From: Eublepharis macularius
Taxonomy: Eukaryota; Chordata; Lepidosauria; Squamata; Eublepharidae
Assembly: GCF_028583425.1 (NCBI RefSeq)
Contig: NC_072795.1
Span: 9,571,001 to 9,635,000 of the forward strand
Reading direction: 5' to 3'
Length of the DNA stretch: 64,000 bases
The translations under genes and the position numbers were made by a program. A model generated the notes under the pieces. It was not told the DNA's origin, ran no database searches, and saw nothing but the letters and a program-made list of their open reading frames with translations. This document shows, piece by piece, positions 1 to 64,000 of this stretch; position 1 is the stretch's first letter, and the number at the start of each line of letters is the position of its first letter.

Positions 1-1232
1 CACGGTGCACCCCTATCCATGTGCACCTGCTGTCTTCTCTGTGCATGGGGGGAATGGGTCCCATGACCAATCATGTCCTTTCCCTGAAGGCAGGAAGGTG
101 GGTGATGTCTGCCAGTGGTGGTTTTGGCCATGAGGAGCAGCTTTGCTGCCATTGCACATAAAATTGTACAGCATGGTGTCCCCTGTCAACAGCAGCGGCT
201 GTCCTCTCCAGGCAGGGGTGAATGGGTAATGCCACAACCAGTCACATCCTTTCCATGAAGGCAGGAAGCTGAGTGATGTTGGCGACAGCCTCCCCTGTGA
301 CATAGGGGGAGCGGACAAGCCTCTGCCACAGCAGTCTGTGCACTCTTTCAGGGTGGATGTCCCTCAATGGGACCCTCGGATGAGGCCCCACGGTTGCTGG
401 GGGAACTTCCCACTTCCCCTCCACTTGACATCTCTCCCTCCCATCCTTTCTGCCAAGGCAGGAAGGTGGGTGATGTTGGCTGCTGCCAGATTATTCATCA
501 GTGGGACCCTCGGATGAGGCCCCATGGTTGATGGGGGTTCTTCCCACTTCCAAGACCCCCCGCCTCCCCATGCCCACCAGGCCTGGCAGCCGTAGATAGC
601 ACCCGCCTTCTGGCAGCGCCGGGAATAAATGCACGTTACTCTGAGGCCTGGTGGGTGGGCACATGGGGGGTGCCACTGGCAAGTGGCCAGACCCCCCACC
701 CCCTGAAGGGAGGTGGCACACCCCTTCCTCCCCGTGCCCACCAGGCCCTGCGGCCGCCGTCATCGCCCACCTTCTGGCATGCACCAGGAGTAAACATGCT
801 CTCCTCTGAGGCCTGGCTGGTGGGCACATGAGGGGTGCCATCAGCAAGTGGCCATACCCGCCGCCCCCTAGAGAGGATGCGGCCCACCTTCGAGTACACC
901 CCTTGTACACTGGGCCAACGTCACCTGGTGGCTCTAATTGTATCGAGTGGGAGTTTCCTGGGGGCCTCGTATTGGAGAGGGTATAACTCCAAGATCCCTA
1001 TTGCAATCGTGACCAAACTTGGGTGCTGGCTGTAGGAGAGCCTGCTAAACACTCCCCATGAATATGGGCTCTCTAAGTCTAACGGGGACCAAACTGAGCC
1101 CCACGAACCACAAACCTCAAACCGGTTCATCAGCAGGAAAAGTTGGTAGTGGTTCGTGACTTTGGGTTCATCTGTGGCACCGAACCATGAACCGCAGGTT
1201 CGTTAATTTTTTTTTATTCGTGCCCATGTCTA
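1..1232. repeat. Partial hAT-like non-autonomous element with internal tandem repeats
   Basis: Positions 1 to about 900 are built from degenerate repeats. The phrase ggcaggaaggtgggtgatgt recurs near 88, 270 and 453, gggaccctcggatgaggccc near 368 and 502, and gaggcctggtgggtgggcac near 642 and 808. The right end, around 1140-1232, carries gaaccatgaaccgcaggttcg and finishes in tgcccatgtcta. That is the inverted form of the tagagatgggca terminus of the element at 19094. I infer a non-autonomous hAT-like element whose left end lies outside the window. No target duplication can be shown, and there is no convincing gene here. Confidence 0.5.
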
Positions 1233-1244
1233 CTTAAGATCTCC

Positions 1245-3068
1245 TCTCAGATCTAGGGTTCAAACCCGAAGATGTCAACGAAGAAGATGCTCTGGTCCAC
1301 TTGAGCTCAAGAATCTTTTTGAAGTGCTAGAGATGGTGACAGAGATGAGAGTGGAAGGAGAACCGCAAAGTGCTGGAAGAGGGTGTGCAGAAGACATGGG
1401 GCCACATGGGAGTGGAAAAAAATGGAAGGTGGTAGTCGCCGGGGACTCTTTGCTCAGGGGTATGGAACGCCATGTCTCTGGGCCAGATCCCCTATTCTGA
1501 GAGATGTGTTGCTTGCCGGGGGCCAGAATTCAGGATATTACTGACCGGCTGCCGAAACTCATCAAGCCTGCTGGTAAGTACCCATTTGTGCTGATTCATG
1601 TGGGAACGAACGACACGGCTGCAAATACTGTTGCAAGAATTAAAGAGGATTATGAAGCTCTTGGAAGGCAGTTGAAGACATTGGGGGCTCAGGTGGTATT
1701 CTCTTCTGTCCTTCCAGTCACAGGAAGAGGAACATGCAGGGAGCGGACCATACTTGAGTTGAATCGTTGGCTGAGTTGGTGGTGCCAGCAGGACCACTTT
1801 GGGTTCTGGAACTATGGGATAGGTTTTCTTAGAGAAGGCCTTCTAGCACATGATGGGCTTCACCTCTCAAGGGCAGAGAAGAAAACGTTTGGAACGAACC
1901 TGGAGAACATCATCAGAAGAGCTTTAAACTGATGCTGCAAGGGGAAGGGGACGATCGACATGGTGATTTCAATGACAAAGTGAAAACAGTGGGGTCCCAC
2001 CTGGGTAGGAAAGGTCAAACAAAGATACAAGGCTACAAGTGTCTACATACCAATGCCCAAAGTATGGGCAATAAGAAAGAAGAGCTTGAGCTTCTATTGC
2101 AAACAGAGGGCTACGATATAGTAGGAATTACTGAGACTTGGTGGGATGATTCCCATGACTGGAATGTGCTAGTGGATGGGTATGAGTTGTTCAAGAAAAA
2201 CTGAAAGTGTAGAAGAGGAAGTGGAGTGGCGTTGTATGGGCTTGATTGTCAAGAAGTTATGGAGAATGGGGCGGACAGCCCGGTGGAAAGCATATAGGTA
2301 GAAATAAGGGGAGGAAGGACAAACGGTATTACTGTTGGAGTCTGCTACAGACCACCTGACCAACGAGAAGAAACGGATGCTGCCCTTTTTGAACAGATTG
2401 GTAGAGTATCCAGACATCAGAACCTTGTAATTATGTGTGACTTCAACTTCCGTGATGTGTGCTGGGAGACAGGCTCAACAAAGCGTCATGCATCACACAA
2501 TTTCCTGACCTGCCTGGCCGATAACTTCCTTTTTCAAAAGGTAGAGGAAGCTACAAGGGGCTCAGCCATACTAGACTTGATATTAACCAACAGGGAAGAA
2601 TTGGTAGATGAGATGAAGGTGGTGGGGACCTTAGGGGGAAGTGACCATGTCCTCCTTGAATTCCAGTTGCTGTGGGGAGCCAAGGAAATTTGTAGCCAGA
2701 CTTGTAGGTTAGATTTTCATAGGGCCAACTTCAATGAACTCAGTGGCTTGATGAGAGTCATTCCGTGGGGAAGTGTGCTGGAAGGGAAAGGAGCGAGTGA
2801 AGGGTGGGCCCTTCTCAAACATGAGCTTTTGCAAGCTCGAGCCCTCAGTATCCCAAGAAGACGGAAACATGGTAAGGGCTCCAAGAAACCGATGTGGATG
2901 CACAGAGAGCTCCGGAATAAGCTAAGAGAGAAAAAGGAAATGTTCAGGAAATGGAGAGAAGGACAGACCTCTAAAGAGGAGTATATGAGGGTTACTAGGC
3001 ACTGCAGATCAGCCATCAGAGAGGCCAAAGCTCAGTACGAGCTGGGTCTGGCCAGGAGGGCTCGCTAC
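1245..3068 (+). mobile_element. CR1-type LINE, ORF1 esterase end and ORF2 endonuclease part
   Basis: This is a CR1 non-LTR retrotransposon piece on the + strand. Around 1430-1930 it encodes an SGNH/GDSL esterase-like domain: VAGDSLL near 1440, HVGTND near 1600 and DGLHLS near 1855. CR1 ORF1 proteins are known to carry such a domain. From about 1932 it encodes the start of ORF2, an APE-type endonuclease, with NAQSMGNK, ITETWW, MCDFNFRDVCWE and GSDHVLLEF in order, and it ends at GLARRARY just before the RT domain. The frame is interrupted by stops near 1498 and 2202 and by other changes, so the copy is dead. It is cut at 3068 by the hAT-like element that starts at 3069. Confidence 0.85.
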
Positions 3069-4548
3069 TAGGGGTGTGCAAAGGCACACTGTTTCATTAT
3101 TCTTGTTTCGGGTTTACCCGAAACAAGAATCTGTTTCGGATACAGGCAAAAGCCGAAACGGCTTTCGGGTTTGTTTCTGCTTGTTTAGGCTTTCTTTTGG
3201 CTTTTTCAAAGGGAAAATCCCTCCATCTTCCCGGACGCCTGGGGGAGGCATTTTCCCACCGAATCATCCCAAAATTGGTGGAGACCTTCCTCTAACCCCT
3301 CTCTAACAATCCCCCAAGTTTCATACCGATTGGACTTTGGGGGGCCATGTTATGGCCCCCCAAACCAGGTCCCCCTATCCTCGCATAAGAAAGGGAAGGG
3401 TGAGCATATTGTTAGCTTGCTGCTGCTCATCTTCTTCTTCATTATTTCCTATGGGGGAAAAATGAAGAGGCAGGCTTCCTTTCCCAGGGGTGGCATTTTG
3501 CATGCAAAATGCCCCCCAACCCTCTGGGGCCCTTCTCCCACCCTTCCTCCCACCCCCCACCAAGGCACAGCCTGCTCCCACTTGGGGGGGGGCATTTCAT
3601 GGCCTCCCCAAGTAGGTGCTCTTTTCTCTACTACTTACAGCTGGGGGAGGCTTGTCTTGCCAGGGGTGGCATTTTGCATGCAAAATGCCCCCCAACCCTC
3701 TGGGGCCCTTCTCCCACCTCTACTCCCACCCCCCACCAAGGCTCAGCCTGCTCCCACTTGGGGGGGGCATTTCATGGCCTCCCCAAGTAGGTGCTCTCAG
3801 CCCCCAAAGTCCACCTCGTACAGCCCCACACAAACCCAATTCCCCCCCCAGCTGCCACACACAGACCCAAATCCCCACATTAGCCCCTCACAGACCCAAA
3901 TCCACCCCCAGCAGCCTCACACCCATAACCCCAGGAACAGGCTGGCAAAGGCCAGCCCTCTCCCTTTGTTCCCTATGCTGGGAACTTCTAAACTCTCTTT
4001 CCCTGGGCAATTCTGCACAGCCCAGGGGTGCCACAATGGTGGGCACACTTCTGAGTGCCAGCTGGTCCCTGTGAAAGAGCACCTGAACCACAGACACCCT
4101 CCCTCAAATTCCCCCACCACCTACAGAGATGCCCCATTGTTCCCTATGATGGGAACCAACTGCACAACAAAGAATAAAACACGAACAACACAAAATAAAG
4201 TTTTTTAAAAATTATTTTCTCCCTTTCAAAGTACAAGTAGGCAAAGCATTATGACACATTACACCAGCAGTCCCCCACACAGAAAAATAACACAACTCAC
4301 TTAACATCAGAGAATCACAAAAGCACAATTCCTGTCAGAAACACTTTATTTCTTGAACAGCTTTAGGATACACAGCAGGGGGGGGCACACCAAAGGACAT
4401 TCCAGCATTCCACCTCACAAAAATAACACAACTCACTTAACATCAGAGAATCACAAAAGCACAATTCCTGTCAAAAACACTTTATTTCTTGAACAGCTTT
4501 AGGTTACACAGTAGGAGGGCACAACAGGACATGATAGCAGTGTACTAT
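3069..4548 (+). mobile_element. hAT-like fold-back family element, single arm
   Basis: The segment starts with taggggtgtgca inside the CR1 copy and matches, in the same order, the left arm of the palindromic element at 48428-51870. Shared parts are the ttggactttggggggccatg block, the ggcattttgcatgcaaaatg block (two copies here) and about 136-bp tandem units containing cacaactcacttaacatcag, near 4291 and 4427. It stops at 4548, where a Penelope composite begins, and no right arm or right terminus follows. Long open frames here (for example 3330-4208) are low-complexity by-products and not genes. Confidence 0.75.
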
Positions 4549-6105
4549 TTCCCAGGGTGTGGAATGCTAATGGCGGGAGGCTTCACTGTATCCTGAGGAG
4601 GTTCTTTTGCATATGGATTGGTGCTTGATGTGCTAATCTTCTCTGCAGGGCTATTGTCGGGTATAGAGTGTTCTGAAGTGCATGGTTTAGATGATTAATT
4701 TCCTCATTGAGAAAGCATGGCTCACATATCCGTCTTGCACGATCCACTAATGTTTTCAGTATGCCTCTTTTCTGTCGGGGGTGGTGATTGGAGTTTTTGT
4801 GTAAGTACCGATCAGTGTGAGTTGGTTTCCTGTAGACCTTGAGACCTAACTGAAAGTTTGCTTTCTGGATGACCAAGGTATCCAGAAATGGAAGTTTTCC
4901 CTCGATTTCTTTCTCCATTGTGAATTGTATGTTCAGGTGGATGTTGTTGAGATGATTCAAAAACCCCATCAATTCTTCCTCCCCATGGCTCCAAATGATA
5001 AATGTATCATCCACAAACCGGAACCATACACTAGGTTTGTGGGGTGCTGATTCTAGAGCTGTTTTTTCAAAATGTTCCATGTAGAAGTTTGCTATAACTG
5101 GGCTGAGAGGGCTCCCCATGGCCACCCCATCCATCTGTTCATAGAATTCGTTATCCCATTGGTTGTAACTGGTTTGCACCTCAGGCAAATGGCTACTCCA
5201 GAAATGAAATCCGAAGAGCAATCAAACCCAGGATGAATCAAACAACCAAGGAAAAACAGTCTCCTACAGGAAAAGTGTTTTTGCCATATATCAAAGGAAT
5301 TACTGATCAGATGGGAAAGCTTATCAAAAAGCATAACCTGCAAGCAGTATTCAGACCCACCCGAAAAATACAACAGATGCTACGATCAGCAAAAGACAGT
5401 AGAGACCCCCTCACCTCTGCAGGAGTATACCGTATACCCTGCAGCTGTGGACAAGTTTACATTGGGACCACAAAGCGTAGCATCCAGACAAAAATAAAAG
5501 AACATGAAAGACACTGCAGACTTGGACAACCTGAAAAATCAGCAGTGGCTGAACATAGCCTAACTCAAACAGGGCACAGTATCTTATTCCAGGACACCAA
5601 AATACTGGACATTTCCAACTACTTCGTCAGACTGCACAGGGAAGCCATTGAAATTCACAAGGATAAGCAAAACTTCAACAGGAAAGAAGAAACCTTAAGA
5701 ATGAACAGAGCATGGTTTCCAGTTCTGAAAAACACCAGGCCAACAAAACACTCTATACCTGTCAATATCCCTGCAGAGAAGATTAACACATCAAGCACCA
5801 ATCCATATGCAAAAGAACCTTCTCAGGATACAGTGAAGCCTCCCCCCATTAGCATTCCACACCCTGGGAAACTCTTACAGGATGACTCAGCTCAACCCCA
5901 CCCCTCCTGAGTAGATATAAATGACCTGCCAACATCTTTTCCACACTGTGACACTGAGAGATCTCTGTCTTTTGGTGCTACACCTCTGAAGATGCTAGCC
6001 ACAGCTGCTGGCAAAACGTCAGGAACTACAATGCCAAGACCACGGCAATACAGCCCGGAAAACCCACAACAACCATCGTTCTCCGGCCGTGAAAGCTTGC
6101 AGAAA
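4549..6105. mobile_element. Head-to-head Penelope-like composite (RT on -, GIY-YIG on +)
   Basis: Two partial Penelope-like retroelement copies point away from each other. On the - strand, 5221-4675 encodes a reverse-transcriptase core with GVAMGSPLSPVIANFYMEHF and the FVDDTF catalytic box. On the + strand, 5233-5910 encodes a GIY-YIG endonuclease domain with GVYRIPC and VYIGTT. The outer ends, about 4549-4672 and 5748-5870, are inverted copies of one another, showing that both halves carry the same 3' end. Positions 5930-6105 hold the Penelope tail with a hammerhead-like motif. Neither half is a full element. Linked RT and GIY-YIG domains are the hallmark of Penelope-like elements. Confidence 0.85.
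5982..6023 (+). ncRNA. Hammerhead-ribozyme-like motif in Penelope tail
   Basis: Read as RNA, ctgaaga (5986-5992) is followed by a 6-bp stem, gctagc (5994-5999) with gctggc (6007-6012), then an aaac core part and cgtcagg. The short acct before the core can pair with agg after the expected cut site. This fits the type I hammerhead layout with a minimal helix III reported in Penelope-like elements. One core position differs from consensus, so activity is doubtful. Confidence 0.5.
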
Positions 6106-6666
6106 AATTTGAAATTTGTTAGCAATCTATCCTGAGGGTGGAAGAGTTGTCCCCAGGGAGAAAACATAAAGCAATATTCCTCCTTAGATTAGGCGTCCCA
6201 GTTCCCGCCAATAGCGAGCAATCTTCTGGAGGTTTGCCTCATTGCCCGTCAATTGCTGGCAAATGGCAGGAGGTGCCAACCTGGGAACGTGTGTACTAGG
6301 CAAGCTCCCATCAGGGAGCAACGATGTCACTTCCCAAAGTGATGTCATCACATTGGCCGCAGGAGTGCTCCTGTACCTCGTTGGGGCTGGCACGGTGAGA
6401 TCACTTCCCAGAAGTGTCATCATCATGGGAGCACCAGGAACAAGCGCATGGGAGTAGAACCCTCCCAGGAAGTGTTAGGTAAGTGTCAGGTTCCTCCCCT
6501 TCCTGCTGGGAGTATATAGGGACCTGGAAACCCTGCTTAGATGCCGAGGTGAATCAGTTTAGTCTTTGCTCACTGCTGTGCTTCCCCCTCCCTTTATCTT
6601 CTGACCTTTTCACGTTTCATTCTAAATTTCATTTTATAAAATGGCCACTACAAGAGGTAAGGGGAA
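6105..6666. other. Left edge of duplicated block (gene 1 intron 1)
   Basis: This segment aligns with about 57702-58366 upstream of exon 2 of gene 2. Shared stretches include tgttagcaatct, gcaatcttctgg/gcaacctcccgg, gatgtcac with cttcccaaagtga, and ctaaatttcattttataaaatg. It marks the left limit of paralogous DNA visible here. No gene is seen. Confidence 0.7.
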
Positions 6667-6680
6667 ATGAAGGGCATATG

Positions 6681-7718
6681 TTTTTTTTTTTAATTTTTAT
6701 TGGGTGAGTAAAAATTAATATTACAGATTTTCAATTAAAACCCTCACTTCCATATTCTCCCACCCTTTCCCCTCCCCCCTTAATCTAAGACTTCCAACAG
6801 TTTTCCAACCCGCTGTCTAAATCTACTACTTATATCCCCTTTTCTATTCTTAACTATCTTAACACACTAGTAAAATAGATAATATATATTAGATTAAACA
6901 AAACCTAACATCAAACTATCAGTTACATTATGTTTCTAACTTATCTCCTCTCTTCTCTTGTAAAGGTCAGTATCTCCTCCTTTCTGCAGAATTAATAGTT
7001 ATCTAACAACCATAATTGTCCCTTTACGTCCCACTTCTTTTCCAAATACTGTTTTAGTTTACCCCAGTCATTAAGAAATTCTTCTGGATTCTGTTCTCTC
7101 AACTTTCTCGTCATTTTATCCATTTCTGCCATGTACAGCAATTTTTGTATCCAATTTTCAATAGATGGTACCTTGCGTCTTCCACTTCTGAGCATATAAA
7201 ATTCCTGCCACTGTTGTTATATAAAATAATAAAGTTTTTTGTTGCCTGGGAATCTCTTCTAATTTCAGATTCAGCAACAACAGTTCTGGGTTCTTATTTA
7301 TTGGGATTTGTAAAATTTCAGTCATAACTTCTGTAATATCTCCCCAGAACTGCTTTGCTACCTCACAGGTCCACCACATATGATATAATGAACCTTCATG
7401 GTTTTTACATTTCCAACACTTGTCTGACATTTTGTTGTTCCCATATGCTATTTTCTTCGGCATTAGGTACCATCTATATATCATCTTATAAACATTTCTT
7501 CCAATTCAGAGTTTTTCCATTTAAATCCCGATTTTAAACGATCCTTGTCATATAAGTCTTTAATCTGTCTGTATTGGAACCATCCATAGTGAGAGGATAA
7601 TTCTGCTCCTGTTTTAAGTTTAATCATATTTTGCTCCATTTTCAGCACCTCCTTATATGACAAACATTCCTCTCTGTTGTAAATTGTTCTCGGGTCAATA
7701 ACTTCCAGTGGCACCACC
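6681..7718 (-). mobile_element. 5'-truncated L1 LINE (ORF2 C-terminal end)
   Basis: The - strand encodes the C-terminal part of an L1 ORF2 protein, including KCWKCKNHEGSLYHMWWTC, the cysteine-rich end of L1 ORF2. The 3' end is the poly(T) run at 6681. The insertion is flanked by a 14-bp target duplication, atgaagggcatatg, at 6667-6680 and 7719-7732. Gene 2 keeps a single copy of that site near 58366, so this L1 arrived in gene 1 after the duplication or was never in gene 2. The ORF is broken by stops and frame changes. Confidence 0.9.
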
Positions 7719-7812
7719 ATGAAGGGCATATGTTTTAATGAAGCACTCGCGTTATAAGAATTCAGCTAATTTGTTTGACTGTAACTTTAGTCTCTTCTGT
7801 TGTTATTGGAAG

Positions 7813-7975
7813 CTGGCAAAGCGCTATGGGAACGTCTACACACTGTGGCTGGGTTCTAAACCTATTATCATGCTGTCTGGATATGAAGAGGTGAAAGAAG
7901 TGCTAATAAATCACTCAGAAGACTTTGCTGACAGACCTGTGACCCCTTTAGTTCAAGCGGTAGTAAAAGAACGGG
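7813..7975 (+). CDS. CYP2 gene 1, exon 2
   Basis: A 163-nt exon starting in phase 0 after ggaag and ending one base into a codon before gtaag. It encodes [17 protein letters not shown] and, at its end, [18 protein letters not shown], the segment equivalent to substrate-recognition site 1. The acceptor region ends in gttattggaag, a rather weak polypyrimidine context. Confidence 0.92.
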
Positions 7976-10900
7976 GTAAGTTGTTAGAAATAGTAAACGA
8001 GCTTCCTTGTCTTCTCTGTAAAAAAACAAAAAACACATTGGCAGGCCCCGTGATGGGTTTTTGAAGCCTGGTGTCCTCCAGGTTGTCCTATATGTCAAGT
8101 CTGACTCAGGGTAGTCCTCAGAATTGGGAGGAGGGGGTTTACAACACCCTTGCTCCCTCTCTCACTCTGTAGGGGCTGGCTTGCTTCTCCTCTATCCTTC
8201 TCTCTGCCTTGTATTACTCTTCCTCTCTCCCTCTCAATCAATCCCAACTACTCTTCACCAGCTTCCCCATTGAGTCTGCCTTATAAGGCCCTTCTGGGGG
8301 AGAAATTCCAACCGCTTCCCCAGGCTTTACCCTGTCTGAGGCTGACCCACCCCCTCCTGGGTGACTGCCAGTGCTACAGGCCTGTTTGTGGCTCCCTTGG
8401 AGCTTCCACTCTCTCGGACCACCCTCCCATCACTGGTGCCCTGTGGGGAGGGGCTGGTTGGGCCCAACCGGCCTCTATGGTCCTGCCACCATGCTAGCAT
8501 TCTGGTAGCTGCCCTGCCTTCTGCTGCTGCCCTGTCAGCCGCTGCAGCTTTTTCAGGCTGTGCCATCACTCCTGTGGCCTTGGCAGCATTCCTCGGCCCT
8601 CCTCAGAGCTGAGCTGCTACTTCTACAGCTGCAGCTGCATCTCCTGGTCCTCCCACCATGATGGTCTTCTCTGTCTCTCTTATGGCCATGGTGGCATTCC
8701 CCAGCTACCTAGTGGACCATGCCACCACAACTGTGGTTTCAGAAGCATTCGACAGCTCTTCTGAGGCACAAGGAGGTGAGTCTAGGGGTGCGGGCCATCG
8801 TCCCTGGACACACACACCCTGGGTGTGGTGATCAGCATGAGGGAGTCAGGCTAAAAGAGTCGAGACATAAAATCAGGGCCGATTCCAGACGGCCCTCCGC
8901 ATCCCGAAATGTCGCGCGTCGTCGCACGGAAAACGCAAAATATCACGTTTTCTCGCACGAGTTTTGCGCAAGGTCACGCAAAACTCGCGCGAGAAAACGC
9001 GATATTTCGCATTTTCCGCGTGACGACGCGCGACGTTTCGGGATGCGGAGGGCCATCTGGAATTGGCCCAGGACATAACAGGCAATTTACACATGAGATA
9101 CTGGAGTTCACATCCCTGAATAACCACAAAGATTGTGGGATAATGGTGGACCAGTCACTTTCTTTCAGCCTTACTGACCTCAGATGGTTGAACTGGGGTA
9201 GCCTTCCTAACTTTTCTCACCTTGTGCACACATGAGACAAATAGCACATGTGGAATGATACAGTGGAATTGGCTGCCTAGGGATGTGGTGGATTCTCCCT
9301 AATTGGCAGTCTTCTGGGAGCGGCTAGACAAATCTCTGTCTGGGATGCTTTAGGCTGTTCCTGCATTGGGCAGGGAGTTGGACTAGATTGTTGCTAAAGT
9401 CCCTTCCAACTCTATCATTCTATGATTCTATGAACTGGACAACTATGTTTCATGCAACAAACCCCAGTCAGATTTACTGCTCAGGTCTGCACTCTTCTTT
9501 AACGGCATGACTGCACTTAAGTTTATCATGTGTGTGGGTTCTTGTGCATGTTTCCAGTGAGAAATACTCATGTAGCACTAGTGCTCTCTGCAGGAATTGT
9601 GACTTGTGTTGGCACATTTTGCAAACACTGTAATCACAGGAACTGAGTAATAATCCCTTTCATGTACTACATTAGCATAATAATAGGAGGGGAATTGCAT
9701 GAATGGGGGACATATTGTGTCCACTCACTCTGAATTTCTGAATGCTGGAAGATGGGGGTGAATGTAAGTCTTGGTTGTCTGAAGCATATAGAGCTGGCCG
9801 ACATCAGAGACAGATCACAGCACCAGACAGAATTTGATTCTGCATCAGCATTGCAAATTTTATGATCCTTGCATATGTAAGCATTAACTTTGATGTTTTC
9901 TATCCAAGCAACCTAACATTTGCTTTTTTTAAAAAAAATAATTTGTCTGATTACTAATTCCTAAGGGGTTTTTCATGGGTGCAGGTATTGCATTTACAAG
10001 TGGCCACACCTGGAAGGAACAGAGGAAGTTTGGCATAGTTACCATGCGGAAGCTGGGACTGGGGAAGAAAGGCCTGGAGAGCGAAATAGAAGAGGAGGCC
10101 CATCAGCTTGTTGAGTCTTTTGCACGGACAAAAGGTAAGTGATACCAGGAAACTGCCATAACCTGTGTTTGCTACTTTTCATTACTCAGGGCCAGACAAC
10201 ATGAAATGTATATTCAAAATTATAATCAGCTCCAAAATGCTGCAAATAACTCCCTGCAATGGCCATTTCATATTGGGGAAATGGTGGGGAAGAAGCAGTA
10301 GGTAGAGTTGCCAACTCCAGGTATGGAAATACCTGGATATTTTGGGAGTGGAGCTTGAGGAGGGTGGGGTTTGGAAAGGGGACGGAGCACAGCAGGTTAT
10401 AACCTTATACAGTCCATCATCCAGGGCAGCCATTTTCTCCAGAGCAACTGATCTTTGTCACATGAAGTTCAGTTGTAATTCAGGGAGATCTCCAGCTACC
10501 ACCTGGACGTTGGCAAACCTAGGAGTAGCCCATCTTCTCCCCCCACACACACACACCACAGCACTGAGCCAAATCAGGATGCTGATGCAACCTGCAAACA
10601 GAGATATCATGTATTTTGGCCTTCAGTGGATACTTGAATTAATTTACTGTGCGCAGAACTGTAAATTAAATTAAATTACATTAACTGTAAATCTGCAGGA
10701 CTGCCTCTCCCCATATGAACCCCAGAGGACTCTCTGCTCCAGTGAGAAACATCTACTAAAGGTCCCTGGCCCCAGGGAGGCCCACCTGGCATCAACCAGG
10801 GCTACGGCCTTCTCTGTCCTGGCCCCAGCCTGGTGGAATGTTCTGTCCAATGAGATCAAGGCCCGGAAAGATTTGTTATCTTTTCGCCAGGCCTGCAAGA

Positions 10901-13900
10901 CAGAGTTTTTCTGCCAGGCATATGGGCAGTGCTAGGCGGAGCCCCCCTGGCCAGTTGTTGATGGATTGGGCCCTCCCCACCACCAATGCCCCCATTTAAA
11001 AATCCTTGTACTGCGAAGATGCTCTGAAGATGATCTAAGTTTGGTCAGTGGAACTTTGTGCTGCTATGCTGATGTTGATATATGTATTTTAAACTGTGTA
11101 AATTGGATGTTTTTATGGTCACTCATTTATAATAATTGTTTAATATATTTTAACCTTTATGTATCTGTAATCCGCCCTGAGCCTGCTGGAAATGTGGGGA
11201 GGGTGGAATAAAAATCGAAAATAAATAAGTAAACAACCCCCCTGTATATGCTGAGCATTCTGAAATTGTCTCATCCACCACCGTCATCCCCAATCCATAA
11301 TACATTGTTGAAGGTGTCCTGATAGACATTGTTGGCTATCCAACAAAAACAAGCAGTATACATTGATTTTTAACATCGAATTACTTTTAAAGATAGAACA
11401 CTGAAGAAAATGTGGAAACAAACCTCTATATCTGTGCAACAAAATATCTGGAGATGTTTTAAAAATGAAAGTTGGGGACTCAGAGAAGTTCGTGCATTAC
11501 GTCAATAGATTGTTGGACGGTTATTGTGCTATTCCGCTCTAGCATTTGCTGATTATAAATGAAAGAAGCCTGAGGCAGTCCTTCTGATGGTGGAATTATG
11601 GCTGCTGTAGTGGAATGAAAGAAGGAGTGTTCAGGGGAAATTGTCCTGGGGATACTTTATTGCCACTTGTCAATGAAAAGAACATGGAGAACCAATGTAT
11701 TGTGGAAGCCAGAATTAAATAAGGCAGTCACAAATCATCTAAGGGCCAAGCTACACATGACGAATGACACTTGAACGGCAAGTGTATTTCTCCCTGTTCA
11801 CTTGCCCTCCACTCAATCCACTTGCTGTTCAAGTGTCATTCGTCATGTGTAGCTTGGCCCTCAGTCAGTTTTGAAAAATACTCCTACTATTGGACATTGA
11901 CAGAGTCAGACACTATCTGGAAGCAGCCTTTACTTCCTTGCAGCATTAGCTTTATTAGAATTGCTAAAAGTAGGAGGGATTATTGGTATATTTTGGACAT
12001 TTTGGAATGGAACTTGATATATTTCTACAGGTTTTCTAATATGTAAATCAGATCTAAGATTTCAGAGACCTCTTTTTCCTTTAGCTAACTGAACTATCAT
12101 ATCCCACTCTCAGTATCCACTGAGAAAAATAATATTACCATTTTGTAAATACTTTATTTGCAGGGCAGCCATTTGACCCTTCATTGCCCATCACTAATTC
12201 CATCTGCAATACGATCTGTGCTGTGGCTTTTGGACACAGATTTTCTGTGGAAGATGAAGAATTCCTCAGGTTGATGGAAGCCATTGATGATTTTGCCAAA
12301 TTTGTAGCCAGTATCTTTCATTCTGTAAGTCATCTTTTTGTTCCTTGTTGAATCTGACAGGTGCTGAAGAATGTCACATATTTTATTGGTTTGACTAAAA
12401 TGTCAAAGGTTTGAATGGATTCTTTTAAATAGAGGGAACCATACTGGTTAAAAGATTTCCAACAGAACAGGGGGAAAGAAAGAAGGAAAGGATGGACATT
12501 CCCCCACTTGGTACTATGCCTTTGAAACCTTTCTTCTTGGTCAGAGAAGACACTGCACACACACAGACACACCCAAGAAGAAGAGAGGGAGACATGAAAA
12601 CAACTAGAAAGGAACACATCAGTATATAAAGGTACAATGCAGCTTGATTAGATGGGAGGGGTGTAGCAAATCAAATTGCATTGTACCTGAACATCCTGAC
12701 CTCTTCCTTTGCTCCTGTCTTCCCATCTAAGCAAGCTGCTTTGTACCTTTACAAGCTGCTTTGTACCTTTGCTACCTTTGGTAGCAAATCAAGTTGCACT
12801 AAAACTTTACATCCTGATGCCCTCCCTTGTAACACCTTACCCAGCTTTGGCTAGGTTATAAAGGCTCAAAGATTTCCATTGCGACTAGGGAGCTCTGACT
12901 CTCGAAAGTTTACACTCTGAAAATCTCGTCGGTCTCTTAGGTGCCACTGGACTCTAATCTGGCTGTTTTACTTCTACTAGTTGATTAGTTGCTAGACATG
13001 CAAGATCCAAAACTTTTCAAGACAGTACAATAAGAATCCTGAGATATTAACTATCTGCTGTTAGGTTAATCGCTCAAAGCAGGAGTCCAGTGACACCTTA
13101 AAGAACAACAACACTGATTTTAGCATTAGCATTCATAAGGCAGGGCTTACTTTGTGAGATGCAGGATGCTGGAATAATTTTTGTTAGTCATTAAGGTGCC
13201 AGGGGACATTTAGTTGTTTTTTTGCAACAGACTAAAATGGTTACACCTCTTGAATTAGCACCACCGTATTGATGTTCAGGCTTAGTAGCAAGACCTCAGA
13301 AGAAGCTGCTGGTGGCTATGAAAGGCAGTTCACAGAAGACTTGTCAATCTTCTGACAACTTGCTTCATCAGTGAAAAGCACCTTTGGAGGCTGCAATCAG
13401 GAGAGGAAAATGGTAGGGACAGCTGCTTAACCATTCTGGCCAGTTCTACTATTGGTCCCACCTTTCACTCATTGCAAGTTAGTTGGTATAATCCAAGCCA
13501 TAATGCTGATGTGGGAACCCAAAAGAGGTGTTTTACTAACAGTTTCACTGCATGGCCACATGGAACTGATAGGATTTTGCTTTCTTCTTTCCTGTAGCTG
13601 TATGAAATATTCCCACGGATCATGAATCATCTCCCAGGGCCTCACCAGAAGGCACTTGCACATGTAAAAGCTGTGCACACATTTGCAATGAAGGAAATAG
13701 AGAAGCATAAGGAGCATGATGCTGTGCATGAGCCACAAGATTTCATCGATTTCTATCTCTTGCATATGAAGAAAGTAAGTATTCAGCCAGTACGTGAAAT
13801 CAGAAACTCAATCAAAGGTCAGGGGGAGAGAGGTAAATGAAAACTGTAATCTTTGAACATGTATGTCTACCTGCTGAATGAGAAGACTGAAATGATGTCT

Positions 13901-14928
13901 CCATCCTGGCCATTGGATTGATTGTTCAGGTGATAGGTAGTGCTTACACACATTCCAACTGTGCAGAACTTTAAAACGTTTGTAGCACGCAGGGATTTAT
14001 TGTGCTGTGTAGAACTGATGGAAATGGAATGAATTCAGTTGAGCAGGGAGCTTTTCCAGGCATTGATTAATGGTTAGCTTTGTGTGTTGTACTGTGTTTG
14101 TACCTGTCCAAATTTCTTTTTGATGCGTACAGTTATGTTCTATCGCTTTTGAATAATCATTGTCAATCATTCTGTAGATTGATTTGAACGTACTTTGGCA
14201 AAGCAGAGAGCAATAATGAAACTGCCAATAGCTTTCCTTGGGATATAATAAGCAACACAGGATGGAGAACATCATTTGCTCTGTTTGGAATATTTCCCTT
14301 ACCTTTTAACCCACAAGAACCATTGATTGGACTATATATAGCAGAGGAAAGCCAAACTGCTCTGTCGTGGAGGTTAGGCTCAGTCTAGATGAACTAAAAT
14401 ATGTCTTTGTTCTCAGATGGAATCTGGGGGTGGGGGATTCTTTAAGACTGCTTGCAATAAAAACCCATATTCATTTTATAGGTGAAAAGCATGTACGGTA
14501 AAATATTTGCAGCCCAGCATGAGTGGGTAGAGGAGGGGAGGGAAGTATGGTGACAAAAACCACAGATACAGCTGGATGGAGTAAAAGGAGGCCACGGCTT
14601 TATTGAATAACAGTTCATGGAGCATTGGTGATGCATGAGGGATGGATCATGGCCTGCCTGCCAGCCAATGGACTGCTGTGTCTGCTCGGCCCGCTGCTGA
14701 GGCAGTCAGTAGTAGAGGTGGGCACAATCCCCCCCCAAAATACCGATCAAGCTGATTGTGGATCCGCGCCGGCGATGACCCCAGATCACCGATCCACACT
14801 GATCAAGTCCCGTTTCCGATCGGGGATCGGGGAGGCCAAAGCGGAGGGGCGCCCCCCCCACATACTCAGAGCATAGGGGGGGAGTTTTTAACCCGGCGAC
14901 GAGCCACCTCCCCTCAGGGAGGGGACAT

Positions 14929-14998
<70 letters not shown>

Positions 14999-17900
14999 AG
15001 AGCAGAGGGGAGGAATGTTTTTAACCCATCCCTGGCTCTCCAAATAGAGAGAGAGATACACCCCGTCAACAAGTTTCAGCCAGCTTTTTTAAAAAAGCAG
15101 GGATAGAATCCTCCATTCCTCCCCACCCGATTTTAAAAGCAAGCAGCCAGTCTTCCAAAAGCATATTTTAAACAGGAAGGAAGTAAAACCAGGATCCACA
15201 CGGATCCTCGAGGATCCTATGGTTTTTTAAATAGGAAAAACACAAATGAAACATCAAATCACATATTACAGCCAGGTCCACAGACTGAAATATAAAAAAC
15301 ACAGATCCAAAAATATTTGGCGCTGCCACGGTGAAAAAACATGAATCTGAGACACGGATCCTCATGAATTCATATGATTTTTACATTGAAACAAAACAAA
15401 AAGGCTGTCATATTTTAGATCTTTTGGTCCTGTTTGCGGCATTGGACATGATTTGGTTTCGTATAGTGGATTTTGGGTGGCCTCATGTAAAAATCAAGAG
15501 GATCCATGAGGATCTGTGCTTTTGAACCATGTTTTTGCGCCGTGGCACTGCCACAAAGCAGTGGATGAATGATATTCTTGGTCCCATTTGTGGATATGGA
15601 CATGATCTGGTTTTGTATGGTGGATTTTGGGTGGCCCCATGTAAAAATCAAGAGGATCCATGAGGATCCATGCTTTTAGACCATGTTTTTGCACAATGGG
15701 AGTGCCACGAAGCGGTGGATAACTGATTTTTTTGCCCCTTTTGGGACATGATCTGGGATTGTATGGTGGATTTTGGGTGGTCCCATGTAAAAACCTAGAG
15801 GATCCATGCGGATCTGTGCTTTTGAACCGTATTTTTGCGCCGTGGCAGTTCCATGAAGTAGTGGATGGCTGAATTTTTTGGTCCCATTTGTGGCAACAGA
15901 CATGGTCTGTGATTGTGTGGTGGATTTGGGGTGGCCCGACTTAAAAATCAAGAGGATCCATATGGATCCATGCTTTTTTAGCATGTTTTTGTGCCGTGGC
16001 AGCACCACGAATTAGTGGATGCATGATTGTTTTGTTGCTGTCTGTAGACTAGGACATGATCTATAATATGACAGCCTTTTTGTTTTGTTTCAATATAAAA
16101 ATCATATGAATTCATGAGGATCCTTTTAAAAGCATCTGGATCCAGCTTTTACCCACTCCCTTTTAAACACACACACAGAGCCGTGAATGAGGTTTTCCCA
16201 CAAAATACAGTGTTTTAAAAGCAGGTTAAAAACAGAGAGCGACAGACAGAAAAACAGCCATTCCTCCTACAAAGCCCTGTTTTTTTAAAAAGCAAAAAAA
16301 CATTTGGAGTGCCCATGGCTACAGAACACCCCCTTCCCCCTCCCTCCCCTCTCTTCTCCCAAATGGTGATGCGTTGCTGGCTGCTCCGTGGTTGGAAGGA
16401 AGCCCTGCTGATCAAGGAAAGCTGGGCTTCCATTCGCGTTTCCAGGGCGACAGAAGGAGAGCAAACACAGCTCAGGCATTACCCTGGCTCCGTTGCCAGA
16501 GGAATAGATTGCTGGCGCCTGAGTGTCTGCAAATCCCGAACAGAAACCGATTGATACGATCAAGCCCCAAACAAGCAAACCCCCGACCGCTGAATCGGTT
16601 GCCGTGGACGGCACCGATCAGCCGGGTCCCGATGGCACGAACGCCATTATCGGGTTTTTTTTCAAATCGTAATGCCGATTATGCCCATCTCTAGTCAGTA
16701 GGAACCAAGTGGGCGTATACCCCTGTGTTGATCCCCTGCCACCTGGGAGTGAGTATGCATGAAGTGAGGAGAAGGAGGAGCCAGCAACCTTTAAGAACCA
16801 TGCTGATGGACATGAGAGGAACCCTCACTTCCCAGCTTTGATGCCTAGCTCTGCCCCTGGCCAGCCTACCAGGCCAGCCCCCGATTGGCCATCCCCAGGG
16901 TTTGAATTTTCCCGGGTCATGGTTCAATGCAAGGGGCCGCTGAGGAGGCCACATGGCAGAAGCCTTGCCTCCATACCTCTCTGCTGCCCCACAGGCCACA
17001 ACTCAGCCACTAGGTAATTCTGGGAGCCAACATATCACTGATCTAGTGGCTTTTGATCTAATCATGAACATTTAATATTAAAAGTAAACTGGAACAATCA
17101 ATCTCTTTGAGGAAAGGAGGCAGTTGTCTCATTGTAGGTTATTTCCATTTTTCGGGCAGAGTCTGGTGGACGTCTTCAGCCTACAGCCTACTGAAGGAGA
17201 TGCAAACTTTGTACAGAATACAAGACAATAAATATTTGCCAAGTGTCATGGGTCATACTTGTGACCATGAGAAATTTCTAATATAATGTGGCTTTGAGTG
17301 CCGACAAAATGATTGCACAAGTTGGCAATCCTAAAGTCAAAGTCAATGTTAAACAGTATAGGGAATTGCATATATATTTACACATTATAATCCAATCAGC
17401 TCCTCAGAAGAGCTTTCATCTTTTTTCCCTCTCATATCTTGCTTACTCGTTTCTTAGGTAATGCGGTACTCCTGGCTGCCACACAGTGGCTTGAGCTGGG
17501 GACCGTACTTTGCCACTTCGGAAGGAGAAGCAGGCAGAGACATCTCCCAGGCATATGGGGATATAGCTGGGGGGGCGGAGACAAAGCCTTCAGAAGACGG
17601 CTCCGCCCTCCCTGCTGGCAGTTACTCTGCGTGCTCGGCCCACCCACCTCACCCTGTAGTAGTGCAGGATTAGCCGGCTGCTGTTCCCAGAGCCAGGTAG
17701 GAATTTTTTCTCCTCTCCCCATATTGGCAAGGTGGGAGAGGTGGTTTTTCGCCTACCTTGCACTGCAGGCAGAGGTTTGAGTTAATTGGCAATGGTGGTG
17801 CATCGTTGTAAGTCACTGGCAGGAGAGAGTTTGGGGATAGGGAGCGGGCCGGTGAGCACCCCTTGGCAATTCCCCATTGGTGGGGAAATGGGGTCTACCA

Positions 17901-20900
17901 GGAGCGGATGGTATGCTTGTGACGGCTACCACCACCTGGAGACTGCCTGCAGTGAACCCCATGTGTAAGTCCTTCCCTCATGCTGTACGGCTGAGGCTTT
18001 AGGAGCTTGAAGGGGGGAACCATTTTGCCTGGCTGGCCGGGGAAAAGCCATTGCATGGATGGCTCCTACCCGGGGCTGTGGGGCTCGCCCAGACAGGTCA
18101 AGGCGGTGGTCCAGGGGTGACCCCGTGGCTTGACCTGTACCGCTAGTTTGCCCTTGCCGTATTTAATGGTTGATGTTATATTAATAAAGTGGCCCTTTAG
18201 TTCCAACTCCTGTGTCTGCCTCTTCATTCCGACTGGGGTGGCAATTGCAGCTGATCTTATGTTTCTGTACATTTTGTAGAGTCCAGTTTATTCTCAAGAA
18301 AATAACCCATAATGCACAATTGCTTATTAGAATTCTCAAGCTGTTTATCCAGTCCAAAGATTGAGTAAAACACAATACACGTTTGTGTGTGTGTGTGTGA
18401 TGTGCCATCAAGTTGCTTCTGACCTATGGTGACCCTATGAATGAAAACCCTCCAAAACATCCTATCATTAACAGACTTGCTCAGAGCCTGAAAACTGGAG
18501 AACATGGCTTCTTTTGTATTGTTGAAGGCTTTCACGGCCGGAGAACGATTGGCTGTCCATAGTCTCTGAAAAACTTTCTTCCAGCACCACATTTCAAATG
18601 AATCAGTTTTCTTCCTCTCAGCCTTCTTCACTGTCCAACTTTCACGTCCATAAATAGTAACAGGGAATTATATAGTTTGGATTATCTTGATCTTGATCCC
18701 CACAGAGACATCTTTAAGGTTCGATGTATTGTCGAAGGCTTTCACGGCCGGAGAACGATGGTTGTTGTGGGTTTTCCGGGCTGTATTGCCGTGGTCTTGG
18801 CATTGTGGTTCCTGACGTTTCGCTAGCAGCTGTGGCTTGCATCTTCAGAGGTGTAGCACCAAAAGACAGAGATCTCTCAGTGTCACAGTGTGGAAAAGAT
18901 CTTACCTTAAACAACCATCTTTAAGGTTGTTTTCTAGTTCCCTCCCAGCCACTCTTCCAAAACTCAGTCTTCTGATTTCTTGGTTGCAGTCTCCCTTTTG
19001 GTTGATGGTTGAGCCAAGGAATTGAAGATCTTGAACAATTTCAATTTCCTCATTGTCGGCTTTAAAATTTTGTAATTCCTAAGTAGTCATTACTAGAGAT
19101 GGGCACAAAATGGAACACGAACCAAAAAGAACCACGAACTGGCCCAGTTCATGGTTTGTGAACCAGCGGTTCATGGAAGCTCCTTTCCACAAACTTCTGA
19201 CCTGGTATGCTGGTTCATTTGGTTCGTTTTAAAAAGAAATGCTCCTTTCTGTGCCGCTGCAAAGCAGCACGGAAAGGGGCATTTAAACCTGTGGATCAGC
19301 TGCTTGTCGGGGAGACCCCCAACAAGCACCTGATCATTTGGGGGGGAGACCCCCAACAAGCACAGTGGTGCTTGGCTGCCTGTCAGAGAACTCCCAGCCA
19401 GCCAGCCAGCCAGCCAAGCCCCGCTGTTTAAATGATCAGCTGCTTGTCGGGGATCTAAGCAGCATGGAAAAGGGCATTTAAACTCCACTAACTATGAACC
19501 ATGAACCAGTTCACAAACTTGCCCCAGTTCAAGGAAGTTCATGGTTTGTGAAAATGCATGAACCATGAACTGCATGGTTCATTTTTTTCGCAGTTTGTGA
19601 CCACCCCTAGTCATTACTTTTGTCTTCTTGATGTTCAGATGTAATCCTGCTTTGGTGCTTTCTCCTTTAACCTTCATCAGTAGTCATTCAAGTCTTCACT
19701 ATTTTCTGCCAGCAATGTGATGGCATCTGCATATCTCAAATTGTTAATATTCCACTAAATTTCACTCCACCTTCTTCTAGGTCTAATCCAGGTTTCCTTA
19801 AGATATGCTCTGCATAGAGGTTGAACAGGTAGGGAGATAATATGCATTCTTGTCTGCCACCTTTGCCAATTGGAAACCGTTCTGTTTCTCCCTATTCAGT
19901 CCTGACAGTAGCAGCCTCTTGTCCAGAGTACAGGTTGCTCATCAAAACAATCAGATGTTATGGTACCCCCATTCCTTTTATCACTCTCCATAGCTTTTCA
20001 TAAGCCACGCAGTCAAAAGCTTTGCTGTAATCTATAAAACACAGACTGATTTTCTTCTGAAATTCCCTGGTATATTCAATTAGCCATCATAATATGGCAA
20101 TGAACATGAGCTTGAACATCTGGCATTTCTTGTTCCATATATGGTAAGAGTCTTTGCTGTAGAATTTTGAGCATCACTTTGCTTGCATTGGAAATTAACG
20201 CGATAGCCCAATAGTTGCTGCACTCTTTGGCATCTCCCTTTTTTTGGAATTGGAATGTAGACTAAGCTTTTACAGTCTGTAGGGCATTATTTTGCCCATA
20301 TTGTTGTCTCTGCATGTTAGTCACAGAAAAGCTACATATAGAATTTTGACACTATTTCCGTCACCTTTTGCTTTTGCTTCTCATCTATCTAGCAATTTTA
20401 AGAGTTTCCTCAGTCATCCATTTAGGCTTCCCCTTTCTTTTGGTTCCTGGAATAGTCTTTGCACATTCTTCTTGATAATATCTCTGGTTTCAGTCCATAG
20501 TTCTTCTGGCTTATGATCAATTAAACTTAGTATTGTAAATCTGTTCTTTACATGGTCTTTACATTCTTCAGGAATGTTATTCAGATTGTATTTTGGCACT
20601 ATGACCCTTTTAGCAGCAGAAAAGAGAAAGAATGTAGTAGCAGTAAGATGCAAAAAATTTGAAATGGGGTATAAGCTTTCATGAGTCATAGCTCACTTCT
20701 TCAGATAAGCTGCAATATGGCTAAAACAAAAATTATGCAGAGAGTCCTGAATTCCACTGGATATTTGAAAATTCTCCTCTGTGTTTTCTGTACAGTTCAG
20801 TCCATTCTTTTTTGGCAATTTTTTTTAAAAAAATATTTTTAAACAGTAACATTGCACCCCTGCACCTTGTGCCTAAAAAAAAAGAAGTAAGTTTCTTCAG

Positions 20901-23900
20901 ACAATCAACTGACGAAAGTGACCAGTCCTCAGCTGATCAACTCACAAAAATGACATGTTCCTCAGTGAGCTTGCAGCAGAAATTCGGCCCCTTCCTGGCA
21001 AGCAGCTACGCTGCTCAGCCAGGGGCCGTCCATTGCCGCACTGGAGGGATAGACGGCACCACCCCCTCCTTCCTTATATGGAAGTGCTGGGAGGGCTGAG
21101 CGAGCATAGCTATGCAGCTCTGCCCTCCCAGCTCAGTGCGGTTCAGTCGCTCGGTGGAGAAGGACGTCTCCAGCGAGCGACTGAGAGGCGCGGAGCTCGG
21201 CTGTGCTTTAGGCCAGCGGCTTGGGAGGCTTGCCTGCGGGCTCGGAGCTTCCTCGGCGCGGGCGGCGGCGGCTGCAGCGAAGAACGGCGGTAGAAGGGCC
21301 GTTTCAGCGGCCGAGAGCGGCTGCGCCGGCCAGTGGAGGCGCGGCGTGGCGCAGCAGAGCCGAGCGGCCTCCCACTCACCTACCCGGCTTGGGAGCACGT
21401 GGAGTGCGAGCGAATTTGCCGGGAGGGGAGTCAAGGAGCGGGGCGCGGGGAGGCCTGAGCGCCCTTCGGGCCCGTGCTGCTCCCGGGCAGCGAGGCCGCG
21501 GTCCCGGGAGGGAGCCCATGGGTTGGTTCCCCTGCCAGGGGACATAATCTCAGTTGGGAGCCCAGTGGGCGGCGGCTGTTAGCCTACCTTGGGCACCCAC
21601 GCCATTTTACCGGCGTAGTTGCCGGCGGCCATTTTGTGGGCAGCAGAGTGGTCGGCCATTTTGGGCTGCTGCTCATTACTGGGGCAGCGTGGCCTAGTGG
21701 GCAAGTTGCCATTTATTGGGCATAGGCCTGCTTTCCTGGTGCCTGGTTTAGTGGGGATTTATTCCTTCCCCCCCCCCTAAGAGCCAGTAACACCCTTCTC
21801 ATTAGATTGGGAGCTGGCAGGGTCAGCCTGGCCTAGTACCTGTGAGGCGGGGAGGTGACTGACGGTCATTAATTCCTTGTTGTCCTACTGGTCAGTCCGG
21901 CCCAATCTCGTCAGATTTTGGAAGCTAAGCAGTGTCAGCCTTGCTTAGTAAATTGAGGCCTGACCCAATAGTGGTCGGGGGGGGGATTTAGGTATTGAGG
22001 TTGAAGGTTTTACGTGGGGGTTGAAACTGGTGAGTAGCATGGCACCCAAGACGGGTGAAGGGAATTCAAAAGGGAAGCAACCTGCTAAGAGGGCGCCTTC
22101 CAAGCGACCCCCTCCCCCGGCTCTGTCTTCCTCAGACGATGAGGACTCCTTTGGGGAACAGCAGGATATTTTGAAGCGCCTGGAGGCGCTGGAGCGGGCA
22201 AGAGGGGATGCGGTGTCAGTAAGCAGGGGTGCGTACAGTACAGCCAGTGCGGCGAGCATCTGGAATCGCAATTAACCGTGATATTTTGCGCCGTTTATCT
22301 GCCTTGGAAGGTTCTGCTGGATCCCCAGCAGCTGGAGGTTGCAGTGGTCCCCAGCAAAGGTGTCTGATGCCTCAGGAACCGGCTGTAGAAGTGGTGGACT
22401 CACCTGCGGAGTTACCGCCTGTTGCAGTGGCTGTGGACCCGGTGGAGGCACCTGGTAAGGATCATGCACCACACTACCCTTACCCTTGGCCTTGGGGGCC
22501 AGGGGCACAGGCTGCTGCTTGTGCGTTGATTATTGGTCTGCAGGACGCCCCAGCCAATCCTGCGCTGCCCTTGGGTGGGGTACAGCCCACTTTAAATCAG
22601 GCTTTCAGCCTGGCTCAGCAGCAACAGGCAGTTCCCCTTCAAGTTTGGGGAGGCCCATCTTGGGGTTATTATCCTTATCCGGCACTGAACTATGGCCAGG
22701 TTCCTTTTCTGCTATGCCCTTTGGCGATACGGCCCTTCCTTTGGGCGACCATTTGGCACAGGCCACGAGGGATAAAGTTCTACGTAGGGAGTATGTCAAC
22801 GTCTTTTCCGTTCTCTACCATGAATTAGAGAAGGAGGATAAAGATGTGATGGACAATAGAGACAAGGAACGCCTGAAAAAGTGGCGAGTTGACAGGACCT
22901 GGAACAATTGGCTGCCTGGCTTCCTGATTTACGCTGGGGTAATTGCCAGGGCGCTGCCCAACCGGGCTGTGTCTCTGTTTCAGTATCTTGACATCATTCT
23001 GAAAGGTTATAGCGGCTTCTCAGGTGCTGCATGGATGCAGTACGATGTGGAGTTCTGCATGCGGGCAGCAATGTACCCCAGCCTTCCGTGGGACCGCATT
23101 CACCAACAGTTGTGGCTGTCGGTGATGTCTCCTGCCATGCCTAACTTGGGGGACCGTTCGGACAGCGGCCAGGTAGTTTCTCGCAACTCCCAGCCGACTA
23201 ATACCCGCGGCCGGGTGGGACAGCAGGTTCAACACTGGCTGCTCTGCTGGGAGTATGCGTATAAGGGAACTTGCCCTAGGAAACCTTGCCGATTCCGGTA
23301 TGAATGCCCATCTTGTGCGGGCCAGCATCCATACAATGCGTGTGGTAAAGCCCGTCAGGGGTGGGGGAGGTAGGAAGCAGGGGGGCGGCGGCTCCACCAG
23401 CCAACAACCTCCTGGAAAAGGGCCCCCAGCCCGGTAAAGATGAGGGTCCTTGAACGCCTGTTATGTTCTTATCCTCTTAAGGAGGCTGCAGTTTATTGGT
23501 TGGAAGGTTTCAGGGATGGTTTCAGAATCCCTGTTCAGGGGCCTAGGGCCCCATTTTTTATGGTTGAGGACTGGCGTTCTGTTCATGGCAAGGAAGACAT
23601 AGTTAGGCATAAAATCAAGAGGGAATGCACAGAGGGTAGAGTTTTGGGGCCATTTGTGGCTCCTCCAACCCCCAATTCCGGGTGTCTCCTTTGGGGGTGG
23701 TGCCGCAGAAGGCGGCTGGCGAGTATCGCCTTCTCCACCACCTTTCGTATCCTAAAGGTGGTTAGGTTAATGATGCCATCCCTGGGGCATTTGTCTCTGT
23801 CCGGTACACCTCTTTTGATCAGGCTGTGCATTTGGTGTGCAGATGTGGGGTGGGCGCAGAGCTGGTTAAATGTGTTATTAAGTCTGCATTTTGCCTTCTC

Positions 23901-26900
23901 CCTGTCCATCCGTTGGATTTTGAGCTATTGGGGTTTGCCTTTGAAGGTGGGTATTATATGGATCGTGCCCTACCGATGGGTTGTTCCGTGTCTTGTGCAG
24001 CCTTTGAGCGCTTCAGCTCATTCCTGGAGGGGGAACTGAGGCGGCGTATGTTTAGCTGTGACTCCGCCCACTATTAGATAATTTTTGTTCGTTGGGCGGG
24101 CGCAGTAGTCTCAATGTGCTCGGCTTTTCACCTTCTTTATGGGGCTGGCAGATGAGCTGGGGGTTCCATTGGCCCCCGAGAAGACGGGTCCCTCTACAGT
24201 GCTTACCTTCTTAGGCATTGGTTGGACACGGTTCAGCAATCCTTACGATTGCTCTTTGACAAGGGCGACGACCTTAGGGCTCGTCTGCGGGATTTTAAGG
24301 GTAAGCACAAGGCCTCCTTGGTTGAGCTGCAACAGCTTGAGGGGCACCTTAAGTTTGCGTGCAAAGCTGTTTCACCTGGGAGGCCGTGTTTGCGTCATTA
24401 GTGCGATGCTGTGGCTCGCCTGCGTGCACCCCATCACAGGCTGCGAGTGACAGGTGGCATGCATGCCGACCTAGAGGTGTGGTTGGAATATTTGAGTGGC
24501 TTTAACAGTATTACCTTTTGGCAGCAGGATTTGTTGCCCGAGGCGGAGTTGCAAGTTACATCTGATGCCTCGGGTTCCACTGACTTCGGAGTTTGTTTCC
24601 GGAGGCACTGGTGTGCTGAACAGGGGCCCGCTGATTGGCTGGCATCAGATTTGGTCCAACTATGGGGCGAGGAGCTGGCAAATCACACTGTCCACTTTTG
24701 GGGTGACAATTTGGCCGTGGTTCACGTCGTCAATTCCTTGTCCTCTGAGTCCCTCAGGGTCATGTGATTGGTTAGGGCATTTACACTAGTGTGCCTGTGG
24801 CGCAATATATTGTTTAAGGCCAGGCACGTTCCTGGCGTGTGCAAAGGTGTCGTGGACGCTTTGTCTTGCCAACAGATGGAGTGTTTCTGGCAGCTTGCCC
24901 CGGAGGCAGATCCTCGTACGGCGGTGATGCCCCCAGAGCTTTGGCTGCTTGGGAGGTCGAGGCGGGCCGCGCCATCCAGCTAGCCATCACACCCAGTACA
25001 CAGGGCGCTTGTTGGAGAGCGGGAGGCCGGTTGGACGGGTTTAGGCGAGAAGCTGGGATTGGTAATGCCTGGCCTATTCCGGTCGAGCACATTCTCCAGT
25101 TTTGTGTCCACCAGAAGGTCTGTGGGCTGACAGTAAGTCCATTAAGGGGCAACTATCAGCCCTGGCCTTTGTTAGCAAAGCTCGGGGATTTCCTGAGGCC
25201 ACGGGTGATTTCCGAGTGCGGAGGATACTCGAAGGATGGTCCAGGGAGTGCGCGGTCCACAAGGATCCGCGTCAGCCCATTTCCCCATCCGTCCTTAAGG
25301 GCCTTAGTGCGGTCTGGAAAAGGGTTTGTACTTCGGCCTATGAGGCAAGGCTCTTTCACGCAGCTGCGTTGACTGCCTTTTTCGGGGCCCTTCGGGTCAG
25401 GGAGCTGGTGGTTCATCCTGTAAGGATAATTCCGGCCGTGCCCTTATGGCAAGTGACCTAGCTTTCGAGGGTGACAGGGTTTCAGTGACGATCCGCTGGT
25501 CCATGGCGGACCAGATGTGTAAGGGGGCTTGCGTTCAGTTGGGCTCTTGCTCTGAGGCGGAGCTGTGCCCTGTCCATGTATGGAGGAGGTAACGGTAGGT
25601 GCGTGGCAGTGAGCAAGGCTGCCTTTTCTGGCACTGGGATGCCTTCCCCTTAACTCGCTACCAGTTCTGGGTAGTGACTAAGTGAGCTCTGGTGGCGCTG
25701 GGGTTGCAAGGCGTGAGCTTTGGTACTCATACCTTTCGAATTGGAGCGGCTTCAACAGCCGCTGCCATGGGGTATTCAGGTCAGGCCATTCAAAAGGTTG
25801 GGGTGGCGGTCTGCGGCCTACTGTTCCTGGGTACGTCCATTGCAGCATGTTTAAACGTTACTAATTGTTGTTTTTCTTAGGTCCTGCGTCACGGGTTGGA
25901 TGACAACGCATCTTGATTCGGGGGCACAGTTTGTCTTCTGGGCTGCCCATCAAGCACGCAGGACGCCAGTTGGGTCTCAGCTCGGGTTAAGTGACCGGGC
26001 TACTGATGAATGGCAGGGTCGGGGGCCTTCGGTGGCCAGGCCTGATGCCAATGCTGTTTGGAGTTGGGCGTGATACGCCACCCCATATACTTGTTATCCA
26101 TTTCATGGGAAATGATTTGGGTTTGATGCAGTGATGGCATTATATTCTCAGGCGCTATCTGATATGCGCCTCATCGCGGCATGTTGGCCGGGAGTGCTGA
26201 TCAGGTGGTCGGTTATGATCCCTCGTCAAGTTCGGAGGGAGGCTGAAGATTGCCAGGCCATCGAGCAGGCCAGGATGAAGGCCAATAGGGCCATCCAAAG
26301 GTTTGGGGGCCGGGTTAGGCGTTATTTGCCTCACCCTCGGATCAGGGCCGAATTCCCCGACCTCTACAGGGGTGATGGGGTGCACTTGTCTCAGACAGGC
26401 AACCACATTTTTCTTGACGATCTGCGGCAAGGACTTCAGTTGGCCTTAGGCCATCAGTGGGGCGCCAGGGCCTAAGCAGAGGCTTGGTCCTGGCGTTGGC
26501 TGGTTTGTAGGAGTAGGGTGCGGGACGGTGAGCACCCTTGGCGCTTCCCTATGTGGGAAGAGGGGCCTGCCTAAAGGGCTGGTACTGCTGTGACGGCTGC
26601 CAGGCCCACAGGCAGGCTGCCTTCGGGAACCCCAGCCTGCGAGGCCTTTCCCTCACTGCTTGACGGCTGAGGTGTCAGGAGCTTAAAGGGGGGTGACCAA
26701 ATTTGCCTGGCCGGCTGGGTCCGCCCCATCCACTGGATGGGTCCCACCTGGGGCTTCGGGGCTCGCCCAGACAGGTCAAGGCGGTGGTCCAGGTGGGACG
26801 CCGTGGCTTGACCTGTACCGCTTTAGGTCCTTGCCGCTGTTTAGCTTGTTTTGTCTGTATAAAGTTAATAAAGTGGCCCTTAGATCCAACTTGGTGTCCG

Positions 26901-29900
26901 TCTCTTTTCTGACTGGTGTGGCAATTCGGCCCCTTCCTGGCAAGCAGCTACGCTGCTCAGCCAGGGGCCGTCCATTGCCGCACTGGAGGGATAGACGGCA
27001 CCACCCCCTCCTTCCTTATATGGAAGTGCTGGGAGGGCTGAGCGAGCATAGCTATGCAGCTCTGCCCTCCCAGCTCAGTGCGGTTCAGTCGCTCGGCCCA
27101 CCCACCTCTCCCTAATTTTATTGGTGTAGGACTAGCCGGCTGCCGTTATGGGGTCAGGTAGGAATTTTTCCCTCCTTTCCGAATTGGCTGTGGTAAAAGG
27201 GGGTTTTTCGCCTACCTTACACCGATGCTTGGGGATTGAGAAATTTGTTTTGAGGTGGTGCCTGTTAGGAGTGTCCTGGCTGGTTTGTAGGAGTAGGGTG
27301 CGGGACGGTGAGCACCCTTGGCGCTTCCCTATGTGGGAAGAGGGGCCTGCCTAAAGGGCTGGTACTGCTGTGACGGCTGCCAGGCCCACAGGCAGGCTGC
27401 CTTCGGGAACCCCAGCCTGCGAGGCCTTTCCCTCACTGCTTGACGGCTGAGGTGTCAGGAGCTTAAAGGGGGGTGACCAAATTTGCCTGGCCGGCTGGGT
27501 CCGCCCCATCCACTGGATGGGTCCCACCTGGGGCTTCGGGGCTCGCCCAGACAGGTCAAGGCGGTGGTCCAGGTGGGACGCCGTGGCTTGACCTGTACCG
27601 CTTTAGGTCCTTGCCGCTGTTTAGCTTGTTTTGTCTGTATAAAGTTAATAAAGTGGCCCTTAGATCCAACTTGGTGTCCGTCTCTTTTCTGACTGGTGTG
27701 GCAATGGGGTGTTTTTCTAGTGCAGAAAAAATAAACAGACACCACTTTGCTTCGACCTCCCCCCACTCAATTGCTGAATTACAAAGTCCCAAAGTGTGTT
27801 CGATCTTCGCAGATCAAAAATCCAGAAAACCTAGTGTAAGCATGCATATGGAAAAAACTAACCTCCAGGTAGAGCCTGGACTTCTCCCAGAATCACAAAT
27901 GATTTCCAGATGACAGAAATCAATTGCCTGTGAAGAAGCCTTTTGTGTGAAACGGGACTGGACTCCTCATATGCCGGCGAATCCCGTAGGCGGTGTATAC
28001 GGTGGCATAAATTACTTATGAGGAGGCATCTTCCATCGACATCTACTTGACCTTGGCAATTAATTTGCTGTGTTATGGACTATTATGAATTTATTGGAAG
28101 CACTTTGCTGCATAGATTGTATACTATGAATTTCTCTACCATTGTTGATACTTCAGTGTATGTGTAGTGAGATGTGTTGCATGTTTGAATTTAATTCATT
28201 GAGCACTTCAGAACTTTAAATATATATTTGTGTAATTTCTGGTTATGGTTTACTCCTAAGGGCTTTTGGTACTTGGTGTCATTCAGGTGCCCCGGGAGCA
28301 GCTCTTTTGTCTACTGAGGGAGGAAATGGCAGTTTCAGAGGGCAGACTCAATGGAGTGACATCCTTGCTGACCTCTCTTCTCTCCCCAAATGCTGCCCTC
28401 CCCAAGCACTGCCTGCCTCTACATTTCCAGAAACTGGTCAAGCCAGAATTGACAATCCTATCCATGGATGTTGAGTAAAAATGCCTAGAATTCATTGTAA
28501 ACTTCTTTTTTTACTTTTCTTATTCTTAACAACAGAGCAAGAATGACCCCAACTCTACGTACAATGAGGAGAACCTGGCTCAGTGTGTTTTTGAACTTTT
28601 TGTGACAGGGACAGAAACGACGTCCTTGACTTTGCAGTGGGCATTGATCCTCATGGCAACTCACCCAGACATCCAGCGTAAGAAAGACTTCTGCACTGAT
28701 TCAAAGAAAGACCACCTTTATAACTCCAAGGATTAATTTCCTTTTAATTTTTGTAAAGAGGTTATAATTCGTCTAAGTTTTCATATTTGGCAGCTAATTA
28801 ACAGTAGAAACCTGTATTCCCTTATATAGGACTAAGTGCCATAGAATATTGTGGCATGTATGTCTGCAGGTCTCTTTACACATGCACAAAACACAAGTTT
28901 CATTGGAGGACATCCCAACTCAAGCTACACTGAACAGGTTGAAGCTTACTTTTAAAATGGGTGGGGGATAGGCTCCCATGTTTGTACAGGGGCAGGAGGA
29001 GCATCTTCATTCCCTCCTTTCTATTTGTCTTACTGCTGGTTCCACACATGTGGCTAAGATCTGCCTGTGTAACCCTTGTCCACTAGAGGGAGATAAAGTG
29101 TTTCGGTATTCCTTAGAAGGAAAAAAAAGGCGCAATTTTCCCTGAGAGACTGGAGGTCCTGAAGCTGCAGGGAGAAGCACTTTCTCCTCAGAAGCACTCC
29201 TTTCTATGAACTCTCTATTAATGTTGTAGACTCCTGTGAAGAATAGAAGATGTCCTACTGCAGAGCACAGTTACAAGTTGGTGCATTTCAAGGGACTGAC
29301 CAGACAGAAGTCAGAAAGACTGAAACCTGGGTCTCCTTAAATAAAACAGGCATGTTTTGTTACATGATTGTTGTTGCTATATTTTATTATTGTATTGTTC
29401 CAAATAAGACGTTTTCTTTTTCCAGTTTTGTTTATTATTATTTTTATAAATGCAAGTGTCAGAAGGTGGGTTCATACTGTTATAGACATGAACTCTCCCA
29501 GTTCCCAAATTAGATATATCTATTTATTTGATGTTGTTCCTTGAACAAAAAAAGGTTACACCTGTATCATCTAATCATGCCTGTGGAGACATGTGAAACT
29601 AGCAGTAAGATAAATAACATGGAGTAAATGAATCTCCTTTAACATTCCTGTGTCCTCTTAACATTTCGGTGGTACAGCTCATTTTATAACCAGCATTCTT
29701 GAATCCCTATGGAATAGTTTCAGACACTGACTAACTTTAATGAGGTAAATGCAATGTCCAGATAAAAGCTTCCTCAGTCAGTCAGTCAAGCAAGCCTTTA
29801 TTGGCATATATAAAATATAAAATTTTAAAATACAGAGACTCCATACAAAATGAGATTAAAATACAGATAGGAGCAGGGCAACAGTACAGCAAAAACAGTA

Positions 29901-32900
29901 CAGAATATTACTTATCAAGGCATATAGCCATGGCACTGTAGAGAAACTTAGCTACTCTTTCAGTTATTTCTCCATCTGGATTGTCAAGCAGGAACTGAAC
30001 TTTAAAATCATCAGAAAACTCTGAAAGTTGGGCTAATATAGGATGTAGAAGATCCCGGCGTGGCACCAGATAAAAGGGGCACTGGAGAAGAACATGGGAA
30101 ACAGTTTCAACACAGTCCATCAAGCAAGGACAACACCTGCTATAATAAGGAATCCCATGAAATCTGCCAGATAAAATGGCTGAAGGAAGAACATTAAATC
30201 TGGCCAGTGAAAAGGCTCTGCGTAAATTGGGAGCCAGGAGTTGGTAAAGGTATACTGCTGGGAAACTTACATTAGGGAAAATTCCCAAGTTTAGGGGAGA
30301 ACAAGTTCTATTAGCAGAACTATAGAGGAAAGCTTCCTTTTTTATTGTTTTCCTCAGAGAAAGTCCACAAGGAGATCGAAGATGTTTTGGGTTCCTCTCA
30401 GTCGTTTCGCTATCAAGATCGAAAAAGATTGCCTTACACCAATGCTGTAATTCACGAGACCCAGCGGTTCCGATATATTTTATTTACTGGGATCCCCAGA
30501 CAATGTGTAAAGGATGTGAACATCTTTGGTTTTCTTATTCCCAAGGTACTGAAGACTGTCATAGTTACATTCCTGAATCCAAAATGTGTATTATAGGTAC
30601 CAATTTAACAGATGTATTTGTATATAATGTGCTCTGTAAAGATTTCTGAAGGGCAAGAAACTCACACTATTTTCAAAACATGACACTGTATTATAGAGGG
30701 ATTATTGTTTCATCATACCTGGCCCCATGTGTATTGACCTATTAGTGATCAAATTTGTTTATTTCGTAACTATATCCAGTACTTAGATGAGTGTCAGTTT
30801 AATATGTTTTTTTATTTTAAAAAAGATTTCCACCTTAGTTTCTGGTAGGTAACAACGACAACAGCAGCAGTGTGCTTATATACCACCTTTTTGGTAAAAT
30901 TAGTGCCATACTCAGAGCAGTGAACAAAAATCAATGTTATCCCCATGGTACAGCTGGAGAGCTGGGGAAATGAGGCTGAGAGGAGTGGCTGACCCAAGGC
31001 CACCTGCAGAGTTTGTGGCAGTAGAACTAGCAGAGTGCTGATTTGGAGCCCAGCCACTATGCTACCGCACAGGTAGTTGTGTTGATCTGCAGTAGAACAG
31101 CAGGATTTAAGTCCAGTTGCGTCTTACACCCTGACTCCCTTCTGTGCTTCACTCCACCCACTTCCTGACTGAGATATAAAGTCTCAGAGATTTCCACTCC
31201 TCCTTGTATCTGACAAAGGGAGTTTTGACTCTCAAAAGCTTGTATCCTGAAAAACATGTTGGTCTCAAATGTGTCACTGGACTCAAATCCTTCTGTTCCA
31301 TCTTCAGCGCTTAATTAATAATAATAAATAACAGCACTTCACAAAGGTGTTTTTCTTTTTACAAAAAAAAGATTTCCATTTTTGGTTTCTGGCAGGTAGC
31401 AACAACAACAGCAGCAACAACAGTGTGTTTATATACTGCCCTTCTGGAAAGATTATTGCCACACTCAGAGCAGTGAACAAAGTCAGTGTATCCTCACAAT
31501 ACAGCTGGGGATCTGTTCTCCAGTTCTCATTAAGAGCTGGAGTAGCATAGTTTAAAAAGTGTTGGATAGAGTGTAGGACTAGGAGCGAGGGAGACCCAGG
31601 TTCGAATCCCTGCTGCTTCCATGAAAACTCACTGGGTGAGCTTTGGTCCATCACGAACACTCTGCCTGCCCTATCTCATATCATTGTTGTGAGAAAATGG
31701 AGGTAAGGAGATGTTCTAAGCTGCTTTGAGTTCCCAGCTGGGGAGAAAGGAAGGATATAAATAAGCAAATACAAATACATTATCAGAGTTCTTGTCTGGA
31801 TACATGCTGAGCCAACCCACCCCGCCCCCTGCTGGAGGCCAATAGTATTCTAGATCTCTCCTTTGTTCTTCTTGATTCTAAGCAATGGTAGAAACCTCTG
31901 GACTAAGTGAGCAAGAAAGAAAATGAGATCTGCAAAAAATGTTTTTTTTTTCAGTTTACTGTTTCTAGGAATATTTCCAGGAGTGCAGAATATTTTTCTT
32001 CACATCCCTCTCAGCCTAATGCAGATACAATTTTTATTTTGTATTCTAGTCTAGATGTATCCTCCTGAGTCATTTTTTTTTCCTTTGCAGGGGACCATTG
32101 TTAGTCCAGACCTACGTTCTGTTCTTCTTGATCCGAAGCAATGGGAGAAATCTCAGGAGTTCCATCCAAATCATTTTTTGGATAAAGATGGAAATTTCTG
32201 GGAAAGAGAAGCATTTATTCCATTCGGAGCAGGTAAAGGCAGTACTTGGACCTCACATTTCTGTAGCTATGTTTATGTGGTTGTTTGAAGAGAAATAACC
32301 AAGGCATGTTTGATTGTGATCACTGCGTTACTAAACTCTCAGTCAAATATGCAATATTGTAGTGTGGCTTGATTTTATGGAGCTGGAAAATATACTCTCA
32401 CGTATTCAGCTTAACAATAATGAGATACTCATTTCCTTTTTGCATAATAGCATAGCACTCTTATCCTGTGTCTTTCCTTGTGGTGTGCTCTCTGACCAGG
32501 GCTCATTTCAAGGGGGAATGCATCGGAACACAGTTCTGGCAGTTCCCCAAAGAGGTCACATGTCAGGTGTCCCCACATACCTGACTCTCAGCCATTTTGG
32601 GCCTGTTTCAGCCTGGATTGGGGCCGAAACGGCCCAGATCGGGCCTCTGACAGGTGGTGGATCACTCTCCCATTCAGCAGCAGCCCGATTCTGACCATTT
32701 TGGGCCCAATTTCGGCCCTGAATGGCCAAGATTGGGTCCAAAACAGCCAGGATAGGTGATGTCAGGGGGTGTGGCATATGCAAATCAGTTATGCTAATGA
32801 CACACTTCTGGTGGTGTCAAGGGGTGTGACATATGCTAATGAGTTATGCTAATGAGTTCCTCCAGCTCTTTTTCTACAAAATGACCTGTCTCTGACTGTC

Positions 32901-35368
32901 AGATGCTTTGCAAGATTTTTCCCACAAGACTAAGGAACAAGTAAAACCATTTGCATAAGAAGCTCAAAGACTGCTTTCCCCTGCCTTGTTCCTGGAGAGC
33001 CTATAAGTACTGATGGCAGAAAATGAATATGGAATTTTTTGCATGAAAAGCATGTGCTTCTCCATTTGGTGATGATTTGTCTCATTTAGCCTCCTTCCAT
33101 GGCAGTACAACATTGCAAATATCATAGCTTTGTTGCGGGGAGAAATAGCAACTTAATCTTCTTTTAGAACATAAGACCAGATTGTACACTTGGGAAGCAA
33201 CCCAGCCCTGAGCTTCCCTCCCTTGTCCACTGGTTGAATGCTATGCTGTAGAAAAAAGTTGTAAACAGCCATATTGGTTCATGCAAACTCCCCTCCTAAA
33301 AAGAACAAAATGTGTGTAATGCCTTTTATTAGGACCAACCACATTGACAAAAAAAAAATGATGCAAGCTTTTGAATTCAGCAGATCTCATCCTCAGGCTG
33401 AATGTTGCAAGATTTAAAAATACAGAGCGGTAGGAAGCAAACGTTTTCAGGCATTGCAGCCACATCCTCCACAGAACAGTAAAGAGTCCAGTAGGACCTT
33501 CAAGAGTCACCAACTTTATTGCAGCATAAGCTTTCGAGAGCCACAGCGGTCTTCATCAGATTCATGGAGGGTATGAAGAAACTGGCTAGAGATATATATG
33601 TGGTGAAGGGAGGGGGGACAGGGTGCAGGGAGTGGGGGCCATGTAAATGTAAATAATTTATAAGAAGTCATGAAAGAGGTGGAATGCACAATCCAGGCTG
33701 AGTATGACCCCTCCCCTCCATGGCAGAATCTGAATAGAATGCCTGAAGGCAGTTACTTTTGGTAATGAGGTAACCATTCATAGTCTCTATTCAATCCAAG
33801 TCTGACTGAGTCAAATTTACATATGAATTCCAATTCAGCAGCTTCCGATTGGATTCATAATCTCTATTCAATCCATGTCTGACTGAGTCAAATTCCAATT
33901 CAGCAGCTTCCCATTGGATTTTGTTTTTGAAACGTTTCTGTTGAACTATGGCGACATTTAAGTCCTTGATGGGAATGTCCTGGTAGATTGAAGTGTCCTC
34001 TCACTGGTTTCTGGATGTTGCCATTTTTAATGTCAGATTTGAGTCCATTTATTCTTTTGTGCAGAAGTTGGATGGTTTGTCCAATGTACAGAGCATACGG
34101 ACATTGTTGGCACATGAGGGTATATGTCACGTTGGAGGATGAGCAACGTGAGCAAGAGATAGCATAGTTGATGCCATTGGGTCCCGTAATAGTATTTTCT
34201 AGGTAGATAAGAGGGCAGAGTTGGCATCTGTGTCTGTTTCAGGGTCTGGTACCTGTGCTGCTGCCTCTGTTAGAGAGTCACTCTTCTAGAATTTGCAAGT
34301 CAAAAATATACCATTGCCATGATTTTGCAGAACAACTACACAAGTTCAAGATTTTGGGGGCATTACAAAAAACTCCACCCTGAAAAATCCATATTCTTTT
34401 TTGTGTTCAGGTGCTTACCCGCAACAGCAGCAGCAGGCATCTTGTTTTTCTTTGAGTCTCTGAATTTCTGAGTGACATTTTCCCTTCCAGTTGAACCTGC
34501 TGGTGAGAGTCTTTCGGCCTGGGGAAGTTGGCTCCCAGCTGGCACCCAGTCTCACCCGGACTGGAGAGGGCAACTCCTGGCCAGTGCAAGGCAGGCGCAG
34601 GGCCCAGCAGAAGTGCAAGTCTAGTTAGCTGTTTCTCAGTCCTGCCCTCCTTTGTGAGGACAGGGCTAGCTCTGCAACAAAGACGGCTGGGGGCATCTTG
34701 TTCAATTTGCTTGAAACTTTATGACTCTTTACTGGACAGGGAATATTCACTTTCTTGCAATTTGGGTGCCACTCCAGGCCTCCCCCAAAGTGCCCCCCTC
34801 CTCAGTAGTTAATAATGGAAGCCAAATAATCCTGGAATCCTGAACCTGAATTCCAAAATGGTTCCAGTGGACCCAAATACCATTGAATATTATTCCTTTC
34901 ATAAAATCCAATTTAAAAAAAAAGTTTTTTTTTTCAGGTGCACATCGCTCAAAACAACAATTGTAATCTCTCAAGGTTAGGCCCGCACCATTGTTTCTGA
35001 AGAGGTCAAACCTATATTGACATATTCTGTCATGGATTTTGGAGAATGATGGTGGGATAGTAGCTTCTGAATTTTCTGACTCTTATGCAAAACATGACAG
35101 GGCTGAGTCATAAGAAGTAACTGAGAAAGATGCATTGGTAGGGACAGGGACTGAACACCACCAGGTTGGGTACTGCCTGCTGATGTAGACATGTGCCTAC
35201 TAGGGAGTTTCCATGTTACTAAACATGCCATGTAAATTAGGTATGCTTGGTTTAGAAAGATTTCGTCTCTGTGCTTTGCCTTGAGTTTTATTTTCACTTT
35301 TCCTGCCACCATGCCCTATGCTATCTGTTTCCCTGAATGTCCCATGTTCATTATTGTACTTTGCTCAG

Positions 35369-35411
<43 letters not shown>

Positions 35412-35888
35412 TGTCATTTATAGTCCACCTTTCTCACTGAGACTCAAGGAGGATTACACAGTATGAGATTAGTACAATCAATATCAAGCATAAAAATCTG
35501 AATAAAAATGGAAGCAACTTAGCAAACATGTGGAAGGAGCCATGATAGTATCAATGACGACAGGCCATTGGAAGGAATCCTTGGCTCACCAACTCATATT
35601 CCCCTATAAAAATCCAATCTAGATGCTCCCCTGGAGGATGCATGCTAGAGTCTGCATGGAAAGGTATTACTTAATTACTTTTCGCTGATTTCCTTTTCAG
35701 GAGCCCGTGTGTGCCTGGGAGAACAGCTGGCGAAGATTGAGCTCTTCATCTTCTTCACCAGCCTGCTGAGGTCATTCACTTTTCAGCTTCCAGAAGGCAT
35801 GAAAGATCTCAGCGAAAAACCTATAATAGGGGCAACAGTGGCTCCCCCACCTCTTAAGCTCCGTGCTGTTCCCCGCTGTACCAATTAG
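7813..35888 (+). CDS. Cytochrome P450 family 2 gene 1 (exons 2-9, partial at 5' end)
   Basis: This is a CYP2-family haem monooxygenase, expected on the ER membrane to hydroxylate or epoxidise small lipophilic substrates using electrons from P450 reductase. Exons are 7813-7975, 9985-10134, 12164-12324, 13598-13774, 28536-28677, 30358-30545, 32091-32232 and 35701-35888. Their lengths (163, 150, 161, 177, 142, 188, 142, 188 nt) and phases match exons 2-9 of the nine-exon CYP2 plan. Visible motifs are C-helix WKEQRKF, I-helix TGTETTS, K-helix ETQR (ExxR), HPNHFLD in the PERF position, and [11 protein letters not shown] with the haem cysteine. All exons are open with GT/AG splice sites. Exon 1 is not in the window. 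The closest subfamily could be 2J, 2K or 2W-like; I cannot decide. Gene 2 is its tandem paralogue. Confidence 0.93.
7976..8872. other. Gene 1 intron 2, proximal part
   Basis: The first part aligns with gene 2 (aaacgagcttcctt, ttctctgtaaaaa). From about 8045 to 8830 the sequence is C/T-rich, with many gct and ctc triplets, and has no counterpart in intron 2 of gene 2. The open frames here are low-complexity. It may be an unrecognised repeat. Confidence 0.4.
8873..9072. mobile_element. 200-bp CpG-rich hairpin MITE
   Basis: This is a symmetric inverted repeat of two 96-base arms (8873-8968 and 8977-9072) around an 8-base loop. The ends read tcagggccgattccaga and, inverted, cctgggccaattccaga. 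The flanks acataaaa (8865-8872) and acataaca (9073-9080) agree at 7 of 8 positions and look like an aged 8-bp target duplication of the hAT type. The arms are very rich in CpG (gtcgcgcgtcgtc, ctcgcgcgag), unlike the surrounding intron. It has no coding capacity and no counterpart in gene 2. Confidence 0.75.
9205..9435 (+). mobile_element. CR1-type LINE 3' end
   Basis: The stretch from ggctgcctagggatgtggtgg through ggttgcc-type CR1 tail text (ggctgttcctgcattgggca, ccttccaactctat) ends in the CR1 octamer-like repeat attctatgattctatga. The same fragment stands at about 60840-61065 in gene 2 intron 2, so it was present before the duplication. Confidence 0.8.
9985..10134 (+). CDS. CYP2 gene 1, exon 3
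   Basis: A 150-nt exon after gggtgcag and before gtaagt, phase 1 at both ends. It encodes [17 protein letters not shown], containing the WxxxR pattern of the C-helix that contacts a haem propionate, then [12 protein letters not shown] and ESFARTKG. It is highly similar to exon 3 of gene 2 (61618-61767). Confidence 0.93.
10303..10521. mobile_element. 219-bp hAT-like MITE shared with gene 2
   Basis: The ends are tagagttgccaactccagg and, inverted, taggtttgccaacgtccagg. The flanks gcagtagg and ggagtagc resemble an aged 8-bp target duplication. The element lies at the same place in intron 3 of gene 2 (61937-62155) with the same length, so it predates the gene duplication. Confidence 0.75.
10665..11232 (+). 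mobile_element. L2-like LINE 3' end
   Basis: This squamate LINE tail ends with ccgccctgagcctgctgg, then ggaataaaaat and an aaataagtaa simple repeat. The upstream text (ctgctccagtgagaaac, cctggtggaatgttctgtcc) encodes the LINE's terminal coding part on the + strand, now open only in short pieces. Gene 2 lacks it: there the flanking DNA is continuous near 62340-62360. It was therefore inserted after the duplication. Confidence 0.7.
11743..11860. mobile_element. 118-bp MITE with 3-bp target duplication (copy 1)
   Basis: Terminal inverted repeats of at least 34 bases begin gggccaagctacacatgacg at both ends. The flanks are taa (left) and tca (right), consistent with an aged 3-bp PIF/Harbinger-type TWA duplication. 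Gene 2 has the empty site near 62845, within cagctaatgcaattttg. A second copy is at 38915-39043. Confidence 0.75.
12164..12324 (+). CDS. CYP2 gene 1, exon 4
   Basis: A 161-nt exon after tatttgcag and before gtaagt. It encodes [20 protein letters not shown], then [13 protein letters not shown] and, at its end, [13 protein letters not shown]. That end is the F-helix part equivalent to substrate-recognition site 2. The first 75 or so bases are the same as in gene 2 exon 4, and differences gather at the 3' end. Confidence 0.93.
12640..12985 (+). repeat. Penelope-derived terminal repeat fragment
   Basis: The end of this fragment (gactctcgaaagtttacact, ggtgccactggactctaatc) is a common tetrapod repeat tail linked with Penelope-like elements. 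Positions about 12886-12920 resemble a decayed hammerhead-like core: gactagggagctctgactc, then gaaag. The inner part has near-duplicated text (aagctgctttgtaccttt twice, near 12732 and 12752). Family assignment is by motif resemblance only. Confidence 0.45.
13075..13255. repeat. Inverted Penelope-type tail pair
   Basis: The left end reads gtccagtgacaccttaaag and the right end ttaaggtgccaggggacatt with caacagactaaaatggttac. These are the same tail sequence in opposite orientations. It is a small degenerate inverted composite in intron 4 of gene 1. Confidence 0.4.
13598..13774 (+). CDS. CYP2 gene 1, exon 5
   Basis: A 177-nt exon, phase 0 at both ends, after the strong acceptor ttcctgtag and before gtaagt. 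It encodes [18 protein letters not shown], with the conserved LPGPHQ of the F-G region, then [10 protein letters not shown] and [12 protein letters not shown]. Confidence 0.93.
13775..14704. other. Start of gene 1 intron 5, no feature seen
   Basis: This is AT-rich intron without a repeat or exon that I recognise. The open frames are short and unsupported. Confidence 0.4.
14713..16693. mobile_element. 1,981-bp hAT-like composite element (copy 1)
   Basis: It begins tagaggtgggcac and ends gcccatctcta. An exact 8-bp target duplication, gtcagtag, stands at 14705-14712 and 16694-16701, the hAT signature. It contains a (CA)n run at about 14932-14996. Relative to the 979-bp relative at 37582-38560 it has an extra block of about 990 bp (about 15170-16160), bounded by ttttaaac on both sides. 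No transposase is encoded. The element is non-autonomous. Confidence 0.88.
15170..16160. repeat. Nested block with tandem ~150-bp repeats inside the hAT-like element
   Basis: About four units of roughly 150 bp each carry gtggattttgggtggc, aatcaagaggatccat and a tgcgccgtggcagtgcc-like part (15470, 15620, 15770 and 15925 or so). They sit between long inverted ends: catgaattcatatgattttt near 15363 matches the inverse near 16110. The outermost ends, gtaaaaccaggatcc and inverted gtaaaagctggatcc, plus flanking ttttaaac on both sides, suggest a separate insertion with an 8-bp duplication. A deletion by microhomology in the shorter relative is the alternative. Confidence 0.6.
16702..17458. other. Gene 1 intron 5 spacer, no feature seen
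   Basis: No exon, ORF or repeat family is recognised here. Confidence 0.35.
17459..18246 (+). mobile_element. Fossil Ngaro/DIRS-type terminal fragment
   Basis: From about 17638 this segment matches the 3' terminal region of the element at 20984-27705 in order: cccacccacctc, gccggctgc, ggtttttcgcctacctt, ggtgagcacccc, cagacaggtcaaggcggtgg, ttaataaagtggccctt, and the end ggtggcaat. It is diverged, so it is an older relative than the main copy. It looks like a solo end fragment with no coding region. Confidence 0.7.
18722..18915 (-). mobile_element. Penelope-like 3' fragment inside BovB
   Basis: The inverse of the Penelope tail at 5930-6105 begins tattgtcgaaggctttcacg. It is flanked by an exact 13-bp target duplication, catctttaaggtt, at 18709-18721 and 18916-18928. 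It carries a hammerhead-like motif at 18811-18852. Confidence 0.85.
18811..18852 (-). ncRNA. Hammerhead-ribozyme-like motif, core retained
   Basis: On the - strand the order is ctgaaga, a hairpin of gcaagc with gctagc (five of six pairs), gaaac, then gtc and agg. All expected core blocks (CUGANGA, GAAA, GUC) are present. The acct before and the agg after can form helix I. Helix III would be only the acgt self-pair, suggesting a dimeric mode of action. Confidence 0.55.
19094..19609. mobile_element. 516-bp hAT-like element inside BovB
   Basis: It starts tagagatgggcac and ends ccaccccta. An exact 8-bp target duplication, gtcattac, is at 19086-19093 and 19610-19617. The interior is rich in self-complementary gaaccatgaac and aaccatgaac words and in repeated agaccccc-aacaagc text. 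It is non-autonomous. Confidence 0.88.
20671..20710 (-). ncRNA. Hammerhead-like motif in Penelope-derived repeat
   Basis: On the - strand: ctgaaga, a gtgag/ctcat stem, gaaagctt, with flanking tat and ata able to pair as helix I. It lies in a short Penelope-type terminal repeat (about 20620-20770) within or beside the BovB copy. Confidence 0.45.
20984..21154 (+). repeat. A1 split direct repeat
   Basis: This 171-base repeat begins tcggccccttcctggcaagc. It reads the same as 26926-27096, and the two diverge directly after cagtcgctcgg. Confidence 0.9.
26497..26925 (+). repeat. B1 split direct repeat
   Basis: This 429-base repeat reads the same as 27277-27705. It contains taaagttaataaagtggccc, with an aataaa polyadenylation signal, near its end. 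The A2 repeat follows directly. Confidence 0.9.
26926..27096 (+). repeat. A2 split direct repeat
   Basis: This is the second copy of the A repeat, directly after B1, giving the B1-A2 junction typical of Ngaro/PAT-type elements. Confidence 0.9.
27277..27705 (+). repeat. B2 split direct repeat
   Basis: This is the second B repeat. Its end, gtggcaat, is the right boundary of the element; gene 1 intron sequence resumes with ggggtgtttttctag. Confidence 0.9.
27706..28535. other. Distal part of gene 1 intron 5
   Basis: No exon is seen. A stretch around 27920-28060 (gaagaagccttttgtgtgaa, then ggcggtgtatacggtgg) looks like part of an unidentified interspersed repeat. Confidence 0.35.
28536..28677 (+). 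CDS. CYP2 gene 1, exon 6
   Basis: A 142-nt exon after aacaacag and before gtaaga. It encodes [17 protein letters not shown], then [16 protein letters not shown], the oxygen-binding I-helix, and MATHPDIQ. The usual alanine or glycine before GTETT is threonine here. Confidence 0.93.
28678..29764. other. Gene 1 intron 6, no feature seen
   Basis: Ordinary AT-rich intron. No repeat family or gene is recognised before the LINE at 29775. Confidence 0.4.
29775..30328 (-). mobile_element. Vingi-like LINE 3' fragment near exon 7
   Basis: The - strand encodes a LINE ORF2 C-terminal end: [20 protein letters not shown], then [20 protein letters not shown], a zinc-knuckle-like Cys/His end. The left end in window coordinates is the 3' end (aataaaggct read on -). 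A 10-bp target duplication, aaagcttcct, lies at 29765-29774 and 30329-30338. The insertion ends only 29 bases before exon 7. The clade name is by resemblance to squamate Vingi-type LINEs. Confidence 0.8.
30358..30545 (+). CDS. CYP2 gene 1, exon 7
   Basis: A 188-nt exon after gttttcctcag and before gtactg. It encodes [16 protein letters not shown], then [17 protein letters not shown], with the K-helix ExxR as ETQR, and [10 protein letters not shown]. The acceptor tract is ttttttattgttttcctcag, of which only about 19 bases separate the exon from a LINE target duplication. Confidence 0.93.
30825..31060. repeat. L2/MIR-like interspersed repeat, copy 1
   Basis: Text such as gtgccatactcagagcagtg, atcaatgttatccccatgg and gacccaaggccacctgcaga matches the conserved tail shared by L2-type LINEs and their SINEs in squamates. 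A second, related copy lies at 31367-31505. Confidence 0.5.
31075..31305. repeat. Penelope-type inverted tail composite
   Basis: The left end (gttgatctgcagtagaacag, aagtccagttgcgtctta) and the right end (ctcaaaagcttgtatcctga, gtcactggactcaaatcctt) are the same tail in opposite orientations. A decayed hammerhead-like core lies near 31191-31235. Confidence 0.45.
31538..31772 (+). mobile_element. tRNA-derived squamate SINE
   Basis: The head contains a pol III B box, ggttcgaatcc, at 31599-31609. It is followed by the usual SINE body (ctcactgggtgagctttggt, tcattgttgtgagaaaatgg) and tail (ggggagaaaggaaggatata, then aaataca). It is too long and too diverged to be a tRNA gene. Confidence 0.75.
32091..32232 (+). 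CDS. CYP2 gene 1, exon 8
   Basis: A 142-nt exon after ttcctttgcag and before gtaaag. It encodes [18 protein letters not shown], then [14 protein letters not shown] (the meander/PERF region) and FIPFGA, the start of the haem-binding loop. Confidence 0.93.
32497..32888. mobile_element. 392-bp hAT-like MITE (copy A)
   Basis: It begins cagggctcatttcaaggggg and ends ttctacaaaatgacctg, giving short inverted ends. An exact 8-bp target duplication, tctctgac, is at 32489-32496 and 32889-32896. A relative of 393 bp is at 56856-57248. Confidence 0.88.
33482..34250 (-). mobile_element. Penelope-like fragment with GIY-YIG remnant
   Basis: The - strand encodes [17 protein letters not shown] and [13 protein letters not shown], a GIY-YIG endonuclease of the Penelope type, with the element's tail at 33482-33600. 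The reading frame is split over two frames. A hammerhead-like motif lies at 33525-33563. Two near-copies of tctctattcaatcca-containing text (near 33784 and 33862) show an internal duplication. Confidence 0.75.
33525..33563 (-). ncRNA. Hammerhead-like motif with canonical core
   Basis: On the - strand: ctgatga, an agacc/ggctct stem with one mismatch, then gaaagctt. The core blocks match the hammerhead consensus CUGAUGA and GAAA. Helix III would again be a tiny agct self-pair. Confidence 0.5.
34260..35360. other. Gene 1 intron 8, mostly unassigned
   Basis: No gene is recognised. The section around 34480-34630 is more GC-rich than its surroundings, but I see no repeat ends. Confidence 0.3.
35365..35475 (-). 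repeat. (TTTA)n and LINE tail
   Basis: About a dozen ttta units (about 35368-35412) adjoin ttatagtccacctttctcac and gagactcaaggaggattaca, the inverted 3' end of an L2-like LINE. Confidence 0.6.
35701..35888 (+). CDS. CYP2 gene 1, exon 9 with stop codon
   Basis: A 188-nt coding part after tccttttcag. Together with the last base of exon 8 it completes [16 protein letters not shown], with the haem-ligand cysteine, then [16 protein letters not shown] and ends LRAVPRCTN before TAG at 35886-35888. The C-terminal length agrees with other CYP2 proteins. Confidence 0.94.
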
Positions 35889-36003
35889 AGTGTCTCATTC
35901 ATTTCTATCCATTTCTCCTGCATTCTTGTAATCATTTAACCCTCAGCTTCTTGATCAGAGATTTATGGGTTCCTAAATCAGTAATTATTATTTGAAAAAT
36001 ATT

Positions 36004-36240
36004 TAGGGGTGTGCACCGAAAAAAAAAATCAATTTCAGTTTCGGATCCAGGCTTTCTGATCAAATTATGTACTGTTATCATTTTTTTCTGATGCGGCATT
36101 TCTGGCTCTGATCTAATCCATTTGGTTTCTTTCGATATGAGTTTTGGACACATTCTTTGCAATGAGGGCTTCCAGGCTCTTTGGGGCAGCTGTTTTTGCC
36201 CTTGATGGCACAAAAATTATAAAAAATACAATTGTCTCTA
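36004..36240. repeat. Possible left terminus of a fold-back hAT-like element
   Basis: The text taggggtgtgcaccgaaa resembles the left ends at 3069 and 48428. I did not find a matching right end or a target duplication, so this may be a truncated copy in the 3' flank of gene 1. Confidence 0.35.
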
Positions 36241-36422
36241 AACCATCACTCTGAGTTTTCCCTTAGTTACACTACACAAACACACAACAACGGACCCTGA
36301 AGAAGTGAGGTGTGGGTGAGTGCAGACTGTAGCACAAAACTGACTGTGAAAGGAGTAATGGGGCAATGGCAGTATTAAAAACAATCCTGCTTTATGTTCA
36401 CTTTTACTTTTTCTACAGTGCC

Positions 36423-36428
36423 AATAAA
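36423..36428 (+). promoter_or_regulatory. Candidate polyadenylation signal for gene 1
   Basis: This is an AATAAA hexamer 535 bases after the stop codon of gene 1, and the first canonical one I see downstream. No transcript evidence supports it, and repeat sequence lies between. Confidence 0.25.
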
Positions 36429-36629
36429 TTATTCCTTTTCCATCCTGCTGTTGTCTGTTGGTTCCATGTTTACACGGGCTTTGAAGCTTTGTTCCCATGA
36501 AGAGCGGGTATTCTTGCATTAATTGCTGCCAGTCTTCATCACCCAAGTGTAGGCAGGCAAACAGACAGGCAGGTGGGCAAACAACATGATTGTTTGAACT
36601 GCCCACCCCAACCTAAACAGACCTGTGTT

Positions 36630-36895
36630 TTTTAAAATAAGTTTTCCGTTTGTTGTGGGGAGGCATGATTGTTTCGTGTCCCCTTCTTACATGCCCACAG
36701 TAATGTCAATCGGTACCTTGGGCTCAGGTAGAAATTTTCCCCAGGCGAGTTGAGCTACCAACTTCTGGGCATGGAGTAGGGGTCACTGTGTATGTGTGTG
36801 TGTGTGGGGGGGGTGAATTTCCTGCATTGGGCAGGGGGTTGGACTAGATGATCAGAGATGTCCCTTCCAACCCTATGATTCTATAATTTTATGAA
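36630..36895 (+). mobile_element. CR1-like LINE 3' end
   Basis: The tail text tgaatttcctgcattgggca, gggggttggactagatgatc and ccttccaaccctatgattct is a squamate CR1 3' end. It includes a short gt repeat near 36790. Confidence 0.65.
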
Positions 36896-37581
36896 AGCTC
36901 AAGAGTAGTCTAATGACTCAGAGGATAGAGAGGAGGAGGAAAAAATCCTAAACAGGCGTACTCAGATATAAGTCCCATGTTATTCAATAGCACTTACTCC
37001 CTGGGAAGTGTTTTTAGAGTTGCAGCTATGTTGAATTCTTCCAGGGCTTTCGTAAAGTTTGACTGATTGAATAGACCATTCCCCCCACCCCTACATGTCA
37101 CTTATCTGCATAGTGCCAGACTCTCCAAGTGCCTTGGGGTGGAGGAGACAGAGCAGTGCCTGTGTAGCACTGCAGAACAAAGCAAGATGCACCCCACTAA
37201 ATGGGTCTACTCAGATTCAAGTCCCATTTTATTCAATAGTACTTACTACTTACTCCCTGGGAATTGTCTTTAGAATCATGTCCTATGATTGACGTATGCA
37301 CATTCCCTGCCCCCCCCCCCGCTTCCAAATGTTTTCAGAGCTGATGGGCAGGGAGGGTTCTGCCCTTGCAAAGACCTAATTGACAGGGAGACAATGCCAT
37401 TGCACTGGACACCTGCAAAGGAAATAAAGGCAGAGTGCAAGTGAATAATATCTCTTCCCATTATTGCTCATTATGTGCCACTCTGGCTTAGATTCTGAGG
37501 AGGAAATTTGGATTGGCTGGCCAAAACACCTTCCTACTACCCAAAGTGAGCATCAGCAGCTCCCCTTACCACACCCACTGC

Positions 37582-38560
37582 TAGAGGTGGGCACGATCCA
37601 AAAAAAATTACTGATCAAGCTGATTGTGGATCTGCGCCGGCGACAAACCCAAATCACCGACCCACACCAATCAACTCCTGTTTCCAATCTGTGGATTGGA
37701 TCGGGGGGGGCAAAGCGGAGGGGCGCCCCACTGTTCCCAGCTATGTGGGAAGGTGGGTGGTGGTGGCGACCGCCGGGTGCGGCGGGCACAGGGAGGCGGC
37801 AAAGAGCCGCCTCCCCTCAGGGAGGAGACGTTCACACACACACACACACACACACACTTAGAGCAGAGGGGGGGAGTTTTTAACCTGTCCTTGCCTCTCC
37901 AAATAGAGAGAGAGAGAGACACCCCGTCAACATGTTTCAGTCAGCTTTTTTTAAAAAAGCAGGGACAGAATCCTCCATTCCTCCCCACCCAATTTGAAAA
38001 GCAAGCAGCCAGTCTTCCGAAAGCATATTTTAAACACACACACAGCCATGAATGAGGTTTTCCCACAAAATACAGTGTTTTAAAAGCAGGTTAAAAACAG
38101 AGAGCGACAGACAGAAAAACAGCCATTCCTCCTACAAAGCCCCAATTTTTTAAAAAGCAAAAAAACATTTGGAGTGCCCATGGCTACAGAACACCCCCTT
38201 CTCCCTCCCTCCCCTCTCTTCTCCCAAATGGTGATGTGTTGCAGGCTGCTCCATGGTTGGAAGGAAGCCCTGCTGATCAAGGAAAGCTGGGCTTCCATTG
38301 GGGTTTCCAGGGCGACAGAAGAAGGGCAAACACAGCTCAGGCATTCCCCTGGCTCCGTTGCCCCGGGAATAGATTACTGGCGCCTGATTGTCTGCATCCC
38401 CGATCAGATCCCAATGGCCCAAATCAAGCCCCAATGAAGCCCCCCCCTCCTGAACACTGGATTGGTTGCCGTGGATGGCACCGATCTGCTGGGTCCCGAT
38501 CGCGCGAACGCCATTATCGTGGGTATTTTTCTATCGTAATGCTGATCATGCCCATCTCTA
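37582..38560. mobile_element. 979-bp hAT-like element (copy 2)
   Basis: It begins tagaggtgggcac and ends gcccatctcta, as in 14713-16693. An exact 8-bp target duplication, cccactgc, is at 37574-37581 and 38561-38568. It shares a (CA)n tract (near 37831-37857) and most flanking text with the longer copy but lacks its internal ~990-bp block. It is non-autonomous. Confidence 0.9.
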
Positions 38561-38914
38561 CCCACTGCTCCCATCCTGTGGTCTCTGTAGAACACCTAAG
38601 GAAGCCGGCTGTGAGTTACCAGTAGCTCAACCCTAGAGTATGCAGTTTTAAGATTAAGGCTTGGAACCTATAAACAAGTTCCACATGTGCCAGGTAGTCT
38701 CTGCCATGAGGCATGTCTCCTCTTGTGCTGGCCCTTTTGTTTGTGCAAGGGCTTAATGAAAAGCATTCATCTTGCCCAAGGGGAACTTGTTTGTAAGATC
38801 CAGTCCCCAGGTTATATCTCTGGCTTAAGAGGTTTTTGAATCTCAAAATCAACATGAGTGTTTAGACACAAGAGGTCGCTGTTGTACACTGAACAGGTTT
38901 AGAAAATCATCTGT

Positions 38915-39043
38915 GGGCCAAGCTACAAGTGACGAATGACAATTGAACAGCAAGTGGATTGAGTGGAGCACAAGTGGAGGGCAAGCGGACAGGAAGGAAT
39001 ACACTTGCCCTTCAAGCATCATTCGTCACTTGTAGCTTGGCCC
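38915..39043. mobile_element. 129-bp MITE (copy 2)
   Basis: The ends gggccaagctacaagtgacg and its inverse match the MITE at 11743-11860. A 3-bp target duplication, tgt, is at 38912-38914 and 39044-39046. Confidence 0.75.
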
Positions 39044-39049
39044 TGTAAC

Positions 39050-39120
39050 TACAATAAGGGGTATTATAGGTATTGTAGGGGTATTATACGTATTATAGGG
39101 GTATTATAGGTATTATAGAA
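39050..39120. repeat. Short tandem repeat
   Basis: Degenerate units of ggggtattataggtattat are repeated about three times. Confidence 0.6.
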
Positions 39121-39249
39121 TTGGAGTATTTTCCTCAACTATGATGCACTCATGCCTTAATGAGAACTGTACCAGATTCCCCAATAACAGGTGTCCAGAG
39201 TCCAGAATCTAACTCGCTTATTGATGGATGTCGCACATGAAACTGCCCT

Positions 39250-39900
39250 TTACTGAATCAGACCATTGGCCCTGATTTATATTCAATAAAATCACAACCA
39301 TAAAGGTAATATATACAATGAAATATTTGCTATACAAATTCACAGAACTTACTGTTCACCACACCAATAACTCACATCCACGACCCAAACGAATCAGTAA
39401 GTACAGAGCAGTGCCGTTGAAGGGCTACAAACCAATTACACTCTATAAATACCAAAAGTAATTACAAAGCATAACCGTTATTTTTGCAGGTTGTAATGTA
39501 ACAGCCAATGAAATATTGCCAACATGTTATACAAAATTCAAACGGTGCAAACACAACCAATGGAAAGTCCCCAGGTCAGATTGACAAAATATGTATTTCT
39601 TAAAGAGCAACCCCCATTCTCTACGGGACCTCACAAGTAGCAGGATAAGTCTAATTCATTATTTAACCCATACGGATGAAGGCTGTTGAGTCTAAAAATC
39701 CAAGATGCTTCCAACTGAAGAAGTTGTCTAGCACAATCAATATATTTGGACGTATCTACCGTTCTCATCACAGATATTTTAATCTCCTTAAAATGATGAT
39801 TCTTCTTTAAAAAATGGTCTACCAGTGGTGCTTCTTTAAAAAAATACATTGGAATAAGTGTTCTGGATTTAATACCACCCTTCTGGCCATTGTGCAATAT
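39250..39900 (-). mobile_element. Penelope-like C-terminal remnant
   Basis: The - strand at 39897-39631 encodes LLQLEASWIFRLNSLHPYGL and ends NNELDLSCYL, the C-terminus of a GIY-YIG domain from a Penelope-like element. The 3' flank is AT-rich. The assignment rests on this C-terminal pattern. Confidence 0.55.
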
Positions 39901-40164
39901 GACTGAAGAAATAAGAGTCTATTGACCCACGCACTATATGATTGAAGCAAAAGGAAACAATTGATTTATGAACTCTTTGCATATATCAGAGGACTATATT
40001 ACACCGCTATATTGTATTTGAGCATATATATAGGATCACTTTGATATCTGTTCTATACATTTGTCTGTGCACTTTAGCTGTTTAGCTAATATAACTAGTA
40101 AACATTTTTGTATGCATTTCTAAAATTGTTTTGAATTGTTTCTCTACACCGGTATTGCTTTGTG

Positions 40165-40495
40165 TTGTTGACATGCTCCTAATACCAGCTGGGTTAAGGT
40201 GGGGGGCAGGCATTGTCACCTGCTCCACTCCTAATACCAGCTGGCTGAAGGGGGTGGGCATTGCCATCTGCTCCATTCCTAATATCAGCTGGGTTAATGG
40301 AGGGGGCAGGCATTGCTACCTGCTTCGCTCCTAACACCAGCTGGTTTAAGGGGGGGGCAAGCACTGCCACCTGCTCCGCTCCTAATACCAGCTGGGTTAA
40401 GGTGGTGGTGGGCATTGCCACCTGCTCCACTCCTAATACCAGCTGGCTGAAGGGGGGTGGGCATTGCCACCTGCTCCACTCCTGTTCCCTGCCTG
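40165..40495. repeat. ~50-bp minisatellite
   Basis: About six units each carry ctcctaataccagctggntnaaggngg, with n variable, followed by gcattgccacctgctcc. Unit length varies slightly around 50 bp. It is not coding. Confidence 0.8.
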
Positions 40496-41310
40496 GGCTT
40501 CCCACCATGGTATGTTTTCTGGAGTGATATGGTGAGTTACCTGGGCTTTCCTCTGTGGCAGTGCCCTCTGGCGGTGCACCAGAGTATAAAGTGAGTTATC
40601 TGAAACACGCTTACTCAATTATATAGTAAGATGGGGTGTGATGACACAATATCCATAATGATAACATGCTAAGATAGGGTTGCTAGCTCTTTACCCTCCT
40701 GATGGGAGGGGGCAGCAATTTCCTTGCCTTTGCTCTGCAGTAGGCTGATTTGGGCCCGCTACAAAACATGGGAGTGCTTTCAGAGCAGTGTGAAGATGTC
40801 ACGCCTGGGAAGTGACATCATTGCACTGTCCCAGGAGCACGCCTTCAATCCTGAACCACTCAGGCAGGCCAGGTCCTATCTAAGGGGACTGGTCTAACTC
40901 ACAATCTGCGGCTGTAAGACTTCATAAGAGGATACCACTGAGTCAGGGTTATGAATTTCTCCCTCCTCGTCTTCTAACCAGTCCTCTGGAATATATTGCT
41001 GCCCGGCTGCTAGTCCTTCTTGGGCTCTGGCAATAAATTGCACTTGAGGTGTTTTAGGCTCTTGCTTGGATTGATGCTGTGGGCACCTGGCTTGAGTGTG
41101 CCTTGCTTGAGCACAATGGAAACAAACAATTTGCAGTGGGGGTGCACTTTGCCCTTCAACATTTTTACGCTCCCAGCTGTTGGTATTTGGCAGACAAGGC
41201 TACAGATGGCTGGATGTAATAATAGACTTCCTTTGGGACCCTGGGGAAAACTCCCTTGATAGTGGTAGAGGTAGAACACAACTTACTGCTTGCTTCTGGA
41301 AGTAAGGTAC

Positions 41311-42130
41311 ACATGTAGGGATCCCAGACCCCTGGTGGGGGCAGGGGATCCCCTACTCCCGCTCCCCACCTGCCTCCCCCACTTACCTGAGCAGCAGGGG
41401 GTGTGCACCTTCCTTCCGTGCTCCTCCATAGTGCAGTGCGCTCCCGTGCACTGCAGCCAGCGGGATTGGGCCGGTCTGGGCCCAGATCGGGGATGCTGTG
41501 GAGTGCGGGAGCACTCCTGTGCTCTGCAGCTGCTGAAAATGGGCCTGGTCCAAGGCAAACTGGGCCCATTTTCAGCAGCTGCAGAACGCAGGAGCATGCA
41601 GCAGCACCCCAAAACCAGCCCATTTTGACACGGATCAGGCCCGTTTTGAGGCGCTGCAGAGCACAGGAGCGTTTCTGCATGCCACAGTGCCCAAAATGGG
41701 CCCATTCTGCCAAGGATTGGACCCATTTTGAGGTGCTATGGAGTGCAGGAATGGACCTGAGCTCCGCAGCACTCAAAACGGGCCTGTTTTGGCATGGATT
41801 GGGCCCATTTTTGAGCTGCTGTGGAGCGCAGAAACACTCCTGCACTCCACAGTGCCGGAAAAGCTCCTGCACTCTGCAGAGCCTCAAAAATGGGCCCGAT
41901 CCACAGCAGAATGGCCTGTTTCAAGCACTGTGGAGCTCAGGAGTGCTCTGCAGCGCCCCAAAACAGGCCTTCCCAGGGGCCGCATGATGATGTCACTCCT
42001 AAAGTAGCATCATCACACCTGTAGGAGTGTGTGTGTGCACTCTGCACATGCTCACCCCCCTCTCCCCAAAGGTAAGTGCCAGGCCCCTGTCCCCCACCTG
42101 GAGGTTGAGGGGGCCTGGCAACCCCTGCCG
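41311..42130. repeat. GC-rich non-autonomous element with degenerate tandem units
   Basis: The interior repeats gggcccattttgag/ggcgctg-type phrases and gagcgcaggagc-like text at roughly 60-75-base steps. The ends (gacccctggtgggggcaggg and, inverted, caggccccctcaacctccag) are weakly complementary. I infer a DNA-transposon-like repeat expanded internally. The open frames on both strands, up to 240 codons, are by-products of this composition. Confidence 0.45.
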
Positions 42131-42279
42131 AGGTGCAGGCAACTTGCTGAAACCTTTCCCAAACATGTGAAACCAATATTATTCATGAGACAGCTCTTAA
42201 AGCTAACCTCCCATAACAACATGTTTCTCAGATACAGTTATTCTATCCCGACAGAGGGCTTTAAACTAAATCCTATGGG

Positions 42280-43545
42280 GAAGAGAGACAAAAATTCAAA
42301 GCCTATACATGGAGATGACAACACTAAAGATTTCCAGGAAGTGGCACGTATGCTACGAAACATTAACTCTCAGATAAGTACAGAAACAAAAACTTCAGGG
42401 CATATAACACATGGATTCTGACATCTCTACACTGATGCACAAAGTATGAGGAACAAGCAGGAGGAACGTGAAGTCCTAATACAGGAAGGGGACTACAACA
42501 TAATAGGCATTACTGAAAATCGGTAGAATGACATCCACAATTGGAATACAAGGATTGAGGGATACAACTTGTTTAAATGGGATAGACAAATAAAGAAAGG
42601 GGGGAATAGCATTATATGCAAAGCAGATTTATACTTGTGAGGAAATGCATCTATCTGTGCATGGAGGTTCAGTTGAGAGTCTCTGGGTAAAAATAAAAGG
42701 AGTAAGAAATAATAGTAATATTATGGTGGGGGTCTGCTATACACCATCAAGCCAGGCAAAGGAGTTGGATTAGATACTCCATAAAAAAAGCTAATGCTAT
42801 GCTAGGGGTTATTAGGAAAGGGATTGAAAACAAATCAGCCGGTATCATAATGCCTCTGTATAAATCGATGGTGAGGCCTCATTTGGAGTACTGTGTACAG
42901 TTCTGGTCGCCACACCTTAAAAAAGATATCATAGCACTGGAAAAAGTACAGAGAAGGGCAACTAAAATGATTAAAGGGTTGGAACACTTTCCCTATGAGG
43001 AAAGATTGAGGCGCTTGGGGCTCTTTAGCCTGGAGAAAAGACGACTGAGGGGAGACATGATAGAGGTTTACAAGATAATGCACGGGTTAGAGAAGGTCGA
43101 GAAAGATGTGTTTTTCTCCCTTTCTCACAATACAAGAACTCGTGGGCACTCTATGAAATTATTGAGCAGTCGGGTTAGAACAGATAGAAGAAAATACTAC
43201 TTTACACAAAGGGTGATAAACACATGGAATTTGTTGCCACAGGAGGTGGTGGCAGCTACAAGCATTGCCAGCTTCAAGAGGGGACTGGACAAATATATGG
43301 AGCAGAGGTCCATCAGTGGCTATTAGCCACAGGAGATAGATGGTATTCTCTTTGTGGGGAGGTGGTGCTCTGTTGTCTTGGTGCTGGAAGGAAGGCAGTG
43401 GGAGGGCATCTGGTGTCCTGGCCTCACTGACAGTCCTTTAGATGGCACTGGATTTCTAGCCACTGTGTGTGACAGAATGTTGGACTGGATGGGCCACTGG
43501 CCTGATCCAACATGGCTTTGCTTATGTTCTTATGTTCTTATACTC
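42280..43545 (+). mobile_element. CR1-type LINE with internal deletion
   Basis: The 5' part (42420-42760) carries an endonuclease remnant: ctgatgcacaaagtatgagg, then an IIGITENR frame. It joins directly to the C-terminal RT part (42780-43326), which is still open and contains YKSMVRPHLEYCVQFWSPH, RRATKMIKGLEHFPYEERL and TWNLLPQEVV. The 3' end is CR1-like: ctgatccaacatggctttgc, with ttatgttct repeats at 43523-43541. Most of the RT domain is missing. Confidence 0.88.
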
Positions 43546-43555
43546 CTAGAACAAA

Positions 43556-44095
43556 TTGCAAAGTTCTCCAAGAGATGAGACACCGTGATGATGGGAGAAT
43601 CCAATTACTTGATTATCTGTTGGAAGTCCAACTCTGTTAAAAATGCCCAGATGAATTGCATCCATAGGTATGAAAACAACTTGTGGATGTAATTTCTGAG
43701 CCTCTGTCCATTATGTTTTAGAATTCTTGGAGAATAAGCAAGGTGGCAGAAGATTGGAGGAGGGCAAATGTTGCCCCCATCTTCAAGAAGAGGGAAAACA
43801 AGGATTTGGGTAAGTACCGAACATCAGCTTGACGGTACCTGGAAAAGTTTTGGAACAAATAATCAAACAATCAGTCATCGAGCATTTCAAAAGGTTGGCT
43901 GTGAACATGGGTTTCTCAAGAACAAGTCAAGTGTGACTAACCTTATCTCTTTCTTAAGAATGGCTACATCCCTTGCTGGATCCGGGGAATGCAGTAGATG
44001 TAGTTTATCTTGATTTCATCAAGGCTTTTGATAAGGTTCCACATAATATCGTTGTTGACAAGTTGGTAAAATGTGGTTTGGATCCTATTAGGTGA
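43556..44095 (+). mobile_element. Second CR1-type fragment (RT palm)
   Basis: Frames on the + strand encode ANVAPIFKKR near 43765 and VVYLDFIKAFDKVPH near 44000-44045, the CR1 RT palm region. It is broken and truncated at both sides. Confidence 0.75.
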
Positions 44096-44580
44096 ACCCA
44101 AAACCACCCCTGAAGAAGTCCAGCTGACAAAACACCGAGATTTACAGCCTGTCCTTCTGTAGTGTAGGGCGGAGGGGTTTCTGCCCCGTTGGGCACTTTG
44201 GCTTCTTGGCATCACCTAAAGAAAAAAGAGAGATAAGCATTTTATTACTCTATACCTTTGACCCTTGTGATACTTACCCTCTAGATGGTCTTCGTTTCTC
44301 CAGCAGCACCTATAAAAAGAAGAAAACACGATGTCACTTTCAAGTATTTATAGACTGTATTTCTGGCACTGTGCAGCTTTGAGCATTTTTGTCTGGTGAC
44401 TATACAAAACTGTCTTGTTGTTATTTACATTTTGTCCACAGGGATAGTCTGCATTTGTAATATATTTATTCATACTTGACTGGGTTATTTATATTTTCCC
44501 TCCAGTTGTGGGTTCCCACTTTTTGTTCTAATTTAACTTTGGAGGGGTCTCTTTTTAATTCTGTGAACCTAGGCAGATCA
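44096..44580. other. Unassigned intergenic DNA
   Basis: A short element with ends aggtga (44090) and tcacct (44212) may be present. Otherwise nothing is recognised. Confidence 0.3.
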
Positions 44581-44589
44581 TGAGAAGGA

Positions 44590-44860
44590 AGGCAGGAAGG
44601 GTTACATCAGTGCTTAGTTCTCGTGGCCCCTTGTTACATGCCCAGGGTAAGGCCAATCACCACCATGGGGTCAGGAAGCAATTTCCCCCAGGCCAGTTTG
44701 GCCAGGGATCCAGGTGAAGTATTGTCATCTTCTGAGCATGGAGCAGGTGTCACTGGGAGTGTGGGGTGGGGAGGTAGTCGTGAATTTCCTGCACTACCCA
44801 GGGGTTTGGACTAGATGTCTCTGGAGGTTCCTTCCAACCCTATAATGTTTCTATGATTTC
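44590..44860 (+). mobile_element. CR1-like LINE 3' end
   Basis: The sequence ttgttacatgcccagggtaa through tgaatttcctgcactaccca and ccttccaaccctataatg is the same tail type as 36630-36895. Confidence 0.65.
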
Positions 44861-45132
44861 CACTATTGCCCCATGTGTGCTAATGTATATCCTTTGGAGC
44901 CCCATGCCAGCCTCTCTCTGTTCATTGAGCGTTTCTTCTGATACCCTTCATCAGATGTCCCAGGATGACTTTTTCAGGACAAGATTGCATGCGTTACCTG
45001 CCTCTATTATACTATTAGACCCAGTCACTTGAATGTGCAGAATAGACATCCACTGCTGCCTTGGCACTCTTTGGTCAGTACATGCAAGTTCAAACACTGA
45101 AAAATAACTTAAAACATCCTGATCCTCCTTAT

Positions 45133-45656
45133 GTTGGGGAAACAGTTTGTGATAAAAGTTCTGTGAAAAGTTAACTGGAGCAAGAGCCTGAGCTCACCTC
45201 CATCCCAGTTGAGCCTGAGCTCACCTCCATCCCAGTTGTAAATGCTGTACCTGCCTACCACACCTGTGGATTTCTATCTATGGGGGGTGGACAGTAGTGT
45301 AGTTTGCTTTCTTGCTTCACTGTGTCTTTGCTAGGTTTTGTTGCTGTTTCTGCTGAGAAGGGTTATCACTACAGCTTGGAATTAACATCTGGGAACCAAC
45401 CAACCTTGAGAAACTCAGTTCTGCATCTCTTTCAGCATATTCATGCTTCGCAGCTCCACACCATCTTTAACTGACTGTCATTTGAACTGGGAGGAGGAGA
45501 CTGGGGGTATAACTTCTCTGGGAAGACTTTGCTTTGGCATTTCAGGCAATTACTATATACTTCTAGGGAGCAAATCTCTAATAAAGACCTTTAACTCATA
45601 CAGCTGTGCCTGGTGAAACGGACAGTCTGAGAGAGTCCCCCTTGCCAGTCCTCACA
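45133..45656 (+). mobile_element. Possible fossil LTR (solo)
   Basis: A segment beginning with tg and ending in ca, with aataaag near 45580 in the expected place for an LTR polyadenylation signal. A 27-base tandem duplication (gagcctgagctcacctccat type) lies at about 45186-45238. No target duplication or inner coding region could be tied to it, so the call is weak. Confidence 0.25.
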
Positions 45657-46880
45657 ATGAAGAGAACTGATATTTTGTTCTTCTCTGCTAGTTAGGGCTT
45701 CATGAGTGGAAGGACTAGACAACTCACTTCTCTCCTGTCTCACTCCCCATTTTCCCCATATTTACACCTTTAGCTTAGATGTAACTCCTCCAAACTGGAT
45801 ATGACATTTCCCCCAATGCCTCAGAGGCAGGGTGCTCTGGCTCATGCTTCCTGTGTCCCTGGACACTCATCCCCAGCCTCACCATCTGTGGTGTTCACTT
45901 CTTCTTTCATGCCACCTTCTCCTTGACTCTCAGCCAGCTGTTGTGAGGGGAGGGGCCTTCTGATGGGCTCTGCTGGCTCCTCTCCATTCCTTGGGACTGG
46001 GAGGCTGCTTGTAGGTGGGCCAATCCCAGCTAGCCTGCTTGTGGTCTTCCCCAATGATCTGTAGCCAGTTGTGCCACATCCATCTTACCAGGAAGTCTGC
46101 CTCCTTCTGCCAGCCCTGAGTACTTGGATTCCAACTGGGATGGCCAGTGCTGCCACCATTCTTCTCAGTCCATCCTTCTCCCTTTAAATCAGGCTCCATC
46201 CTCCCCATGGTGTCCTAATGCCCTTTCCGGCCCAGCTGTGTTCTCTTTCATCTGGGCTAATGGAGGTGTGGTGATAACACCTTCGGGCTCACCGGGGATG
46301 TGGTGCCAGATGTTGTGGTGCTGAGAAATGCAGTGTTAAGAGACACATCAAGGGCCACGGTGCTGGGAGACACAGAGCTGGGAGTTGGGCTGGCAGATTG
46401 GAATACTCTTTGTGGATGGTTTCTGAAAGTTGTTAGAAAATATGCTATTTGCTTGTGCTTTGTTTTAGTATCTGCTAGCATATAATCAGGAACATTCTTG
46501 CCCTCCCACAGTACTGTACTCAGTCCTTCAACAAACAACATACTCCTCTTTAAAACTTTTAATCTGTTTCTGTTGTCCTTTTCCTACTGAATCATGCACC
46601 TCACAGTTACTCAGAGCCACCTCATTAGGTAAAGATGCTTGTTCCTACTACCTACACAAAAAAGCAAGCCAATTCCTAGTCAGTCTGAACACACATGTTC
46701 AAATGAATGCAGGGACAGGGAAACACCCATGGAACAAAATTTGCTCTTGGTAGCTTTGGAGTATACTGACGTTTGCTATTAAATGGTCTTCCCCATAATT
46801 ATTTTGATAGTACCGTTGTTATTATAATCCATGCCCAGATAACCACATTCCAAATCTAGTTGGCTACCGTGCCAGGAGAC
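45657..46880. other. Intergenic DNA upstream of gene 2
   Basis: No gene is recognised. The - strand frame at 46208-45842 has no motif I can name. The region is less AT-rich than its neighbours and may contain an unrecognised repeat. Confidence 0.3.
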
Positions 46881-46884
46881 TCCC

Positions 46885-46893
46885 TATATATTT
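46885..46893 (+). promoter_or_regulatory. TATA-like box of CYP2 gene 2
   Basis: The sequence tatatattt lies 147 bases before the start codon, which would put transcription start near 46915 and give a leader of about 115 bases. Confidence 0.5.
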
Positions 46894-46920
46894 AGCTTAA
46901 TCTGTAGAGTATACAAAAGG

Positions 46921-46983
46921 ATGGCAGCAGAAAACCGAGACAACACTCTGAGGAAAGAAAAGCCACTAGAGAAAAAACATTAG
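46921..46983 (+). promoter_or_regulatory. Upstream ORF in gene 2 leader
   Basis: ATG at 46921 opens a 20-codon frame (MAAENRDNTLRKEKPLEKKH) ending with TAG, 48 bases before the main start. It exists only if transcription starts upstream of 46921, as the TATA-like box suggests. Confidence 0.4.
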
Positions 46984-47031
46984 GCCCTCCTAGCTGTATT
47001 GGAAAGACTCAAGGACGGAGAAAACAAAACA

Positions 47032-47181
47032 ATGATAATTCTGAGTGTACTAGCATTTCTGCTTTCTCTACTGAAACGGCTGTTGTCTCGCAATCCTTAC
47101 CCTCCAGGGCCTCCTCGGCTTCCACTCATTGGAAGCATTTGGGTATTTGGTTTGAAGATTTCTCTAGAATCTACCATTAAG
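47032..47181 (+). CDS. CYP2 gene 2, exon 1
   Basis: Exactly 50 codons, ending phase 0 before gtatgt. It encodes the N-terminal membrane anchor (residues 1-16 hydrophobic, then KRLLSRN as stop-transfer) and the PPGPP hinge, ending [14 protein letters not shown]. The in-frame codons before the ATG begin with TTG at 46999 and are not a plausible eukaryotic start. Confidence 0.9.
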
Positions 47182-50100
47182 GTATGTCATTCTGTTTTAT
47201 TTATTTATTTAAGCAATTCGTTTTATTACCTCCCTAGTTTGTTGAAACTCAAGGCGAAGTGCAGAATTTGTAAAACCAGTGTAATGAAGAGCATTATATT
47301 ACACAAAATATGCAATGCAACCAGACTAGATTATGCCATTCAGCAATAAATAACATTATCAAATGGAATTATACCACTAAAGAAGAAGTGAAGAACGGTA
47401 TAATATACAGTAAACAATATAAAGAGGATAATATAGAGTAAACAATACATTGGAGGTGGGAGATTTCTAAAAAAAACCAAAACAGACAATTTAAGCTACA
47501 GCCCTCTCTCTGTGTGTTATGCTTTGCTAAGTTGCTTCCGACTTAGGGTGACCCTACATATGAACACACCCTATCATTAACAGACTTGCTCTCCCTCACC
47601 TCCTATATGGAGCTGAAGTGTAGGGTTAGAAGGAAGGTATTCTAACCAGTCTTCAGGTAATCCAAAATGAACTTTTGAGATGGATTTTGGCTTTACCCAA
47701 AGGCACTCCTGCTGCCCTGATGAGGGCCAAAACAGGACTCCCCTCCCTTAGGGCGCGGGTACACCTTGCAGTTTTCAAATACTGGAAATGGATCAAATTT
47801 TCCAGTTCGGACTCCCTAAACTGCCAATCAGTGAATTTTTTATTATCTAAAGACCCCTCACACCCTGGCTTTCTATCCACCATCCTGGATGGCCTGTTAG
47901 GGGTCTCAACCAACAACCTTCCACTTGTTTGTAACCTTCCACTTGTTTGAGTGGATTTGTAAGTCAGATGCAGTGATGGATTGGCTATCAATATTAAAAT
48001 CTAAGGCAGCTGCTTGGTATAAACTAATCAAATTTGACCACTTAAGATCTCCCTACCTAGCCAATATTTCTCATTGTAACCTCAGAGGGTCTTTTACTGC
48101 TCTGCACTTTCAGATGATGCAAACAGCTCTTTTGGCAGGGCGTTATTCTCACACCCCTATGGAACATCGCACCTGCATTTGTGGATTACCTACAGTAAAG
48201 AACCTTTCCCACTACCTACTTTATTGTCCATTATACAGTGTGCCCAGAGCTAAATTCTTGGCTAGAATTCTATCAGTCCCAAACACATACTCTGAAATTG
48301 AGAAGATTGTGTTATTGTTATCTGACACTGATAACCATGTGTCCTACAGAGTCTCTCAGTTTGCACTTGCAGCCAAAGAGATAAGATCTAAGGTGGCATT
48401 GAATGAGGCTGTTTCGTGATTCCTGGGTAGGGATGTGCGTTTCGGCATTCAGAATGCCGAAAGAATGCCGAAACAAAAGTGTTTCGGCTTCTTTCAGGGA
48501 ATGCCGAAACGTTTCGGGGAATCCCGAAACGTTTCGGGTAGCCGAAAGAAAAAAGCCGAAACGTTTCGGGATTCTTTCGTCTTTCATTCGGCTTTTCAAT
48601 GGGAAAATGCCTCCGTCTTCCCGGACGTCTGGGGGAGGCATCTTCCCACCGAATAAGCCCAAAATTGGTGGGGACCTTCCTCTAACCCTTCTCTAACAAC
48701 CACCCAAGTTTCAGACAGATTGGACTTTGGGGGGCCATGTTATGGCCCCCCAAAGCAGGTCCCCCATCCTCCCATAAAGGAGCATCTTCTTCATTATTTC
48801 CTATGGGGAAAAAATGAAGAAGCAGGCTTCCTTTGCCAGGGGTGGCATTTTGCATGCAAAATGCCCCCTTACCCTCAGGGGCCCTTCTCCCACCCCTCCT
48901 CCCACCCCCCACCAAGGCTCAGCCTGCTCCCACTTGGGGGGGCCATTTCATGGCCTCCCCAAGTAGGTCCTGTCAGCCCCTAAATTCCACCCCTTACAGC
49001 TCCACACAAACCCAATTCCCCCCAGCTGCCACACACAGACCCAAATCCCCACATTAGCCCCTCACAGACCCAAATCCACCCCCACCTGCCCCACACCCAT
49101 AACCCCAGGAACAGGCTGGCAAAGGCCAGCCCTCTCCCTTTGTTCCCTATGCTGGGAACTTCTAAACTCTCTTTCCCTGGGCAATTCTGCACAGCCCAGG
49201 GGTGCCACAATGGTGGGCACACTTCTGAGTGCCAGCTGGTCCCTGTGAAAGAGCACCTGAACCACAGACACCCTCCCTCAAATTCCCCCACCACCTACAG
49301 AAATGGCTGGCCAGCCAGCCCCATTGTTCCCTATGATGGGAACCAACTGCACAACAAAGAATAAAACAAGAACAACACAAAATAAAGTTTTTTAAAAATT
49401 ATTTTCTCCCTTCCAAAGTACAAGTAGGCAAAGCATTATGACACATAACACCAGCAGTCCCCCACACAGAAAAATAACACAACTCACTTAACATCAGAGA
49501 ATCACAAAGCACGATTCCTGTCAAAAACACTTTATTTCTTGAACAGCTTTAGGCTACACAGCAGGGGGGAACACCAAAGGGCATGGCAGCAGTATCTTAC
49601 ACAAAAATAACACAACTCACTTAACATCAGAGAATCACAAAAGCACAATTCCTGTCAAAAACACTTTATTTCTTGAACAGCTTTAGGCTACACAGCAGGG
49701 GGGGAACACCAAAGGGCATGGAAGCAGTATCTTACACAAAAATAACACAACTCACTTAACATCAGAGAATCACAAAAACACAATTCCTGGCAAAAACACT
49801 TTATTTCTTGAACAGCTTTAGGCTACACAGCAGGGGGGGAACACCAAAGGGCATGGAAGCAGTATCTTACACAAAAATAACACAAATCACTTAACATCAG
49901 AGAATCACAAAAACACAATTCCTGGCAAAAACACTTTATTTCTTGAACAGCTTTAGGTTACACAGTAGGAGGGCACAAAAGGGCATGATAGCAATGTACT
50001 ACAAAAAATAATACAACCCACTTCACCGTTTTTGACAGCAATTGTGTTTGTGTGATTCTCTGATGTGAAGTGAGTTGTGTTATTTTTGTGTAGTACACTG

Positions 50101-53100
50101 CTTTCCTGCTCTGTGGTGCCTTCCTACTGTGTAACCTAAAGCAGTTACAGAAATAAAGTGCTTTTGACGGCAATTTTTTGGGGTGATTCTTTAATGTGAA
50201 GTGAGTTGTGTTATTTTTGTGTAAGATACTGCTTCCATGCCCTTTGGTGTCCCCCCCCCTGCTGTGTAGCCTAAAGCTGTTCAAGAAATAAAGTGTTTTT
50301 GACAGGAATTGTGCTTTTGTGATTCTCTGATGTTAAGTGAGTTGTGTTATTTTTGTGTAAGATACTGCTGCCAAGCCCTTTGGTGTTCCCCCCTGCTGTG
50401 TAACCTAAAGCTGTTCAAGAAATAAAGTGTTTTTGACAGGAATCGTGCTTTGTGATTCTCTGATGTTAAGTGAGTTGTGTTATTTTTCTGTGTGGGGGAC
50501 TGCTGGTGTAATGTGTCATAATGCTTTGCCTACTTGTACTTTGGAAGGGAGAAAATAATTTTTTAAAAACTTTATTTTGTGTTGTTCTTGTTTTATTCTT
50601 TGTTGTGCAGTTGGTTCCCATCATAGGGAACAATGGGGCTGGCTGGCCAGCTATCTCTGTAGGTGGTGGGGGAATTTGAGGGAGGGTGTCTGTGGTTCAG
50701 GTGTTCTTTCACAGGGACCAGCTGGCACTCAGAAGTGTGCCCACCATTGTGGCACCCCTGGGCTGTGCAGAATTGCCCAGGGAAAGAGAGTTTAGAAGTT
50801 CCCAGCATAGGGAACAAAGGGAGAGGGCTGGCCTTTGCCAGCCTGTTCCTGGGGTTATGGGTGTGGGGCAGGTGGGGGTGGATTTGGGTCTGTGAGGGGC
50901 TAATGTGGGGATTTGGGTCTGTGTGTGGCAGCTGGGGGGGAATTGGGTTTGTGTGGGGCTGTAAGGGGTGGACTTTAGGGGCTGAGAGGACCTACTTGGG
51001 GAGGCCATGAAATGGCCCCCCCAAGTGGGAGCAGTCTGAGCCTTGGTGTGGGGTGGGAGGAAGGGTGGGAGAAGGGCCCCAGAGGGCTGGGGGGCATTTT
51101 GCATGCAAAATGCCACCCCTGGCAACACAAGCCTCCCCCAGCTGTCAGTGGTAGAGATTAGAGCACCTACTTGGGGAGGCCATGAAATGGCCCCCCCAAG
51201 TGGGAGCAGGCTGAGCCTTGGTGGGGGGTGGGAGGAGGGGTGGGAGAAGGGCCCCAGAGGGTTGGGGGGCATTTTGCATGCAAAATGCCACCCCTGGCAA
51301 CACAAGCCTCCCCCAGCTGTCAGTGGTAGAGATTAGAGCACCTACTTGGGGAGGCCATGAAATGGCCCCCCCAAGTGGGAGCAGGCTGAGCCTTGGTGGG
51401 GGGTGGGAGGAGGGGTGGGAGAAGGGCCCCTGAGGGCTTGGGGGCATTTTGCATGCAAAATGCCACCCCTGGCAAAGGAAGCCTGCTTCTTCATTTTTTC
51501 CCCATAGGAAATAATGAAGAAGATGCTCCTTTATGGGAGGATGGGGGGACCTGCTTTGGGGGGCCATAACATGGCCCCCCAAAGTCCAATCTGTCTGAAA
51601 CTTGGGTGGTTGTTAGAGAAGGGTTAGAGGAAGGTCCCCACCAATTTTGGGCTTATTCGGTGGGAAAATGCCTCCTCCAGGCGTCCTGGAAGACGGAGGC
51701 ATTTTCCCATAGAAAAAAGCCGAAAGAATGCCGAAATAATGCCGAAAGAATCCCGAATCCCGAATCCCGAAAGAGATTCTTGTTTCGGCTTTCAGCTTTA
51801 ACGATAGAGAATTTTCTTTCGGCTTTCTACTTTCGGCTATAGCCGAAAATTTTTGGCTTGCACACCCCTATTCCTGGGATAGCATGGTATACTGTACTGT
51901 TTTAATTAATTTTAATTAACCTTTTCAAACTGTGATATTGGATTTAACTGTTTATTAGTTGATGTTTGGAAAATTTGTGACGGCCTATGGCTATAGACAA
52001 TAAACTCTTTTGGACTAACAAACTTGCTCAAATCTTAAAAACTGGAGGATGTCGCTGCTTTTATTGATTCAAGACATCTTGTTTTAGGTCTTCCTCTTTT
52101 CCTACTGCTTTCCACTTTTCTCAGCATTGTTGACTTTTCCAGAGAGTCTTGCCTTCTCATGATGTGACCAAAGTATGATCACTCCAGTTTTGTCAATTTA
52201 GCTTCTAGAGAGAACACAGGCTTGATTTGATCTAGAACCCACTTATTTGTCCTTTTGGCTGTCCGTGGTATCCACAAAACTCTCCCCCATCCCTGCTGAA
52301 AGGCTGAGTTCTTATCTGTGATGAAATTCAGCATACCCTCATTCAGAGAATAATCTATGGTTTAAACTGGGCCCAACATTATTACTGGAGAAGCAAGTTA
52401 GTTAAGCTGCAAAAAATGTTTTCTGCCATTTTAGTTTAAACTGGAGGATGGCTCTCTAACTTTGACCTGGATGATGTGGTATATAAATGAAACAAACAAC
52501 AAATAAACTCAGAGTCTTTCGCTCTGTCATTCTCTGGTATAAGCAAAGATATGAAGTCACGTTTTACCACAAAAGGTGCCACGTCATTGCGTAACTTTTT
52601 TTGTATGGGTTCTATGGGGCTAATTGAGGAAGCAAACTTTCACACACATATAAGTTAAGAAAAAAAAACTTAGAATTATAGCCCTGCAAGAACATTGAAA
52701 TCCCAGTAATAACACCAAACGAACTCAATACACATATATCTCTTTTAGTCATATTGTTCACATACAACATTTCTGATGACCTTATTCAAGATGATAAGAG
52801 CACATTAATTTTTATCAATTTCCACAGCAACCAGCTTTCTCCTCAGCTGCCTGGCTATAACTAAGTGATAGGGGTTACAATTGCATTCAGAAAAATCTGC
52901 ACCAATACCTGCATTTGGGTCATTAGCATACATCCCGGAAGATCTAGTTATTATTCCGTGGGTGGAGAGACAAAAACAAGGACTCCTGTGCTGCTTATCT
53001 TATTTGTCTTCTTAACAAGCCAATTACCTTAACAGTAATTAGCTTGTTTAGAAGAGCCTGTGATCTAAAAGTGATACAGACACTCCCTTTGAGAGGATAT

Positions 53101-56100
53101 ATTAGAAAGAGAACAGTTTAGTAGATTTCATTATTTGGGGTGTAGTTAATTCTATACTCCATTATTCCATATGCTAGAAGCATTCAGAAGACATCAGCAA
53201 AATGCCCTTCCCTTCTTTTCGGCTCCACCTATCTTTTCATTGCTATTTCTTTCTTTCCTACTGCACCTATCTTTAAGTATCTGTTGATTCCGGTTCCTAC
53301 AAGCCTTTCGAGATGACTTTGGAGATGCTGGACTAGCACCACATGAAAAGAGGTTAAGGCAGGACTTAACACGAATGTGTGTTTATGGAGTTATAAAACC
53401 AGATTTCCTGGTTGGAAACCGGTGGAAGAAAAACATGTGATTGTTAATTCCAGCTCCACTGGATCATTGGCTCTGAAGGACCATTTTGCAACTCACTGTT
53501 AAAGTGATTTTGATATATTTTAATTGAGGAAATTTTTGTTAGCTTGCGTTCCTGATAGAATTAAATAAGTGGAAACTGGAAGCTTTTATATTCTTGAGTT
53601 TGTAAACATGAACCATAAATATATATGTTTGTATTAATACACATGTATTTGTGTATGTGGGAATTGATGGATTGTATGGTTAATAAGCCAATACACTGTT
53701 GATTAACAGAGTGATCATATACCCCAGTTACTTCTCCTGGGCACCAGAGGCCAGAAACATTGCAGGATATAGAATCTGTGTCCATAACACCATCATTTTC
53801 TTATGAGACCCTTTTATAGGCAGAACACAGCCAACACAAAGTCCAAAATCAGGTGACCTCACAGTTCTGAGATGGATGTTAAATTGGCATCCTTTGCTGG
53901 CTCACAGACTGAAACCACTGCAGCACTGTTTTAGATATTTTCAGGAAAGTAAATTGCCTACAAATAAGTAATACCCACAACCAGAATCTAAGGTCCAGAA
54001 GGGCTGCTCTTCAAGTTTCATATCCCAATATTTACCTTGTCACCTCCATTTGGAGTCAGGGAGCACACTAAGGGCCAGTCTTGAAGCTTGGACTTTCTCA
54101 GCGATCAAGATGCCTCCTTCCAGTTATATAGGGGAAAATCATTCAGAGGACTCAGAAAAAGTGGCCACAAAGTTTTATATCACTAAGCAATAACTCACAG
54201 GTTTCATTGCACTGTACCTCTTATCAGAACTTTAGCCATGCTGCCTAGACAAAAAGGTCAGACTGAATTTAATCTCTCTATCTGATCAATTGGTTTTCAT
54301 TGTCCTTCACACTCACGATCAATGGCCATACCTCTCCCTTCAGCTTGGATGAGTAACCACCAACATTTCCACATGGGTACTGACTAGAAACATCAGGAAT
54401 CTATCTCTGAGCAATCAGCACCCATCAGCCAACCATTCTGAGCATTTTCAAGTGAAGGAGGGGTGAGCAAACATTTCCAGAATTTCTAGAACAGATCAGG
54501 GAACACGTCATGGAAGGGTGGACTGTCATAACATGGCAAGTAACAAAAGGAACAGAAACAGTGATGCAACAGTGGTAGGGGAAGCTAGACAACCGAAAAG
54601 GAAATGGAAAGTAGGAGCAACAGGACGATACAATAGCATTATGACAGAAATATGCTTCGACTCAAACTTCAGAAAGCAATTGAAAAATATAGTACTGTTT
54701 TCTCTGAAATGTGATACAATAATAAACATTTCAAGCTCTGTGATTGAGTTGAGCAGACAACCGTGAGGATACTTTTTAGTTAAAGGGATCACAGTTGCCC
54801 ACAAGTGGATGCTCAATCTTTAATACCTCCTTTCATTTTGCAAAGACTTCCTAAAATTTATTTCTTTGCAATGTCAATGAAGACAAAATGTTGGGGGGGG
54901 GCGTGCAGCTGAGGGGGTCGTGACCCTTTTCATAAAACACTTACCTGTGAATGGCAGGTAAATTCCTGCCTGTGCTCCCCATCCCTTGCCCTTGCTCAAT
55001 GGAAAGGTGAGGGTGAAATGGTGAAGAGATGACATCACCAGGTTGAGCAACTCTCTAGGAATCCCCCCAATCTCTATGGTCTTTACCATAATAGATTGGG
55101 GAAATTACAGTTTTGGTTGATGATGTGACATCACATCCCAAACTGCACCCAGATGTGATGTTGCCACATCATGTGACTCTTCCTCTCCTCATGCACTACC
55201 CCCAAACTCCAGCTATTGCCAGGAGCAGGGCTGATAACCCTATTGAAGAAGCTGCATTAAGATGACCCATGGAAGTCCAGATACTCCTGGCTCACTGATA
55301 CGTCTATTAACTGGCTACACCTTTTCTTACATACTGCTAATTTTAAATCTTCTCTCTCAGCATCAAAGGGATGTTCAACAGGTTTTTTTCATGTCAAAAC
55401 TCACATGGTGAGGCTTCTGAGGAAGCTTGCATCCTGATTTACTTTTTGAATTTTTTTTCATGCACAATTGACTGTGGCTCTGGTAAGTATGCAAAATGTC
55501 CAAATGGACAGTATCATGCAACCATAGAGTTCAGAAGGACTTATGAAGCACCCCGAACAGACAACTGTGCAGCTTCTGGTTGAACACCTCCAACAACTAA
55601 TTGTTTCCACGGTTAAGCCACCACTGTTGAGCCATTCTCCCTAGAAGCTAAAATGACAGAACTGAGACTATCATACATTGATCAAATGAGAAGACAAGAT
55701 TATCTAGAGAAGTCAGTAATGCTAGAAAAAGTGGAAGGCAGTGGGAAAAGAGGAAGACCTAAAACGAGATGGCTTGACACAATAAAAGAAGCCATGTCCT
55801 CCAGTTTGCAGGATCTAAGCAAGTCTGTTAATGATAGGAGGTTTGGGAAGTCTTTCATGCATAGGGTCACCATAAGTGAGAAGTGACTTGATGGCACATA
55901 ACACCACCCACCCCTGAATGTCATCTTGGAAGTATGTAATACCTCTCATATCTCCAAATATTTCATATATCCTTGGGCGGAGATACAGAAAATAACTCAA
56001 AAGGTGTTTTTGAAAAATGGAATGATCTTTCTGAAGTCGTACAAAAATGGTGCAATTTCTGGATTCTTCCACTAGAGAAGGAGATAAATATACATAGCAG

Positions 56101-59100
56101 TAAAAACTTAAGATGCATTAAGAGTGAGTAACATTTCAATGAGGTTTGACAAAGGATGACAATCCACAGCATAGTTTGAACTGATGTCTCTCAAGTCTAC
56201 ACAGCTATAGTTTATCCTATTGGCCCAAACAAAGTAAGAAAGCTATCCCTAAATGGCAGAAGGAATTCTTTGCAGGACAGAGATTACGACACACTGCCAA
56301 GTCTCTGTTGCACAAATCATGTAGAAGCTTATATCAATCTATATATATAAAGGCAAGTGTCCTGACTGACTCCTCAACACCCAGCCCAAACCCCTGGACC
56401 TAGAAACGTGAAATCTGGGGAGAACCTTCTTTTTGTGATGTAGAGGCTCACTAAGAAGGGATTTTAAGAAATTTGTGCAGGCTGATGGGTCAGCTGTGGA
56501 ACTGTGTTCTGAGGTAAAAATTAGGTCAAGGAAACTGCAGACAGTTGAAGAAAGACAGTATATGACTCCTGAAAAGGGATTTTATATAAAAGTATGGCAG
56601 CTGAGTTTTAAAATGTTCATGGGAAGATGGTGCATGACCTTTCTAGGGGTCATTTTAATGTGGGAAACAACCCTCCTCATCTGATGGGAGCCTCTGTTGC
56701 TGATGGCCTCCCTCTAGTCAGAAGGGCATCTAGCAGATATATTTCAGTTCTAGTCAGGAATTGAACATCTGGGACATAAGCCGATAAGAGAAGCCTGATC
56801 TCATCAGATCTCAGAAGATAAGCAGGGTCATCCTTGGTTAGCAATTGGATGGGAGCAGGGCTCATTTCAAGGGGGAATGCACAAGAACGCAGTTCCGGCA
56901 GTTCCCCAAAGAGGTCACATGTCAGGTGGCCCCGCCCACCTGACTCTCGGCCATTTTGGGCCTGTTTTGTCTTGGATTGGGGCTGAAATGGCCCGGATCG
57001 GGCCTCTGATGGGTGATGGATCACTCTCCTGTTCAGCAGCAGCCTGATCCTGACTATTCTGGGCCCCTTTTCGGCCATTTTCAGCCCCTTTTGCCATTTT
57101 GGGCCCAATTTCAGCCCCTGAATGGCCAGGATTGGGTCCAAAGCAGCCAGGGTAGGTAATGTCAGGGGGTGTGGCATATGCAAATCAGTTATGCTAATGA
57201 GTTATGCTAATGAGTTCCTCCAGCTCTTTTTCTACGAAATGACCCCTGGATGGGAGACTTCCAAGGAAGATGAAGGTTTCTATGAAATGGCAAATCATCT
57301 CTCTTAGTCTCCTGGCATAAAAACCGCAGCAGCAGTTGCCATAAGTTAACTGTGACTTGATGGTACTCCCCTACATAAAAAAGCAACTTAGTAAATGAGA
57401 TTGTCCCCCGGAGAAGAAAGTGAATATGAAGAGGGGGATAAGCATGGGAGAGGGAATGGAAAACTGTAGAAGAATGGGCAGAGAGGAGAACTGCACATGG
57501 TCAAGAGCTGAAGAATAGTCATGGTGAAATAAATATTGACCATAGGTACATTTAAGAAACTGAAAGTTTATTTTCTATAGCTATAGGGTCTTCATGTAGG
57601 GTATCCTGTCCCTTGAGTGCCGGCTACACAAAGAAAAAGTAAAATAGCACACTATTGTATGTGTACTATGTATAAGCAAATTTTGCACACACATACTATG
57701 GCTTGCAGAAGAATTTGCAATATGTTAGCAATCTAGCCTGAGGGTGGGAAAGCTGTCCCCAGGCAGAAAACTGAAAGAAACATTCATCTTTAGATTACGC
57801 TTCCCAGTTGCCGCCAATGGCGGGCAACCTCCCGGGGGGGGGGGTTGCCCCATTGCCTGAAGATCACTGGCAATCGGTGGGAGGTGCAAACACCCTGGAG
57901 ATTGCCCTCCACCAGCAGGCAACCCAAGAAAATACACAGTAGACATGTTCCCGGCAGGGAGTGATGACATCACTTCCCAAAGTGATTGTGCCCACCGCAG
58001 GAGTACTCCCATGCTTTGCTAGGGGCATTTTTGGCCCCAAATGGGCTGAATTGGCCCTGCGCAGAGAACATCTGTGGCCGGTACAATGATATCGCTACCT
58101 GGCAGTGACATCATCATGGGAGCACCAGAAGCACACACATGCAAGGAGAACACTCCCAGAAAGTACCTGGTAAGTACCAGGTTCCTCCCCCTCCCACTGG
58201 GAGGGTATAGGGATCTCGCATCCCTGGTTTTAGATGCTGAGGTGAATCAGTTTAAAGTAATCTTTGCTCACTCCTGTGCTCCCACCTCCCTTTATCTTGT
58301 GACCTTTTCACTTTTCATTCTAAATTTCATTTTATAAAATGACCACTACAAGAGGAAAAGAAAAATGAAGGGCATATGCTATACTGAAGCATTCACGCTG
58401 TAAGAGTTCAGCTATTTTGTTTGAATGTAACTTTTGTTTCTTTTGTTACAAACGGCAGCTCGCAAAGTGCTATGGGAACGTCTACACACTGTGGCTGGGA
58501 TCTAAACCTATGATCGTACTGTCCGGATTCGAAGCGGTGAAAGAAGGGCTGATAAACCTCTCAGAAGACTTTGCTGACAGACCCGTGACCCCTTTAATCC
58601 AAGCTTTAGCAAAAGAACGAGGTAAGTTGGGAATCGTAAACGAGCTTCCTTTTCTTCTCTGTAAAAAGCAAAACAAAATACACATAGATAAAAAAAAAAG
58701 AGCAAAGAAAGTCGCTGAGCATTTTAGTCACTTTTAGATTTGATTGTATGATGAGATCTGGAAACTGAATTGCTCTGCATTTACTACTCATGTTATGCGG
58801 CAGACAAGAAAAAAGACGTGAGCCTGGGCTCTGGTGTAATAGGAGAAGGCTCTTTGGGGAAGTTTTGTGAATGTATTTAAAGAGGAGCCATGCTGCTAGC
58901 TTGACAGACACTTGCAGAAGCGGTGGTTTCATGGACAAGGAGCAACCGTGGCAGGGATGGGGCTCATGCAGGAAACAAAGGGAAGCAACAGAAGGTGCCT
59001 TGTGAAAAAGTGGGTAGGATGGTAAAGAGCCAAGCAGACGATTTGAATGTGACATCTTTCATTTTCACCCACACCTCAGAAAAGAAAGATTACAATCTTT

Positions 59101-62100
59101 ATTGTAAGTACCACCTTGCTTTTACTGCATAGTCTTCTACCTTTGAAATCCACTTCCTGCCTGGCCTTAGATTTGTTTGTTTGCATTGCTTTCCTATTGT
59201 GGAATCCTAGGCCTGTTGCATTGTTTATTGCAGGGGTCCCCAACCTTTTTGAGCCTATGAGCATGTTTGCATCGGATAGAGAGCTAGCTGGGGATGCAAC
59301 CCCAAAATGTCTGCCGGGGTTCCTGGAGCAGCCAAAGCCAGCTCAAAACCATATTCACATTTATTTATTTATTTATTTGTTTATTACCTTCTGTCTGGGA
59401 TGGAAAGCAGCATAGTAGAGCTCAATCTTATCAGATCTCAGAAGGTAAGCAAGGTTGGCCCCTGTTTGAACTTGAACGGGAGACCACCAGGTTAAATTGG
59501 GGTTACTCTGCAAAGGAAGGCAATGACAAGTGACATCTGTTTGTCACTTAACTTGAAAGCCTGTTGCTGGGATCGCACTATGCAGTGAGGGAGAATTCAG
59601 GCCATTGTACTTTGGTCACAACATCACGAGAATATTCACCGGAAAAGACAATAATGCTACAGCATCCCCCTGATCCAGCAAGGTAGTAACTTTTTCAAGA
59701 AAAGAGATAAAGTTAGTCTGACTTGACTTGTTCTTGAGAAATCCATGCTGGCTCTTAGTAATCACAGTAACAATGTAAAAGCTCTCTCTCTTACAAAAGT
59801 TAATAAAATATATTCAAAATGTTCTAAATAGTTCCAAATAGTTAAAATTTTCAAATACACTTATTACAATGCGTCTGCTTATAAACATCTAGAATATAAT
59901 GTTTTTTACAAATTTCTTGCACACACTTTTCCATGGAAATGATCAATCAGTTCGGTGTTACATAAATAGAACTCTCTTTTAGTCCATGTAAGTTTTCAAA
60001 CGCTTCAAAAGCATTCAGATGAGCTTCAAATAACCATAATGGTGATGATCAATCAAAATCTGAGGTCCATATCAATTTCCTTCTGCTCTAAGCAAAATTA
60101 AATATTTCACAGTGTCCTCTTCCATCTCTCTTTCAGCCCAACAAACCAGTAGCTTAAAAATTTGTTTCACACACGCACATACGCACTAGCTTTGCCAGTA
60201 GTGTTTGGCAGCAAACACTACCGTCAAGAAGCGGGTGTAACATGTCTGGTTAAAATGAGCTGATGGATCTTTCTCTTTGCCCTTGAGAAAGCTTGCACGT
60301 ATGTGCGTGTGCGAAACAAATATACTTTTTTAAAGTATAAAACGTATAATGCTACTCCTTCCCTCTTCCTTATTTTGTCTATCCCTTTTGAACAAGTTGT
60401 TTCCTTCAATCCTCGTATTCCAATTTTGAGTGTGATTCCACCCAGTTTCAGTAATGCCTATTATGTCATAGTCCCCTTCCTGTATTAGGACCAAGTTCCT
60501 CCTGCTTGTTTCCCATACTCTGGGAATTAGTGTCGAGACATTGGAATCCATGAGTTATATGCCCTTAGATTTTTGTTGGCTGTGATGATGGCATATTCAT
60601 AGAGGCATAGGAGGAAAGAGTGAAACATCCTCACACTCATTCCCAATTACCTTTTGCCTCATCTTTAAAACAGCCACTTGGAGCTGTTATTTATTTATGT
60701 ATGAAATTTTAGGCCTGTTGTTCTACAAAAAAGGAACAAAACTTTTTTTAAAAGTGTTTAAAAATTCATGGCAGATCCTATTTTGTCCCTAAAAGGCAGT
60801 TTGCACATCGCATTTTTTTTTCTAAATACAAGGAGTCCTAACTTTTCTCACCTTGTGCACACATGGGATAAATGATACATCCAGAATGAGTAAGTGGAAT
60901 CGGCTGCCCAAGGATGTGGTGGGTTCCCCCTCACTGGCAGTCTTCAAGCAGTGCCTGGATGAATAGTTGTTGGGGAAGCTTTAGGCTGTTCCTGCAGTGG
61001 GCAGGGGGTTGGACAAGATGTTCTGTAAGGTCCCTTCCAACTTTATGATTCTATGATTCTATAAACTGGACAATTATGTTTCCTGCAGCATACCCCAAGC
61101 AGATTTACAGATCAGGTTTGCACTGTTCTTTAATGGTGTGACTACATGTAAGTGTGTCATGTGTGGGTTCTCGTACATGTTTCCAGTGGGAACCATACAT
61201 GTAGCACTAGTGCTCTCTGAAGGAATCGTGACTTATGTTGACACTTTTTCTAAACACTGTGATCCCAGGAATTTAGTAATAACCCCTTTCATGTATCACA
61301 TTAGCATAATAATAGGAAGGGTCAAAATTGCATGAATGGGGGGACATATTGAGTATGTGAACTCTGAATTTCTGAATGCTGAAAGATGGGATGAATGTAA
61401 GCCTTATCTGTCTAAAGTGTACAGAGCTGGCCAACATCAGAGACTTATCACAGGACCAGACAGAAACTGATTCTGCATCAGCAGTGCAATTTTATGGTAC
61501 TTATATATGTAAGCATTCACTTTGGTGTTTTCTATCCAGGCAACTTAACCTTTTTTCTTTTTTTTTAACAATAATTTCTCTGAGTACTAATCTCTAAGGG
61601 GCTTTTCATGGGTACAGGTATTGTATTTACCAATGGCCACACCTGGAAAGAACAGAGGAAGTTTGGCATAGTTACCATGCGGAAGCTGGGACTGGGGAAG
61701 AAAGGCCTGGAGCGCCAAATAGAAGAGGAGGCCTATCAGCTAGTTGAAACTTTTGCACAGGCAAAAGGTAAGTGCTATTAGGAAACTGCAATGGCCTGTG
61801 TTTGCTTCTTTTCATTACTTGGGGCCAGATAACACGAAATGTGTATTCAAAATTATAATCAGCTCCAAAATACTGCAAATAATTCCCTGCAAGGGCCATT
61901 TCAGCTTGGGGGAAATGGTGGAAGAGAAGCAGTAGGTAGGGTTGCCGATGCCAGGTAGAGAAATACCTGGATATTTTGTGGGTGGAGGTTGAGGATGGTG
62001 GGGTTTGGGCAAGGACTAGAGCACAGGAGGTTATAAATCTATATACTCCACTGTCCAGAGCAGCCATTTTCTCCAGGAGGACTGATCTCTGTCACCCGGA

Positions 62101-63768
62101 GATCAGTTGTAATTCCAGGAGATCTCTAGCCACCACCTGGAGGATGGCAAGCCTAGGAGTAGCCCATCTTCTCCCATGCACACTACAGCTCTGACCGAAT
62201 CAATGATTTTTAAAATTTCTTTCCCTGAAGCTGTTATGTGGCTGTGAAAAAAACATGTCAGGTTCCGGGAACCTGCAAATGTATATATCATGTATTTTGG
62301 CCTTCAGTGGATGCTTGAATTAATTTGCTGTGCATAAGACTGTCAATAACTCTCCTATATATGCCCAGCATTGAAATTATGACTCCTCCTCCAGAGGCAT
62401 CCCCAGTACATAATATGGCATTGTGTGTTAGCTCTATGCAACAAAAACAAACACTGTAAGTTGATTTTTAAAATCAAATTACTTTTAAGGATATTATGCT
62501 AAAGAAAATGTAGAAATGAACCTCTTCTGTACAACAAAATGCCTGGAAACATTTTAAAAATGAAAGTTGGGGATTCAGAGGAAATAGTGCATCACGTCAA
62601 TGGATTGTTGGACTGTTGTTATGCCATTGAGGTCTAGCATTTGTAGATTATAAACAAAAGAAGCCTGAGGCAGTCCTTCTGATGGTGGAATTGTGGCTGC
62701 TGTAGGGGACTGAAGCAAGAGCGCTCAGGGGAAATTGCCCTGGGGATACTTCATTGCCACATAAAATATGAATGTCAATGAGACCAACGTGGAGAACCAA
62801 AGTCTTGTGGAAGCCAGAGTTAAATAAGGTAGTCACAATCAGCTAATGCAATTTTGAAAAATATTCCTACTACTGTATGTTCACAGAGTCAGTGGCTGCA
62901 AATCTGTTTGGATCCACAGCATTTTAGCCCATTGCGAATGCTTGACGCAGGCACGCATTTGAGGTTCTCAGTGCAGAAAGCAAACTTACCCAGTGTTCAG
63001 CTCAGGTCTGATCTCAGCAGTCAAACAAGGTTGGTTTGAGCGTAAAACATGTCCAGCATGATATTCACAGCACCCTTGCTACTGCAGAAGGAACGGATCT
63101 AGGGAAAGTTGCAAAGACTCCTGTGCCCAGAGAAACTGAAACACATTTCCCTTCACTGCACCCTTGACTAGATCATCCTCTGCCTTTTGAAGCAGCCTTG
63201 TAGGATCACTTGCAGTGACTGCGCTTTGCGGCACTGCCATGTTCTTCAGGACTATGAAACCCACAACAGCGATGTCTGCGCCACCCATCCCCGCATGACT
63301 AGTTTGCATGACAACCTTCCATATTTCAGTTCCACTTTAGCCTTAAAATGTGTAATTAGCTGTGAGAGCAGACACTTGCTGGAAACAGTCTTTACTTTCT
63401 TACAGCATTAGCTTTATTAGAATCACTGAGAATGGGGGTTTATTTGTATATTTTGGACATTTTGGAATGGTTTTCTAATGTATAAACCAGATCTAAGATT
63501 CTACAGACCTCGTTTTCCTTTAGCTAACTGCAATATCATATCCCACTCTCAGTATCCACAAGGGAAGAAAATTAATGTTACCATTTTGTAAATAACTTTA
63601 TTTCCAGGGCAGCCATTTGACCCTTCATTGCCCATCACTAATTCCATCTGCAATACGATCTGTGCTGTGGCTTTTGGACACAGATTCTCTGTTGAAGATG
63701 AAGAATTCCTCAAATTGATGGAAGCCATTGATGATTTTTCCAACTTTCTAGGCAGCCTCTTTCATGGT
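47032..63768 (+). CDS. Cytochrome P450 family 2 gene 2 (exons 1-4, continues beyond window)
   Basis: This is the tandem paralogue of gene 1 and the same class of ER-bound haem monooxygenase. Exons are 47032-47181, 58459-58621, 61618-61767 and 63608-63768 (150, 163, 150, 161 nt). The start at 47032 has A at -3 and opens a hydrophobic anchor, [20 protein letters not shown], followed by the proline-rich hinge [13 protein letters not shown] that is universal in microsomal P450s. The C-helix WKEQRKF is present. Exons 5-9 with the ExxR and haem motifs are outside the window, so completeness is unknown. Intron 1 is 11.3 kb and packed with repeats. Splice sites are GT/AG throughout. Confidence 0.93.
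47182..47510. other. Start of gene 2 intron 1
   Basis: AT-rich sequence with several aacaatataaagagg-like repeats near 47410-47450. Nothing else is recognised. Confidence 0.35.
48428..51870. mobile_element. 3,443-bp palindromic (fold-back) hAT-like element
   Basis: The ends are tagggatgtgcg and, inverted, taggggtgtgcaagcc. An exact 8-bp target duplication, ttcctggg, is at 48420-48427 and 51871-51878. The left arm (about 48428-50024) and right arm (about 50063-51870) are inverted copies of each other around a spacer of about 38 bases. Each arm runs from the terminus through a ggcattttgcatgcaaaatg block to a central array of about 132-136-bp units containing cacaactcacttaacatcag. The right arm has extra copies of a roughly 175-bp block (near 50998, 51175 and 51350). 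Open frames appear mirrored on both strands and are not genes. No transposase is seen. Confidence 0.9.
49470..50520. repeat. Mirrored minisatellite at the fold-back centre
   Basis: Units of about 132-136 bp start near 49479, 49611, 49746 and 49881. Their inverse continues to about 50500. Each unit holds caaaaacactttatttcttg and its inverse, so every unit has an aataaagtg-type motif on the right side. Confidence 0.85.
52291..55630. other. Middle of gene 2 intron 1, unassigned
   Basis: I recognise no exon, ORF or clear repeat family here. The small open frames (for example 54518-54766) have no recognisable motif. Confidence 0.35.
55640..55910 (+). mobile_element. RTE-BovB LINE 3' end
   Basis: It encodes the C-terminus of a Bov[23 protein letters not shown], then [20 protein letters not shown], still open. 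It ends agtgacttgatggcacataa with cacc repeats. It is oriented with the gene, opposite to the copy at 47515-52290. Confidence 0.88.
56335..56470 (+). repeat. Possible Helitron-like or other repeat start
   Basis: The text tctatatatataaaggcaag followed by tgactgactcctcaacaccc and ctggacctagaaacgtgaaa resembles the 5' end of a dispersed element. I could not define its end. Confidence 0.25.
56790..57372 (+). mobile_element. 5S-rRNA-derived SINE with nested hAT-like MITE
   Basis: The head gcctgatctcatcagatctc, with aagataagcagggtcatcct and ggatgggag, matches 5S rRNA internal text. The tail (ggcaaatcatctctcttagt, ccataagttaactgtgactt) is BovB-like, suggesting a SINE that used BovB machinery. It is split at 56855/57249 by a MITE. 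Confidence 0.8.
56856..57248. mobile_element. 393-bp hAT-like MITE (copy B)
   Basis: It begins cagggctcatttcaaggggg and ends tacgaaatgacccctg. An exact 8-bp target duplication, gatgggag, is at 56848-56855 and 57249-57256. It is a close relative of 32497-32888. Confidence 0.9.
57702..58458. other. Left edge of duplicated block (gene 2 intron 1)
   Basis: This aligns with 6105-6666 and 7733-7812 of gene 1. It contains the empty L1 target site (atgaagggcatatg near 58366). Confidence 0.7.
58459..58621 (+). CDS. CYP2 gene 2, exon 2
   Basis: A 163-nt exon after acggcag and before gtaagt. It encodes [17 protein letters not shown] and ends [18 protein letters not shown]. Compared with gene 1, changes in the last part (VQAVV versus IQALA) fall in substrate-recognition site 1. 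Confidence 0.93.
58622..60299. other. Gene 2 intron 2, proximal part
   Basis: After the shared donor-side text the sequence differs from gene 1 intron 2. A (ttta)n run lies at 59358-59385. A 5S-derived SINE is listed separately. The rest is unassigned. Confidence 0.35.
59405..59585 (+). mobile_element. 5S-rRNA-derived SINE
   Basis: The text agagctcaatcttatcagat, then ctcagaaggtaagcaaggtt and gaacgggagaccaccag, matches 5S rRNA internal sequence. It is followed by a degenerate tail. It is not a functional 5S gene. Confidence 0.65.
60300..60560 (-). mobile_element. CR1-type LINE endonuclease fragment
   Basis: The - strand encodes [20 protein letters not shown] and [10 protein letters not shown], the N-terminal APE-type endonuclease of a CR1 like that at 42420. 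It is short and broken. Confidence 0.75.
60838..61068 (+). mobile_element. CR1-type LINE 3' end shared with gene 1
   Basis: The same fragment as 9205-9435: taacttttctcaccttgtgc leads in, then ggctgcccaaggatgtggtg, ending in tgattctatgattctat. Its presence in both introns shows it predates the duplication. Confidence 0.8.
61618..61767 (+). CDS. CYP2 gene 2, exon 3
   Basis: A 150-nt exon after gggtacag and before gtaagt. It encodes [17 protein letters not shown] and [18 protein letters not shown], ending ETFAQAKG. It differs from gene 1 at only a few residues. Confidence 0.93.
61937..62155. mobile_element. 219-bp hAT-like MITE shared with gene 1
   Basis: It begins tagggttgccgatgccagg and ends with the inverse aggatggcaagccta. 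It is orthologous by position to 10303-10521. Confidence 0.75.
62156..63607. other. Remainder of gene 2 intron 3
   Basis: This aligns with 10522-12163 of gene 1 except for the L2-like LINE and the MITE that gene 1 gained. Gene 2 has its own extra stretch around 62880-63370 that I cannot assign. Confidence 0.5.
63608..63768 (+). CDS. CYP2 gene 2, exon 4
   Basis: A 161-nt exon after tatttccag and before gtaagt. It encodes [20 protein letters not shown] and ends [13 protein letters not shown], where gene 1 has [13 protein letters not shown]. The following intron aligns with gene 1 intron 4 to the end of the window. Confidence 0.93.
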
Positions 63769-64000
63769 GTAAGTCATCTTTTCCCCTGTTGAGTCTGACA
63801 AGTCCCACCCCCACCCCCATTCCTATTCCTCCATCTTTCGCCTGAAACATGTCTGGATGCAGAAGAATTTCATATATTTGTTGATTTGACTAAAATTCGA
63901 TGGTTTGAATGGATTTTTTAAAACAGAGGGAAGCATAATGGTTAAAACAATTTCCAACAGAACAAGGGGAAAGTGGGAAAGAATGAAGGAAAGGAAGGAC

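Follow-up and report, generated by a model that had tools for sequence, protein, structure and literature searches.

The window, a 64,000-nucleotide stretch of the Eublepharis macularius genome (NC_072795.1, positions 9,571,001 to 9,635,000), contains a palindromic element at 48428-51870. It consists of two inverted arms of about 1.6-1.8 kb around a short axis and is flanked by exact 8-bp duplications. The palindrome, its coordinates, the duplications and the 38-base spacer had all been called correctly in a sequence-only reading of the same DNA. A related, interrupted copy lies near the start of the window. The features are as follows.

3069..4548, plus strand: copy of the sister (older) subfamily, comprising the left end and the larger part of the left arm and truncated 26 bp short of the axis
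4549..6096, no strand assigned: insertion with an inverted part that interrupts the 3069-4548 copy, which we take to belong to a Penelope-like family; right border approximate; reverse transcriptase domain PF00078 on the minus strand (5e-8)
48420..48427, no strand: left 8-bp target-site duplication TTCCTGGG, from the sequence and comparison of copies
48428..48438, plus strand: left terminal inverted repeat TAGGGATGTGC; 2253 exact genomic matches to the 36-bp left end
48428..48563, plus strand: left end, without a mirror on the right; ten TTTCGG/CCGAAA motifs and an eleventh at the inner border
48564..50027, plus strand: left arm, comprising one 175-bp unit, the core and four 135-bp units plus a remnant
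49466..50023, plus strand: 135-bp minisatellite of the left arm, 4.2 copies
50019..50072, no strand: axis, with an 8-bp perfect stem (CACTTCAC at 50019-50026, GTGAAGTG at 50065-50072) and a 38-base loop (50027-50064); the junction is common to both subfamilies, and the exact 33-mer across it occurs 2423 times in the genome
50028..51747, minus strand: right arm, with divergent inner monomers, the core and about three 175-bp units
50028..50491, minus strand: 135-bp minisatellite of the right arm, 3.5 copies, of which the inner ones have diverged
50985..51475, minus strand: 175-bp tandem units of the right arm, 2.8 copies
51748..51870, minus strand: right end, without a mirror on the left; of the eight TTTCGG/CCGAAA motifs on the right it contains five, the remaining three being at 51720-51747, just within the mirrored part
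51860..51870, minus strand: right terminal inverted repeat, which reads TAGGGGTGTGC in that orientation; 1571 exact genomic matches to the 36-bp right end
51871..51878, no strand: right 8-bp target-site duplication TTCCTGGG, from the sequence and comparison of copies

Inverted self-matches cover 95.7% of the element, and 32%, 29% and 0% of the other three like-ended elements in the window. The longest ungapped inverted pair is 697 nt at 98%, the others are 173-226 nt at 94-97%, and the longest mirrored run without a mismatch is 235 nt. The earlier description "almost fully palindromic" holds to this extent, but not at the extremities, where mirrored homology begins about 137 bp inside the left tip and about 123 bp inside the right tip, nor in the arrays, whose repeat number is unequal between the arms. 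A fifth pair of ends in the window (3583-3722, one mismatch) was judged to be due to chance, with 0.28 expected.

Pfam at E 0.001 found no family in one long ORF of the element nor in one ORF from 3069-4548, these two ORFs overlapping the arm core (49021-49464) or its homologue. Rfam at the gathering threshold gave no match within the window, and an exact search of viral contigs with a 32-mer of the minisatellite gave 0 matches. The element seems to be inserted in LINE-like sequence, an impression gained from the flanking ORF 47901-48416, in which Pfam found no match. With the flanks joined as an empty site, no homologue spanning the join was found within the window.

The counts listed above are exact matches in the animal's own 2.24-Gb genome. 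Forty copies were compared, the window element and the best-scoring 39 of 2227 candidates, a choice that biases the sample towards young copies and possibly, at this first look, towards two-armed ones. Each of the 40 has one left end, one right end, both arms and an exact 8-bp duplication, with 39 distinct duplications and lengths of 3136-3795 bp. Thus the proposal that the palindrome is hAT-like and moved as a single unit is borne out. Exact duplications were also found in 12/12 further copies tested among the 20 left ends heading the list, and an 8-bp duplication in 7 of 8 loci found with the sister (S) subfamily as query, with none at L052. No exact right end accompanies 37 of the 100 left ends listed, and for 21 of the 100 the exact axis is missing as well. 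The axis is identical between the P and S subfamilies. Both arms were extracted in 41/41 P copies (L050 included), and the left and right end types are preserved in all of them.

All 19 TTTCGG/CCGAAA motifs of the window element sit in its outermost 142 and 151 bp. The 11-bp tips have the form TAGGG(A/G)TGTGC, with the exception of L037, which has TGGGG at its left tip. The idea that the two ends are wholly unrelated was rejected by a shuffle test: their score against each other exceeds 300/300 shuffles because they have motifs in common, and they are alike in kind, not mirrored. The body has the long inverted repeats with internal tandem repeats of a Foldback element. Foldback elements typically have inverted repeats running to the very tips. 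That trait is absent here, where the outer parts share the 11-bp terminal repeat and the motif type. For hAT elements, terminal inverted repeats of 5-27 bp and a length below 4 kb are given (PMC3517528); the tips and lengths found here fall within these ranges, and the three sets of copies, L052 excepted, have the 8-bp duplications. In 52 target sites T occupies position 2 in 41, A occupies position 7 in 43, and a central TA is seen in 1. The target pattern is nTnnnnAn, that of Ac-type hATs, and not nnnTAnnn, a preference rather than a rule. It is the pattern reported for Hermes (PMC10368747), and that of Buster (PMC3517528) differs from it.

The two arms appear to keep exchanging sequence while the outermost ends stay different. 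Between the arms of the window element, the innermost full monomers (L4 and R3) are 83% alike and the outer monomers 98.5-99.3%. In the window data alone R3 is a long branch, with 16 private changes compared with 2, 1 and 1 shared sites, and the monomer tree was undecided until sister copies were added. Near the axis, 16 informative sites group by arm and 0 by subfamily (copies L022 and L049), a grouping that depends on the one sister copy L049. In the outer arms, 10 sites group by subfamily and 1 by arm (group majorities; Fisher p=1.3e-6 for centre versus outer arms). In the three other two-armed sister copies read, the divergent right monomer is absent, so that the group-mean right centre is about equally near the P left (10.9%) and the P right (11.4%). 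Multi-site, conversion-like switches between arms occur in 3/41 copies: the left arm of L045 is right-type at 5/5 diagnostic sites, the right arm of L033 is left-type at 4/5, and the arms of L050 are identical across both segments. Single-site switches, which mutation could explain, are seen in 11/41. Two of the 41 copies read carry an inverted centre; their breakpoints fall in a common region of the 135-bp array, and each copy has its own duplication. Of 68 axes paired to a listed left end, 8 likewise show inversion. The exchange probably takes place chiefly inside single elements; the copies are so alike that exchange within one element is indistinguishable from exchange between elements.

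Together, these observations are best explained, with a probability of roughly 0.8, by a young, high-copy, non-autonomous Ac-type hAT whose body is an old inverted duplication, whose arms recombine and whose ends are kept unlike. Such an element would move by cut and paste, making 8-bp duplications, with a transposase presumably supplied from elsewhere. The subterminal TTTCGG/CCGAAA repeats beside the 11-bp tips are probable transposase binding sites. The two-armed body would have arisen once, ahead of the split between the P and S subfamilies. Later gene conversion and crossover between the arms would keep the outer arms alike and occasionally invert the centre, and the exchange would go with the varying repeat number. 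The outermost ~125-137 bp may have escaped homogenisation because two like ends would leave an element immobile. Hermes requires unlike ends, LE/LE having little activity and RE/RE none (PMC10368747).

The outer arms could be alike without gene conversion if arms were lost and re-made in each lineage, by fold-back or template switching during gap repair. Abortive repair with template switching after excision is said to cause such changes in DNA transposons (PMC4168063), and a pattern by subfamily would result as well. P copies and one sister copy have, however, retained the old divergent centre, so that re-copying would need to end before the axis, and an inverted centre requires exchange between arms. 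Re-making is on this evidence unlikely.

Membership of the P superfamily, or of another superfamily with 8-bp duplications, is less probable still. Galileo, a P-superfamily element, also makes 7-8-bp duplications and has long inverted repeats, which in one copy contain tandem repeats (PMC4168063). The nTnnnnAn pattern, the short TAG...GTGC tips and the many hAT transposase domains in the genome argue for hAT. None of these domains is linked to the element's ends: no transposase gene bearing them was found among the 150 hAT-domain places that were scored out of 4145 candidates, and the 5 scored places in C1:4.9-105 Mb are all more than 15 kb away from any listed end (compared by eye).

The suggestion that the palindrome formed recently out of a one-arm form such as 3069-4548 was not borne out and is very improbable. 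Over 48564-49740 the two arms are mutually closer, 3069-4548 alone differing at 62 sites against 11 and 8 for the arms, and a one-armed element of 1650 bp with its own duplications does exist (L054, the sole one-armed copy read). The homology of 3069-4548 to the window element stops, however, at the start of the Penelope-like insertion: it is a truncated sister-subfamily copy, cut by another insertion. Within 3001-14000 no second copy of CTCGCTAC was found with one mismatch allowed, and the plus-strand ORF of the insertion gave no Pfam match. Four intact copies of the sister subfamily are two-armed, with the axis of the window element. L054 retains 52 bp of the lost arm beyond the axis and is thus a deletion product of the two-armed form. 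Finally, the left centre is 4.5% distant from the sister subfamily's left centre and 15.2% from its own right counterpart.

An assembly or sequencing artefact, such as a fold-back read, had also been raised. The locus C1:85653794-85657043 has two left ends and mirrored flanks, which are identical at a distance of 1 kb and no longer match at 5 kb, and it looks like either a fold-back duplication or an assembly fault. At the window locus, by contrast, the halves differ in substitutions, repeat units and ends, a target duplication brackets the whole, and the design is common to 40/40 copies, which makes an artefact there extremely unlikely. Two separate head-to-head insertions, suggested by the terminal inverted repeat that closes each arm, are the least probable reading, as one duplication surrounds the whole element in 40/40 copies and the axis is constant across copies and subfamilies.

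For the recombining two-armed hAT, a bolder extension is possible, though we hold it doubtful: that arm exchange, everywhere but at ends distinguished by the transposase, actively preserves near-palindromes by the thousand in a vertebrate genome, with recurrent central inversion and with axis breaks that sometimes fold back and duplicate the flanks, as perhaps at C1:85653794-85657043.

The palindromic or foldback design has precedents, and the family in the window is a variant of these. gadMor-hAT-1784 of Atlantic cod (PMC12368964) is likewise hAT-derived, without an ORF, with a palindromic consensus and two long inverted repeats of tandem units (167-169 bp in cod). Compared by description, it differs in having ~600-bp repeats and mean breakpoint insertions of ~1.33-1.40 kb, against 3.1-3.8 kb here, and the parts of that account covered mention no unlike ends, common axis or arm exchange. 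Galileo of Drosophila (PMC4168063) is Foldback-like, with one copy whose inverted repeats measure 4.2 and 4.7 kb and which contains direct repeats of ~140 bp; it differs in its P-superfamily transposase and in that "gene conversion" is absent from the text covered, whereas here one two-armed design is found in 40/40 copies. Tetris of Drosophila virilis (PMC4079207), a Foldback element with no conserved ORF, has 8-9-bp duplications in complete copies and inverted repeats that reach 1735 bp and contain a variable number of ~220-bp tandem units. It differs from the present family in that three copies are structurally complete and the tandem units occur as satellite arrays too, and its classification is left open there. 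Hermes (PMC10368747) shares the 8-bp target pattern and unlike ends with subterminal repeats that matter for movement; it differs in encoding its own transposase and in its 17-bp inverted repeats, and no palindromic body is mentioned in the parts covered. A literature search turned up no squamate palindromic hAT, which is weak evidence of absence.

Kilobase palindromes are generally regarded as unstable. In this genome a design whose arms measure ~1.6-1.8 kb has multiplied to some two thousand exact left ends, and its sister copies preserve conversion-like tracts, inverted centres and deleted arms. The family is thus a natural data set on the recombination of long inverted repeats in the germ line of an animal. 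It also allows a test of whether homogenisation of hAT elements is limited by the need for unlike ends.

The element at 48428-51870 is a palindrome. The sequence-only reading, which described arms around a spacer of about 38 bases with exact 8-bp duplications outside, is borne out: TTCCTGGG lies on both sides and inverted self-matches cover 95.7% of the element. The outer ends are excepted. Mirrored homology sets in only ~137 bp (left) and ~123 bp (right) inside the tips. The outer 142 bp on the left and 151 bp on the right together contain every one of the element's 19 TTTCGG/CCGAAA motifs, three of the right-hand ones sitting just within the mirrored part.

The palindrome, its axis and other elements with like ends in the window
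48428-51870: palindromic element, 8-bp duplication TTCCTGGG on each flank
50019-50072: axis of the palindrome, perfect 8-bp stem and 38-base loop
14713-16693: element 1, TAG(A/G)G(A/G)TGG-type tips, exact 8-bp duplication GTCAGTAG, internal tandem repeats
19094-19609: element 2, TAG(A/G)G(A/G)TGG-type tips, exact 8-bp duplication GTCATTAC
37582-38560: element 3, TAG(A/G)G(A/G)TGG-type tips, exact 8-bp duplication CCCACTGC

The search for like tips tested 732 end pairs in the window, with a chance expectation of 0.28 matches at ≤1 mismatch. Inverted self-matches cover 32%, 29% and 0% of the three other elements; end regions are common to elements 1 and 3 (76% and 89%). The window also holds 100%-identical direct repeats of 429 bp (26497-26925 / 27277-27705) and 174 bp (20981-21154 / 26923-27096).

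The earlier assignment as hAT-like is supported by the 8-bp duplications, the target pattern (T at position 2 in 41/52 duplications, A at position 7 in 43/52), the short tips and the length, all of which fit hAT of the Ac type. The closest published design found is a palindromic hAT of cod whose arms are made of tandem repeats (PMC12368964), followed by Galileo (PMC4168063) and Tetris (PMC4079207). A partner transposase for these ends was not found among 150 scored hAT-domain places of 4145 candidates. All 150 scored places, from a whole-genome search with the hAT dimerisation domain, were above the cut-off; five lie in open frames of 918-921 aa, and intact hAT transposase genes may be present in the genome.

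Copies of the element's subfamily, P, were sought in the same assembly (2.24 Gb, 72 contigs) with the left end and left arm alone; even so, the first look may be biased toward two-armed copies. The 40 best-scoring of 2227 candidates (the window element plus 39 fetched) each carry a single left end and a single right end, flanked by an exact 8-bp duplication. They are 3136-3795 bp long, with varying numbers of the 175-bp and 135-bp units, and their arm segments differ from the majority sequence by a mean of 0.07-0.18%; taking the best-scoring copies biases the sample to young ones. Among them are 39 distinct duplications. The two copies that agree, L023 and L024, lie 110 kb apart on contig C3 and are one segmentally duplicated locus, since their flanks are identical over 100/100 bp on each side.

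Exact-pattern counts, for which every reversed control gave 0, provide a less biased view of the genome. The left end occurs at 2253 places, the right end at 1571 (2324 at ≤3 mismatches) and the axis, counted over both subfamilies, at 2423. The first 100 places of each pattern were listed, those of the left end spanning C1:4.96-104.95 Mb. An exact right end faces 63 of these left ends at 2568-4158 bp, a further 16 have an exact axis only, and 21 have neither. Twelve of the first 20 have an exact right partner, all 12 with exact duplications, two of them with the same eight letters. If every left end were a full-length copy, the family would make up, as a rough guess, ~0.3% of the genome.

The fragment at 3069-4548, which represents the sister subfamily S, had been read as a single-arm relative and a sign of one-arm origin. 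That claim is not supported. The left end is intact, and the fragment stops where an insertion with a reverse transcriptase domain, which we take to be Penelope-like (4549-6096), begins, 26 bp short of the axis as judged by the intact sister copy L048. The fragment is uninformative on any one-armed ancestor. The insertion has an inverted part of its own (128-bp inverted repeats, 4548-4675 / 5744-5871, 94.5%).

A genome query with 3069-4547 (5295 candidates, 40 scored) led to the sister subfamily, which is older and larger than P. Eight loci were chosen for informative-looking structure, so the sample is not random. Four (L048, L049, L051, L053) have both arms, ends of the S type and exact duplications, L050 is a P-type copy, L055 has a partly deleted left arm, and at L052 no end pair with a duplication was found. 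The eighth, L054, is a one-armed element of 1650 bp with an exact duplication. In the copies of both subfamilies compared at the centre, left centre passes directly into right centre at an identical junction. L054 retains 52 bp of the missing arm ahead of this junction and is thus a deletion product.

Near the axis, 16 informative sites sort by arm, uniting the left centres of the two subfamilies and likewise the right ones, and not one sorts by subfamily (L022, L049). L049 alone among the sister copies read keeps the divergent right monomer; the other three two-armed ones lack it, and their right centre is no nearer to the P right centre (11.4%) than to the P left centre (10.9%) on group means. 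The outer arms have 10 sites by subfamily and one by arm, counted on majorities drawn from 7/41 P copies, from the four two-armed sister copies where available, and from the fragment in the window. Centre (16 vs 0) and outer arms (1 vs 10) differ at Fisher p=1.3e-6. Single sister copies scored over both segments give 11 vs 1, 12 vs 1 and 8 vs 0 sites for subfamily against arm, and L049, with one segment, has the same sign (4 vs 0). With the centre sorting by arm and the outer arms by subfamily, the two-armed form seems to predate the subfamily split, and its outer arms to have been homogenised since. Between subfamilies the arm core (49021-49464, homologue 3830-4278) has diverged far less than the outer arm, by ~2% versus 7-8%; a site count gives 5/431 versus 29/426 (Fisher p=1.4e-5 between segments).

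Putative exchange between arms is revealed more directly by single copies than by the grouping of sites. Ten left/right diagnostic sites were scored in 41 P copies. The left arm of L045 is right-type at 5/5 sites of one segment, the right arm of L033 is left-type at 4/5, and both arms of L050 are identical in both segments; single-site switches in 11 further copies may be mutation. The centre is inverted in two of the 41 (L046, L047). Their breakpoints fall in a common region of the 135-bp array and each has a target duplication of its own, so an inverted form has transposed onward. In the C1 sample 8/68 axes are inverted, a ninth inverted call coming from C1:85653794-85657043, the locus with two left ends described below.

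The ends themselves keep their own type in 41/41 P copies. A single left/left pair was seen, at C1:85653794-85657043. Its flanks are mirror images, identical at a distance of 1 kb and without a match at 5 kb, and it is therefore a fold-back duplication or assembly fault rather than a normal insertion. For Hermes, itself a hAT element, two left ends allow little movement and two right ends none (PMC10368747, section 14). Taken with the unlike ends of the P copies, this requirement suggests that homogenisation of the arms would be tolerated as far as the ends, while any that went further would be removed.
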